In this document: positions 1 through 64,000 of the stretch, one piece after another
Layout: the number at the start of each line of letters is the position of its first letter
How positions within the stretch are numbered: the first letter of the stretch is position 1
From: Methanococcoides sp. AM1
GTDB taxonomy: Archaea; Halobacteriota; Methanosarcinia; Methanosarcinales; Methanosarcinaceae
Direction: 5' to 3'
DNA length: 64,000 nucleotides
Assembly: GCF_900774055.1 (NCBI RefSeq)
Contig: NZ_CAAGSW010000002.1
Coordinates: forward strand, 372,001 to 436,000
Position numbers and translations under genes: made by a program
The notes under the pieces: model-generated
Told to the model about the DNA's origin: nothing
The model's database searches: none
The model's input: the letters and a program-made list of their open reading frames with translations, nothing else

Positions 1-896
1 ACGCAATTGCAGCCAATGGCTGTATATGGCCCGATCAGGACGTTGTCTCCAATAACTGTGTTCTCTCCGATCACAATTGGTCCCACAAGCGCGGAGTTTG
101 AACCCACTGCTACGTTATTTCCGATCTTGAGAGGTCCTACGATACGTGAATTCTTGGTTTTGAAGTTACCTTCAATGGAGGTTCCAGGGAGGGAGTCGAG
201 CATCCATCTCTGTGCCTGTCTGTATGCGTTCGCACTACCCACATCCGTCCAGTGGCCGCGTACAAGCATGCCATTGATCGGCTTGTCCTTTTCCATCAAT
301 GCCGGGAAAAGATCCTTTGCAAAATCATATTGCTTTCCTTCAGGTATCCAGTCGAATATCTCCGGACTGCACATATATATGCCTGTGCTGGCGAGATTGC
401 TGAAAATTTCTCCGGGACCTGGCTTTTCAAAAAAGCGGTGTATCCTGTTGTTGACATCCATGTCAGCGATACCGAATTCCCTTGGATCATCAATGGACAT
501 CAGTCCGATGGTAACTATGGAATCGTTGATCTCATGGAATCGATACATATTGCGAAGATTAAGGTCCATGACATGGTCGCCACCTACAATAATGAATGGC
601 TCGTCCTTAAGATATTCTTCTGCGTTCTTCACACCGCCAGCAGTTCCGAGTTTCTCTTCTTCATAGACGTAGTCGATATGTACTCCATACATACGTCCGT
701 CCCCAAGGCTCTCTTCGATCTTTTCTGCCATATATCCGATCGTAATGACAATCTCAGTAAACCCCTCTTTTGCAAGGTGTTCTATCAGATGCACAACCGA
801 AGGCTTGTTCAAAATAGGTATGCTTGGCTTTGGTCTTTCAAAAGTTAAAGGGCGAAGTCGTGTGCCTTCCCCTCCACACATGATACACGCTTTCAT
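1..896 (-). CDS. Sugar-phosphate nucleotidyltransferase with left-handed beta-helix tail (3' end outside window)
   Basis: The minus strand is open from an ATG at 896 to the window edge, so the C-terminus is missing. The protein starts MKACIMCGGEGTRLRPLT, the nucleotide-binding G-G-x-G-T-R-L-x-P-L-T signature of NTP-transferases that make NDP-sugars. It continues with a GGD metal/nucleotide motif (IIVGGDHVMD) and a FxEKP motif (HRFFEKPGPG). Hexapeptide repeats of a left-handed beta-helix begin near residue 245 (IVGPLKIGNNVAVG and following). This layout is that of archaeal glucose-1-phosphate thymidylyl-/uridylyltransferases and GlmU-like enzymes that supply activated sugars for surface glycans. 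The exact sugar cannot be told. The nearest gene on the same strand is 62 bp upstream, so the gene may be transcribed alone or with it. Confidence 0.9.
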   Translation of the reverse strand, partial: MKACIMCGGEGTRLRPLTFERPKPSIPILNKPSVVHLIEHLAKEGFTEIVITIGYMAEKIEESLGDGRMYGVHIDYVYEEEKLGTAGGVKNAEEYLKDEPFIIVGGDHVMDLNLRNMYRFHEINDSIVTIGLMSIDDPREFGIADMDVNNRIHRFFEKPGPGEIFSNLASTGIYMCSPEIFDWIPEGKQYDFAKDLFPALMEKDKPINGMLVRGHWTDVGSANAYRQAQRWMLDSLPGTSIEGNFKTKNSRIVGPLKIGNNVAVGSNSALVGPIVIGENTVIGDNVLIGPYTAIGCNC

Positions 897-957
897 ACAT
901 CAGAAAACGACCTTTTCACTTATATTGTTACCGTTGTGAATTTTTTTGTAATCACTT

Positions 958-1338
958 TCAGGGGGTTCTCACATCTTTTGCTTTCTGGACGATGATCTCA
1001 AGTTCCCCTTCATATTCATCCAGTATGCCGGTAACATGCACCTGTTCATTGGCAGAGATCTTTTCATTGATCTCTTCAGCTCCACGGTTGTTTGGTATAA
1101 AGACCTTTATGGGTTGTGGGCTGTAATCGACTTCCAGTATAAGGTGGTCTCCGGTGTATGTGATGCGCTTGCTGAGGACGGTTCCTTCCACAAAGACCTT
1201 TTCTCCAAGTCCGGATGAATCTGCCAGTGGCCGGATATCTCCCGTAAGCTCGCCGGGGAGGTAGGTAAAATAAGCTACTGCCAGTGACAGGATGGCCATC
1301 ACCAGCAGGACTACTACGATCTTTTCTTCTTTTTCCAT
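958..1338 (-). CDS. Membrane-anchored OB-fold protein (126 aa)
   Basis: A short charged N-terminus (MEKEEK) precedes one hydrophobic segment at about residues 7-28, so the protein is probably membrane-anchored with its C-terminal domain outside. Residues 45-122 look like a single OB-fold of the tRNA_anti/nucleic-acid-binding type: beta-rich, with the pattern VFVEGTVLSKR then QVHVTGILDEYEGELEI. Such small anchored OB proteins are common in methanogens and have no established function. It follows the FKBP lipoprotein gene by 22 bp on the same strand, so the two are probably co-transcribed. I do not see residues that identify a ligand. Confidence 0.75.
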   Translation of the reverse strand: MEKEEKIVVVLLVMAILSLAVAYFTYLPGELTGDIRPLADSSGLGEKVFVEGTVLSKRITYTGDHLILEVDYSPQPIKVFIPNNRGAEEINEKISANEQVHVTGILDEYEGELEIIVQKAKDVRTP

Positions 1339-1360
1339 CCTTGATCAGATGTTGTTTGTT

Positions 1361-1906
1361 TTATTCCTGTCCTATGGAGACCAGTGTTATCTTAAAGACA
1401 AGTGTCTTTCCTGCAAGGTGGTGGTTGTAGTCGATGAAAGCATGAGTGTCGTTCATTTTAGCTACAGTTACCTGTCCGTGCTGGGTGTAAAGTGGCATTC
1501 CTACCTCAGGCTCGATCCCCATCTCTTTGAGATGATTTATCTCTACTGGCTGGACAAGTTCCTCGTCGTACTCTCCATATGCTTCTGCTGCCGGCATCGT
1601 GACTGTACGTTCCTCTCCGATCTCCATTCCGATCACGCCGTTGTCAAAGCCTTTGATCATCTGGCCTGCACCCACAGTGAATCCAAGCGGGTTATACTCC
1701 CTTGCAGGGTTGTATTGTCCGGCTTCCTTTGCGACCTCTTCCAGTGATGTGTCAAAAATTGTTCCATCTTCAAGCTGGCCAATGTAATTGACAGTGATAT
1801 AATCTCCTTCGTTTACCATAATATCTTCCTGATCCCCGGAATTGCTTGCACAACCGCTAATGAGGACCATGCCTGCAAGTATAACAAGTAATATTGCTTT
1901 TTTCAT
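1361..1906 (-). CDS. FKBP-type peptidyl-prolyl cis-trans isomerase, lipoprotein
   Basis: I choose the ATG at 1906 (MKKAILLV) over an upstream TTG at 1915. The resulting 181-aa protein opens with a signal sequence ending in an LISGC lipobox, Cys19. The mature part has the FKBP pattern: VTVNYIGQLEDGTIFDTS, then GAGQMIKGFDNGVIGM and GEERTVTMPAAEAYGEYDEELV. This resembles the archaeal long FKBPs with an inserted flap domain (IF domain). They catalyse X-Pro isomerisation and act as folding helpers; here the site of action would be the outer face of the membrane. The OB-fold gene lies directly downstream. A 560-bp AT-rich stretch lies upstream. Confidence 0.93.
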   Translation of the reverse strand: MKKAILLVILAGMVLISGCASNSGDQEDIMVNEGDYITVNYIGQLEDGTIFDTSLEEVAKEAGQYNPAREYNPLGFTVGAGQMIKGFDNGVIGMEIGEERTVTMPAAEAYGEYDEELVQPVEINHLKEMGIEPEVGMPLYTQHGQVTVAKMNDTHAFIDYNHHLAGKTLVFKITLVSIGQE

Positions 1907-1915
1907 TGGAATCAA

Positions 1916-2478
1916 TATTTCTAAACATATAATATGTGATAAGCATTTTGATATTCTATATTTGAGTTTTTATATGTTTTGCTCTTATTTTCTATGAAAT
2001 TACTTAGAATAAGCAATCAATTTGTAATAAAAAAATTTAATTTTGTAATACTTTGTCATTTTTTTGTATATACAGCAAATTCTATCACATTGATTTTTCA
2101 AGTATGTTATTTCAGGGTTCACTTAAATAGTAATTGTATATAATTTAGCTTTTTTATAGGTCTCTACAACTTTATTTGCTGGTTTTTTTTCGTTATCATG
2201 TTTTCGAGATGTAATCTTCTATTGTGTCTCCAAAAAAGATTATATATATTTATTTTAAACCATGCATTAGTATCGATTTGCAATACATATATAATTCAAA
2301 AACTCAGTTTTATATATTATAATAGTATTATCTGTGGCACTCAATTATACTTGTATAATTCAGTAAAAAATCATATTTGATTTAATATGATGTATAACTT
2401 ACCAATTTGGGTGGTAGAAATGTTGTTAATAACATACATTCTAAACAAAAGTTTAAATTATACAAGAGGTGCTTGTGA
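1916..2478. other. AT-rich divergent intergenic region
   Basis: This 563-bp stretch separates the minus-strand FKBP gene from the plus-strand DUF2162-CobN operon, so it should hold both promoters. It is very AT-rich with several TATA-like runs. I see no gene in it. The clearest structured site is the perfect palindrome at 2343-2360, listed separately. Confidence 0.6.
2343..2360. promoter_or_regulatory. Perfect 18-bp palindrome upstream of the CobN operon
   Basis: AATTATAC-TT-GTATAATT is a perfect inverted repeat with 8-bp arms, 119 bp before the first ATG of the operon. Such dyads commonly bind dimeric regulators, and a metal-responsive repressor would fit the operon's contents. That assignment is inference; AT-rich DNA also produces palindromes by chance. 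Confidence 0.35.
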
Positions 2479-3153
2479 ATGAACATGGTACTTCTCACCG
2501 TTGTGGGGATACTGTTGGCCATTCTTCTATTTGGTGTAAAGACCGGGATCGGTTGTGGTTTTTCGAATCGCAGCACGAAAGAGATCCTTGCTATTGCAGG
2601 CAGCTATTTTATTTTATCAATAATTATCGGCAGCCTCATTGGCTACATAGATCAGTCAAATCTTGACTTGATCGCGAGCATGGGGATGTCTCTTCACGTT
2701 CTGGTTGCATTGCTCCTGATCGGGGCAGGCATCTATACCCAGAAACAGTGGAACTGTGGTTGTGATGTTTCCCATCGCACATTCCTTGTGATCTCCCTGC
2801 CATGCCCTGTCTGCCTGACAGCACTCTTCATCTCCTGTATGCTTCTGGCAACATCTCTTGAGATGGGTGGGCTTTGGATCGGATTGCTTGTAGGTGTTGT
2901 TTTCTTCGTCTCCGTGGTCGCATCTTCTCTTCTTTGCAAGAAGTTGAACAAGACCCCGGAAACCCTTGGTAACGTCATGATGATCCTTGGTATCTACTAT
3001 CTCATGGGCGCCATCATTGTACCTACTTACATTAAAACAAAACAGATGAACATTCCTCCGTATTCCTCACCGCCTGTGGAGATCCTTCCATTTGTGGCCT
3101 TTGCAGTAATTATTGCCGGGGGTTTTGTTCTTGATAAAATTAGGAGTAACTAA
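2479..3153 (+). CDS. DUF2162 polytopic membrane protein (putative transporter)
   Basis: This 224-aa protein has about seven hydrophobic segments, starting with LLTVVGILLAILLFGVK at the N-terminus. It also has a conserved-looking CGC/CPVC cysteine pattern (WNCGCDVSHRTF, LPCPVCLTALF). It matches the DUF2162 family of archaeal predicted transporters, which I know to sit next to MotA/ExbB-like, DUF2149 and CobN-like genes in methanogens. The start ATG is preceded by AAGAGGTG. The gene ends 2 bp before the ExbB-like gene, so it is the first gene of a tight operon. Its cysteines and position suggest metal or tetrapyrrole handling; the substrate is not known. Confidence 0.8.
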   Translation: MNMVLLTVVGILLAILLFGVKTGIGCGFSNRSTKEILAIAGSYFILSIIIGSLIGYIDQSNLDLIASMGMSLHVLVALLLIGAGIYTQKQWNCGCDVSHRTFLVISLPCPVCLTALFISCMLLATSLEMGGLWIGLLVGVVFFVSVVASSLLCKKLNKTPETLGNVMMILGIYYLMGAIIVPTYIKTKQMNIPPYSSPPVEILPFVAFAVIIAGGFVLDKIRSN

Positions 3154-3155
3154 AT

Positions 3156-3779
3156 ATGGCTATTGATTCTTCTTTGTTCCAGATCATGTACACTGCGTCA
3201 GCTGCCATGCTGTATCCGGTGGTAATACTTTTGATCCTGGCAGTTACGGTATCGCTTGGTCTGATCGGTGAGTTCATCTCAGAATATGCAAAACGTCATC
3301 GAAATGTCAAGCAACTTGAGCAGATAGGCAGAAATGTCAAGGAGCATGTTAACAAATCCTCCTATGATGAAGCCGCATCACATCTTCTTAAACTTGACCA
3401 GAACCAGCTTGTTACATCTTTTGCAAACGATGCAGCAGATCATCTGAAAAAGAACACTCTTTCTTCTATAGAATGGTTGTCCGAAGAATATGAAGTTCGA
3501 ATGACAAAACGCCTGGAGCAAACAAAGATACTGTCTACGGTAGCTCCTATGCTCGGATTGATGGGCACTTTAATTCCATTAGGTCCCGCGCTCATCGGTC
3601 TTGCACAGGGTGACATTCTCCAGCTTGCCAACAACCTGATGATCGCCTTTGCCACAACCGTGCTTGGTCTTTTTGCAGGTATCGTGGGTTACGTGCTGAC
3701 GTTGATCAGGAAGAGGTGGTACTGGCAGGATATGGCAGATATCGATTATCTTGTTGATTCTTTGGAGACCGGACAATGA
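3156..3779 (+). CDS. MotA/TolQ/ExbB-like proton channel protein
   Basis: The 207-aa protein has one membrane segment near residues 15-38, a cytoplasmic helical region, and two more segments near residues 125-180. In the second region the TolQ/ExbB signature is visible: LSTVAPMLGLMGTLIPLGPAL followed by LMIAFATTVLGLFAGIVGYVL. The family couples proton flow to mechanical work across the envelope, together with an ExbD/TolR-type partner. That partner is encoded next and overlaps by 4 bp (ATGA). A Shine-Dalgarno AGGAG lies before the ATG. Archaea lack an outer membrane, so the load moved here is presumably the CobN-like surface protein or a substrate bound to it (inference). Confidence 0.88.
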   Translation: MAIDSSLFQIMYTASAAMLYPVVILLILAVTVSLGLIGEFISEYAKRHRNVKQLEQIGRNVKEHVNKSSYDEAASHLLKLDQNQLVTSFANDAADHLKKNTLSSIEWLSEEYEVRMTKRLEQTKILSTVAPMLGLMGTLIPLGPALIGLAQGDILQLANNLMIAFATTVLGLFAGIVGYVLTLIRKRWYWQDMADIDYLVDSLETGQ

Positions 3780-4135
3780 GGAGGAAACGGTATCATCGGC
3801 CAGGCATCCTCTATGAAGAAGAAGACCAGAACCCTCTTACCGGAGTGGCGAATCTCTTCGATGTTGCCATGGTGTTCTCAGTAGCTTTATTGATCGCTCT
3901 TGTGATGTCTTACCAGTTACCTGAACTGCTCAGCCCTACTGAAGATATCACCATCGTAAAGAATCCTGGTCAGGATGATATGAAGATCATAGTCAAGGAA
4001 GGGCAGGACATAGAAGTGCTGAACATGACCGAACAGATCGGTGGTGGTACCGGTGAAGCACTGGGTACGGCTTACCAGCTGGCTGATGGTCGTGTGATCT
4101 ACGTTCCTGATTCGGGGAATGAGACGGAAACCTGA
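3776..4135 (+). CDS. DUF2149 protein, ExbD/TolR-like topology
   Basis: The 119-aa protein has a basic cytoplasmic N-terminus (MRRKRYHRPG), a single membrane segment near residues 27-46 (NLFDVAMVFSVALLIALVMS), and an extracytoplasmic domain ending in LADGRVIYVPDSGNET. The layout, and the ADGRVIYV strand in particular, resembles ExbD/TolR, which partners ExbB/TolQ. DUF2149 proteins are recorded as neighbours of these channels in methanogens. The start overlaps the stop of the channel gene (ATGA), indicating translational coupling. An acidic DVA in the membrane segment could be the proton-path residue, as in ExbD, but this is a reading, not proof. Confidence 0.78.
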   Translation: MRRKRYHRPGILYEEEDQNPLTGVANLFDVAMVFSVALLIALVMSYQLPELLSPTEDITIVKNPGQDDMKIIVKEGQDIEVLNMTEQIGGGTGEALGTAYQLADGRVIYVPDSGNETET

Positions 4136-4204
4136 TCCTTTCAAGAGTGTGTGGAAATAACCAATAGGAAACTAGAATGAAAATGTGTGGATAATGAAAG
4201 TTTG

Positions 4205-4246
4205 AGACATCCCGGAACAGCCGCCAAGCAAAGTGCCGGGATGTCT
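4205..4246. promoter_or_regulatory. Perfect 11-bp inverted repeat just before the CobN-like gene
   Basis: AGACATCCCGG at 4205-4215 and CCGGGATGTCT at 4236-4246 form a perfect stem with a 20-nt loop, ending 22 nt before the chosen CobN start. There is no T-run after it, so it is not an obvious terminator. It could set expression of the giant gene relative to the membrane genes, as an RNA stem or a protein-binding dyad. Confidence 0.5.
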
Positions 4247-4268
4247 TACACATTATCGGGTGGATAAT

Positions 4269-7200
4269 ATGCGAAATATAAGACATCAGTTATTGCTTTT
4301 AAGTGTTTTGATTTTACTGGCGATTTCGCCAGTGGTATCGGCAGAAGAACAGGTTACTAAGATCACTTACATCTCCTATGGTCCGAACGAAGCTTTAGAT
4401 ATGGCAAGTCAGACAAATGATTACAGTGATCTTATTGAGTATACTTTCATTGATTTCTCAGATTCAGGTCTAAGTGCTGATATGGTTGCTGCTGCTGAGA
4501 GTGGTTTCCTTGAAACTCAGGATGTTATTCTCTGTCAGGGTCTCTATGGTATCGTTTTTGAAAATTCAACGGTAAATGAGAGTTTGCAGGCAGCACACGA
4601 TAAGGGTACTGCCCTTTACAGCATAGAACCTATGGGCTATACACCTCCTGCTTACTTCGATTATAATTCCGATGGCAGTACAAATGATCCTGTTGCGAAC
4701 TATTATACCAACATGGACACTTCCGGAGAAGGTCTTGAGAATGCTGAAAACCTTCTTACTTATCTGACACTAAAGTCAAAGATCACTTACATCTCCTATG
4801 GTCCGAACGAAGCTTTAGATATGGCAAGTCAGACAAATGATTACAGTGATCTTATTGAGTATACTTTCATTGATTTCTCAGATTCAGGTCTAAGTGCTGA
4901 TATGGTTGCTGCTGCTGAGAGTGGTTTCCTTGAAACTCAGGATGTTATTCTCTGTCAGGGTCTCTATGGTATCGTTTTTGAAAATTCAACGGTAAATGAG
5001 AGTTTGCAGGCAGCACACGATAAGGGTACTGCCCTTTACAGCATAGAACCTATGGGCTATACACCTCCTGCCTACTTCGATTATAATTCCGATGGCAGTA
5101 CAAATGATCCTGTTGCGAACTATTATACCAACATGGACACTTCCGGAGAAGGTCTTGAGAATGCTGAAAACCTTCTTGTCTACCTTGCAACAGAGTGCCC
5201 AACGCTTTCAAGAATGGCTATCATGGGCAATGAAGTAAACTTCAGTGAATTCGTATTTGTACTTGGTACAGACTTTAACGAGCTTTCTCTAACTAATGCT
5301 TCATTGGATACCAACATCTCATCTCAATTGAACATTACTATTTTCACAAAGGACAATCCTGTACCAGAAGAATTCGATTTCTCTAATTATGGAATGATCT
5401 TCATCGAGTCACAGGATGAGTCCGTGGTAAATAATTGGACATCGAGCATAAAGTCTGCCAAAACAGGCGGTGCAATGGTCATAGGCTATAATCTCTCCTC
5501 CAACATCACCCTGCCAAACGTTGACCTGTACACAACCGAATACACCGATATCGAGAGATACTGGGTGCAGGGTGGCGATGCAAACATGGGGAGCATGCTC
5601 AAATTCATGGGGCAGAATTTCTCCGGTTTATGGGAAGGAGAGGAGATTCCGGAACCTGAATTGCTGCGCCCAAAGATCAATATAACTTACATTATGAATT
5701 ATGGCACCGACAACCATTATCTTCTCAATGTTTTAGGCGAGAGAAGCGTAATCACTGATAGATTCAATGTCACCGTGATGGATGGAGCAGAAGCTGCTGC
5801 AAATCTTACCGATGTTTTAGATCAGGATGTTATCATATTGGGTATGATTGGTGGTGAGGAGTTTCCGGAGTTCAAGGACGCACTTCTTGTGGCCAAGGCT
5901 AATGGCACACAGATCGGGTTAATTGCCACGACCGATATGTACGGTGTCGGTAACATCAACATGACAATTCCACCACACAGTGCAATGGTAGAGTATCATA
6001 ATATTAGTGGATACACGAACATGGAGAACTGGATACGCTGTATCGGTTCAACCCTTGGGAATGCATATATCGAGTATTCCCCTGCCGTTTCTTCGTCAAT
6101 CCCCCTACAAGGTATCTACCACCCTGATGCCTTCCCGAGGATATTTGGGGACAGCACCGAATATCTCGAGTGGTATGCGGATAATGGGTATAATGAGTCC
6201 GCACCCACTATTGGCATCATCACTTATTCTATTGTGGGGGATCCTAAATTTACAGTCACAGATGATGCTGTAATCAGCTACCTTGAGTCCAAAGGGTGCA
6301 ATGTCATCTATACTACCAAGGAGGTATGTACTGGTGATGTGGATTATTTCATCAAAGATGGTGAAGTGCTCGTGGACTCCATCATTTCCCTGAAGGGTTT
6401 CTATCTCAATTATGATGATCATGAAGCGGGTGTGGAATATCTCAAGAGTTACAACGTTCCTGTACTCAAGGGAGCATTAGATGGTTCCAAAACACCCGAT
6501 GAGTACAATGCCAGCGTGCAAGGTTTGGATCTAATTTCCATAGCTTCCCAAGTAGCGCAGCCTGAAATCGACGGATGTATCGATTATATATGGATAGCTG
6601 GTCTGGTCACTGTGGGTGAGGGCTCTGATAAATATGAGTATTACAAGCCGATCATGTCACAGGTTGAATGGCTATGTGACCGTGCAATCGGATGGGCAGA
6701 ACTTGGAAATACCAATAATGCCGACAAGAAGGTCAGTATCATCTACTACAACCACGAAGGCGGTAAGAATAATATCGGTGCCAGTTACCTTGATATCGGG
6801 TCAAGTTTCACATTGATGCTTGAACAGATGCAGGCAGAGGGCTATGATATCGGAAATGGTAGTATTCCAAATGGAAGCGAATTCATCGACCTTTTCATTG
6901 AGAGCAGGAACGTTGGTTCATGGGCACCCGGTGAACTGGAGAAGGTTGTGAACTCCGGTAATGTCACCCTTGTATCAGTGGACGAGTATCTTTCCTGTTA
7001 CAATACCTTGCCAGAATCCGTGCGTGCTGAAGTTGAGGCTACATGGGGTCCGGCACCCGGTGACATCATGGTGTATGAAGGAAATTTTGTGATACCAAAG
7101 GTACAGTTTGGAAATGTCAATTTCATACCCCAACCGACCAGAGCCGGACTATCCGATGAATCACTCATATATCACAACGAGTCAATACCACCTACACATC

Positions 7201-9743
7201 AGTATTTAGCCACATACTTCTGGATCAACAACATTTATGATGCCGATGCACTGATCCACTTCGGTACGCATAGCACACAGGAATGGTTGCCCGGGAAAGA
7301 GGTCGGACTTTGGAGATATGACTATCCGGCTATTATGGTGGCTGACACTCCTGTGATATACCCATACCTGATGGACAATGTGGGTGAGGGTACACAGGCA
7401 AAGCGCAGGGGCAATGCTGTGATCATAGACCACCTGACACCGCCGATAGTGCAAGCAGGTATCTATGCTGAGCTGGCTATGATGCATGATAAGATGCATA
7501 ATTATGAAGATGCCAGGGATGCCAACAATACCGAAATGATGCAGCTTTATCGCAACAGTACCATCGAACTTTACGAAAGCCTCACGATGGAGAACGATCT
7601 TGGCGTAACTCCTGATGAACTCAGGGCAATGACTGAGGATGATTTTGGAACTTTCATTGGAAGCACTGTCCACAACTATCTGCATGAACTACAGGATACG
7701 CTCATGCCTCTTGGTCTCCATACATTCGGAGTTCCCCCTCAGGATTCAAAATTGGTCTGCATGGTCAAATCGATGCTTCGTAGCGATTTCATCGATCATA
7801 TCTACAACGTGATCCCGAAGGATACGGGAGATGAGGAGGATTGGGAAGATAACGCCAGTGTCTATGCAACCGAGCTTTTGAATGCGACGTTGCTCAATGG
7901 TACCAATGTTTCAACTGCCCAGATCGAGATCCTTAGTCTTACGGATGCGAATATCACTGCTGATCTAAACATGGCACTGAATTACTCCGGCCTCTTGAAC
8001 CAGACCACGCGTGAGATCGATCAGACGCTGCGTGCACTCAATGCGGAGTACATCGAGCCCGGGCCTGGAAACGATCCAATACGAAATCCCGAGGCTTTGC
8101 CAACAGGCAGGAATTTCTACAGTTTCGACCAGAGATTGATCCCTGATGCAGAGACCGAGACGATGGGAGCCATTCTTGCGGAACAGATGCTGGAACAGTA
8201 CAAGGCAACACACAACGGTACCTATCCAAACAAGGTGTGCTATGTCCTTTGGGCGACTGAGACAATGCGCCACAAAGGACTCATGGAAGCCCAGATATAT
8301 GCCCTTCTTGGAGTCGATATACACAGAGATACTGGCGGCAGGTTCTCATATTTTACTATAATCGACCAGGAGAACATGACTCATCCAAGGATCGATGTGG
8401 TTATCACACCTTCCGGACTCTATCGTGACACATACCCATTCCAGCTTGAAAAGATGGATGAGGCAATCCGGGAGGTTGCAGATCGCAATGAAACCAATGC
8501 GACAAACTATGTCAGATGGAATTCCCTGAAGATGGAGGATGCACTCATAGCCGCCGGATACAACAACACCACGGCACATGATCTATCCCAATGCAGGATA
8601 TTCACCGAGGCGCCGGGTGCTTACGGTACAGGTCTGCCGGAAGCCACATCCGCAAGTGACACCTGGGATAATGAGTCCGAACTTGCCGACCTTTACCTGT
8701 CACGTATGTCCAACATCTATGGCGCAGACATGTGGGGCGAGAGCTACGAGGATGTGTTCAGGTTGAACCTGATGGATGTGGATGCAGCCATACACAGTGA
8801 CTCGACAAACCTCATTGGAGTCATCGACAATGATGATTTCTTCCAGTACCTCGGAGGACTTGGGCTTGCGGTAAGATCATTGACAGGTGAGAATCCCGAG
8901 ATGTATATTGCAAACTTTGAAAATCCAGACAATCTTGAAATCATCACACTTCAGGAACACTTAAGGAAGGAGATGCGTTCAAGATACCTGAATCCGGCGT
9001 GGATCGAAGGTATGATGGGAGGCGAGTACGCGGGTGCAAGGGAGATGATGAAATTCACCGATAACATGTGGGGCTGGGATGCCATGATGCCAGACCTGAT
9101 CACGGATTCTGACTGGAAGGCGATATACGACATCTATGTTATGGATAAGTACGATCTTGGTCTGGATGAGTTCCTCAAAACCGAAAATCCATATCAATAT
9201 CAGTCCATAACTGCACGGATGATCGAAACCGCACGCAAGGATTACTGGGATGCATCTGACGAGGTTCTCCAGAACCTTGTGAAGGAATACGTTGAATCCG
9301 TGGTCAACGATGGTGTTACATGCTGCCATCACACCTGTGGAAATGCTCTGCTTGATGAGTACGTGCAGGGCATAATGTCAGTACCCGGCGTTGTCGACCA
9401 GGCAACCATCGATGAGTACAATAAGCTGATGCAGGAAGCCACACATCGTTATCCTGAAACCAGTGGCCCCAGTAGGAGCAGTTCGGACACACCTTCTGCA
9501 AACATAGTCAATAGCACAAGCACAAGCAATGATGCTACGGGTTATGGAACTGCTACCGATCAGCCAACAGATGCTTCACAGCAAAGCACACCAGACAACT
9601 ACGTTGAAGGTTATGAAATGACTCGTGAAAATACTCCGAAAGAGTCAGCTTCATCGTCCTTCTCAGGCTCTGATGTAATGGGGGCATTATTAGTCCTGGC
9701 ATCTGTGGGAATGATCTACTTTGGTTTCATGAGAAAGAAGTGA
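4269..9743 (+). CDS. cobN: Extracytoplasmic membrane-anchored CobN/BchH-like chelatase-family protein (1824 aa)
   Basis: I choose the ATG at 4269 because it opens a clean signal peptide (MRNIRHQLLLLSVLILLAIS, cleavage near VSA-EE); upstream GTG starts would bury it. Residues 31-163 and 171-303 are a nearly identical duplicated domain. More CobN/BchH N-terminal repeats follow to about residue 600. Large-subunit chelatase signatures include LIHFGTHSTQEWLPGKEVGL (about 995), GNAVIIDHLTPPIVQAGIY, IFTEAPGAYGTGLPE, and MWGWDAMMPDLI near the end with a CCHHTCGNALL cluster. After a Ser/Thr-rich linker comes one C-terminal membrane helix and RKK. Cytoplasmic CobN inserts cobalt into the corrin ring; this one is outside the membrane where ATP is absent, so binding, capture or remodelling of cobalamin/tetrapyrrole is more likely than ATP-driven chelation. 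It is the last gene of the DUF2162/ExbB/DUF2149 operon. Confidence 0.88.
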   Translation: MRNIRHQLLLLSVLILLAISPVVSAEEQVTKITYISYGPNEALDMASQTNDYSDLIEYTFIDFSDSGLSADMVAAAESGFLETQDVILCQGLYGIVFENSTVNESLQAAHDKGTALYSIEPMGYTPPAYFDYNSDGSTNDPVANYYTNMDTSGEGLENAENLLTYLTLKSKITYISYGPNEALDMASQTNDYSDLIEYTFIDFSDSGLSADMVAAAESGFLETQDVILCQGLYGIVFENSTVNESLQAAHDKGTALYSIEPMGYTPPAYFDYNSDGSTNDPVANYYTNMDTSGEGLENAENLLVYLATECPTLSRMAIMGNEVNFSEFVFVLGTDFNELSLTNASLDTNISSQLNITIFTKDNPVPEEFDFSNYGMIFIESQDESVVNNWTSSIKSAKTGGAMVIGYNLSSNITLPNVDLYTTEYTDIERYWVQGGDANMGSMLKFMGQNFSGLWEGEEIPEPELLRPKINITYIMNYGTDNHYLLNVLGERSVITDRFNVTVMDGAEAAANLTDVLDQDVIILGMIGGEEFPEFKDALLVAKANGTQIGLIATTDMYGVGNINMTIPPHSAMVEYHNISGYTNMENWIRCIGSTLGNAYIEYSPAVSSSIPLQGIYHPDAFPRIFGDSTEYLEWYADNGYNESAPTIGIITYSIVGDPKFTVTDDAVISYLESKGCNVIYTTKEVCTGDVDYFIKDGEVLVDSIISLKGFYLNYDDHEAGVEYLKSYNVPVLKGALDGSKTPDEYNASVQGLDLISIASQVAQPEIDGCIDYIWIAGLVTVGEGSDKYEYYKPIMSQVEWLCDRAIGWAELGNTNNADKKVSIIYYNHEGGKNNIGASYLDIGSSFTLMLEQMQAEGYDIGNGSIPNGSEFIDLFIESRNVGSWAPGELEKVVNSGNVTLVSVDEYLSCYNTLPESVRAEVEATWGPAPGDIMVYEGNFVIPKVQFGNVNFIPQPTRAGLSDESLIYHNESIPPTHQYLATYFWINNIYDADALIHFGTHSTQEWLPGKEVGLWRYDYPAIMVADTPVIYPYLMDNVGEGTQAKRRGNAVIIDHLTPPIVQAGIYAELAMMHDKMHNYEDARDANNTEMMQLYRNSTIELYESLTMENDLGVTPDELRAMTEDDFGTFIGSTVHNYLHELQDTLMPLGLHTFGVPPQDSKLVCMVKSMLRSDFIDHIYNVIPKDTGDEEDWEDNASVYATELLNATLLNGTNVSTAQIEILSLTDANITADLNMALNYSGLLNQTTREIDQTLRALNAEYIEPGPGNDPIRNPEALPTGRNFYSFDQRLIPDAETETMGAILAEQMLEQYKATHNGTYPNKVCYVLWATETMRHKGLMEAQIYALLGVDIHRDTGGRFSYFTIIDQENMTHPRIDVVITPSGLYRDTYPFQLEKMDEAIREVADRNETNATNYVRWNSLKMEDALIAAGYNNTTAHDLSQCRIFTEAPGAYGTGLPEATSASDTWDNESELADLYLSRMSNIYGADMWGESYEDVFRLNLMDVDAAIHSDSTNLIGVIDNDDFFQYLGGLGLAVRSLTGENPEMYIANFENPDNLEIITLQEHLRKEMRSRYLNPAWIEGMMGGEYAGAREMMKFTDNMWGWDAMMPDLITDSDWKAIYDIYVMDKYDLGLDEFLKTENPYQYQSITARMIETARKDYWDASDEVLQNLVKEYVESVVNDGVTCCHHTCGNALLDEYVQGIMSVPGVVDQATIDEYNKLMQEATHRYPETSGPSRSSSDTPSANIVNSTSTSNDATGYGTATDQPTDASQQSTPDNYVEGYEMTRENTPKESASSSFSGSDVMGALLVLASVGMIYFGFMRKK
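4359..5177 (+). repeat. Tandem 399-bp in-frame duplication inside the CobN-like gene
   Basis: Bases 4359-4757 and 4779-5177 are direct repeats offset by exactly 420 bp (140 codons). Reading base by base I find one difference, a silent C/T in the motif PPAYF. The 21-bp joint between copies is unique. The copies encode residues 31-163 and 171-303. Such identity at silent sites means very recent duplication or active gene conversion. Confidence 0.97.
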
Positions 9744-9761
9744 TCAGGAAGACCAAGGTTG

Positions 9762-9815
9762 ACAGCATTACCTTCCGGAATACCGGGAAAATGCTGTAAT
9801 TTCTTTTTTATTACT
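9762..9815 (+). terminator. Hairpin and T-rich terminator after the CobN-like gene
   Basis: ACAGCATT at 9762-9769 pairs with AATGCTGT at 9790-9797, with partial pairing of the inner CCTTCCGG/CCGGG. It is followed by TTTCTTTTTTATTACTTTTTTT. It lies 18 bp after the CobN stop. Confidence 0.7.
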
Positions 9816-9956
9816 TTTTTTATTGTTTCTGTTATTCCTGGATTATCATCGGGTATATCATCACGTTAAACAATTACAATTAAAAATAATTAAAGTTTGT
9901 TTTATTACGAATGAGTTTTTACTACACCTTTACCTGATCTTCTGGTGTTGATCAAA

Positions 9957-11117
9957 ATGATAACGGATCCAATTTGTAAAGCTCATGTAACTGAGAACAG
10001 TAATTATGTTACGAATTATGGCGGGAAGAAGTACTACTTTTGTTCTGCGGAATGCAAGAATAAGTTCGATCAACTGGAAAAGAGTGTAATACGCTTGAAG
10101 CGCAATATTGGTGAGCGCGAAAGGATCTCTTTTGGTAAGCTGAAAAAAGAGATCATAAATCTTGGGATCTGCACTTTGTGCGGTGCCTGTGTCTCTTCCT
10201 GTGAGTCTATAGCATTTGTGGGTAAGCAGCCTAAACTGATCGACAAATGTACTGCCTGCGGTGTCTGCTATAACCAGTGCCCGAGAACAGTTACAAGGGA
10301 AGAGGATCTTGTGGGAAAACTCAGGTTCGGATATGCTGCCAGATCTTCAATTTCCGGGTTTAAGGGCCAGGATGGTGGTGTTGTCACCTCCCTTCTTGCA
10401 TACGGGCTTGAGGAAGGCCTGCTGGATTGTGCCATAGTCACAAGGAGGTCGGACGATGATCCCTGGAAAGCTGAGCCTTTTATTGCAACTACTGCGGATG
10501 AACTCTTTGAGTCTGCCGGGAGTATCTATTCCCACAGCATGACCATGGAGCCTCTGATGAGTGCTATCAAGCAGGGTATGAGGAGCATTGCATTTGTCGG
10601 ACCGAGTTGTAATATCGATGCTGTCCACAAGATGCAGACAAGCCCCCACGGCTTTCTTCATCTCTTCCTGAGGGCAAAGGTCCTGAAGTTCGGTCTTTTT
10701 TGCATGGACAGCTTCGAGCACGAAGGTATCAAAGAATTTGTAGAAACACATGGAATGGACCTTAATGATATTGATTCAATGAAGATCCGTAAGGGTGTCT
10801 TCGAATTTGGCATGGCTGATGGTATAAAGAGCTATGATCTCTCAGAACTTGACCAGTACAGGTCTACCTCCTGCAAGTTCTGTACCGATATGGCTGCTGA
10901 GAACTCCGATATATCCTTCGGAGGCGTGGGAACACCGCAGGGCTGGAGCACTGTCCTGGCACGCTCATCTATAGGATAGGAGATACTCTGTGAAGCTATC
11001 GACAATGGCTACATCGAGGCAAGGCGTCTTGAGAAGAAGGAAATGGATCGTGCAGTAAATCTTGCAAAGATGAAGAAGGTACAGATGTATTCCCTGAATC
11101 GCAGGCAGAAAGCCTGA
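9957..11117 (+). CDS. YHS-domain/ferredoxin/FrhB-like F420 oxidoreductase subunit with in-frame UAG
   Basis: From ATG 9957 (GTG 9945 is also possible) the protein begins with a YHS/TRASH-like metal domain: DPIC, then GGKKYYFCSAECKNKF. Two 4Fe-4S motifs follow (CTLCGACVSSCES, CTACGVCYNQCPR), then the FrhB N- and C-terminal domains of F420-reducing hydrogenase/dehydrogenase beta subunits (KGQDGGVVTSLLAYGLEEG, FVGPSCNIDAVHKMQ, CKFCTDMAAENSDISFGGVG). At 10977-10979 an in-frame TAG interrupts the C-terminus. Translation stays open for 45 more codons to TGA at 11117 and reads as the usual family ending: after SSIG comes EILCEAIDNGYIEARRLEKK. I therefore annotate through the TAG, as pyrrolysine or other readthrough. 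Likely role: electron transfer between F420H2 and an iron-sulfur partner; the partner is unknown. Confidence 0.8.
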
Positions 11118-11180
11118 TCTCATGTTCGTGGTCTCAAGATATATGTTGATATAAATGAATCAAAGTAAAAGAAATCAATA

Positions 11181-11197
11181 TTGGTGGACCGGTCGGG
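11181..11197 (-). other. attL candidate: 3' end of tRNA-Ala with CCA
   Basis: Read on the minus strand this is CCCGACCGGTCCACCAA. That is the last part of the T-stem, the acceptor strand, discriminator A and CCA of the tRNA-Ala at 36846-36917. Fourteen bases (11184-11197) match 36845-36858 exactly. No other part of the tRNA is present here, and a tyrosine integrase starts 44 bp to the right. Confidence 0.75.
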
Positions 11198-11240
11198 TCT
11201 ATAGTCCAAAAGTATATAGACCTAAGCACCAATTTATAAT

Positions 11241-12437
11241 GTGATGACTCGCGACGTAGATGATGTTCATAGTACCCACAGTGGTTTGATTCGTGCAATG
11301 GAGAGGCTCCGGAGCGCAGACATCAGCCAGGGTAACAAGGATATACTTGAGAACTTTGTGACTGCCTGTAGGTTGGAAGGCCTGGCAAAGAACACAGTGA
11401 TCTGGTATGCTAACTACGGTACCAGGATGGCTCAACGGCTCCAGGATATAGGCTTCACAGGGACGATTGACCAAGTGGATCAGGCCATCTTCCACAGGCT
11501 GTTGTTGTACCTTGAGGACGAGCGCGGGATGTCACAGAGCAGCCTGAGGAATTACAAGAAGCTAGTTAAGAAGTTCTTTGGCTGGTCCTGTGATGGCGAG
11601 GCCCCAAAATGGGTGCAAAACATCAAACTCAAGACGATAGATACCCCTGTTCAGCCATCTGATCTGCTTACCCAGGAAGAGTTTGACCAACTCATGGGAG
11701 CATGCAAACATCCACGTGACAAGGCCTTAATTGCTGTTCTGGCTGACTCAGGCATGCGTGTGGGGGCTCTGGCATCTTGCCGTATCAAACACGCTGAATT
11801 CAATCAGTATGGAGCCATTCTGTACATCTCACAGACATCACTGAGCAAGAAGACAACTGCAGCCAAGGGGATCCCACTGACCTGGTCAACAGGATATCTC
11901 AATCAGTGGCTGTCTGTACATCCTCTTAGGGAAGATCCGGACGCTCCTCTATGGGTTACCCTCAACCAGAACATGGAACCATTGAGCTATAAGAGTGTAA
12001 GGAGCACGATTGCAAAGATAGGAGAACGGGCTGGTCTCAAGAAGCGAGTAAATCCCCATACCTTCAGACATCTTGCTATCACCAACTGGATCCTTGACGG
12101 CCTTAACGAACAGGAGATCAAGCATAGGGCTGGCTGGTCTCGTGGATCCACACAGATGTTTAAGATCTACGCGAACTTCACAGACAATGAGATCAACGAA
12201 AGGATTTTTGAGAAATATGGGCTCAAGAGTGACGATAAGAGACATGTGACACTCAAGGCCTGTCCACGCTGTAACAATGTTCTGAGACCTTCAGACAAGT
12301 TCTGCAGCCAGTGTTCACTTGTCTTGGACCGTGAATCGCTTGACAAGATCCAGGCATACGAGGAGAAGATTCCTGAACTGCTTCAGTTGGTGTTGAAGAG
12401 TGATCGTGGAAGGGATTTGATAAAGCATCTTTCCTGA
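11241..12437 (+). CDS. Tyrosine recombinase/integrase with C-terminal zinc ribbon
   Basis: The 398-aa protein (GTG at 11241, or ATG at 11244) has a SAM-like core-binding N-terminal domain at about residues 35-125. The phage-integrase catalytic domain follows, with the catalytic residues visible: Arg in SGMRVGAL, the HxxR box in NPHTFRHLAI, the third His/Trp position in HRAGWSRGS, and the Tyr nucleophile in FKIYANFT. A four-cysteine ribbon is added after the catalytic domain (ACPRCNNVL, FCSQCSLVL), a feature of archaeal integrases. It lies immediately inside the tRNA-Ala fragment and is the obvious candidate for integrating and excising the element. Confidence 0.93.
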   Translation: MMTRDVDDVHSTHSGLIRAMERLRSADISQGNKDILENFVTACRLEGLAKNTVIWYANYGTRMAQRLQDIGFTGTIDQVDQAIFHRLLLYLEDERGMSQSSLRNYKKLVKKFFGWSCDGEAPKWVQNIKLKTIDTPVQPSDLLTQEEFDQLMGACKHPRDKALIAVLADSGMRVGALASCRIKHAEFNQYGAILYISQTSLSKKTTAAKGIPLTWSTGYLNQWLSVHPLREDPDAPLWVTLNQNMEPLSYKSVRSTIAKIGERAGLKKRVNPHTFRHLAITNWILDGLNEQEIKHRAGWSRGSTQMFKIYANFTDNEINERIFEKYGLKSDDKRHVTLKACPRCNNVLRPSDKFCSQCSLVLDRESLDKIQAYEEKIPELLQLVLKSDRGRDLIKHLS

Positions 12438-12692
12438 AATATCTCTGACCTAGTTAATCAGCTTGGTCTTTGGGAGATCTGGGCTGACTTCTGAATTTTT
12501 AGCGACATATGTTTAGCTTACGCTTGACTATGTGATCTTATAAGTTGTTATAAGATACAATTAATTAATTATAAATACTATTAATTCCTTATATTAGATT
12601 AGCTTCTAGTCATAAATATAAGACCAGAAAACAAAAGATAAAACAACAAAGGATAAAACAACATAGGAACAAAACACAAGGAGTTGACAAAA

Positions 12693-12887
12693 ATGACTAC
12701 AGAGGCAACTACTATCCCCACAACAAAGACAATTCGGGACAGGCTGAAAGGCTATGGTCAGAAAGGGGAGACCTATAGCGATATTCTTACACACATGATG
12801 GATTCAATCGATAAAGAAGAGTTTATGGATAGGATGTACAGACGCTTGGAAGAAAAAGATCAGTTTGTCTCACTTGATAAAGTTTGA
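12693..12887 (+). CDS. RelB/VapB-like antitoxin
   Basis: The 64-aa protein is read from ATG 12693, which has AAGGAG at 12678-12683; a TTG at 12684 is less likely. It has a short N-terminal strand (TIPTTKTIRDRLKGYG) followed by helices (ETYSDILTHMMDSI), the pattern of archaeal ribbon-helix-helix antitoxins. The RelE-like toxin gene starts 13 bp downstream. As in other such pairs it probably represses its own promoter and neutralises the toxin. An AAAACAA-rich leader precedes it (12625-12680). Confidence 0.78.
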   Translation: MTTEATTIPTTKTIRDRLKGYGQKGETYSDILTHMMDSIDKEEFMDRMYRRLEEKDQFVSLDKV

Positions 12888-12900
12888 GACGTGATTCAAA

Positions 12901-13185
12901 GTGAAATGTAATGTGAACATACATGCAGATGTGGTAAAGTTTCTGAACGCACTCGATCCTGGAACAAAAGAAAGGATCGTTGACGGGTTGAAAGTCCTTG
13001 GCAATTTGCCTGTTGATGGTGATGTCAAGAAGTTGAAAGGTACAAAGGGTAGGAAGGACCTATATCGCTTGCGTATAGGCGAATACCGAGCTATCTATGA
13101 AGTTGAAGATGATAATGTGTATGTTCTGGAAGTTATGCTTCGTGGAAAGGGTTACGGGTGGCTTGATCGGCTGCTCGTCCTCTAA
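12901..13185 (+). CDS. RelE/ParE-family toxin
   Basis: The 94-aa protein starts at GTG 12901. The RelE fold pattern is clear: DVVKFLNALDPGTKERIVDGL (helical pair), then VKKLKGTKGRKDLYRLRIGEYRAIYEVEDDNVYVLEVMLRGKGY (beta-sheet with the basic strand Y-R-L-R-I-G-E-Y-R). Members of the family cleave mRNA on the ribosome or poison gyrase. The upstream antitoxin gene and the mobile-element setting support an addiction module. Its length is typical of the family. Confidence 0.88.
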   Translation: MKCNVNIHADVVKFLNALDPGTKERIVDGLKVLGNLPVDGDVKKLKGTKGRKDLYRLRIGEYRAIYEVEDDNVYVLEVMLRGKGYGWLDRLLVL

Positions 13186-13308
13186 CTATTTTTGAATGTA
13201 GGATTAAACACTTTCCACTTTCTCGATTTTCTTATTTTCTATAGATTTTTCTAAGATTTCTTTACTTTTATATATCAGATAATTACCATAGGAATCTACG
13301 GTGATGTT

Positions 13309-13905
13309 ATGAAAACTGGAAGAAATGATCCATGTCCATGTGGTAGCGGCAAGAAATACAAAAAATGCTGCATTAGTAAGGAAAACTCCCAGCCAAGGAT
13401 AAAAAATGCCTCCATCTCGAAGAACATTCCTGGGTTATGGGTTGATGATCTCTCTCTGAAAAAGAATTATTACAACTCAATAGATGAGCTCTACGATGAG
13501 ATAAGAGCTACAGGAAGGGTTCCACATGGAGATGAATATACATATGGTGATGAAGAAACAGGGCTGACCCGCACAATTGAAGTAGAGGAATTGTGCAGAC
13601 ATGGCCACCCCAGTGGAGGCAGTGTCACCTTTGATCAAACAGATGATGGAGGATGGGAAGGGGTAGAAAGTGGTTCCGGAGGTGGAGGTCCCTGTGTCCT
13701 ATGTGAAATCCTAAAAGAAGGATTTGAAATTGGTTGCCCTGAATGTGGAAAACCATTTCCAGAGTTCACTGAAGGCGAGATTTTAGAAATATATACAAAA
13801 GGCATTGAACCCCTCGGCATTACATGCCCCAACTGTGGATGCAAATTTATCGCAATTGACGAAAATGGCATCCGCATAAGTGAACCTAACAATGTTAAAG
13901 AATAA
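13309..13905 (+). CDS. SEC-C motif protein with zinc ribbons (198 aa)
   Basis: The start MKTGRNDPCPCGSGKKYKKCC is a textbook SEC-C metal-binding motif. The middle (residues 60-130) contains a Gly-rich stretch around GSGGGGPCVLCEI. Two CxxC pairs follow (IGCPECGKPFP and ITCPNCGCKF), probably zinc ribbons. No catalytic domain is recognisable. SEC-C proteins are found with SecA and many unrelated proteins, often as zinc-dependent adaptor domains, and are frequent in defence and mobile regions. It stands alone here, 123 bp after the toxin gene. Confidence 0.75.
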   Translation: MKTGRNDPCPCGSGKKYKKCCISKENSQPRIKNASISKNIPGLWVDDLSLKKNYYNSIDELYDEIRATGRVPHGDEYTYGDEETGLTRTIEVEELCRHGHPSGGSVTFDQTDDGGWEGVESGSGGGGPCVLCEILKEGFEIGCPECGKPFPEFTEGEILEIYTKGIEPLGITCPNCGCKFIAIDENGIRISEPNNVKE

Positions 13906-13950
13906 TTTACTCCCCCATTGTTGATTGTTTTATTTTATAGGCTGAGGATT

Positions 13951-14050
13951 GACACAGAACGTCCTCAGAACATTTTTACACACCAGCCGTTGATGGGTGT
14001 CTTGCACGATTTGAAGCATCTGGGGTGAGTCTCAGCCCATGAAGAGCAGA
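13951..14050 (-). pseudogene. Remnant copy A of a small Cys-rich gene end
   Basis: This region shares a perfect 24-bp stretch (13999-14022) and looser flanking similarity with 16723-16815. On the minus strand both encode a short tail around HPRCFKSCKT (copy A) or HLRCFKSCKT (copy B). No start or full-length gene is present, so I read it as a decayed paralogue. Confidence 0.5.
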
Positions 14051-14084
14051 CCGAAAGGCTGACATGCAGTAGGCCATCACGTCG

Positions 14085-14288
14085 ATGGTAAAAAGGAAAG
14101 TTAAAATAATTCAAAGACTATCTTTGTGCAATTATACGGGATGTGGGATATTGAACCATGAAGAGATCTATTCGAGAATTGAGGAACGGCTGCCGAATGA
14201 GAATGCATTTGAGAGTGCTGTACTGAGGAACGTACAGGATAACTATTTCATTCTGGTTTATCAATCGCTATACAATCAAATTCAGTAG
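14085..14288 (+). CDS. Hypothetical 67-aa protein, end possibly cut by the insertion sequence
   Basis: ATG at 14085; the product begins MVKRKVKIIQRLSLCNYT and has no family that I recognise. Its stop is a TAG at 14286-14288, directly at the left end of the insertion sequence, so the original C-terminus may have been lost when the element inserted. No good ribosome-binding site is visible. It could be spurious. Confidence 0.35.
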   Translation: MVKRKVKIIQRLSLCNYTGCGILNHEEIYSRIEERLPNENAFESAVLRNVQDNYFILVYQSLYNQIQ

Positions 14289-15524
14289 TTCTCTAATTTT
14301 TGCTTAACCCCATAAATCAACATCAAACGGCACATTTATATACGGTTAAAAAATCCCTTCCATGTTACCTCGACTAGAACTAACTCCAACTCACTGCATC
14401 AAAACTGTTTTACAGCCTCTTCTCGACAATATCCATATTCCAATCAATGGTTCTCTCAATTGCAAAGATCTATTTGCCAGTATTCTTGGCATGGCAACAT
14501 GGAATCGTTCAATTCATTCAATTCATAAACAGTATCATAAGATTCCTTGTGAAACATCAATGAGATACCATTTACAAAAAATCGAGTTGGATCAACTCAT
14601 TGAACACAATACAAAAATACTCTTACAATCATCACTTAAAACTCTCAAACAAAAGAAAAAGCATGACTTTGCTATTGATTATACGAATGATCCATACTAT
14701 GGAGGCATAGATGATAGCAATAATCGATATGTGATTAGAGGTCAAGCCAAAAAATCAACGAACTCATTCTATTCTTACATATCACTTTGCATTATTGACA
14801 AAGATGAAAGGGTTACAATTTCTGTGCTTCCTGTGAAAAAAGGAAACTCCAAGACAGATTATCTCAAATATTTCATAGACCAGATAAAACAGATTAAACT
14901 CAAGATCAATGTTCTTTGTTTGGACAGAGAATTCTATTCAAGAGAGGTTTTTTCTTTTTTACAGGAAAATGAGGTTGCACATATTGTTCCTGTTGTTAAA
15001 ATGGGAAAAAGGTTGAAAAATATTCTTGATGGAACAAAAAAGCGTTATGACACATATACGATGAATAGCACAAAAGGAAAAGTGGAGCTTGACATTGCTA
15101 TTGATGTCAAATACAGAAAAGGGAAGCGAGGAAAGAATGGGTGTGAGAACCTTGGATTTGTTGTTTATGGGATTAATTGGGATCCAAGAAAAGTCAGTGA
15201 CACTTACAGGAAAAGGTTTGCTATTGAATCGTCTTATAGGATGCGAAATGTGGTAAAACCTAAAACGTGTTCTAAAGACCCTATGTTACGATATTTTTAT
15301 GCGTTGATATCGTTTCTTTTCAAAAATGCATGGGTGTCAATACAGAGAATGCATTTCATGAAAGTGAAAAGAGGACCAAAGACGATTGAATCTGATATGT
15401 TTAGGTTTGATATGTTTGTTCATTTAATTGTGGAATGGGTGAGAAGAAAGTTGAAAGTTAGGTTAACTGTTAAGTGTTTTAGGTGAATGTGGAAATATTA
15501 TATGAGGGAATGAATATTAGTGAA
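14289..15524 (+). mobile_element. ISH3-like insertion sequence
   Basis: Imperfect terminal inverted repeats begin TTCTCTAATTTTT (14289) and, read from the right end, TTCACTAATATTC (ends 15524). They bracket one transposase gene, giving 1236 bp. Flanks GTAG (left) and GTAC (right) could be a target duplication with one change. The boundaries are my reading and may be off by a few bases. Confidence 0.6.
14362..15486 (+). CDS. DDE transposase, ISH3-like
   Basis: The 374-aa protein has an N-terminal helical DNA-binding part (residues 1-95) and a DDE-type core: HDFAIDYTNDPYYGG supplies the first Asp, INVLCLDREFYSREVFSFL the second, and RKRFAIESSYRMRN the Glu. The D-x-x-x-x-PYYG pattern and the overall length fit archaeal ISH3 transposases, although I cannot exclude a related archaeal family. 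The reading frame is intact, with an AT-rich leader and a TATA-like run at 14333-14342. It probably inserted recently, because the gene to its right is truncated. Confidence 0.85.
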   Translation: MLPRLELTPTHCIKTVLQPLLDNIHIPINGSLNCKDLFASILGMATWNRSIHSIHKQYHKIPCETSMRYHLQKIELDQLIEHNTKILLQSSLKTLKQKKKHDFAIDYTNDPYYGGIDDSNNRYVIRGQAKKSTNSFYSYISLCIIDKDERVTISVLPVKKGNSKTDYLKYFIDQIKQIKLKINVLCLDREFYSREVFSFLQENEVAHIVPVVKMGKRLKNILDGTKKRYDTYTMNSTKGKVELDIAIDVKYRKGKRGKNGCENLGFVVYGINWDPRKVSDTYRKRFAIESSYRMRNVVKPKTCSKDPMLRYFYALISFLFKNAWVSIQRMHFMKVKRGPKTIESDMFRFDMFVHLIVEWVRRKLKVRLTVKCFR

Positions 15525-16045
15525 GTACTGAAATTAGTTACAAGGATCTTCCTGACAACAAATTCACTACTGACGATTTTAAGTCATTCATTAGGAAAAA
15601 CAATTTTGTAGACTTTGTGAATGAGATTTACAGGACCAGGTTATCTTCAAAAGGCGTGAAAAACATTAAGGATCTGGTGCAACAAGTTGACAATTTCGAT
15701 GACTATGAAAAAGTATTGATGGCCTTTGAAGAAAGCGATCGGCGCAATTACAAAGGCAATGAAATAAAACCGAGTCCATGGAGCTTCGGAACAAAGTTGT
15801 TGCATTTCTATAATCCACAAGAAAATCCTATCCTAGATACGATTGTTAGAAATAATCTAAAACTAGGTTACATGGATGATCAATTATGTGTTGAGTTCAG
15901 GAAAGCAGCCAATTGTTTCGTAAATAAACACATTGGTTATTTTGAAAACATTGCTAAGTCGGAAACCATTAAAAAAGAATTAGAAGAGCGCTACATACCA
16001 ACACCGTTCTCAAAAATGGGATTGCTTGACATGGCACTATATTGA
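15524..16045 (+). pseudogene. Truncated hypothetical gene to the right of the insertion sequence
   Basis: The frame is open from the insertion-sequence edge (15524) to TGA at 16045, but no ATG occurs near its beginning; a GTG at 15617 is the first start. The peptide upstream of that GTG (SYKDLPDNKFTTDDFKSFIR) reads like real protein, so the gene probably lost its 5' end to the insertion. The C-terminal half has a PWSFGTKLLHFYNP motif, reminiscent of the S-F-x-x-K-x-x-H-F-x-N-P signature seen in uncharacterised proteins of accessory regions. Function is unknown. Confidence 0.55.
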
Positions 16046-16132
16046 AAATGGTGGGGGTGAACTTGTGGGCCCCTTTCCGTTGGGGGGGTGTGAAGCAAGA
16101 ATCGACAACATTAGATGCTGGATTGGGACAAT

Positions 16133-16366
16133 TCAGAGTTTCAGCCCGCCCCCATGACACTTATATTTCGTAGGTGTCACGCCAGGCTTCTCGGCAAGCA
16201 TTGCCTGATGCTTCTCCTGGCATTCCTTGCAACAATAAGGGAGCATGATAATCCCATATCTCTTGAAATAGTCAACAAATAACTTCTTCTTCTGCTCCGG
16301 AGGCATTTCCACGATATTGTTGCAGTCGGGATTACTGCAGCTGCACTGTACGAGATCAGCAGTCAA
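16133..16366 (-). CDS. Small Cys-rich protein, putative zinc binding (77 aa)
   Basis: It starts at TTG 16366 and ends at TGA 16133. Cysteine pairs CSCSNPDC and YCCKECQEKH resemble treble-clef or short zinc-finger knuckles around a helical MPPEQKKKLFVDYFKRYG segment. The start lies inside the 3' end of the upstream small ORF (16356-16553), so the two may be translationally coupled. I do not recognise a family. Confidence 0.5.
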   Translation of the reverse strand: MTADLVQCSCSNPDCNNIVEMPPEQKKKLFVDYFKRYGIIMLPYCCKECQEKHQAMLAEKPGVTPTKYKCHGGGLKL

Positions 16367-16553
16367 TTTGTACCACCCCGTTCACACATGCTTCCGGGTA
16401 GAGTTCACTGACTTCCATACCCTGATCTCCAATGCTGCAGCAGACATTGGTCACGTGGATCAGAAAAGGCAATCTTCGAGCTTCACAGGTAGGGAAATCA
16501 GAACATTTGTTTGTGCAGATTACTCCGTAATCAGACTTTGTGCATAACATCAT
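16356..16553 (-). CDS. Hypothetical Cys-rich 65-aa protein
   Basis: It starts at ATG 16553 or 16550 and overlaps the next gene by 11 bases. It contains eight cysteines (CTKSDYGVICTNKCSDFPTC at the start, VCC in the middle). No SD sequence is visible before the ATG. It could be a small metal-binding protein or chance; the overlap with the following Cys-rich gene is the main support. Confidence 0.35.
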   Translation of the reverse strand: MMLCTKSDYGVICTNKCSDFPTCEARRLPFLIHVTNVCCSIGDQGMEVSELYPEACVNGVVQIDC

Positions 16554-16585
16554 TATGATATGCGCTCTTTTTCATATATACCATT

Positions 16586-16735
16586 TTATCTACGTGTAAT
16601 TAAGTACGTGGATCTTGATTCATCAGTATACTTCTCAATCATATTAGCCGTGTAGATCTTCTGGACGACACCGTATTCCACGGAATCGAGAGTAACCTGG
16701 TCACCGACTTCCAGAGTGCCACAGAACGCGCTCAA
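16586..16735 (-). CDS. Small beta-rich hypothetical protein (49 aa)
   Basis: This minus-strand frame runs from TTG 16735 to TAA 16586. Its product has a compact beta pattern, SAFCGTLEVGDQVTLDSVEYG, then VVQKIYTANMIEKYTDE. It looks like real coding sequence, perhaps an OB- or SH3-like strand set, but the start region abuts a repeated block (16723-16815), so its N-terminus may be altered. No SD is visible. Confidence 0.35.
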   Translation of the reverse strand: MSAFCGTLEVGDQVTLDSVEYGVVQKIYTANMIEKYTDESRSTYLITRR

Positions 16736-16815
16736 GACAATTTTTACACATCAGCCTTATGTTTGTATGTCTTGCACGATTTGAAGCATCTGAGATGATT
16801 TTTAGCCTTTCTGGC
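16723..16815 (-). repeat. Copy B of the small-gene-end repeat
   Basis: It matches 13951-14050: a perfect 24-bp core at 16769-16792 (core GTCTTGCACGATTTGAAGCA...), plus TTTTTACACA[T/C]CAGCC at 16741-16756 and further patches. On the minus strand the core encodes HLRCFKSCKT. The repeat therefore probably marks the shared ends of two decayed paralogous genes, not an independent repeat element. Confidence 0.6.
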
Positions 16816-16996
16816 TGATAGGTTCAAACCGAATCCCGTGGTCACCCTTGTACGGCTTGTGATGATCTACATCTCCCTAGATTATATCATCATGAATCCC
16901 TTCCGGATATGCATCACATTTCCAGCCCAGGACTCCATGGTGTAAATGCTTACATTCGATGCATAATGGTGCTTGGCCTATCAGGGAATATACACT
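16802..16996 (-). pseudogene. Decayed small phage-type gene with internal TAG
   Basis: The minus-strand frame contains CIECKHLHHGVLGWKCDAYP, then EGIHDDII, a TAG at 16877-16879, then GDVDHHKPYKGDHGIRFEP. The G-x-x-D-H-x-x-P-Y-x-G-D-x-G-I-R-F-E signature is a known small-protein pattern in phages and mobile elements. No ATG, GTG or TTG lies between the preceding stop (16997-16999) and the conserved region. A frameshift seems to separate it from the HLRCFKSCKT tail. I treat it as a remnant; the TAG is not good evidence for recoding here. Confidence 0.55.
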
Positions 16997-17077
16997 TTAG
17001 TATATGCTTTGTTCAAGTACTCATAAAATAAGAAGCTATCAGGACAGTTGTTTTGATGTACACATTAGCCCCTTGCA

Positions 17078-19096
17078 TTAGTTGAGCTTTTTAATTATCT
17101 TTCCTTCGAAATCGTGATATTGATAATCATAGCCTTCCAGTGCTGCTTCCAGTTTCTCCCTTTCCTCACTAGTTGCAAAGATAATCTGTTGATTATATTC
17201 TTTTGCTTTTGATGAGCGCCTGAGTAAGTTATTATAACTTATTTGAGATGCATCTTGTTGACGTGGTTCATCGAAAATTAGCAGACCCGGATGGTTTGTT
17301 GCAAAATCACGTGACACTTCAAGTAATCCGCTCAAATATGCCCAGATTATTCTAATGAAGTCACTCGCAGACACATCAACCTTTAAATCAAAGGCTTCTA
17401 ATGTGGGTTTATATGTGTCATGGGATATTTCTATACTTTTACTGAAACTGCTAAAACCATATGCATCGAGTTGATGATTGAATGACTTCTCCAATAACTT
17501 TAATTTTTTGCGATCAGAGTTTGACAAGGTACCATCTGGAAGATGTTTTTCCCTTTCTAACAACGAATTCCATATAAATGCAAGATCTTCGAATTTACTT
17601 AAATTGAATTCGAACTCTTCCAAAATTCTCATCTGAAGATCTATTTTTTCTTCTAACAAAACCATTTTTCGCAGTGTTGATATTGAAGGCGTGTCTTCAC
17701 TCGAAGTTAGGGTCTGTTTCAGTGCGCGTATGTGTGCACGTATATCATTAACTTCGTTTCTTATGGAAAATAACTGATTATTCTTTACTTTAATTACTTC
17801 ATAATTACTTTCTTTCATTTTTGAAAATATTTCAATTTGGCTCTTGATGAATTTAATGTTCTCATCGACTGACATTGGTTCATCAAATGACTCATCTGCA
17901 ATCAAGTAGTCAGGAGTTTTTTGGTGACATACCGGACAAGTTTCATGTGTAGTAACTAAATTTTCATCTGAACCATATTTTCTTATCTTTTTGATGTCAT
18001 TGTTTCGACGCAGGTCTTCTTTCAGTGCACTCAACCGAATTTCAACTTCCTGATGTTGATTCTTTTCGAGATTAACTTCCTCAAAAATAGATCTCAATAC
18101 TACTTCTTTTTCTTCTAATAAATTCCGTGTGTCTTCCAGTTCCTTTACTAAAAGAGGTTCAGCTTGTCGAACAGTTGGTGTTTCTTCAGATTTCAAATGA
18201 GATAAAAGAACTTTATCTTCTTTGATTGCCCTCCTTATCGGAAGTTGCTTTTCATCCTGATAAACTCCAATATATGGCACTATCTTCGGAGGCCACGATG
18301 ATACGGGGGAACTTGGTAAGGATTGTATTGTTCCATTTATCGGAAGCAATAAATTATTACATACTGAAATTTGTGAGTCCCATTCGTTTTTTAAAATTTT
18401 CTTTTCTTCGACCAATTCTTGCTTTTTGATAGATACATTATATGCATCCAATTTTGCAAGATATTCAATGGATCGTTTACCAACTTCTTTGATCTTGTAA
18501 GTAGGCATGTTTGATTGTATGCCGCTCCAACCCACCTTCTGTTCAACAATCAATAAGGGGAAAATGCACTCTATATAGAGTTGAACTTCTTTTCCATCAT
18601 ATGTTCTTACCGTTGGAAGATCCCATCCTAAAAACGATTCAAGATATCTATGAAAACCCATTTCATTCTTTGCAGCTCCTGGATCCCTTACATAAAAATC
18701 GTGTTTTTCGTAGTCACCTTTTTTATTTGATAATGCAGGTCCATAAAACACAGAGATTAAACGGGTATCATGCTCAGTCTTGACAGCTCTCTTAATAGTG
18801 ATTACATCACCATTTCCATTGCTGATTTCTAAAAACACATCTGATTCGAGCACGTTAATTTCTTCACCATCGTCTACTAAGCGCGAAGTCATAACAGGTG
18901 GTAAAGGGACTATATTTTTTGAGGTGAGCATTCTTTCTAGCCCAAGGGCATACATTATCGATTGAACACATGTTGATTTCCCGGAAGTATTATCTGCCCT
19001 TAATATCACGAGCCCATCCTCAAATGGGATATTTACTCCATATAAACCTCGATTTGTTCTTATATCGAGTGAAAGTTGCCTAAGGTGCAGGGACAT
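17078..19096 (-). CDS. Rad50/SMC-like ATPase of an ABC-three-component system
   Basis: This 672-aa protein has a P-loop near residues 34-42 (ADNTSGKSTCVQSI) and a long helical middle predicted to be coiled coil (residues about 225-560). A CxxC hook sits near its centre (HETCPVCHQKTPDYL). At the C-terminus is a Walker B stretch, HPGLLIFDEPRQQD, followed by the H-loop-like IIFATSEEREKL. This is the Rad50/SMC class of ABC ATPase. The two genes upstream, in the same operon, are a winged-helix protein and a nuclease-like protein, which is the three-gene order of ABC-3C conflict systems. The SD GGAGGAA lies in the end of the preceding gene, 2 bp before the ATG. Role: probably sensing foreign DNA and licensing the effector. 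Confidence 0.82.
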   Translation of the reverse strand: MSLHLRQLSLDIRTNRGLYGVNIPFEDGLVILRADNTSGKSTCVQSIMYALGLERMLTSKNIVPLPPVMTSRLVDDGEEINVLESDVFLEISNGNGDVITIKRAVKTEHDTRLISVFYGPALSNKKGDYEKHDFYVRDPGAAKNEMGFHRYLESFLGWDLPTVRTYDGKEVQLYIECIFPLLIVEQKVGWSGIQSNMPTYKIKEVGKRSIEYLAKLDAYNVSIKKQELVEEKKILKNEWDSQISVCNNLLLPINGTIQSLPSSPVSSWPPKIVPYIGVYQDEKQLPIRRAIKEDKVLLSHLKSEETPTVRQAEPLLVKELEDTRNLLEEKEVVLRSIFEEVNLEKNQHQEVEIRLSALKEDLRRNNDIKKIRKYGSDENLVTTHETCPVCHQKTPDYLIADESFDEPMSVDENIKFIKSQIEIFSKMKESNYEVIKVKNNQLFSIRNEVNDIRAHIRALKQTLTSSEDTPSISTLRKMVLLEEKIDLQMRILEEFEFNLSKFEDLAFIWNSLLEREKHLPDGTLSNSDRKKLKLLEKSFNHQLDAYGFSSFSKSIEISHDTYKPTLEAFDLKVDVSASDFIRIIWAYLSGLLEVSRDFATNHPGLLIFDEPRQQDASQISYNNLLRRSSKAKEYNQQIIFATSEEREKLEAALEGYDYQYHDFEGKIIKKLN

Positions 19097-19098
19097 TA

Positions 19099-19578
19099 TC
19101 AGATTCCTCCGTTGAGTAAAACATTGACATCTTTTTCATTTATGTATGGTTTTATGCTTCTTAAAAAGTCCTTTTCTGTTGTAAAACAGTCATGAAGGGT
19201 TTCTATCTTATTTGCAAATTGTTTCCCTTTAGGAGTTAACCTTATCCCAGTAGAGTTCCCATATTCCATCACCACCAGCCCATGTCCTTTCGCAAAATCG
19301 ATGGCCCTGCTTATTCCGGGCTCAATTCGGATAACAATGTCATGCAGTGGTTTTTTTTCAATAAAATATCCATGTAAGATTTCACGGTTTTCGGGTGATC
19401 TAATAGCCCAATTTATTACATTTACTTTTTTTAGACTTGCTTTTTTGCCTCTGCTATAATCAAGAATTAACACCAAAACAGTAACTCTCCAATCTGGTCG
19501 AAGATCGGGTGGAATTGGTCTGGGCCGTCGAGTAAAGCTGAAGGGGATGTTTATTTGTGGGATGTCGGCTTCTCTCAT
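19099..19578 (-). CDS. Winged-helix middle component of the ABC-3C operon
   Basis: The 159-aa protein begins with a Pro-rich segment (FTRRPRPIPPDLRPDWR). A helix (VTVLVLILDYSRGKKASLKKVNVINWAIRS) is followed by a winged-helix-like region ending in FAKGHGLVVMEYGNSTGIRLTPKGKQFANKI. Small winged-helix 'middle components' link the ATPase to the effector in ABC-3C systems. Its ATG overlaps the effector's stop by 4 bp (ATGA), and the ATPase gene starts 2 bp after its stop, so the three proteins are made together. Assignment rests on fold pattern and gene order, not on a database match. Confidence 0.7.
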   Translation of the reverse strand: MREADIPQINIPFSFTRRPRPIPPDLRPDWRVTVLVLILDYSRGKKASLKKVNVINWAIRSPENREILHGYFIEKKPLHDIVIRIEPGISRAIDFAKGHGLVVMEYGNSTGIRLTPKGKQFANKIETLHDCFTTEKDFLRSIKPYINEKDVNVLLNGGI

Positions 19579-20507
19579 ATATAATCCTCATAATCAGAGA
19601 AATCAAGTGGACAACGCAATAGCCAATAAGAGATTGCTTCATAAGCTAAAATATTGACCGTTTGAGGCCTTAATCCTTTGAGTTCGTTAGTTAACTCGTC
19701 AGTATATTGTCTCATAGTATCATTAAATATCTCTGCTGGGGTACTGCTTGAAATAGACGTCTCTACTGAAAGGAAACGCTCTCTATCTTCTTTTGTTTTC
19801 AGTGCCTTTACATGTAAATCGGGATATTTAGATTTTAGATTATCTAGCACATTTTGTCCACTTATGTAATGATTTATGAAATCCATCTTTAGCTTTTCTT
19901 TTTTCTCATGACTAAAATTCCGAGGGGCCAATAAATTTATTTTTCTTTCTAAGTTTGCAATCATCTCATTATTCCCATCTGCAAAAATGGAGCATGCGTC
20001 TGCAGGCAAATCGTCCGGATCTACTCTTTCTTTTGTTAATCCACTGTCATGCAGTTGTGCAAGTTCTACTGCAAAATAATCCCGATCTATAATGTTAATG
20101 TGAAAATTTTCAGCAACGTAAGGTAAATTTAGTTCTCGAACTTCTTGGGCTTTTTTCTCAGCATGGTCCTGTAGTTTTTTAGTATTCCAATATGGTACAA
20201 CAAAAAGCCAGTGGGATATTTTTGTTGTTCCTAAAAGTTTTAATAATCCATCCGAGTTATTAATAAATTTAGTAATATCTCTAGTTATTTTATCTCTTTG
20301 TCGTCTATACCGAACATCGTGCTCCACAGGCTCTTCCACTGCATAACATTGGTATGCATATCCACTGTATGTGAAGCCCTCTAAGCCGTAATCTCCCCCA
20401 TCCGAATCTGGAATTTCAGCGAAATCATAACCATGTTTGCGTTTCAAAAGAACAACAATATGACGTTGCCATTCTTCTCCTCCCTCTTTCCACGTTATGC
20501 CTGGCAT
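19575..20507 (-). CDS. REase-like nuclease effector of the ABC-3C operon
   Basis: The 310-aa protein opens MPGITWKEGGEEWQRHIVVL. It carries a PD-(D/E)xK/Mrr-like core in residues 12-60: E in GGEEWQ, PDSDGGDYGLEGF, and YQCY in the position where Mrr-like enzymes have QxK. The loss of the usual Lys (Tyr at that place) is common in some REase-like families, but activity should not be assumed. The remaining 200 residues are helical, probably the surface that meets the middle component. It is the first gene of the operon, with AGAGGTAG before the ATG. A small divergent protein family lies upstream at 20688. Confidence 0.72.
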   Translation of the reverse strand: MPGITWKEGGEEWQRHIVVLLKRKHGYDFAEIPDSDGGDYGLEGFTYSGYAYQCYAVEEPVEHDVRYRRQRDKITRDITKFINNSDGLLKLLGTTKISHWLFVVPYWNTKKLQDHAEKKAQEVRELNLPYVAENFHINIIDRDYFAVELAQLHDSGLTKERVDPDDLPADACSIFADGNNEMIANLERKINLLAPRNFSHEKKEKLKMDFINHYISGQNVLDNLKSKYPDLHVKALKTKEDRERFLSVETSISSSTPAEIFNDTMRQYTDELTNELKGLRPQTVNILAYEAISYWLLRCPLDFSDYEDYI

Positions 20508-20687
20508 AGAAAACTACCTCTTTTTAACACGGTTTGTTTTATTTTTTGTTCGCTTGTCCCGGTTTCTTTCCAATGTTCGATATGCAGTAAAGTTATTCAT
20601 ACTATTAAATTTTACAAAAATTTAATTGATGATCTCCTCTACTACGATGGGATCTTTGTTAGATGAACAAAGTGATTCATTTCGTAG

Positions 20688-21044
20688 TTATGCTGTTCTT
20701 TTTTCCACGAAGTACAAATGTTGTCTGTCCGGGCAATACATGTCAAGATCTATTTTCATTCTCTGTATTAAATCGCAGCAGTACTTTGATGCGACCCCGA
20801 AATACTTCTTCAGAAGTTTGCAGAATTCATCGGTGGTCATGCCATTGTAGACATACCCTTCTAGTTCCAGGAGGATATCCCTGGCCAACTGCTCCTCAGA
20901 TATTGTCTCAGTGATGGTCACTTCATCCAATGTATGTACGTACTCGTAAGTGGATCCTTTTCTGTATAGATCTTCAGTTACATGCAATCGGATATTTTGA
21001 TAGTCGGTCTGACCACATTTTGAGCATTTTGTTTTTACATACAT
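20688..21044 (-). CDS. Hypothetical 118-aa protein with N-terminal zinc knuckle, paralogue of 21893-22177
   Basis: I choose ATG 21044 (MYVKTKCSKCGQTDYQNI), preceded by GGGGGCGG. The N-terminus has a CxxC pair. The C-terminal half (EEQLARDILLELEGYVYNGM, then CKLLKKYFGVASKYCCDLI) resembles the C-terminal half of the protein at 21893-22177: a helix, a two-residue turn, then LLK-x-x-F-G and a final LI-x-R. I infer that the two are paralogues within the element. Function unknown. Confidence 0.6.
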   Translation of the reverse strand: MYVKTKCSKCGQTDYQNIRLHVTEDLYRKGSTYEYVHTLDEVTITETISEEQLARDILLELEGYVYNGMTTDEFCKLLKKYFGVASKYCCDLIQRMKIDLDMYCPDRQHLYFVEKRTA

Positions 21045-21068
21045 TTCCGCGCCCCCACGCTGCAATGG

Positions 21069-21353
21069 TTATTCTAAAATAATTTCTTTGGATGATATTT
21101 TCTTGAACTCGCCTTCGGGTTCAGCTTCACAGATTGATTTGATTAACGAGCGGCCTTCTTCGGTTTGAAGATATGCAACGACTGCTTGACGGGCTGTTTC
21201 TTCATCAACTGTGGGCTTGTGCTGATCTGCAAAGTACTCTAGTGCTCGAATAACTGCCTCTGTTGCGGTTCTTGCAAACCCTTTCTCGACCATGAACTCG
21301 ATGTTTTCAAGTGCATTTTTGGTCAATCTGAATCCCGTCTGTTTTGTAGTCAT
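21069..21353 (-). CDS. Small ribbon-helix-helix-type regulator (94 aa)
   Basis: I place the start at ATG 21353 (MTTKQTGFRLTKNALENIEF); the longer upstream frame is not protein-like. The first 45 residues fit a ribbon-helix-helix or related DNA-binding domain: one strand (QTGFRLT), then helices KNALENIEFMVEKG and TATEAVIRALEYFADQH. The acidic helical tail is of unknown use. It is divergent from the AbrB-like gene at 21442, and both could act on the 88-bp region between them, which has TATA-like runs. Confidence 0.65.
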   Translation of the reverse strand: MTTKQTGFRLTKNALENIEFMVEKGFARTATEAVIRALEYFADQHKPTVDEETARQAVVAYLQTEEGRSLIKSICEAEPEGEFKKISSKEIILE

Positions 21354-21441
21354 ATCTCTTCGTGTATAACATATGTATAAACAAAAGATATAAATACGTG
21401 GTATGACAATGATTATACAATAGCTATACGGAGCATACCCA

Positions 21442-21609
21442 ATGACTGTGAGAAAAATATACTCCAGTAATGAAGGCCGTCTTCTAATCTCTATACCTGC
21501 GTTTCTCCGGGACAAATTCAACCTGGAAAAAGGCGATACAGTAGACGTAGACTGCAACAACGAACAGATTATAATCACCCCTATCAGGGAGACTGAAAAC
21601 AAAGAATAA
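21442..21609 (+). CDS. AbrB/MazE-type DNA-binding protein (55 aa)
   Basis: Sequence pattern: MTVRKIYSSNEGRLLISIP, then FLRDKFNLEKGDTVDVDCNNEQIIITPI. This is a complete swapped-hairpin SpoVT/AbrB domain, with the I-P-A-F-L-R-D-x-x-L-E-K-G-D-x-V core. The gene runs from ATG 21442 to TAA 21609. Such proteins regulate their own promoters or act as antitoxins; no toxin-like gene follows. With the divergent ribbon-helix-helix gene it may form the control switch of the element. Confidence 0.78.
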   Translation: MTVRKIYSSNEGRLLISIPAFLRDKFNLEKGDTVDVDCNNEQIIITPIRETENKE

Positions 21610-21737
21610 GATGATACATTAAAGGGATCCCCAGGGCGAACCCCAGAAACCCACAGTAATGACTCGCAATCATATCTACGGTTTCTGGCCTTATAAATGT
21701 TCGTTCCTCCGGGATCTGCCCTATGGAGGAAACAGAA

Positions 21738-21893
21738 ATGAGCAAACAAAGATGGATTTGTATGAATTGTGGAAAGTTCGTCTACTTCCCTTCAGTAGAC
21801 GCAGAGACAAGAGAAACGATCTGCACACATTGCAGAAAGCCAGAATTAGTAGAAGTGCCAGCCGAACAACTGACAGCCGCAGGGGTGGCCTGA
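21738..21893 (+). CDS. Small zinc-ribbon protein (51 aa)
   Basis: ATG 21738 with GGAGGA at 21726-21731, TGA at 21891-21893. The product has two CxxC pairs, WICMNCGKFVYFPS and TICTHCRKPELVE, 20 residues apart, a standard small zinc ribbon. The next gene starts within its stop codon. It is first in a chain of overlapping small genes leading to the primase-helicase gene. Confidence 0.6.
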   Translation: MSKQRWICMNCGKFVYFPSVDAETRETICTHCRKPELVEVPAEQLTAAGVA

Positions 21894-22177
21894 TGTACAT
21901 CCCTGTAACCACCTGTGATGATCTGCCTGTATATGCTGATGTCAAGATGCAGATAGTAATGGACGGTGACAACATCACGGACATCCTCAGCTACCAGGTT
22001 GATGATTTCGTGATTGAAGATGAGCTTGTGAATGATATCAAGCGTGTTCTGGCTGGTGTTAAAATTGCCAGCTATGAGGATCTTGAAGTGCTACTGAAGG
22101 ATCGCTTTGGCATCTTTCCTGGATCTTGTCCTGGCCTCATTCATCGAGTTTCATGTGCTGTAAAGGTGAACGCATGA
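21893..22177 (+). CDS. Hypothetical 94-aa protein, paralogue of 20688-21044
   Basis: ATG 21893 overlaps the TGA of the zinc-ribbon gene by one base. The C-terminal half contains DELVNDIKRVLAGVKIASYE, then LLKDRFGIFPGSCPGLIHRV. The spacing of hydrophobic residues and the FGI/LI-x-R ending match the protein at 20688-21044. The N-terminal half lacks the CxxC pair of that paralogue. No function can be named. Confidence 0.6.
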   Translation: MYIPVTTCDDLPVYADVKMQIVMDGDNITDILSYQVDDFVIEDELVNDIKRVLAGVKIASYEDLEVLLKDRFGIFPGSCPGLIHRVSCAVKVNA

Positions 22178-22404
22178 ACTCTGATGTGATTGACGGTGAT
22201 GCTGTCAGAGGCTATATGGACACGGAAATGCCAGCCGTTGTTAAGCATCCCTTGGGTACCACTCCCGTGACAGTGATCTTGCAGAACTACACCTACAAAA
22301 ATGCAAAGATGGGGGTTGATGGTGGCCAGTTCTATGACATGGATGATCTTGTGAATACTGCATTAGTCCACTTTTTAGCAACCGTTCGGAGGCGAGAACA
22401 ATGA
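22174..22404 (+). CDS. Hypothetical 76-aa protein
   Basis: ATG 22174 overlaps the previous stop by 4 bp (ATGA) and has GGTGA eight bases upstream. The product (MNSDVIDGDAVRGYMDTEMP, then VTVILQNYTYKNAKMGVDG) is soluble and acidic with no recognised family. Its place inside a chain of coupled genes ahead of the replication protein suggests an accessory role of the element. Confidence 0.55.
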   Translation: MNSDVIDGDAVRGYMDTEMPAVVKHPLGTTPVTVILQNYTYKNAKMGVDGGQFYDMDDLVNTALVHFLATVRRREQ

Positions 22405-22556
22405 CCGATACTGAGGTTCTTCAACAACACCCACTTGTTCAAGAGTTTGCATCTGCCCATGATGATCCTGAGCTCTATCAGATCATTGAGAAAACTAATC
22501 CAACACTCAAGATGCTGGTGGATGTGGCCAGTGAGATCATGGAGGATGATCAATGA
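22401..22556 (+). CDS. Hypothetical 51-aa acidic protein
   Basis: ATG 22401 overlaps the previous TGA (ATGA). The product is helical and acidic: MTDTEVLQQHPLVQEFASAH, then ELYQIIEKTNPTLKMLVDVA. The reading frame is kept between coupled neighbours, which is the main reason to accept it. Confidence 0.5.
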   Translation: MTDTEVLQQHPLVQEFASAHDDPELYQIIEKTNPTLKMLVDVASEIMEDDQ

Positions 22557-22621
22557 GAATGGCTGAGATTGTGCGAGTGTCTGAATGCCTATTTTTTGAT
22601 AACACCAATGATTCAATATAA
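22553..22621 (+). CDS. Very small possible ORF (22 aa)
   Basis: ATG 22553 overlaps the preceding stop by 4 bp and the frame closes with TAA at 22619-22621, giving MRMAEIVRVSECLFFDNTND plus two residues. Only the overlap and the GGAGG at 22541-22545 support it. Confidence 0.3.
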   Translation: MRMAEIVRVSECLFFDNTNDSI

Positions 22622-22648
22622 ACAAGGTAAACAATAGGGAGGTTCAGT

Positions 22649-25396
22649 GTGGAGGTAAACACGCATCCTTCTGAATTCAAGAGATTTCACTATCTCCTTA
22701 CTAAGGACCATCCTGATTACGAACCGTTCTATTTTCCTCTGGAACGCAACGGGAAGGATCCACTGAAGAACAAGTCATGGAAGAAGAACCGTAAGACCTA
22801 CGAAGAAGCCTACAAACTGATGGAGAAAGGCTTCAACATAGGTATTGCAGGGACTGACAAAGACCAACTTGTGATCATCGATGTTGATGATATCAGCCAG
22901 GTGGGAGAAATCAAGCCCACGCTGATCAACCAGTCCAGGAAGAGGATTGGACGGCATGGCTTCTATTTCACAGAAGATTCTATAGCTAAATCCATTTTTG
23001 ATAATTCTGCCAAGCAGAACATCGCTACTGAGGACGCTGGAGAAGTCCGGTCTAACTGGCAGTATGTTGTTGCTCCTGGATCATACGTACCGTGTGCTCC
23101 GGAGGAAGTGGAACGCATTCCTGAGTGTGATCGCGAGAATGCTGGATACTACTCCATCATGGTGGAACACAGTGTCAGTTCACTCACCTATGATGAGATT
23201 CCAGAGGCCTACCGAACATGCCTGGAGAACAAGCGAGCTTCAGACACTGCAGCTCACCAGAGGAAGGATAAGCGTAGTACTCCGAAAGTAACAGACCATA
23301 AGAACAAATCTGCCTTGTGGGATCTCACGATCTCAGAGGTGACGGGGAAGTCTGAACACCCTACAAATCGATTCCCTTCGCTGTTCCACGGGTCAAAGAC
23401 CTACAAGGACACATCTGTGAGCAATGGAATGCTGCACTGCTGGAGGCACAATGTAAGTCATACTGCGCTCACAACCCTTGCGGTCCTGGCGGGTGTCTCA
23501 ACATGTAGTACTGCTGGATATGGTCACAATGGCAGTGGCGTATCAGCAGTCAATTTTGATGATGGTGAAGTGATCTACAAGCTCTGGAGATATGCCAAGG
23601 ATCACGGCTTCATTCCTGATAGTGACCCCATGCCAACAAAGGCCATGGTCTACTATGCTGTAGACAACACGCTCTGTCATCAGAAAGATGTCATCGGTGG
23701 ATGGAAGCTTCCTCCGGACGTCTACAACAGAGTACTCGAAACTACGGAATTTAACGTTGGCCGAGAACCGCTCAAGAAAAAGATCGGGCAGGCAATATCC
23801 GGAGCTGTAAACAACTCCATGCAGATTGCTCAAGCCCTCCAGGAAGAGGTTCCGATCTACTACGATGTGTCGAAGAACTACTGGATGTGGAATCACGATG
23901 GTGAGCGATACGAGCGAATCGATGAGACTGAGATACTGTGTCAGATCATGCAAGGCATGGGCATGGATTCCATCTACAGATCTCGCACGAAAGCTGAGAT
24001 CATGGAGTCCATCAGGATCACTGGCCGAATGCGAAGAGTGCAACAGACTCCGCGAACATGGATCCAGTTTGACAACTGTGTAGTTGACATTGATTCTGAC
24101 GAGAGGTTCCAGGCTACACCCGATTACTTCTTTGCTGCAAGGATTCCACACCGATATGGTACATCTGAAGATACTCCGACAATAGATCAACTATTTGAAA
24201 ACTGGGTAGGTCCTGAACGAAAGCAGCTGTTGTACGAGATCTGTGCATACTGCATGTATGATCACTATCCCATTCACAGGATCTTCACGTTGATTGGTCC
24301 TGGAGGCAATGGAAAGGGTCAACTCATGGAATTGATCAGGCGATTCATTGGTGCAGACAACTACACGTCTACTGATCTGGACAGGCTATCAAAATCACAG
24401 TTCGAGACCTCGAAGCTGTTCAAGAAGAAAGCAGCATTCGTTGGGGAGACCAACTTCAATACCCTCTCCAGAACGAACATGCTCAAGCAATTGAGTGGTG
24501 GGGATATCATCAGCTGCGAGTTCAAGGGCAAGGACTCATTCGATTTTGTGAATACTGCAAAGATCATCATAGCCACGAATGCACTGCCAGCGACTACGGA
24601 CCGTACTAGAGGATTCTACAGAAGGTGGCTGATTGTAGAGTTCAATAACAGTTTTCCGGAAGGGAAGGATGTTATTGATGACATCCCGGAGGAAGAGTAT
24701 GAAAATCTTTGCAGGAAATGTATCCGCATACTGAATGATCTCCTTGAGAGCGGGTCCTTCACTGCTGAAGGTACGATTGAGGAACGAGCTGCGCTCTATG
24801 AGAGGAAGTCTAATCCTGTAAATGCGTTCATTGATGAGAATTGTGTAAAGGACGAGGGGGCGTCAATGCCTACATGGTATCTGTTCGACCGCTATGAAGA
24901 ATTCAGAGAGAGGGGCGGATTCAGAGAACTTTCGAAGAGAGATTTCACCAAGATCGTTCATGAGTTAGGATACGAGACTAGCAGTACTTCGTTTAGTAAA
25001 GAGCAACAGGCAAAGTATAAGAAAGATCCTTCGGCGGACAGGAAAACATGGAGAATTATAAAAGGATTGGATATTCGAGAAGCGGACGATGACGAAGAAG
25101 TTACACTTAGTTACACTAATTACGGTACTTCTACTTCTATTTCCCCTAGGGAGAAACAAAGTAAAGATAGTGTAACGAGCGTAACTAGTGTAACTTCGGG
25201 TGAGATTTCACCAAATGCTATCCTTGACAATCTCATAATTTCTGAAGTAAAACAAACCTACGAAACGATGCATGTCCCTGACATCAACGAGTTTGTATTA
25301 AATTTCTGTAACAAGTATGCGATGTTCAAAGGTTCGATTGTGGGTCAGCGAGTGGAAGAACTTGCACTTGCTGGATTCAGTGGAGGTATTCAGTAA
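22649..25396 (+). CDS. P4-type primase-polymerase/helicase (915 aa)
   Basis: Start GTG 22649 with GGGAGG seven bases before. Residues 20-190 form a bifunctional primase-polymerase (AEP-type) domain, with NIGIAGTDKDQLVIIDVDD giving the metal-binding D-x-D. A linker with SNGMLHCWRHNVSHTALT resembles PriCT-type zinc or helical modules. The C-terminal half is a D5/P4 superfamily-3 helicase: Walker A in LIGPGGNGKGQLMELIRRF, AAFVGETN, and the sensor region IIIATNALPATTDRTRGFYR. Such proteins start replication of plasmids, viruses and integrated elements, so this element may replicate after excision. It is the last large gene of the small-gene chain. Confidence 0.92.
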   Translation: MEVNTHPSEFKRFHYLLTKDHPDYEPFYFPLERNGKDPLKNKSWKKNRKTYEEAYKLMEKGFNIGIAGTDKDQLVIIDVDDISQVGEIKPTLINQSRKRIGRHGFYFTEDSIAKSIFDNSAKQNIATEDAGEVRSNWQYVVAPGSYVPCAPEEVERIPECDRENAGYYSIMVEHSVSSLTYDEIPEAYRTCLENKRASDTAAHQRKDKRSTPKVTDHKNKSALWDLTISEVTGKSEHPTNRFPSLFHGSKTYKDTSVSNGMLHCWRHNVSHTALTTLAVLAGVSTCSTAGYGHNGSGVSAVNFDDGEVIYKLWRYAKDHGFIPDSDPMPTKAMVYYAVDNTLCHQKDVIGGWKLPPDVYNRVLETTEFNVGREPLKKKIGQAISGAVNNSMQIAQALQEEVPIYYDVSKNYWMWNHDGERYERIDETEILCQIMQGMGMDSIYRSRTKAEIMESIRITGRMRRVQQTPRTWIQFDNCVVDIDSDERFQATPDYFFAARIPHRYGTSEDTPTIDQLFENWVGPERKQLLYEICAYCMYDHYPIHRIFTLIGPGGNGKGQLMELIRRFIGADNYTSTDLDRLSKSQFETSKLFKKKAAFVGETNFNTLSRTNMLKQLSGGDIISCEFKGKDSFDFVNTAKIIIATNALPATTDRTRGFYRRWLIVEFNNSFPEGKDVIDDIPEEEYENLCRKCIRILNDLLESGSFTAEGTIEERAALYERKSNPVNAFIDENCVKDEGASMPTWYLFDRYEEFRERGGFRELSKRDFTKIVHELGYETSSTSFSKEQQAKYKKDPSADRKTWRIIKGLDIREADDDEEVTLSYTNYGTSTSISPREKQSKDSVTSVTSVTSGEISPNAILDNLIISEVKQTYETMHVPDINEFVLNFCNKYAMFKGSIVGQRVEELALAGFSGGIQ

Positions 25397-25527
25397 TGTC
25401 TCGTTTTCAAGTTCCACAAGCCGCTTTTCATGAACGGCTTGGTAGAGGTCAAACTATCGCTTATGATTCAGAATCTGGTAGGTGGTCCTTGTGGAGACCA
25501 CAAAGGGGGTGTCTACCCGACAGATAA
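25396..25527 (+). CDS. Hypothetical 43-aa protein
   Basis: ATG 25396 shares one base with the primase-helicase stop; TAA at 25525-25527. The product MSRFQVPQAAFHERLGRGQT is basic and Trp-rich at its end (GRWSLWRPQRG). Coupling to the upstream gene is the only support. Confidence 0.4.
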   Translation: MSRFQVPQAAFHERLGRGQTIAYDSESGRWSLWRPQRGCLPDR

Positions 25528-25569
25528 CCGCCATCACCATACAAAAAACACCAACACAGGAGGCCTAAA

Positions 25570-25848
25570 TTGACAAAAGAAACTACCACTGACCCCGATT
25601 GTCTAAAAAAAATAAACCGTGATGATCTGTTATCCCTTTCGTCCGAGATGATCCAGGATATCTACGACCGTGTCAAAGTCCAGAGATTCAGGGAACGTGA
25701 AGGTGACAGTACCAAACTGAAGTATCTCAGGGTTCTTGTGACCGCGATACAGGCTCACAACTCGATACTGAAGGATGACCAACTCGAAGATATCGAAAGC
25801 CGGCTGGCAGCACTGGAGGAGAGCAAGAATGCCAACACAAACAATTGA
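25570..25848 (+). CDS. Small helical protein, terminase-small-subunit-like (92 aa)
   Basis: TTG 25570 follows GGAGGCC by a short spacer. The product is helical and charged: DDLLSLSSEMIQDIYDRVKV, then LKYLRVLVTAIQAHNSILK and a coiled-coil-like end DIESRLAALEESK. The pattern recalls phage terminase small subunits or their linker proteins, but no DNA-packaging gene is nearby. A diverged relative is the remnant at 26523-26750. The next gene overlaps its end by 20 bp in another frame. Confidence 0.5.
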   Translation: MTKETTTDPDCLKKINRDDLLSLSSEMIQDIYDRVKVQRFREREGDSTKLKYLRVLVTAIQAHNSILKDDQLEDIESRLAALEESKNANTNN

Positions 25849-26002
25849 GAATAGGCTCAAGAAGCTTGAAGAGAAGAAGACTGAAACAGAGTCCCCGGGA
25901 GTTTACATCTTTGATCCGGAGGAAGGAATTCCTGAAGAGGTCCTGGCTAGTGGGAAATATATGGTCTATTTACCAGATAATGGGAGGGATAAGATCGAAT
26001 GA
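25829..26002 (+). CDS. Hypothetical 57-aa protein
   Basis: ATG 25829, inside the end of the preceding gene; GGAGGAGAG lies at 25815-25823. The product starts with a short coiled coil (ENRLKKLEEKKTETE) and ends GKYMVYLPDNGRDKIE. The ending is shared with the remnant at 26523-26750 (GGVVVYLPDTGRENTE), so the two derive from a common ancestor. Confidence 0.55.
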   Translation: MPTQTIENRLKKLEEKKTETESPGVYIFDPEEGIPEEVLASGKYMVYLPDNGRDKIE

Positions 26003-26096
26003 GTTGAGGATATGTTCTCAAGACCTTATACGAAAAGCAACACTATGGCAAAATGCCATCGTCAATGAATACGCTTAACTAATATTCACTACAAAC

Positions 26097-26495
26097 ATGA
26101 TTGCTGAAGTACACGGGCACGGAATACATATGACAGAAGTTACAAAAGTATTACTACTTCTCAAGAACATGGTCTACGAAAGTACCAGCCCCATGGAAAC
26201 CCTTCGTTTTGCGAATTACTATTGCAACAAGGGTCTTGATGTGATAGTTATCATATTCGGTCCGATGGGTGTCCTCCTTGGGAAAGCTAATAAATGCGGG
26301 TCTCCTGCATACGATGAAAAGATAAAAAAATGCATGGAGCTGGGCGTACAATTCAAGTGCTGCAAACTTGGAGCATCAATTATAGGAATGAAAGGGGAAG
26401 AGCTTATCCCTGGTATTGAACTCATCGAGTCGCATGAGATAGCAGAAATGCTTCTGGAATACTGTAGGGAAGGACAACTGATAGTTACACTATGA
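26097..26495 (+). CDS. DsrE/DsrF-like sulfur-relay family protein
   Basis: The 132-aa frame starts at ATG 26097; ATG 26130 (MTEVTKVLLLLKNMVYESTS) may be the true start. The Rossmann-like DsrE pattern is visible: a first strand KVLLLL, helix, LDVIVIIFGPMGVLLGKANK, a Cys pair in QFKCCKLGAS, and the strand GQLIVTL at the end. DsrE-like proteins pass persulfide sulfur or serve as small regulatory subunits. It stands alone between element genes and does not match its neighbours in function, so it may be cargo. Confidence 0.78.
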   Translation: MIAEVHGHGIHMTEVTKVLLLLKNMVYESTSPMETLRFANYYCNKGLDVIVIIFGPMGVLLGKANKCGSPAYDEKIKKCMELGVQFKCCKLGASIIGMKGEELIPGIELIESHEIAEMLLEYCREGQLIVTL

Positions 26496-26522
26496 TGTGA
26501 TTTGTGGTGTCCTCAAAACTGA

Positions 26523-26750
26523 ATAGTACATAAGGCTGACCTGCTGAGGGAGTGCTACAAAGGCCTTGATCTAAAGCAGTCAAAGATTGAGCAGGATAAA
26601 TCCACCCATCTCGACTACCTGAAATTCATTGCAGATATCCAAGGGCTGAAGAAGCAGAAAGTCGAGCATTCCGGAAGCGTTGAACAGACAGGTGGTGTAG
26701 TCGTCTACTTACCTGATACTGGCCGTGAAAACACAGAAGCTTCACAGTAA
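26523..26750 (+). pseudogene. Remnant fused from relatives of 25570 and 25829 genes
   Basis: The frame is open from the TGA at 26520-26522 to TAA at 26750 but has no ATG, GTG or TTG near its start. It encodes ADLLRECYKGLDLKQSKIEQ, STHLDYLKFIADIQGLKKQK and the tail GGVVVYLPDTGRENTEASQ. The first part resembles the 92-aa protein at 25570 and the tail resembles the protein at 25829. A 5'-deleted relative is the simplest reading. Confidence 0.5.
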
Positions 26751-27668
26751 TTTCTATTTTCGATTCGATTCAATTCGGATTATTTTTTGATGCACAATGC
26801 CAGTCCACTGCGATTTCATCCTTAAAGTCAAGTCGAATCATTTACAATGTGAGCTGCTTAATTCGGTTCGAATTATATTCGAATTTGTATCGGTATATCC
26901 CGGTATATTTTAGGGTATGTACTGCCACACCATCATGTTTTTAATATTAAATTCGTCCCGGTATAGTTATGCAGTTGGTTCGCACCGGTCCGCGTGATTC
27001 GAATCAATTTTATTTTATAATGCGAATTGTATTTTATTTTAGTAGGCTGGTGTTTCTAGATTTAACTGTCTAAAAATTGGCCCCTAGGCAAACCGGCCAG
27101 ACACCTTTTTGATAAAATCGACTTTTTAATATTTTAATTTGTTAACGGCGTTAACATTGAAAACTAAAAAGGAACCCTGATTATTGTAATATTTCGATTC
27201 TGTGGTTTTGCCTAGGTCAAAATGAGAGACATAGTAATCAAGTCTTAATTTGTAGCCCAAAAAAGTAACGATAGGTACAGCAGAACTTCCAAGATATAAA
27301 TGATATCGTGTAAATATTCCATATTATAATTTCAATTGTTTTTCCTGACGGCCCAGTCCACGCCTGTATGTATAACATCCACACGTTCTGATGTGGTCTG
27401 TTTTAACTGATCGTCACCAAGTTGTTCAACTATACTTCCGTTTACAGGCTATAGCACCTGTTGCAAATGCAACAAAAGTATAAAACATGAAATCTATAAT
27501 ATAATTATAGCAGCAGCCATTCGGTCTGGATGTTATATTGTAGTTGTAAATTCGGATTCCCTCTAAATTTACAACTAATGAGTAAACTGTTTGTGGGAAA
27601 GGTTTGCTCTCACAATAAATGTAAATTGAACTTCTTAATGAGCTGAATAAGGTTAGGGGCATCAAGCT
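26751..27668. other. 918-bp non-coding region with repeated TTCGAAT-type motifs
   Basis: I see no convincing gene. The left half is rich in variants of (A)TTCGAAT/ATTCGGAT: 26761-26781, 26831-26840, 26869-26885 and the palindrome GATTCGAATC at 26997-27006. There is also a pair of CCGGTATA motifs at 26898-26910 and 26958-26966, two GTTAAC palindromes at 27141-27146 and 27150-27155, and an inverted pair around CCTAGGCAAAC (27083) and GTTTTGCCTAGG (27205). The right part should hold the promoter of the kinase gene. The motif density would suit an origin or a regulator-binding region of the element; that is inference. Confidence 0.4.
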
Positions 27669-29273
27669 ATGAAGCTTTTATCTAATCTCATTACAATTCC
27701 AGAAAACAGAGTCACAAGTCCGCGTCGAAGTGCATTACTCGGTGCACTGGTAGTTCTGTTACTACTACTTCTCGTGTGGTGGCAGGCTGGACTTTGGTAT
27801 GAAGAGCAATTGCTTACTGATCAAAGAACTCAGGAGGCAATCGACCTAACATTACATGGAAATGCATTGTCAGCTGGCCTTACTCATAGATTTGCCATAC
27901 TTGAAGGGTTAGTTACATTCGTTCACTTTGATCCATCAGAGGAAGCTCTAGATGATAATTTCGATGATTTTACAGGTGGACTTTATTCTAGTACTGAAGG
28001 AATTCTTTATTTTTCAGTAGCTCCAGCTGGAGTTCAGAGTTATGTCTATCCTCTTGCTGGAAATGAATATGTACTTGGACATGACCTCATTAATGAAGAT
28101 GGTTCTGACTTGAGTATTGACGTACAGCGTGCAATGCAAACTCGTCAAGTTACTTTAAGTGGCCCATATGAGTTGCAACCCGATGTTCTAGGCATGGTGG
28201 CAATAAACTCTATCTATGTAAATGATACCTTCTGGGGACTGGCAACCATGGCTGTAGATATGCCATTTATTTTTGAAGAAGCTGGGCTTGTTCTGCCAGG
28301 CCATCCTAATATTGCAATAAGGGATGATGCGAATAATGTATTCTATGGAGGGGAACAAGTCTATGAGAACAATCCTGTCATACAACGTATTGAATTGCCT
28401 GATAGTTACTGGGAATTGGGGATAATTCCTACAGCAGGCCACACTGCTATTCAAGATAAAATTCTTGTATTCAAGGGTGCAGGTTTGATTATTGTATTGC
28501 TGCTAACTATGTTAACGTATATGGGTATTAATCGTCAGGCAATCTTGACTATTGCAGTTCAAGAGCGCACTGAAGAACTATCAAAAGCAAACGAGGAACT
28601 AATCTCACTTACTGATATGAAGGATCTCTTCACAGACATCATGCGTCACGACTTGCTCAATCCTGCAAATATTGTTAGAGGTTATACTGATGTTCTAGTA
28701 GATATGGAAGAAGAGGAGAATAAAATTCAGATTATCCAGACGATTAGGCGCAATAACGAAAAATTAATCGATATGATTGAATCTGCATCTAAATTTTCAA
28801 AGTTGGAAAGTCTTGAAGAACTTGAATTTGAAAAGATGGATATCGGAGATATTATTAAAGAAGTCGTGGAAAACTTCGAACCGCAACTTGAAGAGAAACA
28901 GATGGTTCTTGAGTTTGCAGCCAAAGAATATAATGCAAATGCAAATCCAATGATAGAGGAAGTATTTGCGAATTTACTATCCAATGCCATTAAGTACAGC
29001 CCTTCAGAGAGTAAGATCATTGTAGATGTACTCGATGCAGGAAATTACTGGAAAGTAACAGTGACAGACTTTGGAGAAGGTATCGCAGATGAGGATAAAC
29101 CAAAGTTATTCGAGCGGTTCAAGCGTGTAAACAAGAGCGGTGTTAAAGGAACAGGGCTCGGGCTTGCAATCGTTAAAAGAATTATTGATCTGCATGGAGG
29201 GACTGTCGCCATCGAAAATAATCCTGCAGGGCAGGGAAGTGTTTTCTGGGTAACTGTGGAAAAGTCACAATAA
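27669..29273 (+). CDS. Membrane sensor histidine kinase with CHASE domain
   Basis: The 534-aa protein has two membrane segments, about residues 22-40 and 266-286, enclosing an extracytoplasmic CHASE domain (GNALSAGLTHRFAILEGLVT, GILYFSVAPAGV, NEYVLGHDL). After a short coiled coil comes a HisKA region with the phosphoacceptor His in DIMRHDLLNPANIV. A HATPase domain follows (FANLLSNAIKYSP, DFGEGIADEDKPKLFERF, GTGLGLAIVKRIIDLHGG). It is an orphan: no response regulator is adjacent. It may sense a small ligand or redox compound outside the cell and control the cytochrome/copper cluster that converges on it from the right, but this is only suggested by position. Confidence 0.93.
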   Translation: MKLLSNLITIPENRVTSPRRSALLGALVVLLLLLLVWWQAGLWYEEQLLTDQRTQEAIDLTLHGNALSAGLTHRFAILEGLVTFVHFDPSEEALDDNFDDFTGGLYSSTEGILYFSVAPAGVQSYVYPLAGNEYVLGHDLINEDGSDLSIDVQRAMQTRQVTLSGPYELQPDVLGMVAINSIYVNDTFWGLATMAVDMPFIFEEAGLVLPGHPNIAIRDDANNVFYGGEQVYENNPVIQRIELPDSYWELGIIPTAGHTAIQDKILVFKGAGLIIVLLLTMLTYMGINRQAILTIAVQERTEELSKANEELISLTDMKDLFTDIMRHDLLNPANIVRGYTDVLVDMEEEENKIQIIQTIRRNNEKLIDMIESASKFSKLESLEELEFEKMDIGDIIKEVVENFEPQLEEKQMVLEFAAKEYNANANPMIEEVFANLLSNAIKYSPSESKIIVDVLDAGNYWKVTVTDFGEGIADEDKPKLFERFKRVNKSGVKGTGLGLAIVKRIIDLHGGTVAIENNPAGQGSVFWVTVEKSQ

Positions 29274-29410
29274 CATAAGTCCTGGATCCCTCCGCATTCC
29301 TTTTCATTTTTTTGCAAAGTCAATTCTTCAGAGGCAATGGCTTAAGGGGCTTCGGAACATTCTAGCAGGCATTCCCTCTCCAAAATTCATATAAGACGTT
29401 TTTTATCTCT

Positions 29411-30688
29411 TCAAATTCTTCTAAACATACATCCAATTATCAGCACTGCAACTGCAGTGATCACTCCGAATCCAGGAGTTTCTTCTGGAGTTGTTGGAAT
29501 CTGTATATCCTCATGTTCCACATTGTGATTTATTACAAATGGTGTTGTTTGAGCAGCCCATGATATATCTTCGTCTTCATGGCAGGACAAGCAGGCATAC
29601 TCCAATGTAATGTATGGATTTGCATATTCATTACCATCTTCTTGGTCAATATAAATGAATTCAGCATCCACGCTGGTATTGATTCTGAATATGTGCGAAC
29701 TTACATCTGCCACATAGGGAGAGGTGTTAACTGCAGATTTGACATTCTTTGGCATGTGGCAGTCAACACATTCCGCCCCTACGACTCCCATCACCGAATT
29801 TTCATATATTTCCGCAGCTTCTATATGACAATCCTCACAATGTGTAATTATCCCAAATTCTTCTATCTCGTTAGTAGCACCTTCATGAACGGGGTTGTGT
29901 GGATTATGACACACGACGCAACTTAGAGTAGACATATTTCCCGATGCTAATAGTTCCTGGTATTGCTCGTGGTGTCGAACAAATGTTCCGCTTGCAGGAA
30001 TTTTGTCATCTTCAGCTCCACGCCTGTGACATTGACCACAGAATGAAGCACTTTCATTCACAATGATTGAAACACCCCTAATCCCTTTCTCTGCCACATG
30101 TTCGCTGCCTGCCCCATGACACGCTTCACATTGGATTCCCCTGAACTCCCATGAACCATTTATTCCAAGGAGGTCTTCCATTTTCTCATCATAAGATACT
30201 CCAGTGGTATGGCATTTCTGACAGTCGTATTCAAGTAGCTCACCTGCATGATAATCCACCCATTCATCGGTTTCAATGTTATATTGATTCGAACCGTTGA
30301 TCTCTAGATCATCTCCAGTTTTTGTTATGATGAATCCCTGGTTGTTCATGTACCTGGCTTTCCAACCCCATCCTCCGATTACATAAAGAACATCATTTTT
30401 AGTATAACCCTCTGGCATTGGCAGATCAGGTCTAATTTCAAGAGCTTCATCTGGAGTCATGAGCTTATATTTATGACCTGACGTTTCCCATTCTCCATAT
30501 ATATCCTGATGGCAGACTTTGCATTCATCAGCTCCAATATATGTAGCTCCTTCGACAGGCATTACCACCGCCGTTTTTTGGTCACCTATGACATAGGTTT
30601 GCGCTGTTACTGCTATAGAAAGAATAATGACAATCGTGAATGAGATTATAATTACTGATAATAATCTATTGTGTCCTTTAAGTTTCAT
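29411..30688 (-). CDS. Secreted octaheme c-type cytochrome with PGF-CTERM-like anchor
   Basis: The 425-aa protein has an N-terminal signal/anchor segment (residues 8-31) and eight CxxCH motifs in order: CKVCH, CQKCH, CEACH, CGQCH, CVVCH, CEDCH, CVDCH, CLSCH. The C-terminus, TPGFGVITAVAVLIIGCMFR, has the form of a PGF-CTERM sorting signal: P-G-F-G, hydrophobic stretch, Arg pair. It would leave the protein fixed to the cell surface. Multiheme cytochromes of methanogens and their relatives move electrons across or along the envelope. The next gene is a small membrane protein that could link it to the quinone-like (methanophenazine) pool. Its ATG has GGTGGG upstream. Confidence 0.92.
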   Translation of the reverse strand: MKLKGHNRLLSVIIISFTIVIILSIAVTAQTYVIGDQKTAVVMPVEGATYIGADECKVCHQDIYGEWETSGHKYKLMTPDEALEIRPDLPMPEGYTKNDVLYVIGGWGWKARYMNNQGFIITKTGDDLEINGSNQYNIETDEWVDYHAGELLEYDCQKCHTTGVSYDEKMEDLLGINGSWEFRGIQCEACHGAGSEHVAEKGIRGVSIIVNESASFCGQCHRRGAEDDKIPASGTFVRHHEQYQELLASGNMSTLSCVVCHNPHNPVHEGATNEIEEFGIITHCEDCHIEAAEIYENSVMGVVGAECVDCHMPKNVKSAVNTSPYVADVSSHIFRINTSVDAEFIYIDQEDGNEYANPYITLEYACLSCHEDEDISWAAQTTPFVINHNVEHEDIQIPTTPEETPGFGVITAVAVLIIGCMFRRI

Positions 30689-30789
30689 TTAACCCACCAC
30701 TTGTATTTTGCCACTCGTATTATTCGATCTGCTCTCGTATCCTTGGAATATGAGGTCAGAAAGCAAAGTTAACATAATATCATTAAACT

Positions 30790-31089
30790 TCAATTGGGAT
30801 AAAGAATATGATGAACTATAACTACAATCAGCAATGCTAAGCAAGCGAGTATATAGATAACACCAATAATTTTCCGATCTCTTGGATTAGTTATAATTTT
30901 TTGATACATTTTCATGACTAAATTCCAATGAAGATACACGTGAACTAAAATTAAACCAAGTAATAGCAAACCCAAATAGAGATGGATATCCCCAAATAAA
31001 TGCATTTCAAGTAGTAAAGAAAGCCCGATTCCAACTAATGCCATGAGAACCAAGAACATCAAAGCTTCAATAAGAAAATTAAGTTTCAT
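30790..31089 (-). CDS. DUF4405-like small membrane protein
   Basis: This 99-aa protein has three hydrophobic segments, about residues 5-28, 35-54 and 72-95. Histidines sit at the membrane borders (LFGDIHLYLGL, LVHVYLHWNLV, VIVHHILYP). This resembles DUF4405/cytochrome b561-like proteins that bind heme b, although heme binding is not proven. It lies between the octaheme cytochrome and the copper pump on the same strand. A plausible role is passing electrons from the membrane to the surface cytochrome. Confidence 0.65.
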   Translation of the reverse strand: MKLNFLIEALMFLVLMALVGIGLSLLLEMHLFGDIHLYLGLLLLGLILVHVYLHWNLVMKMYQKIITNPRDRKIIGVIYILACLALLIVVIVHHILYPN

Positions 31090-31128
31090 CTCCTTTATAG
31101 AATCTCCCCCCTTACATTGAATTTTATT

Positions 31129-33162
31129 TTACCCCATCTTCAGCGACTTTGCATTTATGGATACTATGACTGTGCTAAGACTCATAAGAACCGCTCCAGC
31201 TGCAGGACTCAACAAGATTCCATAGCTAATTAAGACTCCAGCTGCCAAAGGAATTGCAAAGGCATTATAACCCGTCGCCCAGAGAATATTCTGAAACATC
31301 TTCGAGTAAGTTTTCTTTGAAAGAAGAATTATGTCAATTGCATCCCTGGGATCGCTTTTTACAAGAATTATGTCTGCACTTTCAATAGCCACATCTGTTC
31401 CAGCTCCTATAGCAATGCCTACATCTGCCTGAACAAGAGCTGGAGCATCGTTTACCCCATCTCCAACCATGGCTACAGTATATTTTTTCTGAATTTCTTT
31501 TATGGTCTGGGATTTTTCATGAGGTAAAACTTCAGCGAAGTAATCATCAAGTCCGATTTCTTCAGCCACCCATTGAGCAACGAAGCGATTGTCACCTGTG
31601 AGCATCATGCACTTAATGTCCATAGACCTGAGTTTCTCAATAGCCTCTTTAGATTCCTTTCTTATAATATCTGCAAGTCCCACTGCACCCAATGGTTTAT
31701 CACCTTCAAGCAAAAATACAACGGTTTTACCCTGCTGTTCTATTTTCTCGATTTGATCATTTTGAAGATCGATTCCATTTTCTTTAAGGTACCCTGGACT
31801 TACTACTTTCAATCTTCTTCCCTGAATTGAACCTTCAACACCTTTTCCAGGAATTGATCTGAAATCTTCAACATTACCTGGTTCAAGGTTTTGTTCTTTT
31901 GCACTGTTTACAACTCCAAGAGCAATGGGGTGCTCTGAGTCCGATTCCAGAGAAGCAGATAATCTTAGAATTTCATCTTTATCTGTATCTGCAAGAGGTA
32001 CTATGTCTGTGACTCCAAACTTACCTTCTGTAAGTGTTCCAGTTTTGTCAAAAACGATTGCCTGAAGATTCCTTGCTCTCTCAAAAGCCTGCCTTTCTCT
32101 GATCAGTAGACCCGAGCCTGCTGCCAGAGATGTGGATACAGCAACAACAAGAGGAATGGCCAAACCCAAAGCATGTGGACACGCTATAACCATAACAGTA
32201 ACCGCTCTCTCAAGAGCAAAAACAAACTCCTGGCCAAAGGATAACCATGCCACAAGGGTCAACGTACCAACACCTATGGCTATGATTGTAAGCACCAAAG
32301 CAGCTTTGTTTGCCAGATCCTGCGTCTTGGATTTGCTTTCTTGTGCAGTCCTAACAAGCTCAATGACCTGATTTAGATATGTATCCTTTCCAGTTTTCTT
32401 GACTTCTATATGCAGGGATCCTTCTCCATTAATAGCCCCGCCGATAATTTCATCCCCACTCTTCTTAGATACTGGTTTGGATTCTCCTGTCAGCATTGCT
32501 TCATTAACACTGGTCTCTCCTTCAATCACAACTCCATCAATCGGGATCTTCTCACCAGGTTTGACAAGTACTCTGTCTCCAACCTCCAGTTCATCCACAC
32601 GGATATCGACTGTCTCTCCGTCTCTTATAAGATGAGCTTCGGAAGGCATTATCTTCACAAGTTCTTCCAAAGCCCTTGAAGCACCTAGGACAGAACGCAT
32701 TTCAGTCCAATGACCCAGAAGCATGACATCTATTAGTGTAACCAGTTCCCAGAAGAAGAACTTCCCTGGTAATCCAAAAACTACTGCAGAACTGTAGAAG
32801 TAGGCCACACTTATGGCAATTGCAATAAGTGTCATCATACCTGGCTGTCTAGTTTTTAGTTCGTTGAAGATTCCTTTAAGAAAGGGGTGCCCCCCATAAA
32901 AGTAAATTACTGAAGATAATATGAAGAGGATAAAAATTGAACCAAAAAACTTAATCTCAAAACCTAAAAATGATTGTATGGCTGGTGATAGAATCAGAAC
33001 AGGGAATGTAAGAATTAGTGAAACAATAAATCTCTTTTTGAAATCTTCCATCATCATAGCGTGATGACTTTTTCCTTCATGCTCCATCCCGTGCATTTCA
33101 TGCTCATGAGGCATTTTTTCATCTGGTTCATGATTTCCTGCAGACTTCATTTCATGGTTCAT
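31129..33162 (-). CDS. copB: Copper-transporting P1B-type ATPase, CopB class
   Basis: I choose ATG 33162 (677 aa), which has GGGGTG upstream; the TTG at 33180 would overlap the preceding stop. The N-terminus is a His/Met-rich metal-binding tail (HEHEMHGMEHEGKSHHAMMM). Classic P-type motifs follow: TGES, CPH in the membrane (VIACPHALGLAIP, the CopB form in place of CPC), DKTGTLTEG, HP in DSEHPIALG, and GDGVNDAPALV. The CPH motif and His-rich tail mark export of Cu(II)/Cu(I) or Ag. Directly upstream and close in the operon is a DUF5676 membrane protein often seen with such pumps. Confidence 0.94.
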   Translation of the reverse strand: MNHEMKSAGNHEPDEKMPHEHEMHGMEHEGKSHHAMMMEDFKKRFIVSLILTFPVLILSPAIQSFLGFEIKFFGSIFILFILSSVIYFYGGHPFLKGIFNELKTRQPGMMTLIAIAISVAYFYSSAVVFGLPGKFFFWELVTLIDVMLLGHWTEMRSVLGASRALEELVKIMPSEAHLIRDGETVDIRVDELEVGDRVLVKPGEKIPIDGVVIEGETSVNEAMLTGESKPVSKKSGDEIIGGAINGEGSLHIEVKKTGKDTYLNQVIELVRTAQESKSKTQDLANKAALVLTIIAIGVGTLTLVAWLSFGQEFVFALERAVTVMVIACPHALGLAIPLVVAVSTSLAAGSGLLIRERQAFERARNLQAIVFDKTGTLTEGKFGVTDIVPLADTDKDEILRLSASLESDSEHPIALGVVNSAKEQNLEPGNVEDFRSIPGKGVEGSIQGRRLKVVSPGYLKENGIDLQNDQIEKIEQQGKTVVFLLEGDKPLGAVGLADIIRKESKEAIEKLRSMDIKCMMLTGDNRFVAQWVAEEIGLDDYFAEVLPHEKSQTIKEIQKKYTVAMVGDGVNDAPALVQADVGIAIGAGTDVAIESADIILVKSDPRDAIDIILLSKKTYSKMFQNILWATGYNAFAIPLAAGVLISYGILLSPAAGAVLMSLSTVIVSINAKSLKMG

Positions 33163-33176
33163 TCCACACACCCCGA

Positions 33177-33422
33177 TCAAGCAAATTTATTATAGAAGAT
33201 TCCGAACAAATATGCAAAAATGAATGAAATGATTGCAGCTTCAACCATTCCAGCAATTATACCAGTTGGATCCAGCGAGAAGAACGTATGCCATTGTTGC
33301 ATCATCTCAACTGCACCCGTGTACATTCCTAAATTTCCAAGTATTCCAAGTAAAAGCATTACTATTGCAGCAACGATTGCTGCAGCTAAACTAAATGCTA
33401 ATGGCTTTAATTGTTGTGTCAT
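33177..33422 (-). CDS. DUF5676-like small membrane protein
   Basis: The 81-aa protein has two hydrophobic segments (LAFSLAAAIVAAIVMLLLGI and GIIAGMVEAAIISFIFAYLF) separated by a Trp/His loop MMQQWHTFFSLDP. This is the usual form of DUF5676 membrane proteins found beside heavy-metal ATPases. GGGGGAAAT precedes the ATG. Its stop overlaps the possible TTG start of the pump, so the two are probably translated together. Confidence 0.65.
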   Translation of the reverse strand: MTQQLKPLAFSLAAAIVAAIVMLLLGILGNLGMYTGAVEMMQQWHTFFSLDPTGIIAGMVEAAIISFIFAYLFGIFYNKFA

Positions 33423-33619
33423 TTATTTCCCCCACTTTAAATGATGAACTTCATCTGGAATTACTGAAACATAGTGTTTCAGAGAGTGTATTTGCAACAA
33501 ATATGTCCCACCATACTTGCCCTATTATTACACCATAATCATATTTCATTTTGACTTATATAAACTAATCAGTAAGCGTTTGTAATTCAGTTCTACAAAA
33601 GATGAAAAGGAATAAGGGC

Positions 33620-33853
33620 TTAGTTGAGGATTGAAGTGATGATACTAAGGGTGATGTATGCCGTGAGCAACATTACAATCCCTATAAGTAAATAGGTAAG
33701 GATGTTCCTGTATACGACCTTCTTTTCAGATCCTGCTTTTATCCCAAAACCTCCAGCACAAGCACCACTTCCACAACCTCCGGTACTACAGCTCTCTTCA
33801 GTACCTTTTTCGCGGGTAACCACAGGAAGTGTTTTGAGTTCTTTGGACATCAT
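33620..33853 (-). CDS. Small Cys-rich membrane protein (77 aa)
   Basis: An N-terminal soluble part carries a Cys/Gly cluster, ESCSTGGCGSGACAGGFG. One C-terminal membrane helix follows (NILTYLLIGIVMLLTAYITL). The cluster could hold a metal or an iron-sulfur centre. It is separated from DUF5676 by 197 bp and may have its own promoter. No family is recognised; setting suggests redox or copper handling. Confidence 0.6.
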   Translation of the reverse strand: MMSKELKTLPVVTREKGTEESCSTGGCGSGACAGGFGIKAGSEKKVVYRNILTYLLIGIVMLLTAYITLSIITSILN

Positions 33854-34128
33854 TATTTCTTTTATTCCAGTTGATTATAAATGTTTGTATTTTGACATTA
33901 TTTGACATATACTGACCATCAGATGGCCTTTTTGGAAGGCCTATTGTTGATTCCCGCTCAATGTAATAGATAATTGTTAGGCTTAAAGAGCTTAAAGGCT
34001 GTAGCTTAGAGTTTCATAATATCGATGTACCAGTGGTGTTTTTTAGATATCCTCTGCTACAAAAAATACTTATTGTTGTATTATCTAAGTTTTAATGTAT
34101 CCATTTAATGAAAGTCGGGGGAATTTAA

Positions 34129-34686
34129 TTGGCAAAAAGAATTGTTATGACATTTGTTTTGATTGGAATAATATTAATTATAGCTGGATGTGTGAACGAA
34201 AGGACTGATTCTTACAACATGATGTCTCAGGAATATGGATGGCATGAACCTGGATTCATGTATCCTGATCAATATGATTCATCATTGGATTCCAATATTG
34301 TTACAGAATTTGACTCTAACGGAGAAATGATCTATTATACTGGGTTTAATGAGAATGAACAACAAATACCAGTAAGTGGTGGACCTCATTGGCTTTATGT
34401 TCACGGTGGTAGTTGTGTAAGCTGTCATGGAGTCGATGGTAAAGGTGGAGTACCAATTATGATGGGGACTGTAACTCCTCCAGATATAACCTATGAAACT
34501 CTGACTGCTGAAGAAGAGCATGAAGATGAACATGAGGAACATCCCCCATACACTGATGAAACTATCAAGGTTGCTATAAGAGAAGGTAAGGATCCTTCTG
34601 GAGAGGAACTTGATTATACAATGCCAAAGTGGGATATGTCCGATGAAGACATTGAAGATCTAATTGACTATCTGAAAACACTTTGA
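34129..34686 (+). CDS. Monoheme c-type cytochrome lipoprotein
   Basis: Start TTG 34129 after CGGGGGAATT. The signal sequence ends in a lipobox, LIIAGC (Cys21), so the protein should be lipid-anchored outside. One heme motif CVSCH is followed by GVDGKGGVPI, typical of class I cytochrome c. The distal Met ligand is probably in YTMPKW near the C-terminus, followed by the last helix DEDIEDLIDYLKTL. A His/Glu-rich insert (EEHEDEHEEH) could bind metal. It is divergent from the copper cluster. It may exchange electrons with the octaheme protein. Confidence 0.88.
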   Translation: MAKRIVMTFVLIGIILIIAGCVNERTDSYNMMSQEYGWHEPGFMYPDQYDSSLDSNIVTEFDSNGEMIYYTGFNENEQQIPVSGGPHWLYVHGGSCVSCHGVDGKGGVPIMMGTVTPPDITYETLTAEEEHEDEHEEHPPYTDETIKVAIREGKDPSGEELDYTMPKWDMSDEDIEDLIDYLKTL

Positions 34687-34738
34687 TTGATCAATCTACT
34701 TTTAATGTGGGGTAACCAGACCCACGTTTCTGTTTTTG

Positions 34739-36373
34739 TCATAAAGAGCTTCTCAACGTATAGGCACTCATAATCAGTGATACAAAAAATCCAACAATCC
34801 CTAAAGAACTGAAGTCTCCTTGAATAATCAGATACACAGATGAGATTATCAAGACCATTAGTAATGCATATCTCATTGATTCTCCAAGTAGGCGGTACCT
34901 TTTGAGAGTATTGCTCTTGGCTTCTAACCTTTCAAGTTTGTATCCACGAATAGTTTCAATTACGTCATTGATCCCAGATGGTAGGTTTTTGAATATGTCT
35001 ATATATTCATCACCTTCCATTTGGACAAATTCAACGGCTTGCGTTGGTGAATAACGTTCTTTTAGGGCTTTGGATATGACTGGACGTACTTCATCCATAA
35101 TATTATAGTTTGGATTAAGGTTAAGGCAGACTGCTTCAACAAGTATAAGTGCACGTTCTAGTGTAGAAAATTCACTTGGAAGCGACATGTTGTATTTCAA
35201 AGCAAGAAGTGCATAATTATCGCTTTTACGTTCCCCAATACCCCTATGTTGTTTTGTAATTAGTTCATCAATATCCCACTTAAATCTTGAAATATCGAGA
35301 TCCTCTTTGTTCAGCTTACCAATTTTCAAAAATGCATCTGCTGCCATATCCACTTTCTTTTTGTTTATAGCATAGAACAGGTTCAACATGTTGCGCCTTA
35401 ACTCATCATCAATCTTACCGACTGCACCAAAATCAATGAATGCTACCGTACCGTCTTTAACTACAATGTTCCCCCCATGTGGGTCGGCGTGGTAAAATCC
35501 ATCTAAATATACTTGCTTCAGGTAACTCGAGCTTATAAGTTGGACATATCGAGATTTTATTTCCTGGTTAATGTCACCTACATCTTTAACCAAGGTTCCT
35601 TCTATAAAATCCATGACCAGTACACTTTCTCTACAGTAATCGAGGTAGACCTTTGGAATGATTACATCTTCTACTTCCTCAAAATTATCGTGGAAGCGCA
35701 TCATGTTCATAGCTTCTATTTTGTAATCAAGCTCATTGTGAAGCATTTCTTTGAATTCTCGAAGAAATCGATCAGAATCAAAGTTGTCTCCGACACCCAT
35801 TAATTTTATAAAAAACGGTTTTAGATCATTGATTATTTCGAGATCTAAATTTATTGTATCAATTAGGTTTGGACGTGCAATCTTCACAGCAACTTTCTTT
35901 CCGTTAATGACCCCTTGGTATACCTGACCTATCGATGCACTTGCTATTGGTGTTGTATCAAGTTCATCGAATATATCCAATATATCATTACAATGGTAAC
36001 AGGTCGGATGGTGTTTATGATCTCCTTTCCCCATCTCGCAGATGCACTCCGTTTCAAAAGATTCACGCATCTTATCAAAGTCAAGAGGCTTGACGTTGTC
36101 CTGTAATTTCTCTAGTTCTAGTATGTATGTGTATGGTACTAAATCAGGGCGCTTGCTCAACATCTGTCCCAATTTTATAAAACTTGGTCCAAGTTCCTCA
36201 AAAGCAAGACGGAGCTTTGTAGCATTACTCCTATTTTTTAAATCTAAAGCACATGTGCATTTCTTGTTGGAAATGTGATCTTTATGAATATCCTTGTACA
36301 AAAGTGAAAACAAATTATACTTCAAAAATACCCTAATGATAGTTGCATATCTTTTGGATTTTTCCAGCATCAT
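34739..36373 (-). CDS. ABC1/UbiB (AarF) family atypical kinase
   Basis: The 544-aa protein has the family-specific K-x-G-Q motif (LGPSFIKLGQMLSKRPDLVP), an A-rich loop (IASASIGQVYQG) in place of a Gly-rich P-loop, VAVKIARPN, and a catalytic loop with HADPHGGNIVV and IDFGAVGKID. Two C-terminal hydrophobic segments (about 495-540) anchor it to the membrane. UbiB-type proteins support quinone and isoprenoid-lipid handling; in methanosarcinal archaea methanophenazine would be the analogous lipid, but that link is inference. A Cys/His cluster (CICEMGKGDHKHHPTCYHC, near residue 108) is an unusual insertion that may bind metal. Confidence 0.9.
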   Translation of the reverse strand: MMLEKSKRYATIIRVFLKYNLFSLLYKDIHKDHISNKKCTCALDLKNRSNATKLRLAFEELGPSFIKLGQMLSKRPDLVPYTYILELEKLQDNVKPLDFDKMRESFETECICEMGKGDHKHHPTCYHCNDILDIFDELDTTPIASASIGQVYQGVINGKKVAVKIARPNLIDTINLDLEIINDLKPFFIKLMGVGDNFDSDRFLREFKEMLHNELDYKIEAMNMMRFHDNFEEVEDVIIPKVYLDYCRESVLVMDFIEGTLVKDVGDINQEIKSRYVQLISSSYLKQVYLDGFYHADPHGGNIVVKDGTVAFIDFGAVGKIDDELRRNMLNLFYAINKKKVDMAADAFLKIGKLNKEDLDISRFKWDIDELITKQHRGIGERKSDNYALLALKYNMSLPSEFSTLERALILVEAVCLNLNPNYNIMDEVRPVISKALKERYSPTQAVEFVQMEGDEYIDIFKNLPSGINDVIETIRGYKLERLEAKSNTLKRYRLLGESMRYALLMVLIISSVYLIIQGDFSSLGIVGFFVSLIMSAYTLRSSL

Positions 36374-36428
36374 ATTACATATTTGTATTCTTATTGAAGA
36401 GGATTTCTATATATTAAATATTTTGATA

Positions 36429-36758
36429 TCACAACTGTGCCTTGTGCCGGATCTCAGACAAACTAACCGCCGGTATAACTCTGCTTAATTTGTCTGCTTC
36501 CGGACACAAATTAATCCTTGTTTTAATCAGCCTTGTTTTGTGTGGGATCTCAGAGAAATTACGGGCCTTTTGAAGATCAACTAATTTCCCCAGGAACCGG
36601 CAGAAAATAACAGCTCTTGGAATTACCACTAATTTTTGCCAGGCCTCAAACAAAATAAGCAGTGTTGTAACTCAAACTAATTTCTGTCTTCCAGGGGAGA
36701 AAATAACGGCGGGTATAGTCTGGCTTAATTTCTGGCTGAGGCCACACAAAATAACCAT
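36429..36758 (-). repeat. 48-bp tandem repeat array (seven units) with periodic open frame
   Basis: The motif AA(A)(T)TAAC recurs at 36460, 36508, 36556, 36605, 36653, 36701 and 36749: spacings 48, 48, 49, 48, 48, 48. Each unit also carries a facing TTAATTT-type arm, so units form imperfect dyads (CAGAnAAATnAC...CTnAATTTCTG). On the minus strand one frame is open from ATG 36758 to TGA 36429, apart from one TGA at 36672-36674. It gives 16-residue peptide repeats such as VIFCRFLGKLVDLQKA and VIFSPGRQKLV. It lies between the UbiB-like gene and the tRNA-Ala, inside the right end of the element. Confidence 0.85.
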
Positions 36759-36844
36759 CCTAATTAAGTACAAAAAAGGCAAAGAAACAGATGCTCATTT
36801 CTTCAAAATATCGGCATCTGCTTAGGTCTATCAAAAGTTTTTTA

Positions 36845-36858
36845 GTGGACCGGTCGGG
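36845..36858 (-). other. attR candidate: 14-bp core in the tRNA-Ala 3' end
   Basis: GTGGACCGGTCGGG is identical to 11184-11197. Here it forms the acceptor 3' strand and part of the T-stem of the intact tRNA. Downstream of the tRNA the sequence is CTAAAA on the coding strand, not CCA. Confidence 0.72.
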
Positions 36859-36917
36859 AATTGAACCCGAGGCCTCTACCATGCCAAGGTAGCGATCTTC
36901 CCCTGATCTACCGGCCC
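36846..36917 (-). tRNA. tRNA-Ala (anticodon GGC)
   Basis: The minus strand starts GGGCCGGTAGATCAGGGGAA and ends CCGGTCC-A. The 7-bp acceptor contains G3-U70, the alanine identity pair. The anticodon stem CTACC/GGTAG holds the loop TTGGCAT, anticodon GGC, and the T-arm is CGGGTTCAATTCCCG. The 72-nt gene lacks an encoded CCA, unlike the neighbouring tRNA-Ile. It is the proposed attachment site of the element. Confidence 0.93.
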
Positions 36918-37093
36918 AATATCTAAACCATACTTACCATTATCTAAAATAAAGCTATCGCTGCATAATGCTGGCGTTTCTTCTCACACCATTTATATTT
37001 TCATAATGATGGCATCTAGGTACGAAATGTTAATATACTAGAATGAGTATTGTGTAGCTCGTACGATGAACAACATCGTGCATGATACGCATT

Positions 37094-37170
37094 GGGCCCG
37101 TAGCTTAGCTAGGTGGAGCGTTCGGCTGATAACCGAAAGGTCCTGAGTTCGAATCTCAGCGGGCCCACCA
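37094..37170 (+). tRNA. tRNA-Ile (anticodon GAT) with encoded CCA
   Basis: Begins GGGCCCGTAGCTTAGCTAGG. The anticodon stem TTCGG/CCGAA encloses CTGATAA, anticodon GAT. The T-arm is CTGAGTTCGAATCTCAG, and the 3' end is CGGGCCC-A-CCA. All arms pair well. It is divergent from the tRNA-Ala, 176 bp away. Confidence 0.95.
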
Positions 37171-37489
37171 TCAATACTTTTCTAAAGATCTCTAATATTG
37201 TTCTATCTATTTTATTAAATTAGTTCATTGTTTTTCACGGATTTTTGCCACATGCATTCAACTGGTTCCTTTTATTAGCCATGCTGATCGTTGGTCATGT
37301 TTCCCGTGACATTGTACTACTTTATTTGAAGTGTTGAGCGAAGCGTCTCATCTCGAATATTGGTCAATAAGCAGGATTTGGGTATATGGCTGGTCTGAAA
37401 TATTGATTTTATATAATAACCGAAACATAAAATTTATAAACTAATAGATAATACCCCCTTTATAAAACTCGTACTATAATGGTGGACGT
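37171..37489. promoter_or_regulatory. 319-bp intergenic region, promoter of the winged-helix gene
   Basis: No gene is seen. The last 100 bp are AT-rich with TATA-like runs at 37410-37418 and 37459-37464, and GGTGGA lies just before the ATG at 37490. Confidence 0.45.
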
Positions 37490-37861
37490 ATGAATAACGG
37501 AGAATTTTATATGGATGATGAAGACAACGAGATGGTCTTGCTCCTTCAGAAACTGAATGTTTCGAAGCCTGTGGCAAAGACACTTGCTTGTTTGTTAACT
37601 GCTGAACAGATAACTTCCCGTGAGGTCGAAAGGATGTCACGTTTAAGGCAACCAGAGGTCAGTATTGCCATGACCTATCTTCAGAATAACAACTGGGTGG
37701 ATGTCGAAGAAGTAAAGAAGAAACAGGGAAAGGGCAGACCTATAAAAGTGTATACTCTAACTGTTCCAATGGATGAGATCATTGATACTATAGAGCAGAA
37801 GGTTATAGCTGAGAATCAAATGATGCTGGAGAACATTGAAAGGCTGAAAGACCTTTCATGA
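37490..37861 (+). CDS. Winged helix-turn-helix transcriptional regulator (123 aa)
   Basis: The core is a winged helix of the TrmB/ArsR type: VSKPVAKTLACLLTAEQITS, REVERMSRLRQPEVSIAMTY (recognition helix), LQNNNWVDVEEVKKKQGKGRPIKVYTL (wing). A short C-terminal helix, IEQKVIAENQMMLENIERL, is probably for dimerisation. GGTGGA precedes the ATG. The K-G-R-P-x-K wing motif is common in small archaeal regulators of this class in methanogens. No target is evident; the gene stands alone between tRNA-Ile and the aconitase-family gene. Confidence 0.85.
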   Translation: MNNGEFYMDDEDNEMVLLLQKLNVSKPVAKTLACLLTAEQITSREVERMSRLRQPEVSIAMTYLQNNNWVDVEEVKKKQGKGRPIKVYTLTVPMDEIIDTIEQKVIAENQMMLENIERLKDLS

Positions 37862-38050
37862 TCCTCTTTTTTTAATTAATTCAGATTCATTTATTTGTTT
37901 ATTTATTAACTTATTTCATTGTCGATCTTATAAAGTTAGTTCTTTTGATCTACTATTATCCGTTTTCTCCGGTTTGCAGCTGTGGACAGATACACATATT
38001 TATCTGTTTACTGTAGTATTCAGTAAGCAAGTGATACAGGAGTTAGTCTT

Positions 38051-39292
38051 TTGAGTACCATCAGCGAGAAAATATTTAGCAGGGCAAGCGGAAAAGAAGC
38101 AAAAGCAAATGAGTTTATCATGGCGAACGTGGATTATGCCATGGCTCATGACGGCACCAGTGTGCTTGCAGTAAGATCGTTCAAAAAAATGGGCCTTGAA
38201 AAGGTATGGGACCCAAAACGTATCGTAATTCCATTTGATCATCTCACTCCTGCAAACACGGAAACAACTGCTTCATTACATCACGATATAAGGGAGTGGA
38301 TCGCAGAGCAGGGAATTCCCAACTTCTTTGATGTGGGTGAAGGCATTTGCCATCAGGTGCTTCCTGAGAATGGTTTTGCAATGCCTGGTAAGCTTGTAGT
38401 TGGTGCAGATTCTCATTCATGCACTTACGGTGCTTTCGGAGCATTTGGGACCGGTGTGGGAGCTACTGACATGTCCGAGATATTTGCCGCAGGCAAGCTG
38501 TGGTTCAAGGTTCCTGAGACCATCAAGGTAACAGCACAGGGTAAATTAGGTAAGCATGTGCTTGCCAAGGATGTTACCCTCAAGACCATTGGTACAGTGG
38601 GTGCTGCCGGAGCTACATACAAAGCTGCAGAGTTCTATGGTGATACCATCACAGATCTTTCAATATCCGGCAGGATGACGCTTTGTAACATGGCGATCGA
38701 AATGGGTGGCAAGGCCGGTATAGTGCCTCCTGACAAGAAAACATTCGATTTCCTTGAAGGCAGGGCTGTTGAAGATTATGAACCTGTTTACGCCGATGAG
38801 AATACTGAATACTGCGCTGAGTACTATATTGATGCAGCAAACCTTGAGCCTCAGGTTGCCCGTCCTCATCAGGTGGATAATGTATGTGATGTTATGGAAG
38901 TTGCTGACACAAAGGTGGACCAGGTTTTCATTGGCACATGCACCAATGGAAGGCTCGAAGACCTTGAAATTGCTGCTGATATCCTTAAAGGGGAGCAGGT
39001 AGCTGTCAGGACCCTCGTTATTCCTGCATCACGCTCCGTAATGATCGAAGCTATTCGCAATGGAACTGCTGAAACATTATTGGAGGCAGGTGCGACCCTT
39101 GGAACTCCCGGATGTGGTCCATGTCTTGGAGGTCACATGGGTGTTATCGGGGAAGGTGAAGTTTGCATCTCTACAGCAAACCGCAATTTCAGAGGAAGGA
39201 TGGGTACTGGTGGTCAGATCTATCTGGGATCCCCTGCAACAGCTGCAGCGTCTGCGCTGACTGGTGAGATCACTGATCCAAGAACTGTTTGA
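38051..39292 (+). CDS. Aconitase-family large subunit (LeuC/HacA type)
   Basis: Start TTG 38051 with GGAG nine bases upstream; 413 aa. Motifs of isopropylmalate isomerase/homoaconitase large subunits are clear: [35 protein letters not shown], the iron-sulfur ligands [13 protein letters not shown] and [12 protein letters not shown], and [13 protein letters not shown]. In methanogens two such subunits exist: LeuC for leucine and HacA for the 2-oxosuberate path to coenzyme B. Sequence reading alone does not separate them, and the small subunit is not adjacent. Substrate: isopropylmalate, citramalate-derived methylmalate or homocitrate. Confidence 0.92.
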
Positions 39293-39317
39293 ACAATACT
39301 TAACTGGAGGTAGTTAA

Positions 39318-39530
39318 ATGGTAGAAGAACTGGATGAAGGAAAACTGGAACATCTTCTGGGACACTGGATTGAGCACAATGAAAGCCACAGCAAAAGTTT
39401 CAATGATTGGATAGCTAAGCTGGAAGCTGCTGGGTTTGAGGAAGTTGCAGGTCATATCCGCACAGCTGCTACAAAGATGGATGAATGTACTGAACATTTA
39501 AAACAGGCAAAAGAGGTCGTGAGGAAGTAA
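39318..39530 (+). CDS. Small helical His-rich protein (70 aa)
   Basis: ATG 39318 with GGAGGTAG upstream. The product is a two- or three-helix protein, ELDEGKLEHLLGHWIEHNES then HSKSFNDWIAKLEAAGFEEV. Three His residues in HWIEHNESH could bind metal. It resembles short uncharacterised proteins (DUF8180-like) found in anaerobes near nickel/LarC functions, but I hold that only weakly. It follows the aconitase gene by 25 bp and may be co-transcribed with it. Confidence 0.65.
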   Translation: MVEELDEGKLEHLLGHWIEHNESHSKSFNDWIAKLEAAGFEEVAGHIRTAATKMDECTEHLKQAKEVVRK

Positions 39531-39555
39531 ATTTCCTCACGGACGACATTTTTAT
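39518..39555 (+). terminator. Hairpin terminator after the small helical protein
   Basis: CGTGAGGAA (39518-39526) and TTCCTCACG (39533-39541) are perfect arms with a 6-nt loop. ACGACATTTTTATTTT follows. The stop codon lies in the loop. Confidence 0.7.
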
Positions 39556-39653
39556 TTTGATTGCCGTCTTATTGAAAAGCCATCGTTTTTTAGAAGATAA
39601 TTTGAGACATGATCCTCTTAGGGTATCAATGCCTGACAATTAAATAACAACTA

Positions 39654-39797
39654 TCACTCAGCTACTTTCTGAGAGGAGCTTTTAAGAGCGTAGTATGCTT
39701 TGTGTTCTTCAACTGTTCTGTCGCTTAACCTGAAGCCATGCAATGCATGTGGGATAGGCGAAGCTGATACAACTCTTACTTCTATCTTATTTGCCAT
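39654..39797 (-). CDS. Conserved-looking small protein (47 aa)
   Basis: The minus-strand frame runs from ATG 39797 to TGA 39654 with AGGAG about nine bases before the ATG. The product starts MANKIEVRVVSASPIPHALH and continues GFRLSDRTVEEHKAYYALKS. A clear SD, a compact strand-helix pattern and charged, protein-like composition argue for a real gene. No family is recognised. Confidence 0.6.
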   Translation of the reverse strand: MANKIEVRVVSASPIPHALHGFRLSDRTVEEHKAYYALKSSSQKVAE

Positions 39798-40589
39798 AAG
39801 TGTTTCTCCTTTTTAATTTAAAATAAATTCTGACTCCTTTGTTTTGCCCTTTGCTCCTGTTGCAGTAGGCAAATAAACACTAATCCTCCAGTATATAAAG
39901 TTATGCGTTTTGTATATAAACAAGCCCGTTTTTTGAGTTGGATGTTGGTTTGGTTTATTAATTATTTTATAAACAAAAAAACTGGACTAAATCTTACTAA
40001 ATATAAAGATTTCTACAATTAAGAATTGATACTTATAAAGATTAGTGTTTAATAAAACGACAAGTGTAGGCTTAATTGTCTGGGATTTTTTTAATAGTTG
40101 CAAGAAATAGAGTTACATTTCTTTTTATTTTCAACAGAACACTTACTCAAAAAAAGCAATCAGGAGAACTTATATTAAAATATTATTTATTTTATCCATT
40201 AATTTTGTTAATTATAAACGATTTTAACTTTTAATTATTAATTGAGGTTAGTATAAGGGCACAAAATATCGCTATCAATAAACTTTTTTAATCTAATATG
40301 AGAATCAAAAGTTTCTATGTTTTTTCTAAAGATATCTGGTTAAACGAGTCCTCTATCAAAATCTTACTTACTTTTTCATATTTTTCGTCGAGCTTATATT
40401 ATATAATAATGTAGTCGATGCACTCCCTTTTTGAAGTAAACAAGTCGATTTGTTTTAATAAACTATCAGTTATAATTTAATACGGAAGTTGAAAACAAGG
40501 CTCGAGCGCCTTTATTGTTCTCATGCATGGACCTGCCGCATAATTCCCTGATTACTCGACAGAAATCTTCTAAAAATAGTTTTGTTGTT
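39798..40589. other. AT-rich intergenic region (792 bp)
   Basis: Apart from the leader and promoter of the 47-aa gene at its left end, I see no gene here. The DNA is very AT-rich (long T and A runs at 40080-40260), with no clear dyads or tandem repeats. The LarC gene ends at the right border. Confidence 0.5.
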
Positions 40590-41780
40590 TCAGAGGCCCT
40601 TAAATCTCTTCCACGCGGTCTCCTCTGTACGGCGCATAACTTCTTTCAAAGGCAACCCGCTAATGTCGCTTACGCGGCGGCAGTCTTCGTATTCTGCAGA
40701 AATGTGTAGGATCTCTCCGCTCCTGTCCTGTGCTATTTTCACAGCAATTTCATACTTCTGGTCTTCAATTGCTATGGTTACAATGTCCATCCTGCGGTCA
40801 GCTATGAAACGGTGTTTCGTGGGAATGACGCGTACTCCCAGAGTGCCGGTCTGGCGCATAAGTTCTCCTGCAATGCGTGCACTGTCCTCAGGTTTTGCTA
40901 TAACCTGAATAATATGTCCACTACGACCTTTCTTCATGGTAGTGGGTGTAATGGCAACATCCTTTGCTCCGACTTCCATCAGTTTGTCGAACAGGTTTCC
41001 GAGGACTTCTCCCGTCACATCGTCCACATTTGTCTCAAGCACTTCTATAGAATCACGGCTGAGTTCTCCAGTAACATCCATCAGCATTGTACGGAGGACG
41101 TTCGGCGTCTCCGTCTCAGCATCTCCTGCACCATATCCGGTCTCAAGTACCTTTCCCATAGGAAGTCTGTCCACAGGTTCTGCAAAATATGCAAGAATGG
41201 CTGCACCTGTGGGTGTAAGTAGCTCTCGCTCACCGGAGTTGTAGATGGGCAACCCGCTTCCTTTCAGTATTTCAAGAGTAGCAGGTGCAGGGACCGGGAA
41301 TGTGCCATGGGCTGCCTTTACATTTCCACCACCAACGTTTACCGGGGTGCAGAATATGTGGTCAGCTTTCATTTTATGGATGGCATAACAGGAACCGATG
41401 ACATCTGCCAGGGCATCATCCTGCCCGACTTCATGGAAGTGGAGTTCTTCAAGGGGTTTTCCATGTATCTTTGATTCGGCTTCTCCAATAAGTCTAAAAA
41501 CGCCAAGAACACTTTTCTCGACATCAGCAGGTAATGCTGCAGCTTTGATGGTATCGAGAAGTTCTGAATATCTTCTTTTGTTCTTATCATCATGTGTTTG
41601 GATATGAACGTCTGTAGCTTCAATACCACATTTATTTGCAGTTCCCACAGAAACAGTGACATCTAAAGAAGACTCAATTATGTCTCGAAGCTCGTTTCCA
41701 TCTAGACCAAGCCCTACAAGGCCTCCAAGGATCATGTCTCCGGATGCACCTGAGAATGGCTCAAAAATAAGTGATCTCAT
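40590..41780 (-). CDS. larC: LarC, nickel-insertion protein for the nickel-pincer cofactor
   Basis: ATG 41780 gives 396 aa starting MRSLIFEPFSGASGDMILGG, the LarC/DUF111 N-terminal signature. A His-rich metal-binding part (EELHFHEVGQDDALADVIGS) and VNVGGGNVKAAHGTFPVPAP follow, then LETNVDDVTGEVLG and MKKGRSGHIIQVI typical of the family. LarC puts nickel into pyridinium-3,5-bisthiocarboxylic acid mononucleotide, the cofactor of lactate racemase and other LarA-like enzymes. It starts 4 bp after larB. LarE and LarA are not in this window. Confidence 0.93.
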   Translation of the reverse strand: MRSLIFEPFSGASGDMILGGLVGLGLDGNELRDIIESSLDVTVSVGTANKCGIEATDVHIQTHDDKNKRRYSELLDTIKAAALPADVEKSVLGVFRLIGEAESKIHGKPLEELHFHEVGQDDALADVIGSCYAIHKMKADHIFCTPVNVGGGNVKAAHGTFPVPAPATLEILKGSGLPIYNSGERELLTPTGAAILAYFAEPVDRLPMGKVLETGYGAGDAETETPNVLRTMLMDVTGELSRDSIEVLETNVDDVTGEVLGNLFDKLMEVGAKDVAITPTTMKKGRSGHIIQVIAKPEDSARIAGELMRQTGTLGVRVIPTKHRFIADRRMDIVTIAIEDQKYEIAVKIAQDRSGEILHISAEYEDCRRVSDISGLPLKEVMRRTEETAWKRFKGL

Positions 41781-41784
41781 TTCA

Positions 41785-42576
41785 TCAGCAACCTTTTTTG
41801 TTATCGGGATTGCGTGCTTCAGCTGCCTTATTTGCAATTCTTGCTGCGAATGCCCCGGCAACGAATCCTGCATCAATATTGACAACTGATATTACCGAGC
41901 AGGATTGCAGCATAGATAACAATGCAGCTTCTCCTTTAGCACCGGCACCATAACCAATGGATACAGGTAATCCTATGACTGGAACATCAACAAGGCTGGA
42001 TACCACGGTTGGTAATGTACCTTCTCTTCCTGCAGCTACAACAATGGCATCTGGGTCATATTCTTCGATATCCTGCATCTTTGAGATAAGCCTGTGAAAT
42101 CCGGCGACTCCCACATCGTAAATGGACAGGGTCTTACACCCCATCTCTGAAGCTGTCATTCTTGCTTCCTCAGCGACCCTTATATCTGCAGTACCTGCTG
42201 AAATTATGACAACTCTTCCTCCTGTCTCCGGCGTAGGAGTGCCGTCGTGCACAACAGCCGTTCCTGAATGTGTGCTCCATTCGATATTGTTAGTTTGGAA
42301 TGATCTTTTTAATGAGGTGGCTTTTTCGTCGTCAAGGCGTGTAATGAGTACTCTTCCTGTGGCATTGATCTGTGCTTTTGCGATCTCGACTATATCGTCA
42401 GCTTCCTTTCCCTCGGCCAGTATGGCTTCTATTACACCCGTTCTACATTTGCGGAACGTGTCGAGTTTTGCGATATCCGATATTTGCACATAGCCCATTG
42501 ACCGTATCTGGCTTTCTGCAGCCTCAAGGTCTGTCTCGTTGTCCTTTACCTGGCGTAAGAGCTTCTTTAGATCCAT
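41785..42576 (-). CDS. larB: LarB, carboxylase/hydrolase of the nickel-pincer cofactor pathway
   Basis: I choose ATG 42576 (MDLKKLLRQVKDNETDLEAA), preceded by AAAGGTTGA. The C-terminal half is PurE-like: VVIISAGTADIRVAEEARMT, DAIVVAAGREGTLPTVVSSL, VPVIGLPVSIGYGAGAKGEA and NIDAGFVAGAFAARIANKA. LarB carboxylates nicotinic acid adenine dinucleotide as the first step to the nickel-pincer nucleotide. Coupling with larC (4-bp gap) supports the assignment. The protein keeps the SIGYG...GEAAL region expected of the active site. Confidence 0.93.
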   Translation of the reverse strand: MDLKKLLRQVKDNETDLEAAESQIRSMGYVQISDIAKLDTFRKCRTGVIEAILAEGKEADDIVEIAKAQINATGRVLITRLDDEKATSLKRSFQTNNIEWSTHSGTAVVHDGTPTPETGGRVVIISAGTADIRVAEEARMTASEMGCKTLSIYDVGVAGFHRLISKMQDIEEYDPDAIVVAAGREGTLPTVVSSLVDVPVIGLPVSIGYGAGAKGEAALLSMLQSCSVISVVNIDAGFVAGAFAARIANKAAEARNPDNKKGC

Positions 42577-42796
42577 ATTCAACCTTTCTAATAATGGATT
42601 GAACATTTAAATAGAAGTCCCTTTCAGGCAAAGAATTATAACACTAAGATACCTAGGATGTAGCCAGAAGAAAGCGAAAAGGTAATACTTTCTTATTGCA
42701 TGAAAGTGATTATCAGGTTACTGTTGTTATGCCCTCTCATCGGAGTGTTGTCAGGGCATCCAGGTGGAAATCAGGTACAAATACAGGTTTACGATA

Positions 42797-45700
42797 ATGT
42801 CCAAAAGATCAAATGATATGGCGCTTCGAAATTACAACAAGGGAATATCCCTCTTACATGATGGCCAGCAGGAGGATGCCCTTGAGTGTTTGATAAAAGC
42901 AGAAACTGATGCAAGAAATTCCGGATCTTCTGGTCTGCTCGTCAATGTACTGCAGGCTATCGGAGGTATAATGGAGTCAGATGGCAGGATTGGGAAGGCC
43001 ATTGACATGTACTCAGAAGCATCTGGTCTGCTTGAGTATATAGTAGATCACGATCCTTCATTTGTGGAGCATAAGGCACTGGCCATGAACAAGGCTGCTT
43101 CCCTTCTCACAGAGCAAGGCAATATCCTTGAAGCTATCCCTTTCTTTGAGAAAGCTGTTGCATCCTATGATAAACTACTTGCCAAAGAACCCCGGAACGA
43201 TGTTTACTGTTCAAGTGCTACCTCTTCATTGAACGATCTTGCCACAATTCTGGCAGAAGAAGGTAACGATGAAAGGGCAAAAGAATTGTTCGAAAAAGCG
43301 CTGAAGCTTTCCGGCAAGATGGTCGTACTTGATCCTTTGAACAGGGAGAACACCACAAAGGCCCTGACTATCCAGGCCAATCTGGCCAATCTTCTCTATG
43401 ATATGGGTCTTATGAAGGATGCAAGTTTGAATCTGGAACATGCATTTGAGGGGTATTCAGGAATCATGGATGAAGCTCCTTCGGATAGTATATTGCATGA
43501 GCAGTCACTGGAACTTCTTGAGAAGCTTGTTGTTGCCCTTATGGCAACTGGTGAGTATGATCCTGCAAAGGATCGCATGCATGAACTGCTGGACCTGCTC
43601 TCGAAAGCTACAACTAATGATGCTGATTTTTCCGGAAAGGTCTCTGATGTTTTCATGAGGGTGGCAAAGCTTGCATCTGCACGTGCAGATGAAGATATGC
43701 TCGATGACACACGTTCTATTTATGAAACTTCCATTAGTGTTATACTGAATTTATTGGAGGAAGAACCCGAAAACAGTGCTTATCTGGAAATATTCAGCAA
43801 TATATTACTTGAAATGGAAAAACTGCTGGTACTGGATTCTCCTGATACTGAGAAAGAGGCGGATTATGATGTCCTTATCTCAATGTATGAGAAGCTCTCT
43901 CTGATGGATTCTGAGAACCTTTCACATCGCACAAAGATCGCAACACTTTATGATGAGAAGGGCAGTTTCCTTATGAATGCAGGCATGATGGAGAAGGCCA
44001 TTGACATGTATTCTGAATCCTCTGAAATGATCGGGGATATGCCAGATACTGATACTTCCTTTGGGGAGGACAAGGCACTTGCCATGAGCAAGATCGCTTC
44101 CCTTCTCGCAGATAAGGGTAATACCCTTGAAGCTATTTCTTTCTTTGAGAAAGCTGTTGCTTCCTACGATAAACTCTTTGCCGAAGAACCCGGGAATGCT
44201 GCTTACTGTTCAAGTGCTGCATCTGCACTGAACGATCTTGCCATAATTCTGGCAGGCGAAGGTAACAATGAAAAGGCAAAAGAAATGTTCGGGAAAGCTC
44301 TGGAGCTTTCCGAAAAGATGGTTGTGCTTGATCCCTCGAATAAGGATCACAGTACAAGTGCCCTGACGATCCGTGCAAATCTGGCCAATCTGCTCTATGA
44401 GATGGGGCTTATGCAGGATGCAAGTTTGAATCTGGAACGTGCCCTTGAAGGGTATTCAGTTGCCATGAAGGATGATCCTTCAAACAGCATCTTACATGAA
44501 CAGTCACTGGAACTTCTTGAGAAGCTTGTTGATGCCCTTATAGATACTGGTGAATTTGACTCCGCAAAAGAACGCATTTATGAGCTGGTGGAGTTGCTCC
44601 CAAGAGGTACAACTAACGATTCTGACTTTTCTGTAAAGGTCTACGATATCTTCATAAAACTGACAACTCTTGCATCCAGTCGTGCAGATGAAAAAATGCT
44701 CGATGACACACGTTCCATTTATGCAACTTCCATTAGTGTTATACTGAAGCTATTGGAGGATGAACCTGAAAACATTGTTTATCTGGAAATCTTCAGGAAC
44801 ATATTACTTGAAATGGAACAACTGCTGATGCTGGATTCTGCTAATGCTGAGAAGGAGGCAGATTATGATGCCCTTATCTCAATGTATGAGAAACTCTGCC
44901 GGATGGATCCTGCGGACCTTTCATATCGCACAAAGATCGCAACACTTTATGATGGGATGGGCAGTTTCCTTATGAATGCAGGTATGGTGGAGAAAGCCAT
45001 TGACATGTATTCAGAAGCATCTGAAATGGTTGAGGCTATACCAGATTCCGATCCTTCATTTGAAGAGCATAAGGCAATGGCCTTGATCAAGACCGCTTCC
45101 CTTCTCACAGAGCAGGGCAATACCCTTGAGGCGATCCCTTTCTTTGAAAAAGCTGTTGCATCCTATGATAAACTCCTTGCCAGAGAACCCGGGAACGATG
45201 CTTACCGTTCCGGTGCTGTCTATGCGCTGAACGATCTTGCCACCATTCTGGCAGGCGAAGGTAACAATGAAAAGGCAAAAGAGATGTTCGAGAAAGCTCT
45301 GGAGCTTTCCGGCAAGATGGTCGTGCTTGACCCGTTGAACAGGGATCGCAGTCCAAAGGCCCTGACAGTCCTGACGATCCGGACCAATCTGGCCAATCTT
45401 CTCTATGGGATGGGGCTTATGCAGGATGCATATCCTTATCTGGAATTCGCATTCGATGGTTATTCAGTGCTTAAGAAGGATGATCCTTCGAACAGTATGT
45501 TATATGGCCAGTCACTGGAACTTCTTGAGAAGCTTGTTGATGCCCTCATGACCACTGGTGAATATGACTCTGCAAAAGAACGCATCTATGAGTTGGTGGA
45601 GTTACTCCCAAGAGATACAATTGATGATCCTTCCTTTTCCAGTAAGGTCTCTGATCTTTTCATGGGTCTGGCAGGACTCGCATGCAGGCGTGCAGACGAA

Positions 45701-46483
45701 AATATGCTCGATGACACACGTTCCATTTATGAAACGTCCATTATTGTTATCCTGAAGCTGTCGGGTGAAGAACCAGATAACAGAACTTACCTGGAAATAT
45801 TCAGGAATATCTTACTTGAAATGGAAGGTTTGTTGCTTCTGGATTCTCCCGAATTGGACAAGGAAGCGGACCACAACGTCCTTATTTCAATGTATGAGAA
45901 GCTCTCCCTGATGGATTCTGAGGACCTTTCATATCGCACAAAGGTTGCAACACTTTATGATGATAAAGGCAGGTTCCTTATGAAAGCAGGCAGGACTGAT
46001 GATGCACGCCAGAGCTACAATATGTCACTGTCCATGAGGGACGAGCTGATAAAAGCGGGTGAAGCTCCTCTCTTGCACGAGTTTGGAATTGCTTCCATTA
46101 AGAACAATCTTGGTACCTTGTTAGCCCAGGAAGGGCATTTTGGAGATGCAAAGACCATGTTCGAGGAATCCCTTGGAGGCTATATGGGTCTGTTCGACCG
46201 TATTCCTGATGATCCTGCATATGAGTATGGTGCTGCACTTACATTGAACAACCTTGCAAAGCTGCTTGCTGACATGGGCCGCTACGAGGATGCAAAAAGT
46301 ATCTATGAATCCGCTCTGGAGATATATGCAGGGCTGCTCAAGTCCGAACCTGAAAAGGTCAGTTACAAGAAGCATGCATCCCGAACCCTTGACAATCTGG
46401 CTTCCCTGCTTGGAAAGATGGGTCGCGAAGAAGATTCCCTGAGTATGCATGAGAGTGCCAGGGAATTGTTAGAAGACATCTGA
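42797..46483 (+). CDS. Giant TPR-repeat protein (1228 aa) with three exact 333-residue super-repeats
   Basis: I take ATG 42797 (MSKRSNDMALRNYNKG), with AGGT nine bases upstream; a GTG at 42764 is possible. The whole protein is made of TPR helices, for example AIPFFEKAVASYDKLLAKEP and LNDLATILAEEGNDERAKEL. A block starting AIDMYSE recurs at bases 42998, 43997 and 44996, exactly 999 bp apart, so three super-repeats of 333 residues follow each other, then a shorter last part. No enzymatic domain, signal peptide or membrane segment is seen. Such proteins are scaffolds for protein complexes; the partner is unknown. The gene stands alone, divergent from larB. Confidence 0.9.
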   Translation: MSKRSNDMALRNYNKGISLLHDGQQEDALECLIKAETDARNSGSSGLLVNVLQAIGGIMESDGRIGKAIDMYSEASGLLEYIVDHDPSFVEHKALAMNKAASLLTEQGNILEAIPFFEKAVASYDKLLAKEPRNDVYCSSATSSLNDLATILAEEGNDERAKELFEKALKLSGKMVVLDPLNRENTTKALTIQANLANLLYDMGLMKDASLNLEHAFEGYSGIMDEAPSDSILHEQSLELLEKLVVALMATGEYDPAKDRMHELLDLLSKATTNDADFSGKVSDVFMRVAKLASARADEDMLDDTRSIYETSISVILNLLEEEPENSAYLEIFSNILLEMEKLLVLDSPDTEKEADYDVLISMYEKLSLMDSENLSHRTKIATLYDEKGSFLMNAGMMEKAIDMYSESSEMIGDMPDTDTSFGEDKALAMSKIASLLADKGNTLEAISFFEKAVASYDKLFAEEPGNAAYCSSAASALNDLAIILAGEGNNEKAKEMFGKALELSEKMVVLDPSNKDHSTSALTIRANLANLLYEMGLMQDASLNLERALEGYSVAMKDDPSNSILHEQSLELLEKLVDALIDTGEFDSAKERIYELVELLPRGTTNDSDFSVKVYDIFIKLTTLASSRADEKMLDDTRSIYATSISVILKLLEDEPENIVYLEIFRNILLEMEQLLMLDSANAEKEADYDALISMYEKLCRMDPADLSYRTKIATLYDGMGSFLMNAGMVEKAIDMYSEASEMVEAIPDSDPSFEEHKAMALIKTASLLTEQGNTLEAIPFFEKAVASYDKLLAREPGNDAYRSGAVYALNDLATILAGEGNNEKAKEMFEKALELSGKMVVLDPLNRDRSPKALTVLTIRTNLANLLYGMGLMQDAYPYLEFAFDGYSVLKKDDPSNSMLYGQSLELLEKLVDALMTTGEYDSAKERIYELVELLPRDTIDDPSFSSKVSDLFMGLAGLACRRADENMLDDTRSIYETSIIVILKLSGEEPDNRTYLEIFRNILLEMEGLLLLDSPELDKEADHNVLISMYEKLSLMDSEDLSYRTKVATLYDDKGRFLMKAGRTDDARQSYNMSLSMRDELIKAGEAPLLHEFGIASIKNNLGTLLAQEGHFGDAKTMFEESLGGYMGLFDRIPDDPAYEYGAALTLNNLAKLLADMGRYEDAKSIYESALEIYAGLLKSEPEKVSYKKHASRTLDNLASLLGKMGREEDSLSMHESARELLEDI

Positions 46484-46524
46484 TAAGAGGGGTGTCTTAA
46501 TTAGATGAAAGGTCCATTCGATAT

Positions 46525-49056
46525 ATGGATGGATCCCTTCCACAAGAATGTGATCTGATGATATTAAAAAATGATAAAAAGGTATGTGATGTTCCTCCTG
46601 AGGTTCTCGCTCCGGCAGGAGATGTCGACGCGTTAATGGGTGCCATTAAAGGTGGTGCGGATGCGGTATATTTTGGTGTGACCGACCTTAATGCAAGAAA
46701 AGGTGCTAAGAACTTCTCCATGGAAGACCTTGAAGATACTATTGATATGCTGCATTCGCATGGTGTAAAAGCATTTCTGGCATTGAACATACCTATCAAG
46801 CAGAAGGAGCTTCAGCATGCTCTGGATGTCGTGGACAAAGCCTATTCTTTTGGTATTGATGCTATTATTCTGCAGGACCTCGGTCTTCTTCGGATCCTTC
46901 ATGTGACCTATCCTGATCTGGCACTTCATGCAAGTACGCAAATGACAGTCCACAGCATGAAAGGTGTAGACTTTGTTGCACACGAAGGTGCTGTTCGTGT
47001 CATCGTTTCACGTGAACTAACAGTGAAAGAGATCACTGATATTGTGGATCATTCTGATACCGAGATAGAGATATTCGTGCATGGTGCACTTTGCTATTCC
47101 TATTCCGGGAAATGCCTTTTCAGCAGTTTTATGAGCGACAGGAGTGCTAACCGCGGAGCCTGTGCACAGCCCTGCAGAAGGCCATACAATTTCGTTGTGA
47201 ACGGTCGTAATGTTAATGTTAAAGGTGTGGGCAGGTTCCCTATAAGTTGTGCTGAACTGTGCACACTTTCAGAACTTGATGAGATTGTTGGAACCGGTCT
47301 TCGAAGTCTTAAGATCGAAGGAAGGATGAAGAAACCGGAATATGTGACCGAAAGTTCAAGTGTGTACAAACGGGTAGTAGAAGCGATCTGTAATGACGAA
47401 AATCTTGAAGAGGCCGAGATCGAGTCTCTCGAAAAGGATCTTGCGCAGTTGTTCTACCGTGGATTCACAAAGGGCTTCGTTCTTGGCGAGAGGGATGTTG
47501 TCCACTCCAAATACAGTTCAAGTTATGGTGTTTACCTCGGGAAGATCAAGGATATTTCGACTTACAAGTATACCACCAGTTTAACCCTGACCCTGAAGGA
47601 AGATGTCCAGGTAAAGGATGGTGTAGGGATACACACAAAGGCAGGTGTGCTGGGTTCTGCTATCAACAAGCTTCTGGATGTAAACGAGAATGAGATCAAT
47701 ACCGCGAAAAAAGGTGAAAAGGTCATCATTGAGATCAGTTCAAAGACCGGCAAAGCAGTTGCCAGGGGCAATGAGGTCTATCTTACAACCGATCAGATGC
47801 TTCTGGAAACCCTTCGGCGGACAAATGCAAAGGGACTTCCTGTAAGCCTCGAAGTGACTGCTGAGGTTGGGGAAAGGTTAAAGGTCAGGATGACCTCGGG
47901 CGAAATGAGCGTTGAGGTTATTGATGATTTTGAAGTTCAGGAGGCACAAAAAGCCCCGACTTCCAAAGAGCAGATCGTTTCAGCAATGGAGAAATTAGGG
48001 GATACTTCATTTTCGGCATCTTCAGTGGATATGAAGATCAACGGGAATATTTTCATTCCGATTGGAGTGCTCTCCGGGGCAAGGCGGGTTGCTGCGGAAA
48101 AGTTGCTTGAAAAGATCCTTGCACAATACAGGAAGGGAGAAAAACATCCGCATTTATCAGAAATATCACACTTCTGCACAGAAGGTCGATGTGAGGATGC
48201 TGTTTCCAGGGTTAAAAAGCAAACTCCGCTTCTGAGCGTGGAAGTGAAGAATGCAGGCACTCTTTTTGAGGCTGTGGATATGGGTGCGGACGTAGTCTAC
48301 CTGCCTATCAGGAAGTTCCACGAGCTGGTGTCGGAAGAGTATACCGGGAAACTGGGTGATGCCAGGAAAAGTTCTGAGATCGTTCTCATGGCACCACGCA
48401 TAAGCCACGAAGCTGAGCTCATGGAGCTATTGCCGCTAATGGAAAAAGCAAAAGATAATGGTTTCCTCATTGCCTGCTACACTCTGGGGCAGGTTGAATT
48501 TGCAAAAGAGCTTGGAGTGCCGTTCGTGGTGCAAAAGGAGTTCAATACTTTCAATTCTCACACAGCAGATGAGTTCTACAGGGCCGGTGCATATCGTGTC
48601 ACATTATCTACCGAGTTGAACCTTGATGAGATCAGTGATGCTTGTGATGACATTTCCTGTCGTGGTAAGGAACATCAACTGGAAATAGTTGTGCATGGAA
48701 GGGAACTGATGCTTATCACAGAACATGACCTCTTGAAGCCTTTGCTTGACCAAGGAAGTGCTACGGACAGCAGTGAAGTGCTTATGGTTGATTCAAAGAG
48801 TGTGGAATATCCGGTAAAGCGTGTGAATGAAAGGACGCTGATCTATGATTCCAAGGTGCTTGACATGCTCGATAAAATTGATGAACTGAAGAAATGTGGT
48901 GCAAATGTTATGCGTCTGGATTTGTCCCTGTATGGCAAGAGGGATGTAAAAGAGATCACTTTGGCATATCGAAGAGTGCTTGACGGTAAGCCTGCAGAAC
49001 TTCGACCCCGGAGGGGGGTGGAGTTTTCCAGAGGTCACTATTTCAAGGGTATCTAA
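46525..49056 (+). CDS. Peptidase U32 family protein with DUF3656 region (843 aa)
   Basis: ATG 46525 or ATG 46558 may be the start; neither has a strong SD. The U32 N-terminal pattern is clear: [40 protein letters not shown], and the signature [20 protein letters not shown] followed by [12 protein letters not shown]. The length and second half match U32 proteins that add DUF3656 and a second U32-like region (near [14 protein letters not shown]). Despite the name, related proteins (RlhA, TrhP) hydroxylate rRNA or tRNA in bacteria, so an RNA-modifying role is plausible. The gene ends 4 bp before maf. Confidence 0.9.
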
Positions 49057-49060
49057 TATC

Positions 49061-49648
49061 ATGCGGAGGATAGTTCTTGCATCAGCTTCTCCCCGAAGGA
49101 AAGAATTGTTAAAGCAGATAATCGGGGACAACTTCGAGGTCTATGTGAGTTCCTACGATGAGGCTCCACAAGTTGGGATGGATGCAACCGAGCTGGTTGT
49201 CCATCATTCTCTTTCCAAGGCAAGGGACGTTGCCGGGCAGTTTGGTTCAGGTATCATTATCTCTGCTGATACTGTGGTACTTTGTGAAGGGGAAGTTCTT
49301 GGGAAACCGCATTCTTCCGAGATAGCAAAGGAGATGCTTTCTGCTATCAGTGGGAAGGTTGTGCAGGCTATCACAGGTGTGACAGTTCTGGATATTGATT
49401 CCGGGAAAAAGGTCAGTATTTCTGAGATCACTGATGTGAAAATGAAAAAGATGTATCCGGATGAGATTGAATCCTATGTAAGTTCAGGAGAACCTCTGGA
49501 TAAGGCCGGAGCTTTTGCGATACAGGGTAAAGGTGCGATACTTGTGGAATGTATCAGGGGCGATTTCTTTAACGTTGTAGGTCTCCCGCTTTTCAAATTG
49601 GGATTGGTACTTGAGAGTATGGGTATTCATATTTTTGCTATTGAATGA
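49061..49648 (+). CDS. maf: Maf-like nucleotide pyrophosphatase
   Basis: ATG 49061 opens [20 protein letters not shown], the S-x-S-P-R-R-x-x-L-L Maf signature. Further motifs are [17 protein letters not shown] (base-specific and catalytic Asp) and [34 protein letters not shown] completes the active site. The 195-aa length is typical. Maf proteins hydrolyse modified or canonical (d)NTPs such as dTTP/UTP, for house-cleaning. The frame begins inside a longer upstream frame that only shadows the U32 gene. Confidence 0.95.
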
Positions 49649-49668
49649 TCTTTTTTCTCATTCAACAG
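49641..49668 (+). terminator. Hairpin at the end of maf
   Basis: TTGAATGA (49641-49648, containing the stop) pairs with TCATTCAA (49658-49665); the loop holds a T6 run. Confidence 0.5.
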
Positions 49669-49801
49669 GCTTGATCTTTTAGCAATTTTCATATACTGGA
49701 TGTAAGGCTACAGACAAAAGCTGATACTTCCAGCTGACCAAAATCCACATAAACGATGCTTTCTAATTTATTTTAACCAGTTTTCTAGGAGTGGATATAT
49801 T

Positions 49802-50086
49802 ATGGCAGTAGCAAAATGGAATGGGGTCATACTTGCAGAAAGTGATGCAGTAAAAATGGTCGAAGGAAACCTATACTTCCCGCCGGATTCAGTGAATCGG
49901 GAATACCTGCATGAATCAGATACTCGCTCGACCTGTCCCTGGAAGGGTCTGGCATATTACTATGACATCGTTGTAGGTGGTGAAGTAAATAAAGATGCAG
50001 CCTGGCATTATCCTGATCCAAAACAGGCTGCAGAAGAGATTGCAAAGCATGTTGCATTCTGGAAGGGTGTGGAAGTAACCCCTTAA
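49802..50086 (+). CDS. DUF427 protein
   Basis: The 94-aa protein starts MAVAKWNGVILAESDAVKMV and contains the DUF427 marks NLYFPPDSVNREYL, STCPWKGLAYYYDIVVGGEV and the ending AWHYPDPKQAAEEIAKHVAF. It is a small single-domain family of unknown biochemical function, widespread in bacteria and some archaea, with a conserved Cys-Pro-Trp-Lys-Gly core. GGAGTGGA precedes the ATG. It converges with the rubredoxin-TPP enzyme gene, the stop codons overlapping by 4 bp, so there is no room for a terminator between them. Confidence 0.9.
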   Translation: MAVAKWNGVILAESDAVKMVEGNLYFPPDSVNREYLHESDTRSTCPWKGLAYYYDIVVGGEVNKDAAWHYPDPKQAAEEIAKHVAFWKGVEVTP

Positions 50087-51867
50087 TCCACCCTCTTTGT
50101 ACTGGCAGCAGTCTTGTCGGGGTCAACGAGTACGTCAATAAGTGCTGCTTTTCCGGATTTGAATGCTTTTTCTATTGCTTCGTCCAGTTGTGCGGGGTCT
50201 TCTATCCTGTAGCCTTCCCCTCCGGCAGATCTTGCAAATTCTGCAAAGTCAGGGTTGGGGAAACTAACTCCGTATTCAGGATAGTTATCCCTTAATTGCT
50301 CTTTCTTAATGTTCTTGAGCTTGCCGTCGTTAAAGACGATGACGTTAATGCCAAGTCCTTCTCTTACAGCTGTTGTGAAATCACCCATGAGCATCCCGAA
50401 CCCGCCGTCACCTGTCACACAGATGACCTGTTTGTCAGGATAGTCAAGTTTTGCCGAAAGGGATGCCGGGAGTGCAAAACCCATGCTCGCGATGTTTGCT
50501 GACATGAATGTCTTCTGTCCTTCACAGACGAACTTCTTGTAGAACCAGTATGTATGATCCCCGACATCAACGCAGATGATGGCATCCTGGTCTGCATGTC
50601 TTTTGATGGCCTGTACAACGTATCCGGGATTTATCGGGATGGACAGGTCAGTTGCCTCCGTTTCAAGTTCCTCTCGGTGAGTTGCTTTCATCCTGTCGAT
50701 GTGTTCAAGGAACTCCTTGTTCTCTTCCTTTTCATTTATCAGGGGTAACAGTTCTTTAAGCACAAGGTCTGCATCCCCGACAATGCCAACATCCACATCG
50801 AAGGTCTTTCCTATTTTAGTAGTGTCGATATCGATCTGTACTATCTTTACGGAGGGAGGTACGAGATTCGCCTGTCTGAACCCGGACCCGATTATGACTA
50901 TCAGGTCGGAATCCTTGATGGCCTGAGCTGCATGCTTTGACCCGATGGAACCAAGCACACCTACGCTTAAGCGTTCTGTTTCATATATCACACCTTTTGC
51001 CCTTGATGTAGTTGCAATAGGTGCTTTAAGTTTTCGTGAAATCTCCAGCAGCAGTTCTCCGCTGTGGCGGGAACCCCAGCCTGCAAAGAGGGTCACTTTT
51101 TCGCATTCGTTGATAAGTTCCGCTGCTCTTTGCACATCCTCGTCCTTTGGAGAGGTCGTGTTCATGAAAACTCTCTTTTCAGGCAAATATACCTTCTCAC
51201 CAAGCTTTTCGGCAAGAATATCTGTGGGAGTGCTAAGGACCGAGACTCCCGGTTTTCGGTATGCGTACTTAACTGCCCGGGTGAGTAGCGTTAATGCCTG
51301 ATTTTCCCTTGCAATGGTCTCGGAAAATTCAGTGAATGGCTTGAACAGTTCTATCTGGTCGATCTCCTGGAAAGCCTCGCTTCCAAGATATATTTCGGGA
51401 ACCTGGCCTGCAAAAGCAAGTACGCTGCTCCTGTCGGTGGCAGCATCCATCAATCCGGTTATCAGGTTGGTACAACCTGGGCCGGCAATGGATATGCACA
51501 CGCCAAGTTCGGATGTCATCTTGCCATGTGCAGATGCCATGAATGCAGCTGTTTCCTCGTGGCGTGTGAGGATGAAACGAATCTGTTCGCTTCTTCTGAT
51601 GGCATCGATAAGGGGGAGGTTTGAATCCCCTGGTATGCCATAGACATATTTTACGCCATAAGATTCCAGTTGTTCGACGATCTTGTCAGCAACAGTGGTC
51701 TTGATGCCCTTTTCTTCCTTTATACCGCCTTCCTGAACAAATGCGGATTTCGGTGCACCACATACAGGGCAGGTGTAGGTATCGGGCAGGGAATCAAAAT
51801 CCTGCCCTTCTGTTTCTTCATCATATGTCCAGTTGCAGACCGAACATCTGTATTTACCCAATTTCAT
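50083..51867 (-). CDS. Rubredoxin-TPP-dependent enzyme fusion (pyruvate oxidase/acetolactate synthase-like)
   Basis: The first 50 residues are a rubredoxin: YRCSVCNWTYDEETEGQDFD then DTYTCPVCGAPKSAF, two CxxC pairs for one iron. A complete TPP enzyme follows: GIPGDSNLPLIDAIRR and RHEETAAFMASAHGKM in the PYR domain, a central FAD/ADP-like domain around VTLFAGWGSRHSG, and the PP domain with ITGDGGFGMLMGDFTTAVRE-like text (VTGDGGFGM...NDGKLKNIKKE). This resembles pyruvate oxidase/indolepyruvate or acetolactate synthase-like enzymes. The rubredoxin may take electrons from the reaction. ATG 51867 has the SD too near; TTG 51861 with GAGGG six bases before is a good alternative start. Confidence 0.92.
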   Translation of the reverse strand: MKLGKYRCSVCNWTYDEETEGQDFDSLPDTYTCPVCGAPKSAFVQEGGIKEEKGIKTTVADKIVEQLESYGVKYVYGIPGDSNLPLIDAIRRSEQIRFILTRHEETAAFMASAHGKMTSELGVCISIAGPGCTNLITGLMDAATDRSSVLAFAGQVPEIYLGSEAFQEIDQIELFKPFTEFSETIARENQALTLLTRAVKYAYRKPGVSVLSTPTDILAEKLGEKVYLPEKRVFMNTTSPKDEDVQRAAELINECEKVTLFAGWGSRHSGELLLEISRKLKAPIATTSRAKGVIYETERLSVGVLGSIGSKHAAQAIKDSDLIVIIGSGFRQANLVPPSVKIVQIDIDTTKIGKTFDVDVGIVGDADLVLKELLPLINEKEENKEFLEHIDRMKATHREELETEATDLSIPINPGYVVQAIKRHADQDAIICVDVGDHTYWFYKKFVCEGQKTFMSANIASMGFALPASLSAKLDYPDKQVICVTGDGGFGMLMGDFTTAVREGLGINVIVFNDGKLKNIKKEQLRDNYPEYGVSFPNPDFAEFARSAGGEGYRIEDPAQLDEAIEKAFKSGKAALIDVLVDPDKTAASTKRVD

Positions 51868-51885
51868 CCCTCGCGCTTATAAGGG

Positions 51886-52521
51886 TCAGTTCTTCTCATC
51901 CTTGAACTCTACATACCAGTGCTCGCCGCTACAGAACGGCTTGTTCTTTGAAGCACCGCACCTGCAGAGGGTGTAGTGTTCCTTAGATTCGGGGGTGTTT
52001 CCATCAGGATCGTCAAGTTCGATCCCGCCGACTACGTCATGTGGTCCATCTTTTGTAACAGTGACTCCCGGTTCCCTGTCAAGTTCCTTGTGCAGCACGC
52101 CGTCCTTCGTGTAGCTCAGAGCCCCGGATGGGCACATCTCGATAACCCTAATTATGTCTTCCACACTGGCTCCATCGGGGTCGATCCATGGTTCCTGCTT
52201 CATCCTGAAAACGGTTGGGAGATTATCTGTACAATATCCTCTGTGGGAGCACACGCCCCTGTTGTCGTGGATAGTAATTTTCTCTCCAACATAATCGTCC
52301 ACCATGTCAGGCTGCCTGTCCTCAGATTTTTCACCTGAAAAACCTACTTTCAAATGTGTGCCGTCACAGAATGGTTTGTTTGACGATTGTCCACAGCGAC
52401 AGAGGGCTGCCATAGGCTGTGGTTCAAAAGTATCTCCCTTTGAGTTCTTCAGGTTTTTAAGATCCTTTACTAGGTATGGCCCATTCGTTGATGGCTGGAT
52501 GCTTGGGTTATTTTCTGTCAT
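51886..52521 (-). CDS. Double CDGSH iron-sulfur protein with central 4Fe-4S-like domain
   Basis: Two CDGSH motifs flank the protein: CRCGQSSNKPFCDGTH near residue 42 and CRCGASKNKPFCSGEH near residue 187. The middle (residues 70-140) is a Fer4_19-type divergent iron-sulfur domain with CSHRGYCTDNLPTVF and MCPSGALSYT. Each CDGSH binds a 2Fe-2S cluster with three Cys and one His. Such proteins store or pass clusters and electrons. It lies 18 bp upstream of the rubredoxin-TPP gene on the same strand, so it may donate or accept electrons for that enzyme. Confidence 0.92.
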   Translation of the reverse strand: MTENNPSIQPSTNGPYLVKDLKNLKNSKGDTFEPQPMAALCRCGQSSNKPFCDGTHLKVGFSGEKSEDRQPDMVDDYVGEKITIHDNRGVCSHRGYCTDNLPTVFRMKQEPWIDPDGASVEDIIRVIEMCPSGALSYTKDGVLHKELDREPGVTVTKDGPHDVVGGIELDDPDGNTPESKEHYTLCRCGASKNKPFCSGEHWYVEFKDEKN

Positions 52522-52549
52522 CTCTTAGTTCCCCCTTATATCAAATGAT

Positions 52550-53350
52550 TCATTCTTTGTTCATATGGATATCCAGTTGCGGATATGGTATCTCGATGCC
52601 TGCTTCCTTGTATGCGTTCAGGATTCCGTTGGTAAGGTCACCTTTGACTCCCCAGTAATCCGAAGTATTTGCCCATGCACGAAGCTGGAGATTTACGGAT
52701 GAATCTGCAAGCTCGGTAGTTACAACTGCAGGTGCTGGATCAGCAAGGACCATTGAGTTGTTCTTCATAAGGTCCATAGCAACCTGTATGGCTTGGTCAA
52801 GTTTTGTATCGTAGCTGATACCAACGTTAACATCAACTCTTCTGGTAGGCATCCTCGTTGCATTTTCGATAGCACTTCCCCAGATCACCTTGTTAGGAAT
52901 GGTGATGACCTTGTTATCTGGCGTAAGTAATTCTGTTGCCATAAAACCAACATCACTCACACTTCCTGAGTAGCCGGTCACTGATACATATTCTCCTTTG
53001 TCGAATGGTCTCAGTGTGGCGAGCCATATGCCTGCTGCAAGATTTGTCAGTGTGTCCTGCATTCCGAAGCCAAGTACTAAACCTATGACTGCTGAAAGGC
53101 CGACTACTATTGAGCTAATGTCAGGACCAAGTGCTGATACCGTTGCAAGTATGACTGCAACATATAATAGTGCCAGAACGAACCTGGACAGGAATTCTGC
53201 GACAAGTTCAGGAAGTTCTGTTTTTTTCAATCCGTTTTTAAAAATACCTGCCAATAACTTTGCCAGAACAATTCCTACAATAAGTATTATCAGTGCTGAC
53301 AGTAGATCAAAATATGTCATATCCATATATGGTAAATTTTGAGATAACAT
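52550..53350 (-). CDS. Small-conductance mechanosensitive channel (MscS family)
   Basis: The 266-aa protein has three membrane helices in residues 12-110. The pore helix carries the Gly/Ala pattern VVGLSAVIGLVLGFGMQDTL, followed by NLAAGIWLATLRPFDKGEYV and the beta domain VGFMATELLTPDNKVITIPN. These are the MscS signatures. It opens under membrane tension and protects against osmotic shock. GGGAGTTGA lies before the ATG. It ends 28 bp before the CDGSH gene, on the same strand. Confidence 0.94.
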   Translation of the reverse strand: MLSQNLPYMDMTYFDLLSALIILIVGIVLAKLLAGIFKNGLKKTELPELVAEFLSRFVLALLYVAVILATVSALGPDISSIVVGLSAVIGLVLGFGMQDTLTNLAAGIWLATLRPFDKGEYVSVTGYSGSVSDVGFMATELLTPDNKVITIPNKVIWGSAIENATRMPTRRVDVNVGISYDTKLDQAIQVAMDLMKNNSMVLADPAPAVVTTELADSSVNLQLRAWANTSDYWGVKGDLTNGILNAYKEAGIEIPYPQLDIHMNKE

Positions 53351-53675
53351 GTAATCAACTCCCTTAATTTTAAAACAATAGCCATTATTTGTTGGTGTTG
53401 ATATGTATATAAGGGTATTGTAAAATTACCTGGCAGTGATGTTCTATGGGGTCTACATCCCATCGTTTTATGATTTGATGGGGTCGATATGTTTTGTTTT
53501 GGGATTTATATGTGGGATTATGCAACACATTGGTCGTGCTATAGTTAGATTTACTTTATCCATTAATTCAATTTTATTTTTAAAAGTGACATAAGATCGT
53601 GAATAATCATTGACAAATATCTTTTTATAACATCACTCCTTTTAGAGGCTGACTCCAAACGGGGAGGTGTGTCTA

Positions 53676-53759
53676 ATGGTACTCCTCCTCCAACTCTTTT
53701 ATCGATGTTTTATGTTGTTTAATTTCGCTTTTAATGCTTCAGCTGTTGCTCTTTTTTAG
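53676..53759 (+). CDS. Possible leader peptide (27 aa) with strong SD
   Basis: GGAGGTG at 53663-53669 lies six bases before ATG 53676; the frame encodes a hydrophobic peptide (MVLLLQLFYRCFMLFNFAFN and seven more) ending in TAG. The SD can pair with CCTCC 10-20 bases downstream, so translation may be structure-controlled. A TATA-like run sits at 53613-53622. It is short and may not be translated. Confidence 0.3.
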   Translation: MVLLLQLFYRCFMLFNFAFNASAVALF

Positions 53760-53908
53760 AATTTGTAGTTTTGTTCCGTTTGTATATTTCATCCGTTGAG
53801 ATTAATTCTAACGCGCGCATATATCGGCAAACAACTGTCAAAATAGTCATACTCGTCGGCAACATCAAAACCCTTATATAATACATAGAATATTAGAAAA
53901 TCTAACTA

Positions 53909-53937
53909 TTAGTTTATCAAATGATTCGATTATCTAA
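53909..53937. promoter_or_regulatory. Candidate MarR operator
   Basis: TTAGTTTATC (53909-53918) faces GATTATCTAA (53928-53937) across 9 bases; 8 of 10 positions are symmetric. It lies about 25-55 bp after the TATA-like run, where transcription should begin, fitting repression of the operon by its own MarR product (inference). Confidence 0.45.
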
Positions 53938-53981
53938 TCGTCACGGACTAAAAGGTTAGTGCCGTATTCAGGAGGTAAAAT

Positions 53982-54488
53982 TTGGATAAGATCGAGCAAC
54001 TCATCAAACTCCATCTGGAGATGGAACATCTCAAAAGAAAACTTGAGGGTAACATGACTGAGTGTTGCCTGGAAGATGAAGGTCGTACAAGTGCGCACAA
54101 AACCATGAACCGAGCCCTTCTCCTGATATAGAGGGAAGGCGAGATCATGCCTTCTACACTTGCCAGAATCCTTGATTTAAAAAAGAGCAGTGTTACCAGT
54201 CTTATCGATAACCTTGAGAAAGAGGGCTTTGTCTTTCGAAAAGATGATCCCTCTGATCGCAGGAAAGTCCTGATCTCTGTTACCGAAAAAGGCATTGAAC
54301 AGATCAGGAAGGTCTTCAACAAAATGCTTTCGGTCGTAAAAATGTGCATGGATGATATGGATGATGAAAAGCTTGACAAGATCCTTGATGCACAGCTTGT
54401 ATTGATCGAATTTCATCGTCATATGTACGATCGATCGGTCGAACTAGTCGATGAAAAATGTTCTCTTGAATCTAAAAATAAACAATAA
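53982..54488 (+). CDS. MarR-family regulator with in-frame UAG at codon 50
   Basis: TTG 53982 follows AGGAGGTAAAAT. The frame encodes MDKIEQLIKLHLEMEHLKRK, reaches TAG at 54129-54131 (after NRALLLI), and continues without a break as REGEIMPSTLARILDLKKSS, VTSLIDNLEKEGFVFRKDDP, SDRRKVLISVTEKG to TAA at 54488. The part after the TAG is the recognition helix and wing of MarR (D-x-x-D-R-R-K), and the part before it is the dimer helix, so only the whole frame makes a normal 168-aa MarR. ATG 54147 alone would lack the first half of the DNA-binding domain. Either UAG is read, as pyrrolysine in this group, or the gene is broken. It overlaps the transporter gene by one base. Confidence 0.85.
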
Positions 54489-56896
54489 TGGATGAGGGGG
54501 CTATCAGCATAAAAAATGTATTTGAAAAACTGGGGATCTTTATTGAGAATAATACTATCCCTATACTTATAGTAGCATTATTATTTGTCCTTGTCTCTGC
54601 TCAGGGTGCACAGAACATCGCCATGGAATCTGGAACTGAAACATTCGTTGAGAAGACGTCACAATTGTATCAGGATTTTGATCACCTTTACATGAACATC
54701 TTTGGTACCGAAGCCATTGTTATAATGGTGGAGGATGGGCAGGTAAATGATCCCGCTTTGCTGCAAGCGATGGATCGGCTTGATCACATGTCTTCGACAC
54801 TACCCGGTGTTGTAGGAGTACAAAGTGTTTCCTCGTTTGTCAAAGATGCCAATTTCGCTCTCACCGGTGAAGCATCACTTCCTGAAGACAAGGTCGAATT
54901 AGAGTCCCTCCTCAACGACTATGTTCCTGAAGGATTGATGCCGGACGATACTCATACACTTATCTACGTTGAAATAGCAGGCTCTTTAACCGATGACCAG
55001 AAACAGGAGGTACTGAGGGAAGTCGAAACATCTGTAACCTTTGCAGAATTCCCTCCTGACTATAATGTAATAGTAACAGGGGAGCCGGCTTTCATGGTCT
55101 CCATGAACAACGCAATGATGTCAAGTATGGGTGTATTGCTTGGGCTTTCAGTTGTCCTGATGATCGTTGTCCTGTATCTTGTGTTCGGTCATGTCAGGTG
55201 GAGGTTAATGCCTCTTGCTATTGTTCTGCTGGGTATCATATACACATTTGGTGCTATGGGCTATCTGGAGATACCAATGACCATGGTCTCAATGGCCGCA
55301 TTTCCAGTACTGATCGGTCTGGGTATAGATTATGCCATCCAGTTCCATAATCGTATAGAAGAGGAGCTTGAACGTGGTGAGACGCCGGCAGAGGCAGTGG
55401 TGGATACTATCAAGCACACCGGCCCTGCTGTCCTGATCGCCCTTATAATCACAGCACTAGGATTCTTTTCCCTTTTGACATCAAGCGTACCTATGATACA
55501 GGATTTTGCGAAGCTGCTTCTCATAGGTATTGTGATGTGCTTCCTTGCTTCCCTGTTCGTAGGTGTGACTGTGATATATGGTCTTGACAACATGCAATCG
55601 ATACGCAAGGAGAAGTTCGGACACTTGTCCCTGAGAGGCAAAAACAAATCAAAGACATCATCTCCCGGTACTGGAGAACCCAAGCCGGACATTCTGGACA
55701 GGTTCCTGGGTCGAACTACCCATTTCACCATAAAACATCCTTTCATGATTCTGTCCATTGCTGTTCTGCTTTGTGCCGGTGGCTTGGTGGCTGATACTCA
55801 GGTAGGGATCCAGACAGATACGGAAACCTTTGTCCCACAGGACCTACCGGCATTGATCAACCTAGGACATCTTTCTGATATCACTGGTGGTGAGGACCAG
55901 CTGAATATTATCATCAAGACCGACAATGTTGCTGATCCTGAGACTTTGAAGTGGGTGGATGAGTTCAGCTCTCATGAAGTAGATAGCCGGAACAATATCA
56001 TTGGGGCGGAAAGCATGGCCAGTGTCATTAAGTCGATGAATGGCGGTATGATTCCTGAAAGTGAGTCTGAGATAAGATCTTTGTATGAACAGATACCTGC
56101 TCAGCAAAAAGACCGTTTCATGTACGGTGAGAATATGCTCCTGCTTAACCTGAACATTGGTGATGTAATGGGAAGCATTGGAATGGAGGGGGTTGAAGTC
56201 CTTGCGGATATTGTGAGGGAGGATATGCTGTGGATGTCCCCGCCTCCCGGAATGACAGCTACGATAACCGGAAGCAACGTTGTGTTCATAGAAGTTATTG
56301 GAGCCCTCACGTCAGGGCGTATCTTTATGACATACCTGGGACTGGGCTTGGTATTCGGTGGACTTCTTCTGATCTACCGCGATCTTCTCAAGGCACTTGT
56401 GCCGGTAGTGACAATGTTCATGGTCATTGGCTGGTCCGGAGGACTGATGTACTTGCTGGGTATGGAATATAATCCAATGACAGCTACACTGGGTGCACTT
56501 ATCCTTGGTGTGGGTTCCGAGTATGCTGTACTTATGATGGAGAGATATTTTGAGGAAAAGGCGAAAGGTGCCAGTCCTGAAGAAGCAATGACCGAAGCAG
56601 GAGTAAAGATCGGAAAAGCGATAGTCACTTCCGGACTTACGACACTGTTCGGTTTCTGTGCACTGGTAGCTTCCGATTTCAATATGATCAGCGGCTTTGG
56701 TATGATCACTGTAATAGATGTAGGGCTTGCCCTATTCGCAACATTTGTGATCTTCCCTCCTGTGATGGTATTGCTCGATAATTTCCGTGAAAAGAGGAAG
56801 GCAAAAAAGATAATACTTGATAGATCATTCGAAGATGATGTATCAACGACAAAAATAACAAAATATAGCGCTGACCCGGAGGCTGATGCCTTTTGA
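54488..56896 (+). CDS. MMPL/RND-type exporter (HAE3-like)
   Basis: The 802-aa protein starts at ATG 54488 (one-base overlap with marR). It has the RND duplication: a first helix (NTIPILIVALLFVLVSA), an extracytoplasmic loop, then five helices. This is repeated in the second half from about residue 420 (HFTIKHPFMILSIAVLLCAG). The MMPL motif GLGIDYAIQFHNRIEEELER appears once, with a matching LGVGSEYAVLMMERYFEEKA in the second half; both carry the polar residues of the proton path. HAE3-type members export hydrophobic compounds or lipids. Regulation by the upstream MarR and cooperation with the two downstream COG1361 proteins are expected. Confidence 0.94.
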   Translation: MDEGAISIKNVFEKLGIFIENNTIPILIVALLFVLVSAQGAQNIAMESGTETFVEKTSQLYQDFDHLYMNIFGTEAIVIMVEDGQVNDPALLQAMDRLDHMSSTLPGVVGVQSVSSFVKDANFALTGEASLPEDKVELESLLNDYVPEGLMPDDTHTLIYVEIAGSLTDDQKQEVLREVETSVTFAEFPPDYNVIVTGEPAFMVSMNNAMMSSMGVLLGLSVVLMIVVLYLVFGHVRWRLMPLAIVLLGIIYTFGAMGYLEIPMTMVSMAAFPVLIGLGIDYAIQFHNRIEEELERGETPAEAVVDTIKHTGPAVLIALIITALGFFSLLTSSVPMIQDFAKLLLIGIVMCFLASLFVGVTVIYGLDNMQSIRKEKFGHLSLRGKNKSKTSSPGTGEPKPDILDRFLGRTTHFTIKHPFMILSIAVLLCAGGLVADTQVGIQTDTETFVPQDLPALINLGHLSDITGGEDQLNIIIKTDNVADPETLKWVDEFSSHEVDSRNNIIGAESMASVIKSMNGGMIPESESEIRSLYEQIPAQQKDRFMYGENMLLLNLNIGDVMGSIGMEGVEVLADIVREDMLWMSPPPGMTATITGSNVVFIEVIGALTSGRIFMTYLGLGLVFGGLLLIYRDLLKALVPVVTMFMVIGWSGGLMYLLGMEYNPMTATLGALILGVGSEYAVLMMERYFEEKAKGASPEEAMTEAGVKIGKAIVTSGLTTLFGFCALVASDFNMISGFGMITVIDVGLALFATFVIFPPVMVLLDNFREKRKAKKIILDRSFEDDVSTTKITKYSADPEADAF

Positions 56897-58002
56897 TGAA
56901 CTGTAAAAACACACAAAAAAACAGATATGTGAATTCAGCAGTTGTGATGGCTGTTCTGCTGACTGCAGCTCTATTTGCGGTCACGGTCGTATCCCCTGCT
57001 GCCGGAGCAAAAGAGTTCATACAGCCCAACTCTGAATTCTCTACCAATTATTATGATGCCTACGGTGAACCGGACCTCTATGCTTCCGTTCTCGGAGACA
57101 CCGAGTTTGAGAGAGGCGAGACTGCACAGGTCCGCATTGTTCTCTCGAACAGAGGTGTACTGTACGGTTTCAAGGCTAAGACTGATGTGGATACAAATAA
57201 TGGAGAACATGCACTGTCTTTAAAGGAGATCGAATATGAGTCATTGAGGACTACTGCTTTTGGGGTTAAGGCTGAGATGGTCTCGACCACAGACTATATC
57301 GAGGTCGACCCCACCACAAGTGTCCGGACACTTGATAGTCTATACCCCGGAGTGTTGCCGGATGATCCGATGTCGTTTACTATAACTATCTCTGACAATG
57401 CTCCTGCAGGAAATTACATGCTTTTGATGCCTGTCAGTTATGAGTTCCAGAGTCAGGTCGAGATGACTGATGGTAGTACTGTAAGGCTTGGGTTGCCTGA
57501 GCTTGACCATACCACATTCTACAAGACAAGGAACACTACCCTTCAGATTCCTCTAGTGATCGAACCAGCTGCAAAGTTCGTAGTATCCGAAGTGGATGGT
57601 GAGCTTACATCCGGACAGTCAGGTACCATTAATGTTACTTACACAAATGTGGGTGAGGTCGAAGCAGCTGATGCTTTTGCTCGGATTATTGTGATGAAAC
57701 CGTTGAGTTCTGACAGGTCAGTTGTAAACCTGGGCAATATCGGACCGGGAGAAAGTAAGACCGCATCATTTGATCTTGCTGCGGAGATCTCTGCAGTTGA
57801 GAAGAATTACGGAATTGATAGTGAGATCAAGTATTGTGATGAGGACGGTGAAATACAGTTCTCGGACAACATTATTGTCGAGGTCCCTCTTAAGTCAAGA
57901 AAGGCAAGTATCAGCATAACGACGCTGGCACTTGCAGGAATACTTCTGATAGGAGCTTACATGGGATACAATACGATACGGAAGATGAACGGCAAAAAGT
58001 AA
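56896..58002 (+). CDS. COG1361-type surface protein, first of a pair
   Basis: ATG 56896 shares one base with the exporter stop; TTG 56893 is an alternative. A signal peptide (SAVVMAVLLTAALFAVTVVS-PAAGA) leads to a mature region of beta domains; the second (residues about 225-325) reads as a CARDB/DUF11-like fold with SGTINVTYTNVGEVEAADAF. One C-terminal membrane helix (SITTLALAGILLIGAYMGYN) is followed by a basic end. S-layer-related COG1361 proteins are regularly found with MMPL exporters in methanogens and may act as their outside adaptors. The next gene is a paralogue. Confidence 0.85.
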   Translation: MNCKNTQKNRYVNSAVVMAVLLTAALFAVTVVSPAAGAKEFIQPNSEFSTNYYDAYGEPDLYASVLGDTEFERGETAQVRIVLSNRGVLYGFKAKTDVDTNNGEHALSLKEIEYESLRTTAFGVKAEMVSTTDYIEVDPTTSVRTLDSLYPGVLPDDPMSFTITISDNAPAGNYMLLMPVSYEFQSQVEMTDGSTVRLGLPELDHTTFYKTRNTTLQIPLVIEPAAKFVVSEVDGELTSGQSGTINVTYTNVGEVEAADAFARIIVMKPLSSDRSVVNLGNIGPGESKTASFDLAAEISAVEKNYGIDSEIKYCDEDGEIQFSDNIIVEVPLKSRKASISITTLALAGILLIGAYMGYNTIRKMNGKK

Positions 58003-58045
58003 TACATTGAAAATTATCAAATTAAAACTATGAAGAGGATTAATT

Positions 58046-59185
58046 ATGTTTAAAATGACAGATTCCAGATACGCTTTGCCAATTATGGCCTCACTTGCTG
58101 TATTGTTGCTTTTTGCAGCACCGGTACACGCAGAGTCTACACTTCCATCGAATGGTGAGTTTACGGCAGCTAATGCGGAACTACCTGATTTCTTTAATTT
58201 TGGTGAGAACTATTATACCGTATTTGGTGGTCCCGATGTGACTGCGACCCTCATTGGTGATAATGAGTTCGAACGTGGTGATACCGTTACACTGAACCTC
58301 GATCTGATGAACAAGGGTCTGATCACAGGTTTCAGGTCGGAGGAAGATGATTTCTACCTTACTCAGCTGGAGCAGAAGTTGCAGAGAACCGAAATGTCCT
58401 ATGAATCACAGCGAACGACAGCTATCGGTATCGTTGCTATCCTGACCCCTCTTGACCCTGCTATCAAAGTAAAGTCCGGTCCCCAGGAAGCAGGTACTCT
58501 TGTATCTGGGCAGAAGACCGAATCTCCTGTCAGGTTCAATGTAGAGATCTCAAAGAATGCGGAGTCGGGTAGCTACCCTATGCGCCTTGATCTCTACTAT
58601 GGATATCAGAAGAATGTCCAGATAAATGGCGACAATGAGACCGATCTTGGAATTACTAATATGGAGGTCGGACTCTGGTATGATGTAGGTGGGCAGAACA
58701 CTACCTTTGATATATTTGTGAAGGATGAGGCAAGGTTCGAGGTAACGAATGTATCCGGTGACCTATATCCTGACACCGAAGGTCTGCTATATGTTACCTT
58801 TGAGAATGTGGGTGATCTTCCTGCAAAGGATGCGATTGTGAGGATAAGTGCTGCTGATCCGTTCAGTACTACCGATGACCAGGCATTCCTGGGTACACTT
58901 GATTCCGGCGAGAGCACTGTTGCAGTGTTCAAACTAAAGGTCGATGATCTTGCAGTACCGAAGGCTTATGCACTGAACAGTGAGATCAAGTATGAGGATA
59001 CTGACGGGCATGACAGTATCTCGGACACGGTGAAGATCAAGACTGAAATTCTCCCTGCATCTGCAAATGACAGTGGCTCCGGCATGACCGGGATCATTAT
59101 TGGCGCAGTACTGTTAATAGTGATCGCTGGTGGGGCTTATTTTGTTTATCGCAGCAGGTCTTCAAATAACAGCAACGATGAGTGA
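58046..59185 (+). CDS. COG1361-type surface protein, second of a pair
   Basis: The 379-aa protein has the same layout as its upstream neighbour: signal peptide (MASLAVLLLFAAPVHA), beta domains with the shared block GDNEFERGDTVTLNLDLMNK and TEGLLYVTFENVGDLPAKDA, and a C-terminal membrane helix (GIIIGAVLLIVIAGGAYFVY). Shared phrases such as FERGD/FERGE-T and ALNSEIKYEDTDG/GIDSEIKYCDEDG show a gene duplication. GAAGAGG precedes the ATG. It ends the MarR-MMPL operon, followed by a terminator. Confidence 0.85.
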   Translation: MFKMTDSRYALPIMASLAVLLLFAAPVHAESTLPSNGEFTAANAELPDFFNFGENYYTVFGGPDVTATLIGDNEFERGDTVTLNLDLMNKGLITGFRSEEDDFYLTQLEQKLQRTEMSYESQRTTAIGIVAILTPLDPAIKVKSGPQEAGTLVSGQKTESPVRFNVEISKNAESGSYPMRLDLYYGYQKNVQINGDNETDLGITNMEVGLWYDVGGQNTTFDIFVKDEARFEVTNVSGDLYPDTEGLLYVTFENVGDLPAKDAIVRISAADPFSTTDDQAFLGTLDSGESTVAVFKLKVDDLAVPKAYALNSEIKYEDTDGHDSISDTVKIKTEILPASANDSGSGMTGIIIGAVLLIVIAGGAYFVYRSRSSNNSNDE

Positions 59186-59212
59186 TCATTTCTCTCATCG
59201 TTTTCTTTTTAT
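59175..59212 (+). terminator. Hairpin and T-run ending the MMPL operon
   Basis: ACGATGAG (59175-59182) and CTCATCGT (59194-59201) are perfect arms around the stop codon; TTTCTTTTTATT follows. Confidence 0.8.
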
Positions 59213-59408
59213 TGGCAGGATTCGTGTTCTTTATGCTATTCCTGATCTTTTTAGATCCGTACTAACATGGTATGATATTATAATGGTTGAAATCACTTAT
59301 ATATTAGGAATGACATGGTATCACAAACTTCAGAGTAGTTACGTTGAATTCGTATAATTATATTAGATCACACTTTTATTTTAGCCCGATAGGGAGGGAA
59401 ATCAAAAA

Positions 59409-60641
59409 TTGAGTCAGCCTTGTGTTAATATTGGCATGGTAGGTCATGTCGATCATGGGAAAACGACGCTTGTAAGCGCGTTATCTGGAGTATGGACCGA
59501 TACTCATAGTGAAGAGTTGAAGCGTGGTATTTCGATCAGGTTAGGGTATGCGGATACTACCTTCAGGAAATGTCCAACTTGCCCCGAACCCCAGTGCTAT
59601 ACTGTAGCCAAGAAATGTGAACACTGTGGTGAAAAGACCGAGGATATGAGGACCGTATCTTTTGTGGATTCCCCTGGTCACGAGACATTGATGGCCACAA
59701 TGCTTTCAGGTGCTGCTATCATGGATGGTGCTATCCTTGTGATCGCTGCGAACGAGGAATGCCCGCAGCCACAGACAAAAGAGCATCTTATGGCCTTGAA
59801 TATCATTGGTATCGAGAACATTGTTATCGTCCAGAACAAGATCGACCTTGTTCCAAAGGAGAAGGTCATCGAGCATTATCATCAGATCAAGGAGTTCGTA
59901 AAGGGAACAGTCGCTGAGAATGCACCTGTTGTTCCTATCTCTGCACAGCAGAACATCAATATCGATGTGCTGATCGATGCAATGAACGAAATGATCCCAA
60001 CGCCTGTGCAGAAACTTGACAAGCCTGCACACATGCTTATTGCAAGGTCCTTTGACATCAACAAGCCTGGATCATCTATCGATAAGATCGCAGGTGGGGT
60101 CATCGGTGGAACGCTTACAGCTGGTTCTTTGCATCCGGGTGATGAGCTTGAGATCCGTCCGGGACGCAAGGTGGAAAGCGAGAATGCTATTCACTGGGAG
60201 CCTATATTTACTACTATCAATATGATCGCTGCAGGAAGCGACAAGGTAGAAGAGGCAACTCCGGGAGGACTGCTTGCATTAGGTACAGGACTTGACCCAA
60301 GTATCACAAAGAGTGATTCACTCACAGGTCAGGTTGCAGGTGCACCTGATACATTACCTCCTACCCATGATTCATTCACTCTGGACCTTAAGCTTCTTGA
60401 ACGTGTGGTTGGTATTTCAGATGATGAACCGATCGAGATCGGTAAGATCAAGACCAGTGAACCACTGATGCTCAATGTTGGAACTGCTACTACTGTTGGT
60501 ATTGTAACAAGTGCCAGGGAAAATGTTGCTGAGACCAAGCTCAAGAGGCCGGTCTGTGCTGAAGTTGGCTCTATGGTTGCTATCAGCAGGCGTGTTGGTT
60601 CCCGTTGGAGGCTAATAGGCGTGGGAGTCATTAAGGCTTGA
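59409..60641 (+). CDS. Translation initiation factor aIF2 subunit gamma
   Basis: TTG 59409 after AGGGAGGGAAATC gives 410 aa starting [21 protein letters not shown]1 is GHVDHGKTT, switch I is [13 protein letters not shown]3 is DSPGHE, G4 is NKID and G5 is SAQQN, all diagnostic of eIF2-gamma GTPases. A zinc knuckle (CPTCPEPQC...CEHCG) typical of the gamma subunit follows G1. It brings initiator Met-tRNA to the ribosome. It heads an operon of information-processing genes; the PIN-domain gene overlaps its stop codon. Confidence 0.97.
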
Positions 60642-61003
60642 AGGTTATAATAGATACGAACGGTTTAATGATACCAGTTCAGTTCAAGGTCGATATCTTC
60701 ACAGAACTAAAACGTCTGGGCTATGATGAGCTCATTGTTCCCCAGGCGGTCATAAATGAGATAAAGATCCTGGTCAAAAGGTATAAGGGTGAGAACAGAA
60801 CAGCGGCAAAGGTTGCACTATCATTATCAGACAGATGTACCATTGTTGAACGTACAGGAAGTGCTGATGATGTCATCCTTCAGCTGGCTCTTGATACAGG
60901 GGCGGCGGTTTTGACCAATGATGTCGGTTTGGTCAAACGTCTGAAGGAAGTGGATGTGACCGTTGTGCGTTTGCGCCAGAAGAGTCGTTTGGATATAACA
61001 TGA
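60638..61003 (+). CDS. PIN-domain protein, Fcf1/Utp23-like (COG1412)
   Basis: TTG 60638 overlaps the aIF2-gamma stop by 4 bases (TTGA). The 121-aa product opens [20 protein letters not shown], with the first PIN Asp in DTNGL, an internal acidic residue in [12 protein letters not shown], and [18 protein letters not shown] supplying the later Asp pair. COG1412 proteins are archaeal relatives of Fcf1, the 18S pre-rRNA factor, and are often next to aIF2-gamma. A role in rRNA processing is likely but not shown here. Confidence 0.9.
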
Positions 61004-61069
61004 TCATCATTTCATATTACAATTATAGTGGCAGTTTAGATTAATGCAGGGCATATTGGAGATCGAGAT

Positions 61070-61639
61070 ATGTATAAAAGGATGAAACTTGCGGACACGG
61101 TCCGTGTGGCTCCCCGCCTTTTGGGTGAGGATGTTGGGGTCAGTGTGAAGGATGCACTAAAGGAGAAACTTGAGGGCAGGGTCGATAAGACGCTTGGTGC
61201 AATTGTTGCGGTCACGGATATTGAAGAAGTTGGAGAAGGTCATATCCTTGTTGGTGACGGAGCGGTCTATTACGACGTTGTTTTCGATGCTATTGTGTTC
61301 ATCCCACAGCTTCAGGAAGTCATTGAAGGACTTGTAGTCGAGACAGTTGAATTCGGTGCTTTTGTTAGCATAGGTGCCATGGATGGTCTTTTACACGTAA
61401 GCCAGGTCACTGACGACTTCATGTCATATGATGGTAAGAACGGCAGGCTACTTAGCAAGAACGGAGATCGTACCCTTTCAGAAGGTGACAAGGTACGTGC
61501 TCGTATAGTTGCTGTAAGCACTAACGAAAGAGAGCCAAGGGACAGTAAGATCGGATTGACCATGCGCCAGCATGCTCTTGGAAGGCTGGAATGGCTGGAA
61601 GATGCACGCAAGCCAAAATCCGATGAATCTAATGAGTAA
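61070..61639 (+). CDS. rpo7: RNA polymerase subunit Rpo7 (E')
   Basis: The 189-aa protein starts MYKRMKLADTVRVAPRLLGE. Its N-terminal tip-associated domain contains IEEVGEGHILVGDGAVYYDV. A C-terminal S1/OB domain follows, with VVETVEFGAFVSIGAMDGLL and HVSQVTDDFMSYD. This is Rpo7, which with Rpo4 forms the stalk of archaeal RNA polymerase. The Spt4 gene begins 17 bp downstream, the classic archaeal order rpoE-spt4-DUF359-rps24e-rps27ae. Confidence 0.97.
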   Translation: MYKRMKLADTVRVAPRLLGEDVGVSVKDALKEKLEGRVDKTLGAIVAVTDIEEVGEGHILVGDGAVYYDVVFDAIVFIPQLQEVIEGLVVETVEFGAFVSIGAMDGLLHVSQVTDDFMSYDGKNGRLLSKNGDRTLSEGDKVRARIVAVSTNEREPRDSKIGLTMRQHALGRLEWLEDARKPKSDESNE

Positions 61640-61656
61640 ACCGGAGTGTATCTATA

Positions 61657-61842
61657 ATGGTAGATCAGGTATGTCGTGAATGTCACAGGTTGGTAACAGG
61701 TCAGACCTGTCCTGTCTGTGGTTCAAGCAATTTGAGCGCTGACTGGAGCGGACTTGTTATTATCGTGGATCCTCAGCGATCTAAGATCGCAGAGATGATC
61801 GGCGTGACAGTTGCCGACAAATATGCTTTGAAGGTGCGGTAA
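61657..61842 (+). CDS. spt4: Transcription elongation factor Spt4 (RpoE'')
   Basis: The 61-aa protein has two CxxC pairs in VCRECHRLVTGQTCPVCGSS, forming the zinc site. The conserved LSADWSGLVIIVDPQRSKIA and a C-terminal ADKYALKVR follow. It is the archaeal Spt4 partner of Spt5, which clamps RNA polymerase for processive elongation. It starts 17 bp after rpo7, and DUF359 starts 2 bp after its stop, so the genes are co-translated. Confidence 0.96.
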   Translation: MVDQVCRECHRLVTGQTCPVCGSSNLSADWSGLVIIVDPQRSKIAEMIGVTVADKYALKVR

Positions 61843-61844
61843 TT

Positions 61845-62426
61845 TTGGGTTTACAGATCCTTTTACCGGAGAGTCTTCGTCATCTTTTTCGGGAACCTTT
61901 TGGTATCCTGTATGAAGGTGCTGGCGGTGATGCCGTCAGAAGCTCGGTAAAGGATCTCGGGAATCCCACAAAACTTATATCTGTGGGTGATGTTACTACT
62001 TTCCACTTGCTCGAATCAAACATCATTCCAGATGTACTGATCGTGGACGACAGGACGAAAAGAGCACCGGCTTCCTCACAGGTCGTCGATGGTACGAAAC
62101 ATCAGGGATTTACTGAAATTTCAGTTGATAATCCTGCTGGTGTTATCTCCGAAGAATTGATCTCTGTGATAGGCGATGCAGTAGTGTCCGATCAGAATGT
62201 CCGGATATTCGTAAAAGGCGAAGAGGATCTTGCCGCTTTACCTGCGATGATGATGGCACCTATAGGTTCGGTTATCATGTATGGGCAACCGGATAAAGGT
62301 GTAATGCTTGTAAGGGTCACAGAATCCAAAAAAGCAGAAATAAAAGATCTATTTGATAAAATTCTTGAAAAACAAGATCATAAAGAACAGTTCAATAATG
62401 TGCGGAGGAAATTAAATGGATATTAA
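61845..62426 (+). CDS. GTP-dependent dephospho-CoA kinase (DUF359)
   Basis: TTG 61845 opens MGLQILLPESLRHLFREPFG; length 193 aa. The DUF359 pattern is visible: LISVGDVTTFHLLESNIIPD, VLIVDDRTKRAP, VDNPAGVISEELISVIGDAV, IFVKGEEDLAALPAMMMAP and GSVIMYGQPDKGVMLV. The family catalyses the last step of archaeal CoA synthesis with GTP. Its end overlaps the start of rps24e by 11 bp, and its place in this operon is conserved in archaea. Confidence 0.93.
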   Translation: MGLQILLPESLRHLFREPFGILYEGAGGDAVRSSVKDLGNPTKLISVGDVTTFHLLESNIIPDVLIVDDRTKRAPASSQVVDGTKHQGFTEISVDNPAGVISEELISVIGDAVVSDQNVRIFVKGEEDLAALPAMMMAPIGSVIMYGQPDKGVMLVRVTESKKAEIKDLFDKILEKQDHKEQFNNVRRKLNGY

Positions 62427-62754
62427 TATCACAGAAGATAAAAACAACGCACTTCTCAACAGAAGGGAAGTGAAGTTCGATGCTACATTTGAGGGTGCAA
62501 CACCTTCAAGGATCGATGTAAAGAACAGACTGGCTGCAATGCTTAACGTGCCACTTGAGCTCGTCATTCTCCAGAAGTTCGATAACAGCTACGGTATATC
62601 TGCAGCTGAAGGATACGCAAAGATCTACGAAGATGCAGATCGCATGAAGGTTGTAGAGAAGGAATATGTCCTTAAGAGGAACGAACTTCCAGAACCTGAA
62701 GTTGTCGAAGACGAAGCATCTGAAGAACCAGCTGAAGAAGCAGACAGTGAGTGA
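62416..62754 (+). CDS. rps24e: Ribosomal protein eS24
   Basis: ATG 62416 gives 112 aa: [20 protein letters not shown], then [20 protein letters not shown] and [20 protein letters not shown]. These are the conserved strands of archaeal/eukaryotic S24e. The C-terminus has a long acidic tail ([18 protein letters not shown]), which is unusual for an r-protein but seen in some archaeal versions. The gene overlaps the CoA-kinase gene and stops 5 bp before rps27ae. Confidence 0.96.
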
Positions 62755-62759
62755 TCATA

Positions 62760-62909
62760 ATGGCAGTTAAAGACTACTACAAAGTTACCGGCGATTCCAT
62801 CGAAAGGCTCAGGCAGTTCTGCCCACGCTGTGGCGATGGTGTATATCTTGCAGACCACAAGGACAGACTTACCTGTGGTAAATGCGGATACACTGAATTC
62901 AAGAAATAA
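62760..62909 (+). CDS. rps27ae: Ribosomal protein eS31 (S27ae)
   Basis: ATG 62760 to TAA 62909 encodes 49 aa: [20 protein letters not shown], then [20 protein letters not shown] and KCGYTEFKK. The four cysteines form the zinc ribbon of S27ae, which in eukaryotes is fused to ubiquitin. It is the usual last gene of this archaeal operon, followed at once by a terminator. Confidence 0.97.
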
Positions 62910-62921
62910 TTATATTCTAAT

Positions 62922-62958
62922 GCATCGCAACGTATGTTGTGATGCTTCCTTTTTAATT
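62922..62958 (+). terminator. Hairpin terminator after rps27ae
   Basis: GCATCGCAAC (62922-62931) and GTTGTGATGC (62936-62945) form a 10-bp stem with one G-T pair and a 4-nt loop. TTCCTTTTTAATTTC follows. Confidence 0.85.
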
Positions 62959-63035
62959 TCAATATATATTATCAAAGCATCCATCTTTAATCTGGATGTG
63001 TGTATCAACGCACCATTTTTAATAACTGGTCATCT

Positions 63036-63434
63036 TCAAGTTTCTTCAAGTCCTTTTTCCACTCTATAATTGTGGAGTGCAAGCTCTATGGTGGCATGGA
63101 GGCTGTTTTCTTCGAAAGGCTTGATAATATAGCCATAAGGTTTTGTCCTTTTAGCTCGGGCCAGTATCTTTTCATCGGAATATGCTGTAAGGTAGACTAC
63201 GGGAACATCGAAAAGCTGTCGGATCTGTTCAGCAGCTTCGACACCATCCATATCTCCTTTTAACATTATGTCCATCAAAACAAGATCCGGAAATGTGATC
63301 TCTGCTTTACTGATGGCTTCTTTTCCGGAAGATGCGATGCTGGGGACAAGGTATCCCATATTCTTCAGCATCTTCTTGATACCTAAGGCAACAATTTTTT
63401 CATCTTCTACGACCAGGATCTTAGTTTGAGTCAT
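63036..63434 (-). CDS. Response regulator (receiver domain only)
   Basis: I place the start at ATG 63434 (MTQTKILVVEDEKIVALGIK), preceded by GAGAGGG. The 132-aa receiver has the acidic pair EDE, the phosphoacceptor Asp in DLVLMDIMLKGDMDG, the Thr/Ser switch in VVYLTAYSDE, and Lys in PYGYIIKPFEENSLHATIEL. There is no output domain. The P-Y-G-Y-I-x-K-P-F pattern is that of receivers paired with HisKA_2 kinases; the kinase gene ends 11 bp upstream in the same operon. Confidence 0.93.
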   Translation of the reverse strand: MTQTKILVVEDEKIVALGIKKMLKNMGYLVPSIASSGKEAISKAEITFPDLVLMDIMLKGDMDGVEAAEQIRQLFDVPVVYLTAYSDEKILARAKRTKPYGYIIKPFEENSLHATIELALHNYRVEKGLEET

Positions 63435-63444
63435 TAATTCCCTC

Positions 63445-64000
63445 TCATATATCATATTTTTCTTCTGTAAATATTATTGTGAACTTTGTACCAGTCTCTT
63501 TATCAAGCGTGATCGTTCCATCGATCTGCTCGACCAGATTCGTCACAAGCTGAAGTCCAAGGGATTCGGTATCTCTGAAGTCAATATCTTCAGGTATTCC
63601 ACATCCGTTATCGCAGACAGTTAGTGTGAAGTCGTCTCCTGAATGCTTTATGTCTACTGATATAATCCCCTTCTCTCCTTTGTCTTTGAAAGCATACTTC
63701 AGTGAGTTTGAAACAAGTTCATTGATAATGATCCCTAGTGGCACTGCTGTATCCATGTTCAGGAAAATATCTTCCACTTTCAGATCAATTTTTATATCCC
63801 GGTCCCCGACAACGTATGACTGTGACAGGTAATTAATTAAATTCTTTGTATAGTCTGCAAAGTCAATGCTTTCCATATCCTCTGACTGGTATAGTTTTTC
63901 ATGAACAAGTGCCATTGTTCTGACCCTGTCCTGACTATCCCTGAAAGCTTCCTTTACCTTTTTATCCTTGAATTTATCAGATTCCAGGTATAGTAATGTG
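63445..64000 (-). CDS. Histidine kinase, HisKA_2/HATPase (5' end outside window)
   Basis: The minus-strand frame is open to the window's right edge. The visible part begins at the end of the HisKA_2 dimerisation helices (LLYLESDKFKDKKVKEAFRD), then SQDRVRTMALVHEKLYQSED. The ATPase domain follows: PLGIIINELVSNSLKYAFKD (N box), VCDNGCGIPEDIDFRDTESL and GLQLVTNLVEQIDGTITLDK. The His-containing motif and any sensor domain lie outside. The single-domain response regulator follows, so the two form a two-component pair typical of methanosarcinal archaea. Confidence 0.93.
   Translation of the reverse strand, partial: TLLYLESDKFKDKKVKEAFRDSQDRVRTMALVHEKLYQSEDMESIDFADYTKNLINYLSQSYVVGDRDIKIDLKVEDIFLNMDTAVPLGIIINELVSNSLKYAFKDKGEKGIISVDIKHSGDDFTLTVCDNGCGIPEDIDFRDTESLGLQLVTNLVEQIDGTITLDKETGTKFTIIFTEEKYDI

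Follow-up and report, generated by a model that had tools for sequence, protein, structure and literature searches.

A candidate archaeal branch of the HmuSTUV/BtuS systems: a putatively exported CobN-type chelatase homologue encoded with an ExbB/ExbD-like pair in Methanococcoides

The window considered here, a 64,000-nucleotide (64-kb) stretch of the genome of Methanococcoides sp. AM1, carries on the + strand a single operon of four genes, designated T, U, V and S, which were recognized from the open reading frame list and Pfam and are all present in the interval (2479-9743) where the first-pass annotation had described them. The features of the locus are the following:

2479..3153, + strand: T, a DUF2162 membrane protein (Pfam PF09930, E 2e-67)
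3156..3779, + strand: U, a MotA/TolQ/ExbB-type channel subunit (Pfam MotA_ExbB, E 8e-11)
3776..4135, + strand: V, DUF2149, an ExbD-like single-helix membrane protein (PF09919, E 4e-36)
4194..4271, + strand: structured RNA leader of S (covariance, 30 copies)
4269..9743, + strand: S, a CobN/HmuS-type chelatase, predicted to be exported and membrane-anchored (PF02514, 1117 bits)
4287..4343, + strand: hydrophobic segment of the S signal peptide, residues about 19-37 (hydropathy windows <=2.33, residues 19-20)
4359..4651 and 4779-5071, + strand: exact 293-nt in-frame tandem repeat in the head region of S, offset 420
7257..7271, + strand: HFGTH active-site motif of S, equivalent to His-538 of HmuS
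8826..8858, + strand: DNDDFFQYLGG domain-V signature of S, CobN type
9321..9338, + strand: CCHHTC motif near the membrane anchor of S
9675..9731, + strand: C-terminal membrane anchor of S, residues about 1815-1833 (hydropathy)

The U and V frames share 4 bases, and the order T-U-V-S is found again in most of the archaeal loci sampled, so that the arrangement is not due to chance. The S frame opens at a GTG at 4233 and contains an in-frame ATG at 4269; since the conserved leader stops at that ATG, the latter is almost certainly the true start, and the other leader copies likewise end at an ATG that lies in frame, either at the opening of the called S frame or within it.

The leader is characterized by a 12-bp stem (4204-4215 with 4236-4247) enclosing the loop GCCGCCAAGCAA, with a Shine-Dalgarno sequence and the ATG located 3' of the stem. 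Its pairing is supported by covariation, 11 of the 12 pairs being altered on both sides, with 67 double-change cells compared to 21.4 after shuffling. The hairpin is found at S start codons in ten Methanosarcinaceae-like genera; of its 30 copies nearly all are placed at S starts, with two standing at apparent S remnants. No match was found among 4227 Rfam families and no known riboswitch was recognized at the S leader or the T leader; in the sampled Methanosarcina-like, ANME-like and other loci the only hits were a weak one in L092 (strand opposite to S, E 0.13) and a chance-like one in L141, both left out of the count. This strongly covarying hairpin at the S start codon is a new element, which probably controls the translation of S and provides a ready genetic handle on the regulating signal.

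Hydropathy reveals in S both the signal peptide and the C-terminal membrane helix that had been attributed to it. Moreover, the protein contains 41 N-glycosylation sequons versus 17.8 expected by shuffling, a 2.3-fold excess, whereas cytosolic archaeal CobNs have 0-4 with about 5 expected. Judged by these three signals S is predicted to reside outside the cell, in agreement with the first-pass description of an extracytoplasmic CobN-like protein. The same signals contradict the reading of S as an ordinary cytosolic cobaltochelatase of cobalamin synthesis, which is hardly credible despite the membership in PF02514 and a ChlI/ChlD-like pair elsewhere in the host genome (G000:C1, about 218.4-221.2 kb); in addition, S scores 572 bits against the CobN equivalog TIGR02257, below the curated cut-off of 822, the host encodes a chelatase of the CbiX family that would serve early cobalt insertion, and its only other CobN-family gene (L002/L004) also displays sequon excess and a C-terminal helix. 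As for the ATPase partners, which had been described as absent, no ChlI/CobS-type AAA+ protein lies near S in the window (ORF list and Pfam), but the ChlI/ChlD-like pair shows that the statement does not extend to the genome, and the idea of an ATPase missing from the whole genome was dropped. By tblastn, ChlI adjoins 6/8 cytosolic CobN loci versus none of the exported S loci, these loci, like those of the co-location counts, having been chosen mostly around V.

The closest PDB match of S is HmuS (9d26, E 1.5e-142), the structurally solved and biochemically studied heme de-chelatase, alias BtuS, by which gut bacteria take iron from heme (PMC12583661). In a FastTree phylogeny rooted on archaeal cytosolic CobNs, in which ChlH and bacterial CobN are not included, the exported archaeal S proteins form a single clade (support 0.98-1.00) with HmuS and with those S proteins of family f9 that are linked to U/V, and the cytosolic CobNs sampled fall outside it. 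Also U and V are homologous to Bacteroidota proteins, namely HmuU (36% identity, E 4e-37) and HmuV (49% identity, E 4e-36); the earlier statement that the function is undescribed is thus not borne out. In fact, as cited in PMC6460266, exported "BtuS" was proposed by Rodionov 2003 as a third class of CobN-related proteins, and BtuS was detected in the proteome of Methanosarcina barkeri (PMC10846266).

S keeps the equivalents of the catalytic His538, Glu577 and His506, the first in the context HFGTHS, which in relatives reads HFGTHG, and the catalytic residues of the chelatase superfamily are strictly kept in 34/34 window-type S proteins. The conservation of the catalytic His and Glu makes a (de)metallation activity of S more likely than mere binding, so that the "capture" of a ligand initially proposed appears too modest if it means binding alone. 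A different possibility is that S has no catalytic activity and binds corrinoids or metal complexes at the surface as a receptor, with U/V driving their release through a conformational change and T or BtuCD importing the intact ligand: FecCD (BtuC-type) genes adjoin the module in two loci (L124 and L136), and binding-only versions of S may exist, since some S paralogues, of the FTIF/FSIF type, have lost the catalytic His; given the strict retention of these residues in window-type proteins, this role is unlikely here.

If S is a (de)metallating enzyme, its substrate can be considered on the basis of domain features and gene neighbours. The HmuS signature LSLDHxxEFMGG with His-1209 is absent from window S, which has DNDDFFQYLGG with Asp in place of His; the HmuS heme ligands Met-79 and His-254 are replaced by Ile and Gly in the aligned columns; and the Met-rich insertion of domain IV, 215 residues with 20 Met in HmuS, corresponds to 57 residues with 0 Met. 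Genes for CbiM, CbiQ, CbiD, corrin methylases or FecCD-type proteins are found near 9/10 S loci versus 0/10 S-less motor loci of the ANME-1-like families f7 and f17 (p 1e-4), and such neighbours were seen in ANME-1-like lineages only; none were seen near the window or the loci of its family. These counts support the cobalt/corrinoid link of the first-pass annotation and, together with the CobN-type active site and the lack of a heme site and Met-rich insertion, tentatively favour cobalt/corrinoid salvage by window S over heme. Against it stands the chemistry, cobalt being difficult to extract from a completed corrin.

A function as a heme de-chelatase like HmuS, in which S would take the iron out of heme, whether environmental or recycled, with entry of Fe(II) by FeoB, appears rather doubtful, with the domain-V His, the Met79/His254 site and the Met-rich insertion all missing from window S and no heme genes seen beside it. 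Nevertheless, HmuS, which is the closest characterised homologue and the only kind of relative studied experimentally, works on heme (PMC12583661), the paralogous S of the host genome (L004) bears an HmuS-type FDHTYEFFGG signature, and the levels of M. barkeri BtuS vary with the iron/sulfur source, being higher with Fe(II)/cysteine and FeS2 than with Fe(II)/sulfide (PMC10846266). It is quite improbable that S recycles nickel from F430 or handles other native tetrapyrroles outside the cell; the host is apparently a methanogen, with a high Ni/F430 demand, and the CbiM/CbiQ families include nickel transporters, but in relatives the corrin methylase and CbiD genes close to the module indicate a corrinoid and no F430 genes were recognized beside S.

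The designation of V as "ExbD-like" holds for its membrane aspartate and not for its family, since V belongs to DUF2149 and gives no match to the ExbD Pfam family at E<=10, with only weak unrelated matches besides DUF2149. Asp29 opens the membrane helix (NLFD-AM) and is invariant in 69/69 homologues, as are the ExbB-like pore residues Thr138 and Thr168 of U in 80/80; the AlphaFold model of V (pLDDT 53) is too low for a fold comparison with ExbD. The MotA_ExbB assignment of U and the invariant motor residues of both proteins support an ExbB-type pair of ion-driven motor proteins in an organism devoid of an outer membrane, as originally noted. V is present in 72/74 genomes having the S-specific CCHHTC motif (Fisher 3e-47), which is typical of most exported archaeal S and missing from HmuS and cytosolic CobN. 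This co-occurrence, the common clade of exported S and HmuS and the presence of ChlI beside most cytosolic CobNs instead support the view that the U/V motor serves S, presumably without a TonB receptor. In Bacteroidota HmuU/HmuV are depicted as an ExbBD-like pair powering the TonB-dependent receptor HmuR (PMC12583661); that archaea, too, combine U/V with an enzyme of this class speaks for the exported chelatase, and not HmuR, as what the pair powers. In particular, since there is no outer membrane to energise, the motor is suggested to act on the metal-handling enzyme directly. It does not work for S alone, since U/V adjoin other surface proteins in some genomes (L093, L110, L114, L128, L129), and it is not strictly required in vitro, as recombinant HmuS converts ferroheme to PPIX in the absence of HmuU/V (PMC12583661).

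T has about 7 predicted helices, with C26 and a PCPxC motif (window 2800-2814) invariant among 18 homologues. DUF2162 is in every case accompanied by V (80/80); among 11 Bacteroidota genomes no DUF2162 was found. T was rejected as an HmuT homologue (profile comparison probability 1.8%). PDB and Pfam likewise gave no credible match that would make it CcdA-like or assign it to another solved fold, and its single-sequence AlphaFold model (pLDDT 50) is too poor to use.

Taken as a whole, T-U-V-S may represent an archaeal branch of the HmuSTUV/BtuS systems, that is, an RNA-controlled external chelatase driven by U/V with cobalt-tetrapyrrole salvage as the favoured function, a reading that we hold to be about evenly poised. 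S would be a membrane-anchored, outward-facing enzyme of class I chelatase fold, and U and V an ExbB/ExbD-like motor powered by the ion gradient; since ATP is not available outside the cell, the pair would stand in for the ATP-driven AAA+ motor (ChlI/D, CobS/T) of cytosolic class I chelatases. S would strip the metal from an external tetrapyrrole, a cobalt tetrapyrrole for the window copy, and the released metal would enter the cell via T or via a transporter of its own, for instance CbiMNQO. T, which has invariant intramembrane cysteines, could either move a product inward or bring reducing equivalents outward to S. The more specific version, an ion-gradient-driven CobN-type de-chelatase of cobalt tetrapyrroles outside archaeal cells, with U/V replacing the AAA+ motor and the RNA perhaps sensing cobalt or corrinoid, is a tentative possibility. 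These considerations bear on the energy supply of a class I chelatase located outside the cell and on the many archaeal "CobN" genes that are not accompanied by the other late steps of cobalamin synthesis; the role of "CobN" genes in archaea is unclear and complete hmu operons are missing there (PMC12583661). If the proposal is true, methylotrophic methanogens and ANME could mine cobalt from environmental tetrapyrroles.

Among the known systems, HmuSTUV of Bacteroidota (hmuYRSTUV) shares with the archaeal module homologous U and V (DUF2149), an exported, anchored S of CobN fold, the U-V overlap and the superfamily catalytic His and Glu. In contrast, its order is S-T-U-V instead of T-U-V-S, its HmuT is unrelated by sequence to archaeal T, and the archaeal module has neither HmuY/HmuR alongside nor an outer membrane; window S differs from HmuS in its CobN-type domain V (LDHVYEFMGG in HmuS), as well as in the heme site and Met-rich insertion, and the CCHHTC motif and RNA leader belong to the archaeal module. 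The BtuS family consists, like S, of exported membrane-anchored CobN-like proteins with a proposed role in metalloporphyrin salvage, but for M. barkeri earlier work describes no complete operon, whereas in the present analysis most archaea that carry S have T, U and V along with it. CobNST/ChlHID have the same large-subunit fold and the CobN-type active-site signature; however, S is predicted to lie outside the cell and U/V adjoin its gene where the AAA+ partner would be. Finally, ExbB-ExbD-TonB and U/V have in common the channel threonines and the membrane aspartate, while V belongs to a different Pfam family and the archaeal host presumably offers no outer membrane on which TonB could act.

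The run of four genes at 2479-9743 proposed in the first-pass annotation is borne out, with all members present and in order, and these belong to the Pfam families DUF2162, MotA_ExbB, DUF2149 and CobN-Mg_chel; the third gene, taken there as ExbD-like, is assigned to DUF2149 and not to ExbD. The genes are named T, U, V and S, with letters borrowed from the hmu heme operon of Bacteroidota. The channel threonines of U (80 of 80 homologues) and the membrane aspartate of V (69 of 69) are invariant, and such residues are expected of an ExbB/ExbD-like motor; T is characterized by an invariant Cys26 and a PCPxC motif. A long leader, located 5' of T at about 2330-2478, contains a TATA-like box, TTTATATA, and blocks conserved in the genus, TTTGGGTGGTAGAAATGTTG.

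The extracytoplasmic location claimed for the CobN-like protein is supported: S begins with a signal peptide and ends in a C-terminal helix, and it carries 41 N-glycosylation sequons vs 17.8 expected from the shuffled sequence, an excess that offers independent support for a position outside the cell. Cytosolic archaeal CobNs have 0-4 sequons vs about 5 expected, and the one sampled Bacteroidota HmuS (L013), the heme de-chelatase of the hmu operon, has few, in line with its bacterial host. The head region of the S gene includes an exact 293-nt in-frame tandem repeat (4359-4651 and 4779-5071), and the second S gene of this genome likewise holds an exact repeat (L004 1-127 again at offset 309); these are due to either a recent duplication or an assembly effect.

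The reading frame of S opens at GTG 4233, and its start is likely ATG 4269, where a conserved leader terminates:

4194-4271: structured RNA leader of 78 nt between V and S; the 12-bp stem encloses a conserved loop (GCC-NN-CAAGCAA-like), and the ribosome site and start codon ATG close the element on its 3' side

A covariance model recovered 30 copies of this leader in the selected loci at E<=1e-4; it is present in 22 of 40 genomes of the family, representing 10 of 14 genera, was not found in sampled loci beyond it, and has no family match in Rfam. Position was checked for 29 of these copies, the L169 copy being left out, and for a weaker match at L108 14605 (E 0.004): 28 of the 30 are found where an S gene begins, each tandem S copy included. 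For the remaining pair, L082 5676 and L108 14605, the sequence that follows appears by eye to be an S remnant: in one case a signal peptide carrying a stop, in the other a 119-aa protein whose ends resemble those of S. In the stem, 11 of 12 pairs vary on both sides with pairing kept, and double-change cells amount to 67 vs 21.4 in shuffles (at most 13 in slid controls), counts inflated by the model-fitted alignment; an unfitted alignment of 10 sequences already gives four such pairs. The position at the S start argues for a leader that would control translation of S.

Among the 294 genomes of the phylum, DUF2149 is found in 92, DUF2162 above the cut-off in 80 and CobN in 176, and all 80 DUF2162 genomes contain DUF2149. 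Most exported archaeal S proteins share a CCHHTC motif near the anchor, whose DNA pattern matched 74 genomes (the reversed control pattern, none); DUF2149 is present in 72 of these (Fisher 3e-47, with independence overstated by shared ancestry within families) and both exceptions are draft genomes. The order T-U-V-S recurs in most fetched neighbourhoods, which were chosen mostly around DUF2149, so that the genome-level association alone is free of this selection. Some genomes have tandem S arrays; in particular, G152 (C1:3855572-3881032; L079, L143) shows T-U-V followed by five consecutive S genes, with a sixth elsewhere, differing active-site signatures and loss of the catalytic His in one sampled copy. 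In L093, L110, L114, L123, L128 and L129, U/V, sometimes joined by T, have another large exported protein as neighbour in place of S, and on this basis the motor may be shared by several surface machines.

No ATP is available to an exported chelatase. ChlI-type AAA+ genes adjoin six of eight cytosolic CobN loci and no exported S locus, and in the L130 family an S without signal peptide occurs together with both U/V and ChlI. Cytosolic class I chelatases require an ATP-driven AAA+ partner (PMC7689651). U/V pair tightly with S in cells that lack an outer membrane, which points, by inference, to S as the component on which U/V act. Studies of Bacteroidota place U/V with the TonB-dependent receptor (PMC12583661) or, alternatively, in inner-membrane transport (PMC13227078). 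Since recombinant HmuS turns over ferroheme in vitro without U/V (PMC12583661), the motor's role may lie in opening the chelatase, loading it or releasing its product. T could mediate metal passage or outward electron transfer, as both would fit Cys26/PCPxC; for HmuS, the question of which donor supplies electrons in vivo is left open in PMC13227078. The window's genome also encodes a ChlI/ChlD-like pair (L162:7424-10161, G000:C1) with no cytosolic CobN, near a gene for an ATP-pyrophosphatase resembling LarE.

As regards the substrate, the window's S keeps the catalytic His and Glu of HmuS, and a role confined to binding is improbable. His-1209 of HmuS is replaced by Asp and the conserved Glu-1212 by Gln, both as in CobN, and the protein has neither Met79/His254 nor the Met-rich insertion; these differences speak against a simple heme reading, which is rather unlikely even though BtuS levels in M. 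barkeri track the iron/sulfur source (PMC10846266). The second S has the HmuS-like signature DHTYEFFGG, so that both types seem to coexist in a single organism. The proposed corrinoid or cobalt link is sustained in two putatively ANME-1-like families (f7 and f17), in which most of the S proteins near such genes resemble the window's type: CbiM, CbiQ, CbiD, corrin methylase or FecCD-type genes lie within 10 kb in 9 of 10 loci with S and in 0 of 10 with motor genes and no S (p 1e-4). No such neighbours were seen around S in the window's own family. Cobalt or a corrinoid is a tentative, quite possible substrate, and the likeliest of the readings considered.

The inference that the host, a member of Methanosarcinaceae, is a methanogen with cytochromes draws on CODH/ACS-type genes adjoining the second S gene, an archaeal MCM in the genome, proteins with several CXXCH motifs in the window, and the presence of all three families (DUF2149, DUF2162 and CobN) in the control genome of M. 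acetivorans. The exported CXXCH proteins at 29411-30688 (several motifs) and 34129-34686 (one motif) are probable c-type cytochromes. Directly 3' of S, at 9945-10979, an FrhB/FdhB-type F420 protein is fused to a YHS domain, and this gene stays near S in most relatives within the genus (L097, L099-L102). Further downstream, tyrosine recombinase-like, transposase-like and primase/helicase-like genes at 11241-25396 suggest, as judged by eye, an integrated element.

The view that the function was undescribed does not stand, as prior work covers both the Bacteroidota operon and BtuS, the class of exported CobN-like proteins. In the literature searched, which takes in few subscription journals, no account was found of the archaeal T-U-V-S operon as such, of the proposed motor swap, of the CobN-type subtype, of the cobalt neighbourhood or of the RNA leader, and earlier descriptions of them may exist. 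The hmuYRSTUV descriptions comprise CobN-like, hypothetical, MotA/TolQ/ExbB and DUF2149 proteins (PMC10434189). T was considered as an HmuT homologue and rejected, with no detectable relationship between the two, and a search of 11 Bacteroidota genomes yielded no DUF2162. In a comparison with 24 fetched Bacteroidota loci, the window's U shares 36% identity with HmuU (E 4e-37; profile comparison probability 100%) and its V 49% with HmuV (E 4e-36; 99.9%). Among solved structures, S is matched best by B. thetaiotaomicron HmuS (PDB 9d26, E 1.5e-142), with M. tuberculosis CobN ranking behind. When 88 sequences of S and CobN were placed in a tree with the archaeal cytosolic CobNs as root, HmuS, the exported archaeal S proteins and the U/V-linked S of family f9 stood apart from cytosolic CobN with support of 0.98-1.00.

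Follow-up and report, generated by a model that had tools for sequence, protein, structure and literature searches.

Our analyses indicate that an in-frame UAG codon in a gene for an FrhB-like protein of Methanococcoides sp. AM1, located in the 64,000-nucleotide stretch of DNA that was analysed here (the window), is very probably read as pyrrolysine (Pyl), the 22nd amino acid, by tRNA-Pyl(CUA) and PylS, yielding a full-length protein of the FrhB family in which Pyl would most likely be a near-neutral replacement of tyrosine. On the comparative evidence presented below, we assign this reading a probability of roughly 0.88. In the proposed mechanism, PylS would charge tRNA-Pyl(CUA), the UAG at codon 341 would be decoded as pyrrolysine, and the product would be a 386-residue F420-dependent iron-sulphur flavoprotein. 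The codon itself arose within a single Methanococcoides clade, by a point mutation that changed an ancestral Tyr codon (TAT/TAC) to TAG. The coordinates of the relevant features are summarized in Table 1.

Table 1. Features of the window discussed in the text and the evidence on which their limits or interpretation rest.
Feature	Position in window	Strand	Basis
Full-length gene, YHS + 4Fe-4S + FrhB/FdhB-like F420 oxidoreductase	9957..11117	+	ATG 9957; TGA 11115-11117; orthologues span residues 1-386
In-frame TAG, codon 341, predicted pyrrolysine	10977..10979	+	Reading frame of ATG 9957
45 codons 3' of the TAG, to TGA (rest of helix 338-349, strand 353-357, C-terminal helix 360-385)	10980..11114	+	dN/dS; codon-position pattern; model
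YHS domain, residues 2-39	9960..10073	+	PF04945, E 2.8e-12
Two-cluster ferredoxin-like domain, residues about 66-111	10152..10289	+	Pfam match; invariant Cys
In-frame TAG within the gene of a MarR-like regulator (open frame 53979-54488), the second in the window	54129..54131	+	Comparison with relatives

Under the standard code the FrhB-like gene appears as an ORF of 344 aa (340 aa from the ATG) that is 46 codons short, and its product is 386 aa long when the UAG is counted as a residue. An earlier description made from the DNA letters alone (the sequence-only reading) had placed 45 sense codons and a TGA in frame after the TAG, an arrangement that we confirm, and the peptide that it gave for them (EILCEAIDNGYIEARRLEKK) is exact. 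Its claim that the C-terminus of the FrhB family continues past the TAG is borne out by the Pfam match to FrhB_FdhB_C (PF04432; residues 209-360, E 4.6e-41, over cut-off), which ends at residue 360 and hence leaves 19 residues of the domain 3' of the TAG. The last residue before the TAG is Gly340, and the predicted sequence across codon 341 is SSIG-Pyl-EILCEAIDNGYIDAR. To the earlier description we can add the N-terminal YHS domain and the ferredoxin-like domain, whose invariant cysteines are residues 72, 75, 78, 82, 98, 101, 104, and 108.

The protein also matches FrhB_FdhB_N (PF04422; residues 126-200) over the cut-off, and it belongs to the FrhB family by the presence of both FrhB_FdhB domains and by the FrhB fold (Foldseek matches to 9r51_B, 4ci0_C, and 6qgr_B). 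Its NCBIfam scores are far below the cut-offs for both frhB (186.8 bits; cut-off 331.5) and FpoF (123.3 bits; cut-off 475), which points to a separate FrhB-like subfamily. The nearest solved structure is 8riu_B (Foldseek E 2.9e-26, 33% identity), and the orthologue from M. vulcani SLH 33 is 96% identical. A conserved partner gene was not found in the loci that were compared. In the predicted model residue 341 lies inside a confidently predicted helix, and a product truncated at residue 340 would lose this helix, the strand, and the C-terminal helix that follow; the mean pLDDT of the model is 71, and its fine detail is therefore unreliable.

The codons 3' of the TAG evolve as coding sequence. 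Among the six TAG-containing orthologues, dN/dS is 0.033 after the TAG (45 codons) versus 0.046 before it (340 codons), with an equal dS of 0.72 on both sides; the variable columns 3' of the TAG are distributed over codon positions 1, 2, and 3 as 4, 2, and 26 (chi-square p 6e-8), and the alignment is free of gaps from the TAG to codon 385, with similarity ending near the TGA. As judged from these comparisons, purifying selection shows that translation proceeds beyond the TAG, and it is silent on the identity of the inserted residue. The codon-position pattern and purifying selection taken together rule out a premature stop with an untranslated tail. The sequence-only reading had retained a recent nonsense mutation as an alternative, and a decaying gene, or a pseudogene with an intact remainder, would account for a standard-code ORF that ends early. 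However, the TAG is older than the split of the six species, none of the six orthologues contains a frameshift or an extra stop, and the dN/dS comparison that the same reading had proposed reveals no decay in relatives; purifying selection after the TAG in six species excludes this alternative for practical purposes and leaves it a negligible probability. The presence of the TAG in six genomes likewise led us to reject a sequencing error as its source.

The history of codon 341 was traced by searching for orthologues in 111 Methanosarcinaceae genomes. One in-frame TAG is present in the orthologues of six Methanococcoides, including AM1, and absent from those of four others, the eleventh genome of the genus lacking a good match to the gene. 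As proposed by the sequence-only reading, homologues were aligned at this column, and every other Methanosarcinaceae orthologue that was scored has Tyr (TAT/TAC) there (66 rows, with some genomes duplicated between collections). Outside the family the residue is Leu (CTT) in Methanoperedens and Asn or Met in Asgard archaea. In a gene tree built with the TAG codon left out, the six TAG sequences form one group with 97/99 support, requiring one change. The single TAG group, along with the occurrence of Tyr elsewhere, points to a unique event in which the substitution of one base converted a Tyr codon to TAG, which was then kept. Synonymous distances among the six species reach about 1.

The comparison of the six species also bears on the possibility that Pyl341 has been selected for what it contributes, chemically or structurally, close to the F420/FAD site. 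At the 177 positions that are otherwise conserved, only five replacements are private to the TAG clade, and one of them, Asn345Cys, lies in the same helix as Pyl341, four residues downstream; this proximity, which is suggestive only, and the retention of the codon through six species would fit such a role. However, one neighbour beside four other private changes is weak evidence (the chance of this is about 0.1-0.2 by our own rough estimate), the retention is no stronger than that of an ordinary residue at the same dN, no conserved neighbourhood hinting at Pyl chemistry was found, and column 341 varies across the wider family. A selected role is therefore quite improbable. A more specific version, which is more doubtful still, is that the electrophilic imine of Pyl341 and the clade-specific Cys345, one helical turn apart, might form a reversible covalent link or tune substrate access. 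If true, a functional Pyl341 would be the first case in which Pyl has a selected role in anything other than methyl transfer. The variability of column 341 favours instead a near-neutral replacement, and by analogy with Thg1 of M. acetivorans the change from Tyr341 to Pyl is most likely of this kind and not a gain of function.

The AM1 genome contains the machinery needed for pyrrolysine decoding. The sequence-only reading had called for a search for pylS, pylT, and pylBCD, and PylS, a tRNA-Pyl with the anticodon CUA, and pylBCD were all found. The genes pylS, pylB, pylC, and pylD are consecutive and uninterrupted at positions 250036-254216 of contig C2 (C2:250036-254216), the latter three being identified by position and sequence alone, and PylS is present in all 11 of the Methanococcoides genomes. 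In AM1, one in-frame TAG is present in each of two mtmB copies and in each of two genes of the MttB family, as would be expected if Pyl decoding is functional. UAG 341 might instead be read by a different, near-cognate tRNA (for Tyr, Gln, or Lys), as comparative data are blind to the inserted residue, but the cognate tRNA-Pyl(CUA) and PylS would be expected to outcompete such near-cognates, making this highly improbable. The residue at position 341 is almost certainly Pyl, to the extent that gene content and conservation can identify it.

Further evidence is provided by the use of UAG as a stop codon, which was measured on stretches totalling 436 kb, or 17.5% of the genome. Of the frames that relatives conserve, some 400 are closed by TAA or TGA, with 183 and 213, respectively, containing no TAG at all. 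In a simple tally, made under the standard code, of ORFs reaching 200 aa, 4/286 ORFs from AM1 end in TAG, and the corresponding fractions in other Methanococcoides are 4/259 (G025), 4/270 (G020), and 7/243 (G017). The same count gives 12/81 for loci from Methanolobus/Methanohalophilus, 0/49 for loci from Methanosarcina, and about 15% for relatives that do not use pyrrolysine (16/103, or 15.5%, for Methanoperedens and 15.8% for Halobacteria). The vacating of UAG thus seems to differ by genus within the family (1-3% in Methanococcoides, 0/49 in Methanosarcina, and 12/81 in Methanolobus/Methanohalophilus). Of about 285 genes of AM1 judged to be real, only three end in TAG under that code, viz. 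the FrhB-like gene, a zinc-ribbon gene, and pylB. The frame of the zinc-ribbon gene continues in relatives, which have GAG at this codon, and it was counted as read-through. A further ORF with a terminal TAG, C2:342157-343167, lies opposite a conserved gene in antisense orientation and was not accepted as real, and TAG-containing frames such as C2:311163-312104, along with small ORFs, look antisense or non-coding and were left uncounted. In this genome UAG thus serves almost purely as a sense codon, and pylB is the sole clear place where it may still act as a stop. Because UAG is hardly a stop in the genus, a change from Tyr to TAG would have been tolerated and could be kept through six species.

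At C2:250828-253045 (- strand; L118:10828-13045), pylB ends in a TAG that sits one base 5' of the pylC start (TAG-G-ATG) in 4/4 Methanococcoides checked, and a terminal TAG in pylB has also been reported for M. burtonii, M. mazei, and M. acetivorans (PMC2933860). We considered pylB as a further case of read-through and rejected it, since the conservation past its TAG is that of pylC, in another frame. The persistence of a TAG-terminated pylB before pylC suggests that termination at UAG may persist. Read-through of pylB would append 42 residues overlapping pylC, possibly allowing the supply of Pyl to feed back on the operon.

Some termination would also be expected if the UAG of the FrhB-like gene were a leaky stop that yields functional forms of both 340 and 386 aa, in a ratio perhaps set by Pyl supply during growth on methylamines. 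AM1 has aRF1 (a single copy over the family cut-off), and a UAG introduced into a reporter in M. acetivorans yielded both products, most of it terminated and 20-30% full length (PMC2933860). Against two functional forms, the truncation would also remove the confidently modelled helix and strand of the FrhB domain, the near absence of TAG as a terminator in the genus makes strong termination at UAG unexpected, and RNA structure at the site was not seen. This reading is accordingly unlikely. The fold z-score for positions 10970-11080 is 0.21, with no PYLIS-like stem-loop found after the UAG, and a programmed RNA element was rejected for this reason. Such a stem-loop is an optional feature that is not regarded as required in archaea, and a dedicated RNA signal would be unneeded where UAG is scarcely a stop. 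We infer that the majority of ribosomes read through UAG 341 as Pyl, and competition from aRF1 may leave some of the 340-residue product. The sequence-only reading had offered Pyl near the C-terminus or a product of two lengths: the former is supported by the pyl genes, by selection, and by column 341, and the latter may hold as partial termination.

Several other observations were made on in-frame TAG codons and on the window. The TAG in the MarR-like regulator gene is common to G018, G025, and G019, is replaced by a sense codon (CGG) in G020, and is lacking in G021, a patchy distribution that contrasts with that of the FrhB-like gene. Two other genes, C2:140292-141071 (-) and C2:365747-367051 (+), contain an internal TAG in AM1 alone, the nearest relative having GAG and AAG; these are candidates for very recent changes from sense to UAG. 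A CobN-like membrane-anchored protein encoded at 4233-9743 (+) of the window has the block ITYISYGPNEALDMASQTNDYSDLIEYTF... twice near its N-terminus and is 1836 aa long; the versions in two relatives measure 1546 and 1542 aa.

The FrhB-like protein shares its fold with 8riu_B (the F420-reducing subunit of the CO dehydrogenase of Ca. Ethanoperedens), FrhB, FpoF, and Fsr, and the order of its ferredoxin and FrhB domains matches that of 8riu_B and FpoF. The subfamily differs from these proteins in its additional N-terminal YHS domain, in showing no partner gene that is conserved across the loci compared, and, in the Methanococcoides clade, in the UAG in its last domain. The FrhB-like gene has an in-frame UAG that is very probably decoded by tRNA-Pyl, as the UAGs of the genes for MtmB, MtbB, and MttB are; TAG-containing genes for MtmB and MttB occur in the same genome. 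In MtmB, MtbB, and MttB, Pyl is catalytic and conserved across each family, whereas relatives of the FrhB-like protein with Tyr, Leu, Met, or Asn indicate that Pyl is not a feature of this family. Kivenson et al. reportedly described in Science in 2025 an archaeal 'Pyl code', in which all TAG codons are read as pyrrolysine; the TAG-poor stop usage observed here fits such a role of UAG as a general sense codon in some Pyl archaea.

The gene is not named in the passages on predicted Pyl genes of three earlier papers (PMC3639795, PMC1242214, and PMC1914089). Our comparisons make it a well-supported new candidate for a Pyl protein outside the methylamine methyltransferases, or perhaps one that is already in the 2025 list. 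It represents a phylogenetically placed change from Tyr to UAG in a non-methyltransferase that has been kept through several speciations, and such a clean case is usable to test how freely Pyl spreads once UAG has been vacated as a stop. Standard-code annotation of Methanococcoides genomes shortens UAG-containing genes of this kind. The sequence-only reading had considered Pyl in an F420/iron-sulphur protein outside methylamine metabolism to be notable; this was an overestimate, as UAG hardly serves as a stop in this genus and a precedent exists in Thg1 (tRNA-His guanylyltransferase) of M. acetivorans. According to the passages on this enzyme in the cited work, its Pyl was shown physically and is not essential for activity (Heinemann et al., 2009; PMC2933860). 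As there described, Thg1 resembles the FrhB-like gene in having an in-frame UAG in a non-methyltransferase of one lineage, with an ordinary residue in relatives; the Pyl of Thg1 was observed in one species, whereas the UAG of the FrhB-like gene is fixed in the six species of a clade, with its reading as Pyl deduced by comparison.

Follow-up and report, generated by a model that had tools for sequence, protein, structure and literature searches.

A regular array of 48-bp units, each carrying an imperfect dyad, occupies the right end of a 25.7-kb element integrated in the tRNA-Ala(GGC) gene of a Methanococcoides genome, within the stretch of 64,000 nucleotides that was analysed (the window). The array is non-coding, its conservation is concentrated in the arms of the dyads, and related arrays recur in other genomes at the attachment ends of related elements. 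The best explanation of these features, to which we give moderate confidence, is that the array, expanded in this element, serves the attachment site as an accessory region for nucleoprotein assembly, probably one that modulates integration or excision.

The integrated element and its attachment ends

The element extends from 11184 to 36858, and its two ends carry a 14-bp direct repeat of the tRNA 3' end that is identical at both positions. The copy at the intact tRNA is the attachment core attL (CCCGACCGGTCCAC, 36845-36858, minus strand), which is formed by the terminal 14 nt of the tRNA, and the copy at the left end is attR (11184-11197, minus strand). Empty sites are present in three relatives (L041, L042 and L048), in which the outer flanks are joined at a single copy of the repeat and the flank matches overlap by 17 nt. 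The direct repeat and the empty sites together identify 11184-36858 as an integrated element. The integration target is the tRNA-Ala(GGC) gene itself (36845-36917, minus strand), and the integrase gene adjoins the left end of the element, as is required of a genomic island.

The integrase (11241-12437, plus strand) is a tyrosine recombinase with a SAM-like core-binding domain from residue 35, a catalytic domain at residues 143-315 and a C-terminal zinc ribbon. No N-terminal arm-binding domain was recognised in a domain search or in the AlphaFold model, which is of low confidence (mean pLDDT 67, pTM 0.45).

Both ends of the element contain the 11-bp sequence ATAGACCTAAG as a perfect inverted repeat, each copy of which occurs once in the window. 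The left copy (11216-11226, plus strand) lies 18 bp inside the left core, just ahead of the integrase gene, and a corresponding repeat is found upstream of most related integrases; the right copy (36821-36831, minus strand), a putative integrase arm site, is also present in related element ends. The left copy appears to overlap a TATA-like sequence, AAAAGTATATAG, ahead of the integrase, and this overlap (11205-11226) suggests that the integrase may be autoregulated by arm binding.

Read on the minus strand, the right end consists of the core, 13 nt, ATAGACCTAAG, a 33-bp dyad, a T6 tract and the array, which begins approximately 90 bp from the core. The 33-bp dyad (36788-36820, minus strand) may form a hairpin of the type CAGATGC...GCATCTG between the arm repeat and the T tract; 78% of cells pair at this position, compared with 24-43% when it is slid, and compensatory changes are few. 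The T6 tract (CTTTTTTGTACTTAA on the minus strand, 36772-36777) is kept in related element ends and is likely the terminator for the tRNA transcript. The dyad and the T tract behind the tRNA may together be a terminator that is supplied to the tRNA gene by the element.

A regular array of dyads beside the tRNA gene

The array (36429-36770, minus strand) lies between tRNA-Ala(GGC) and an ABC1-like kinase gene, and it is delineated by autocorrelation, pattern search and unit comparison. Autocorrelation of 36429-36770 reveals peaks at lags of 96 (0.54), 48 (0.48) and 144 (0.46), and a value of 0.54 at any lag is reached in none of 1000 dinucleotide shuffles of this region. Each 48-bp unit contains an 11-bp imperfect dyad of the form (G/C)TTAnTTTsTG-N10-CAsAAAnTAA(G/C). 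A search of the window with TTAWTTTSTN12ASAAATTAR, with at most three mismatches allowed, returns 12 matches, corresponding to six places on both strands, whereas 1.67 are expected and none of 100 shuffles gets to 12. All of these matches are confined to the array, and no match with at most two mismatches is found in the rest of the 2.48-Mb genome.

In ascending coordinates, the six full dyads start at 36485, 36533, 36581, 36629, 36677 and 36725, with a step of exactly 48 bp and no indel between them. Counted along the minus strand, and thus in the opposite order, units 1-6 are 36708-36755, 36660-36707, 36612-36659, 36564-36611, 36516-36563 and 36468-36515, together with a degenerate seventh unit at approximately 36429-36467. 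The most perfect dyad is that of unit 6 (36485-36514), a near-identical copy of which is found at the end of the array of another genus (genome G013, described below).

The preliminary description of a seven-unit, 48-bp array of dyads therefore needs some adjustment: the array is real and has six full dyads, but the seventh unit is degenerate. The reported spacing of 48 bp holds throughout dyads 1-6, and the single value of 49 bp is a product of the choice of arm. Likewise, the reported arm AAATAAC is present in its exact form in some units only, and the consensus of the arms is TTAnTTT / AAAnTAA.

The array is not among the repeats reported by Tandem Repeats Finder. Pairs of whole units have 16-28 of 48 positions in common, rather than the near-identical repeats with unrelated spacers of a CRISPR array, and this assignment was rejected, in agreement with the earlier judgement that the array is not CRISPR. 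The likeness to CRISPR arrays is in the partly symmetric repeats and the regular spacing; unlike those arrays, conserved arms alternate here with short variable parts, and the whole belongs to an att end next to tRNA genes.

Dyad arms are more conserved than the rest of the unit

A comparison of the six full units reveals a pairwise identity of 71% in the arms, 30% in the inner ten positions and 41% in the remainder, with 26% expected by chance. The difference between the arms and the rest of the unit is significant (p = 6e-5, six full units), and none of 5000 column permutations reaches the dyad symmetry of the unit profile. The half-sites alternate in orientation along the array and are approximately 24 bp apart. 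Conserved arms, inner 10-bp segments that are near chance and a spacing that has not drifted fit protein-binding half-sites.

The preliminary description had offered a decayed repeat protein with 16-residue repeats as one explanation. The period of 48 is a multiple of three, and a minus-strand frame with one TGA does exist; however, a frame on the plus strand is equally open, and when the arms are fixed and the variable letters are shuffled, 50% of the trials give a best frame, out of six, with no more stops than this (p = 0.50), which renders the open frame meaningless. Additionally, the homologous array of genome G008 contains 1-bp indels and has stops in all six frames, and conservation tracks the dyad arms rather than codons. 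A protein-coding origin was thus rejected as extremely improbable.

The second explanation in that description was a set of DNA or RNA structures. For RNA, a minus-strand transcript of the region that follows the tRNA would be a structured molecule with one hairpin per unit, and both strands indeed fold better than shuffled sequences (z of -2.9 and -3.5). However, DNA dyads fold trivially, and the covariance test of the dyad arms reveals no covariation: arm pairing is 60.0%, compared with a shuffled mean of 60.0% (a value reached by 291 of 500 shuffles), and compensatory changes are as frequent as expected by chance. A conserved T tract separates the tRNA from the array, and the Rfam matches are tRNAs only. 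RNA hairpins were rejected for the dyads because of the missing covariation, and a structured RNA is quite unlikely on these grounds. The lack of covariation between arms is expected if each half-site matches a protein and not a partner in an RNA stem. The DNA option, in contrast, is supported, in that the array is DNA at the end of a defined element with an integrase and attachment sites.

Recurrence of the end sequence in Methanosarcinaceae

The 237 genomes of the class were searched with a model built from the right-end sequence (R1, E<=1e-4), and this search identifies 19 places in 13 genomes, which belong to five genera of Methanosarcinaceae. Most of these places are 3' ends of tRNA-Ala(GGC), Ala(CGC), Arg(TCT), Gln(TTG) or Gln(CTG). 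The related ends contain 7 (the window), approximately 5, approximately 4, 2, 1 or 0 units. The closest array, with approximately five units, follows tRNA-Arg in G008; in G013, approximately four units follow tRNA-Ala(CGC), and integrase remnants of the same family are present at L147:13126-13277. Two loci with two units each are found in G007. An orphan fragment that resembles units 5-6 occurs in another genus (G058, L127) beside a transposase-like open frame and without a tRNA. As to the question raised in the preliminary description, whether the unit is present in other methanogen genomes and always beside tRNA genes, it does recur, and the G058 fragment is an exception to the tRNA setting. 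Weak R2 matches in G130 and G180 were taken as chance. In the viral contigs, neither a relative of the integrase nor a copy of the three DNA patterns was found.

A probable second element of approximately 8.7 kb is located at tRNA-Ala(CGC) in the same genome as the window (L118, contig C1, 49400-63400). It shows an intact tRNA with the same end sequence, followed by a partial tRNA copy (L030) and another copy of the end sequence.

Comparison of intact elements separates the end sequence from the cargo. An element at the same tRNA in G009, whose integrase is 94% identical, has the right end in common with the window element, including a single weak unit, and only a 26% primase match and one 35-residue fragment in common with the window cargo. 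The layout of the window element recurs at tRNA-Arg in G006, in an element whose integrase is 71% identical: the intact tRNA, the end sequence and one weak unit are on one side, and the integrase and a partial tRNA are on the other. These two comparisons indicate that the end sequence belongs with the integration module rather than with replication or cargo. A second G009 element, at tRNA-Gln and with a 78%-identical integrase, contains the arm repeat and zero units, which suggests that recombination itself may proceed in the absence of the array; judged from these sequences, the array would be either dispensable or modulatory. The variable copy number and this unit-free relative are the strongest counterpoint to an accessory region.

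The same observations bear on the possibility that the array is a neutral tandem amplification of one att-side unit, without present function. In its favor are the wide variation in copy number, with one unit or none in most relatives, and the remnant in G013; moreover, the arms and the inner parts have diverged equally between the arrays of the window and G008, as expected of a remnant. Between the units of the window, however, exact spacing combined with near-random interiors and well-conserved arms argues against the neutral decay of a duplication, which would not produce this pattern, and in several elements the distance between the core and the first unit is nearly constant. Neutral amplification is therefore considered rather unlikely.

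The array could also be a set of operators that lies upstream of the first cargo gene, the ABC1-like kinase (34739-36373), because it ends approximately 55 bp from the start codon of this gene, just upstream of a TATA-like sequence at approximately 36405-36412. The neighboring gene differs elsewhere, however, and encodes a 443-aa protein that is Fic-like by sequence reading in G013 and a 1247-aa protein in G006, whereas the array side remains anchored to the tRNA across carriers. An operator function is very unlikely.

A possible accessory region for integration and excision

If the array is an accessory region of the attachment end, its alternately oriented 11-bp half-sites would be occupied by a dimeric DNA-binding protein, and the filled half-sites would form a regular nucleoprotein array beside the putative integrase arm sites. 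In the excised circle, the crossover core would separate the array, approximately 90-430 bp away, from the integrase gene immediately on its other side, such that excision is predicted to join the array, the core and the integrase gene. An accessory region in this position may modulate integration or excision at the tRNA gene. As a more specific and more tentative proposal, the ordered array of alternately inverted half-sites might determine in which direction, or when, a family of Methanosarcinaceae elements integrates and excises, with the copy number tuned between elements. Concerning the protein that may bind, a search for one encoded by the element and common to all array carriers found none, and a 125-residue candidate (20688-21065) proved to be widespread in the genus, often in the form of broken copies; among the proteins compared, the integrase is the link between the intact elements that carry the end sequence. 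Because the dyad is absent from the rest of the genome, a host regulator that also acts at other operators is unlikely.

Iteron origins and plasmid centromeres typically contain protein-binding repeats in regular arrays, and the array might instead provide the excised circle with its origin or with centromere-like partition sites, to which a replication or segregation protein encoded by the element would bind. The element does encode a replication protein, a PrimPol / D5-like helicase (22649-25396, plus strand), and a protein (21069-21566) that is RHH-like (ribbon-helix-helix) by sequence reading and has no Pfam match. However, the primase gene is 11 kb from the array, and no match to the primase was found in G008, which carries the closest array; an iteron origin was rejected for these reasons. 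The RHH-like protein has no match outside its own genome, and no ParA or ParM family was detected among the element proteins scanned. Although the array resembles iteron origins and centromeres as a regular series of short repeated sites on a mobile element, its fixed point is the attachment site rather than a replication gene, its dyad units have a near-random inner sequence, and no partition genes were recognised. The cumulative GC skew along the element is uninformative. A role as origin or partition sites is unlikely. Of excision, replication and partition, which had been suggested together in the preliminary description, the control of excision and integration is the best remaining candidate, and the other two are disfavored by the replicase missing in G008 and by the lack of a recognised partition ATPase.

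The attachment ends are most readily compared with lambda-type att sites, in which, as here, a short core at a tRNA gene is flanked by inverted arm repeats beside the integrase gene, and further repeated sites are present on one arm. The ends differ in that no N-terminal arm-binding domain was recognised in the integrase, the arm sites are putative, up to seven evenly spaced dyads of variable copy number are present, and the host is an archaeon.

The passages of a review that treat characterised archaeal integrases describe these enzymes as working without accessory factors in the assays covered (PMC8371274), which argues against an accessory region. The window element resembles the SNJ2-type and other classical archaeal integrases as described in those passages in that the integrase gene is intact and the tRNA core is 14 bp, as for IntSNJ2 (PMC8371274); the account in those passages includes no flanking dyad array (PMC8371274). 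Plasmid and phage collections contain only distant integrases (<35% identity), and the best phage-collection matches to the window integrase are, in line with the SNJ2 type, integrases of archaeal pleomorphic viruses (28-30% identity). The elements compared here form an archaeal family with a 14-bp core, in which conserved inverted arm repeats are combined with a separate, copy-variable dyad array right beside the core. The natural variants, with 7 to 0 units and partly with closely related integrases, make the contribution of accessory DNA to archaeal integration directly testable.

Cargo of the element and other features of the window

A ParE-like toxin gene (12901-13185) is situated directly behind the integrase gene, and the defence cargo consists of Lamassu LmuB, LmuC and LmuA (17078-20507, minus strand). 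The 125-residue protein encoded at 20688-21065 belongs to a family that is represented in 9 of the 11 genomes of the genus, and many of its copies are broken by stops. The cargo at 27669-36373 comprises a CHASE-domain histidine kinase, a multihaem cytochrome, a copper-type P-ATPase, a cytochrome c and the ABC1/UbiB-like kinase, and it is rich in redox and metal functions. Outside the element, two 420-bp tandem copies that are 99% identical are present at 4359-5177, within an open frame of 1836 codons (4233-9743).

Follow-up and report, generated by a model that had tools for sequence, protein, structure and literature searches.

An in-frame UAG codon, probably read as pyrrolysine, in a MarR repressor gene of Methanococcoides

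Introduction

Within a 64,000-nucleotide stretch of Methanococcoides sp. AM1 DNA (the window, to which positions refer unless a contig or locus is named), a MarR-family repressor gene at 53982-54488 on the plus strand carries a TAG triplet inside its reading frame. The locus raises the question of whether this triplet ends translation, adjusts the amount of repressor or simply encodes an amino acid. The nearest match of the genome's RuBisCO is PDB 5mac, the Methanococcoides burtonii enzyme, which fits this genus. An earlier note, made from the sequence alone, proposed that MarR levels follow the supply of pyrrolysine (Pyl) or Pyl-tRNA, thereby tying an exporter operon to methylamine nutrition.

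Kivenson and colleagues reportedly described, in Science in 2025, an archaeal ‘Pyl code’ in which TAG is consistently read as pyrrolysine, probably covering this genus as well. That code resembles the present genome in the genome-wide loss of TAG stops and in housekeeping genes containing TAG. The tRNAHis guanylyltransferase Thg1 of Methanosarcina acetivorans has an in-frame TAG that is translatable as Pyl and dispensable for activity (PMC2933860, citing Heinemann et al. 2009). Like marR, its gene encodes no methyltransferase and has gained a TAG within the frame; the Thg1 TAG, however, occurs in one species only, whereas that of marR occurs in four species and interrupts a DNA-binding regulator. 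A conserved in-frame TAG is also present in the TetR-family regulator MA2902 and its M. barkeri homologue, where its status has been called unclear (PMC1914089). MA2902 resembles marR in regulating transcription and in having its in-frame TAG conserved among methanogens that use Pyl, and differs in belonging to the TetR family rather than to MarR. We know of no operator or selection analysis of MA2902. A literature search found no other MarR with an in-frame TAG.

Results

The marR reading frame and its product

Reading positions 53970-54488 confirms the arrangement described in the earlier note: a Shine-Dalgarno sequence (AGGAGGT, 53970-53976), a TTG start, 49 codons, TAG, 118 codons and a TAA stop (54486-54488), all on the plus strand and in one frame throughout. 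The TAG is codon 50 (54129-54131), a predicted pyrrolysine, and with it counted as a residue the product has 168 residues. The Shine-Dalgarno sequence is found at the equivalent place in all orthologues, in the form GGAGG(T) or GGAGA. The read-through product matches the Pfam MarR family (PF01047) above the cut-off over residues 44-96, with an E-value of 2.8e-13, compared with 1.3e-10 for the part following an internal ATG (54147-54149) alone. The match crosses the TAG, and the proposal that the two halves join into a normal MarR holds. The codon-usage score is coding-like on either side of the TAG (6.4 and 26.4 bits), a both-sided signal that is clear in only 3 of the 50 TAG-spanning ORFs in 436 kb of the same contig.

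The AlphaFold monomer model (mean pLDDT 87.5) displays the MarR layout and helix order, with the fold and domain order of MarR/YusO/BldR/ST1710-type repressors. Residue 50 belongs to the final turn of helix 2, directly before the first strand, and outside both the recognition helix (residues 68-80) and the wing. These two elements follow residue 50, as the earlier note had stated; the dimer helix, which it had placed before the TAG, is instead represented on both sides, with helix 1 before and helices 5-6 after. Foldseek and sequence searches with the product match MarR proteins, and a scan of the genome_contigs collection returns only distant bacterial MarRs.

TAG usage and the pyrrolysine machinery

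The TAG census covers 2.17 Mb of the 2.48-Mb genome and uses a simple codon score that may leave out or wrongly include a few genes. Within it, 1819 coding-like ORFs end at TGA (949), TAA (844) or TAG (26). About 327 TAG stops are expected, TAG forming 18% of stop triplets overall, which agrees with the earlier remark that TAG stops are almost absent elsewhere. Most of the 26 TAG-ending ORFs run on in coding-like sequence, while a handful, notably pylB, end at TAG with tails that are non-coding-like or only 2-4 codons long. The near loss of TAG as a stop, together with the continuation of most TAG-ending ORFs, indicates that UAG is read routinely.

The genes spanning a TAG include six methylamine methyltransferase genes, chorismate synthase, an aspartase/fumarase-type lyase, histidine kinases, an ABC ATPase, an FrhB-like gene and others. 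Chorismate synthase (L177:17489-18598, plus strand), matched end to end by an NCBIfam equivalog, is interrupted by TAG at codon 312; of the 10 genus genomes in which the gene was matched, 8 have a TAG in it and two, G001 and G006, have none. The second TAG case announced for the 64 kb is real: an FrhB-like F420 hydrogenase/dehydrogenase beta-type gene (9945-11114, plus strand) is interrupted by TAG at codon 345, a position within its Pfam domain, and its orthologue has one TAG in six genus genomes and none in four. Comparison of the marR TAG with about 19 other TAG-spanning genes found no distinguishing feature. A strongly coding-like ORF of 432 codons (C2:365753-367048, plus strand of the same contig; L075:5753-7048) also contains a TAG, at codon 162, and has no Pfam match.

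PylS, tRNA-Pyl with a CUA anticodon and PylB are all encoded in the 2.48-Mb genome, so that the absence of a pyl system, which the earlier note had named as an objection to its own reading, does not apply. Both PylS and PylB occur in 11 of 11 genus genomes. The AM1 genome encodes one class-I release factor that scores above the cut-off of its family, which makes some termination at UAG possible. The pylB gene itself (C2:251786-253045, minus strand; L069:11786-13045) ends at TAG in all 11 genomes, followed by about 42 open in-frame codons and then TGA. UAG is therefore not formally free of stop use, as pylB appears to end naturally there. A Pyl-made tail on PylB, the Pyl-synthesis enzyme, could serve as a feedback device, and the conservation of the tail may have its cause in an overlapping pylC start. 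The pylB TAG has already been reported for M. burtonii (PMC2933860).

Codon 50 in the genus

The orthologue comparison comprises the ten genus genomes with a marR orthologue, including AM1 (G000). The homologue comparison proposed in the earlier note gives a divided picture: TAG occupies the identical column in four species (G000, G007, G004 and G006), and the remaining six have TGG (G001), CGG (G010), AAG (G005, G008 and G009) or AAA (G002). The common TAG column in four species is, judged from these alignments, beyond chance. Codon 50 is a tolerant helix-end position, variable across the genus, with Lys, Arg or Trp in the relatives. The whole gene, with its Shine-Dalgarno sequence and a TTG or GTG start, is present in 10 of 10 genomes; in G004 the natural TAA stop is codon 164. 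No orthologue lacking the first half exists among the ten, so that relatives starting at the ATG at 54147, which the earlier note had named as a further objection to its own reading, do not occur there, and this ATG is ruled out as the true gene start.

The TAG plausibly arose from TGG by a single G-to-A change. Because one transition separates TGG from TAG and another separates CGG from TGG, a route from Lys or Arg through Trp to Pyl is plausible. The trees of marR and of the flanking genes disagree, and one topology from the flanking-gene tree is rejected for MarR (AU test, p 1e-4). The AU test neither favours nor rejects a MarR tree in which the TAG alleles are monophyletic (p 0.105), and is compatible with either one or two origins of TAG. 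Within part of MarR, pairwise identity between G006 and G001 drops to 0.68, against mostly 0.85 or more around it, and that between G000 and G007 reaches 0.90-0.93 at marR. The tree conflict and the sharp identity shifts suggest that TAG alleles moved between species; marR alleles were probably exchanged locally within the genus, against the flanking-gene tree.

Selection on both sides of the TAG

Two within-carrier pairs, G000-G007 and G004-G006, were taken together in a test of synonymous against nonsynonymous differences. In both halves the synonymous differences are in excess (first half, p 2.2e-6; second half, p 7.3e-10). Over all carrier pairs, dN/dS ranges from 0.07 to 0.17 in the first half and from 0.13 to 0.23 in the second, with dS between TAG carriers reaching about 1. 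Neither relaxed selection nor further disabling changes were found in marR among the genus orthologues. Since both halves are under selection in the TAG carriers, both are made, most simply as one protein, and the earlier judgement that decay is a less likely explanation stands, with a TAG held by four species and purifying selection on either side of it. Sequencing error is ruled out by the occurrence of the TAG in four genomes and the low dN/dS around it.

Among the four carriers, nucleotide differences occur in 104 of the 162 codons other than the TAG, and the remaining 58 are constant. The retention of the TAG is thus unremarkable, and gives no sign of selection for Pyl itself.

The operator array and the exporter operon

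Upstream of marR, a putative archaeal TATA box, TTATATAA (53874-53881, plus strand), belongs to a TTATATA-like element equally placed in 10 of 10 loci. It is followed on the same strand by three predicted operator sites: TTAGAAAATCTAA (53893-53905), an imperfect palindrome conserved in 10 of 10 species, whose exact 13-mer occurs once in 2.17 Mb; TTAGTTTATCAAA (53909-53921), 16 bp further on; and TTCGATTATCTAA (53925-53937), another 16 bp downstream and the most variable of the three. The 16-bp period is kept in 10 of 10 species. For this genome alone, the best upstream imperfect palindrome scores inside the upper range of shuffled sequence; the case for an operator rests on the conserved spacing.

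The operon continues on the plus strand with an MMPL/RND-type exporter gene (54488-56896; Pfam MMPL, E 1.4e-60; syntenic in 10 of 10 species), a CARDB-domain protein that is probably secreted or membrane-anchored (56893-58002) and a weakly NPCBM_assoc/NEW3-like protein (58046-59185), the last two assigned to the operon by Pfam and synteny. The order marR, MMPL, CARDB, NEW3-like, aIF2-gamma is preserved in 10 of 10 species. A MarR dimer would bind the three 13-bp palindromic sites, which lie at 16-bp spacing immediately after the TATA box, and would keep its own operon (marR, the MMPL exporter and the two CARDB/NEW3-like proteins) repressed until released by a ligand. The array and the conserved operon fit such an autorepressing MarR, with DNA binding and autorepression predicted from sequence. 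The six orthologues with Trp, Arg or Lys at codon 50 have the same operator array, operon and flanks as the TAG carriers, indicating that the circuit works without UAG.

At the start of the MMPL gene (54488-54530), an ATG shares bases with the stop codon of marR (TAATG) in the AM1 genome. Most relatives seem to have no canonical start here: a GGAGG-like stretch is followed by in-frame ATC or ATA, with no ATG, GTG or TTG. The exporter gene may be translationally coupled to marR or may start at a non-AUG codon.

Discussion

The evidence is best accounted for by an intact, conventional autoregulating MarR repressor of the MMPL exporter operon, whose UAG serves as a sense codon, most probably for pyrrolysine, that arrived by near-neutral drift (probability about 0.88). 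The readthrough proposed earlier is supported by the conserved TAG, selection on both halves and the pyl machinery; the marR UAG is almost certainly read through, probably as pyrrolysine. We infer that marR is expressed, that Pyl is the inserted residue and that readthrough is efficient. The TAG would have arisen in marR because the lineage reads UAG as Pyl almost everywhere, and pyrrolysine would have reached codon 50 by drift via Lys, Arg and Trp codons.

The regulatory reading of the earlier note, with MarR levels following the supply of pyrrolysine or Pyl-tRNA and the exporter tied to methylamine nutrition, fares best among the alternatives and is nonetheless improbable. In principle UAG readthrough can vary with the supply of Pyl, the marR TAG has been kept in four species over a dS of about 1, and a TetR-family transcription factor with an in-frame TAG is known in Methanosarcina (PMC1914089). 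The link to nutrition is nevertheless left unsupported on two counts: orthologues with W, R or K retain the operator array and the operon, and chorismate synthase also needs UAG to be read. As UAG interrupts this enzyme, the cell must have Pyl-tRNA at hand whenever it makes aromatic amino acids, and the supply should be constant; since a core biosynthetic enzyme already requires Pyl-tRNA under normal conditions, the data can be explained with no supply-dependent switch at marR. The equal constancy of 58 of the 162 other codons among the four carriers points the same way. An equally improbable form of conditional decoding would have low Pyl-tRNA cause a stop at codon 50, perhaps with a restart at the ATG at 54147, whereupon the changed MarR and the lost coupling into the exporter gene would reset exporter expression. 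Were it true, envelope export would be linked to the methylamine/pyrrolysine state of the cell.

A split gene, stopped at the TAG and re-initiated at 54147, would yield a 113-residue winged-helix protein, possibly besides full-length MarR. This ATG, a conserved Met of the MarR domain, is in frame 15 nt past the TAG and is preceded by a purine-rich, Shine-Dalgarno-like stretch, making it a hypothetical re-initiation site. Orthologues with a sense codon at position 50 have both features too, as internal codons; purifying selection acts on the first 49 codons, and the 113-residue product would be devoid of helices 1 and 2. Re-initiation is accordingly a slim prospect. Slimmer still is readthrough by near-cognate misreading, in which codon 50 would receive a residue other than Pyl: the inserted residue is deduced rather than observed, yet pylS, pylB and the CUA tRNA-Pyl are present, and methylamine methyltransferase genes of the same genome carry in-frame TAGs. 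A decaying pseudogene, for which a stop codon in the standard code speaks formally, is the least credible reading, as the TAG is common to four species, dN/dS is low on both sides within the carriers, and the start, Shine-Dalgarno sequence, operator array and synteny are intact.

In conclusion, marR is a genuine new example of a gene whose internal TAG almost certainly encodes Pyl. It lies in a genome that reads TAG as pyrrolysine almost throughout, and its UAG has the look of an ordinary codon rather than of a switch tied to nutrition. Gene callers using table 11 will present this MarR as two fragments or as a pseudogene. The locus offers a clean comparative case of pyrrolysine entering a tolerant site of a DNA-binding regulator and being kept in several species, with sister species carrying Lys, Arg or Trp, and it supports UAG as an everyday sense codon in this lineage, beyond the methylamine enzymes.
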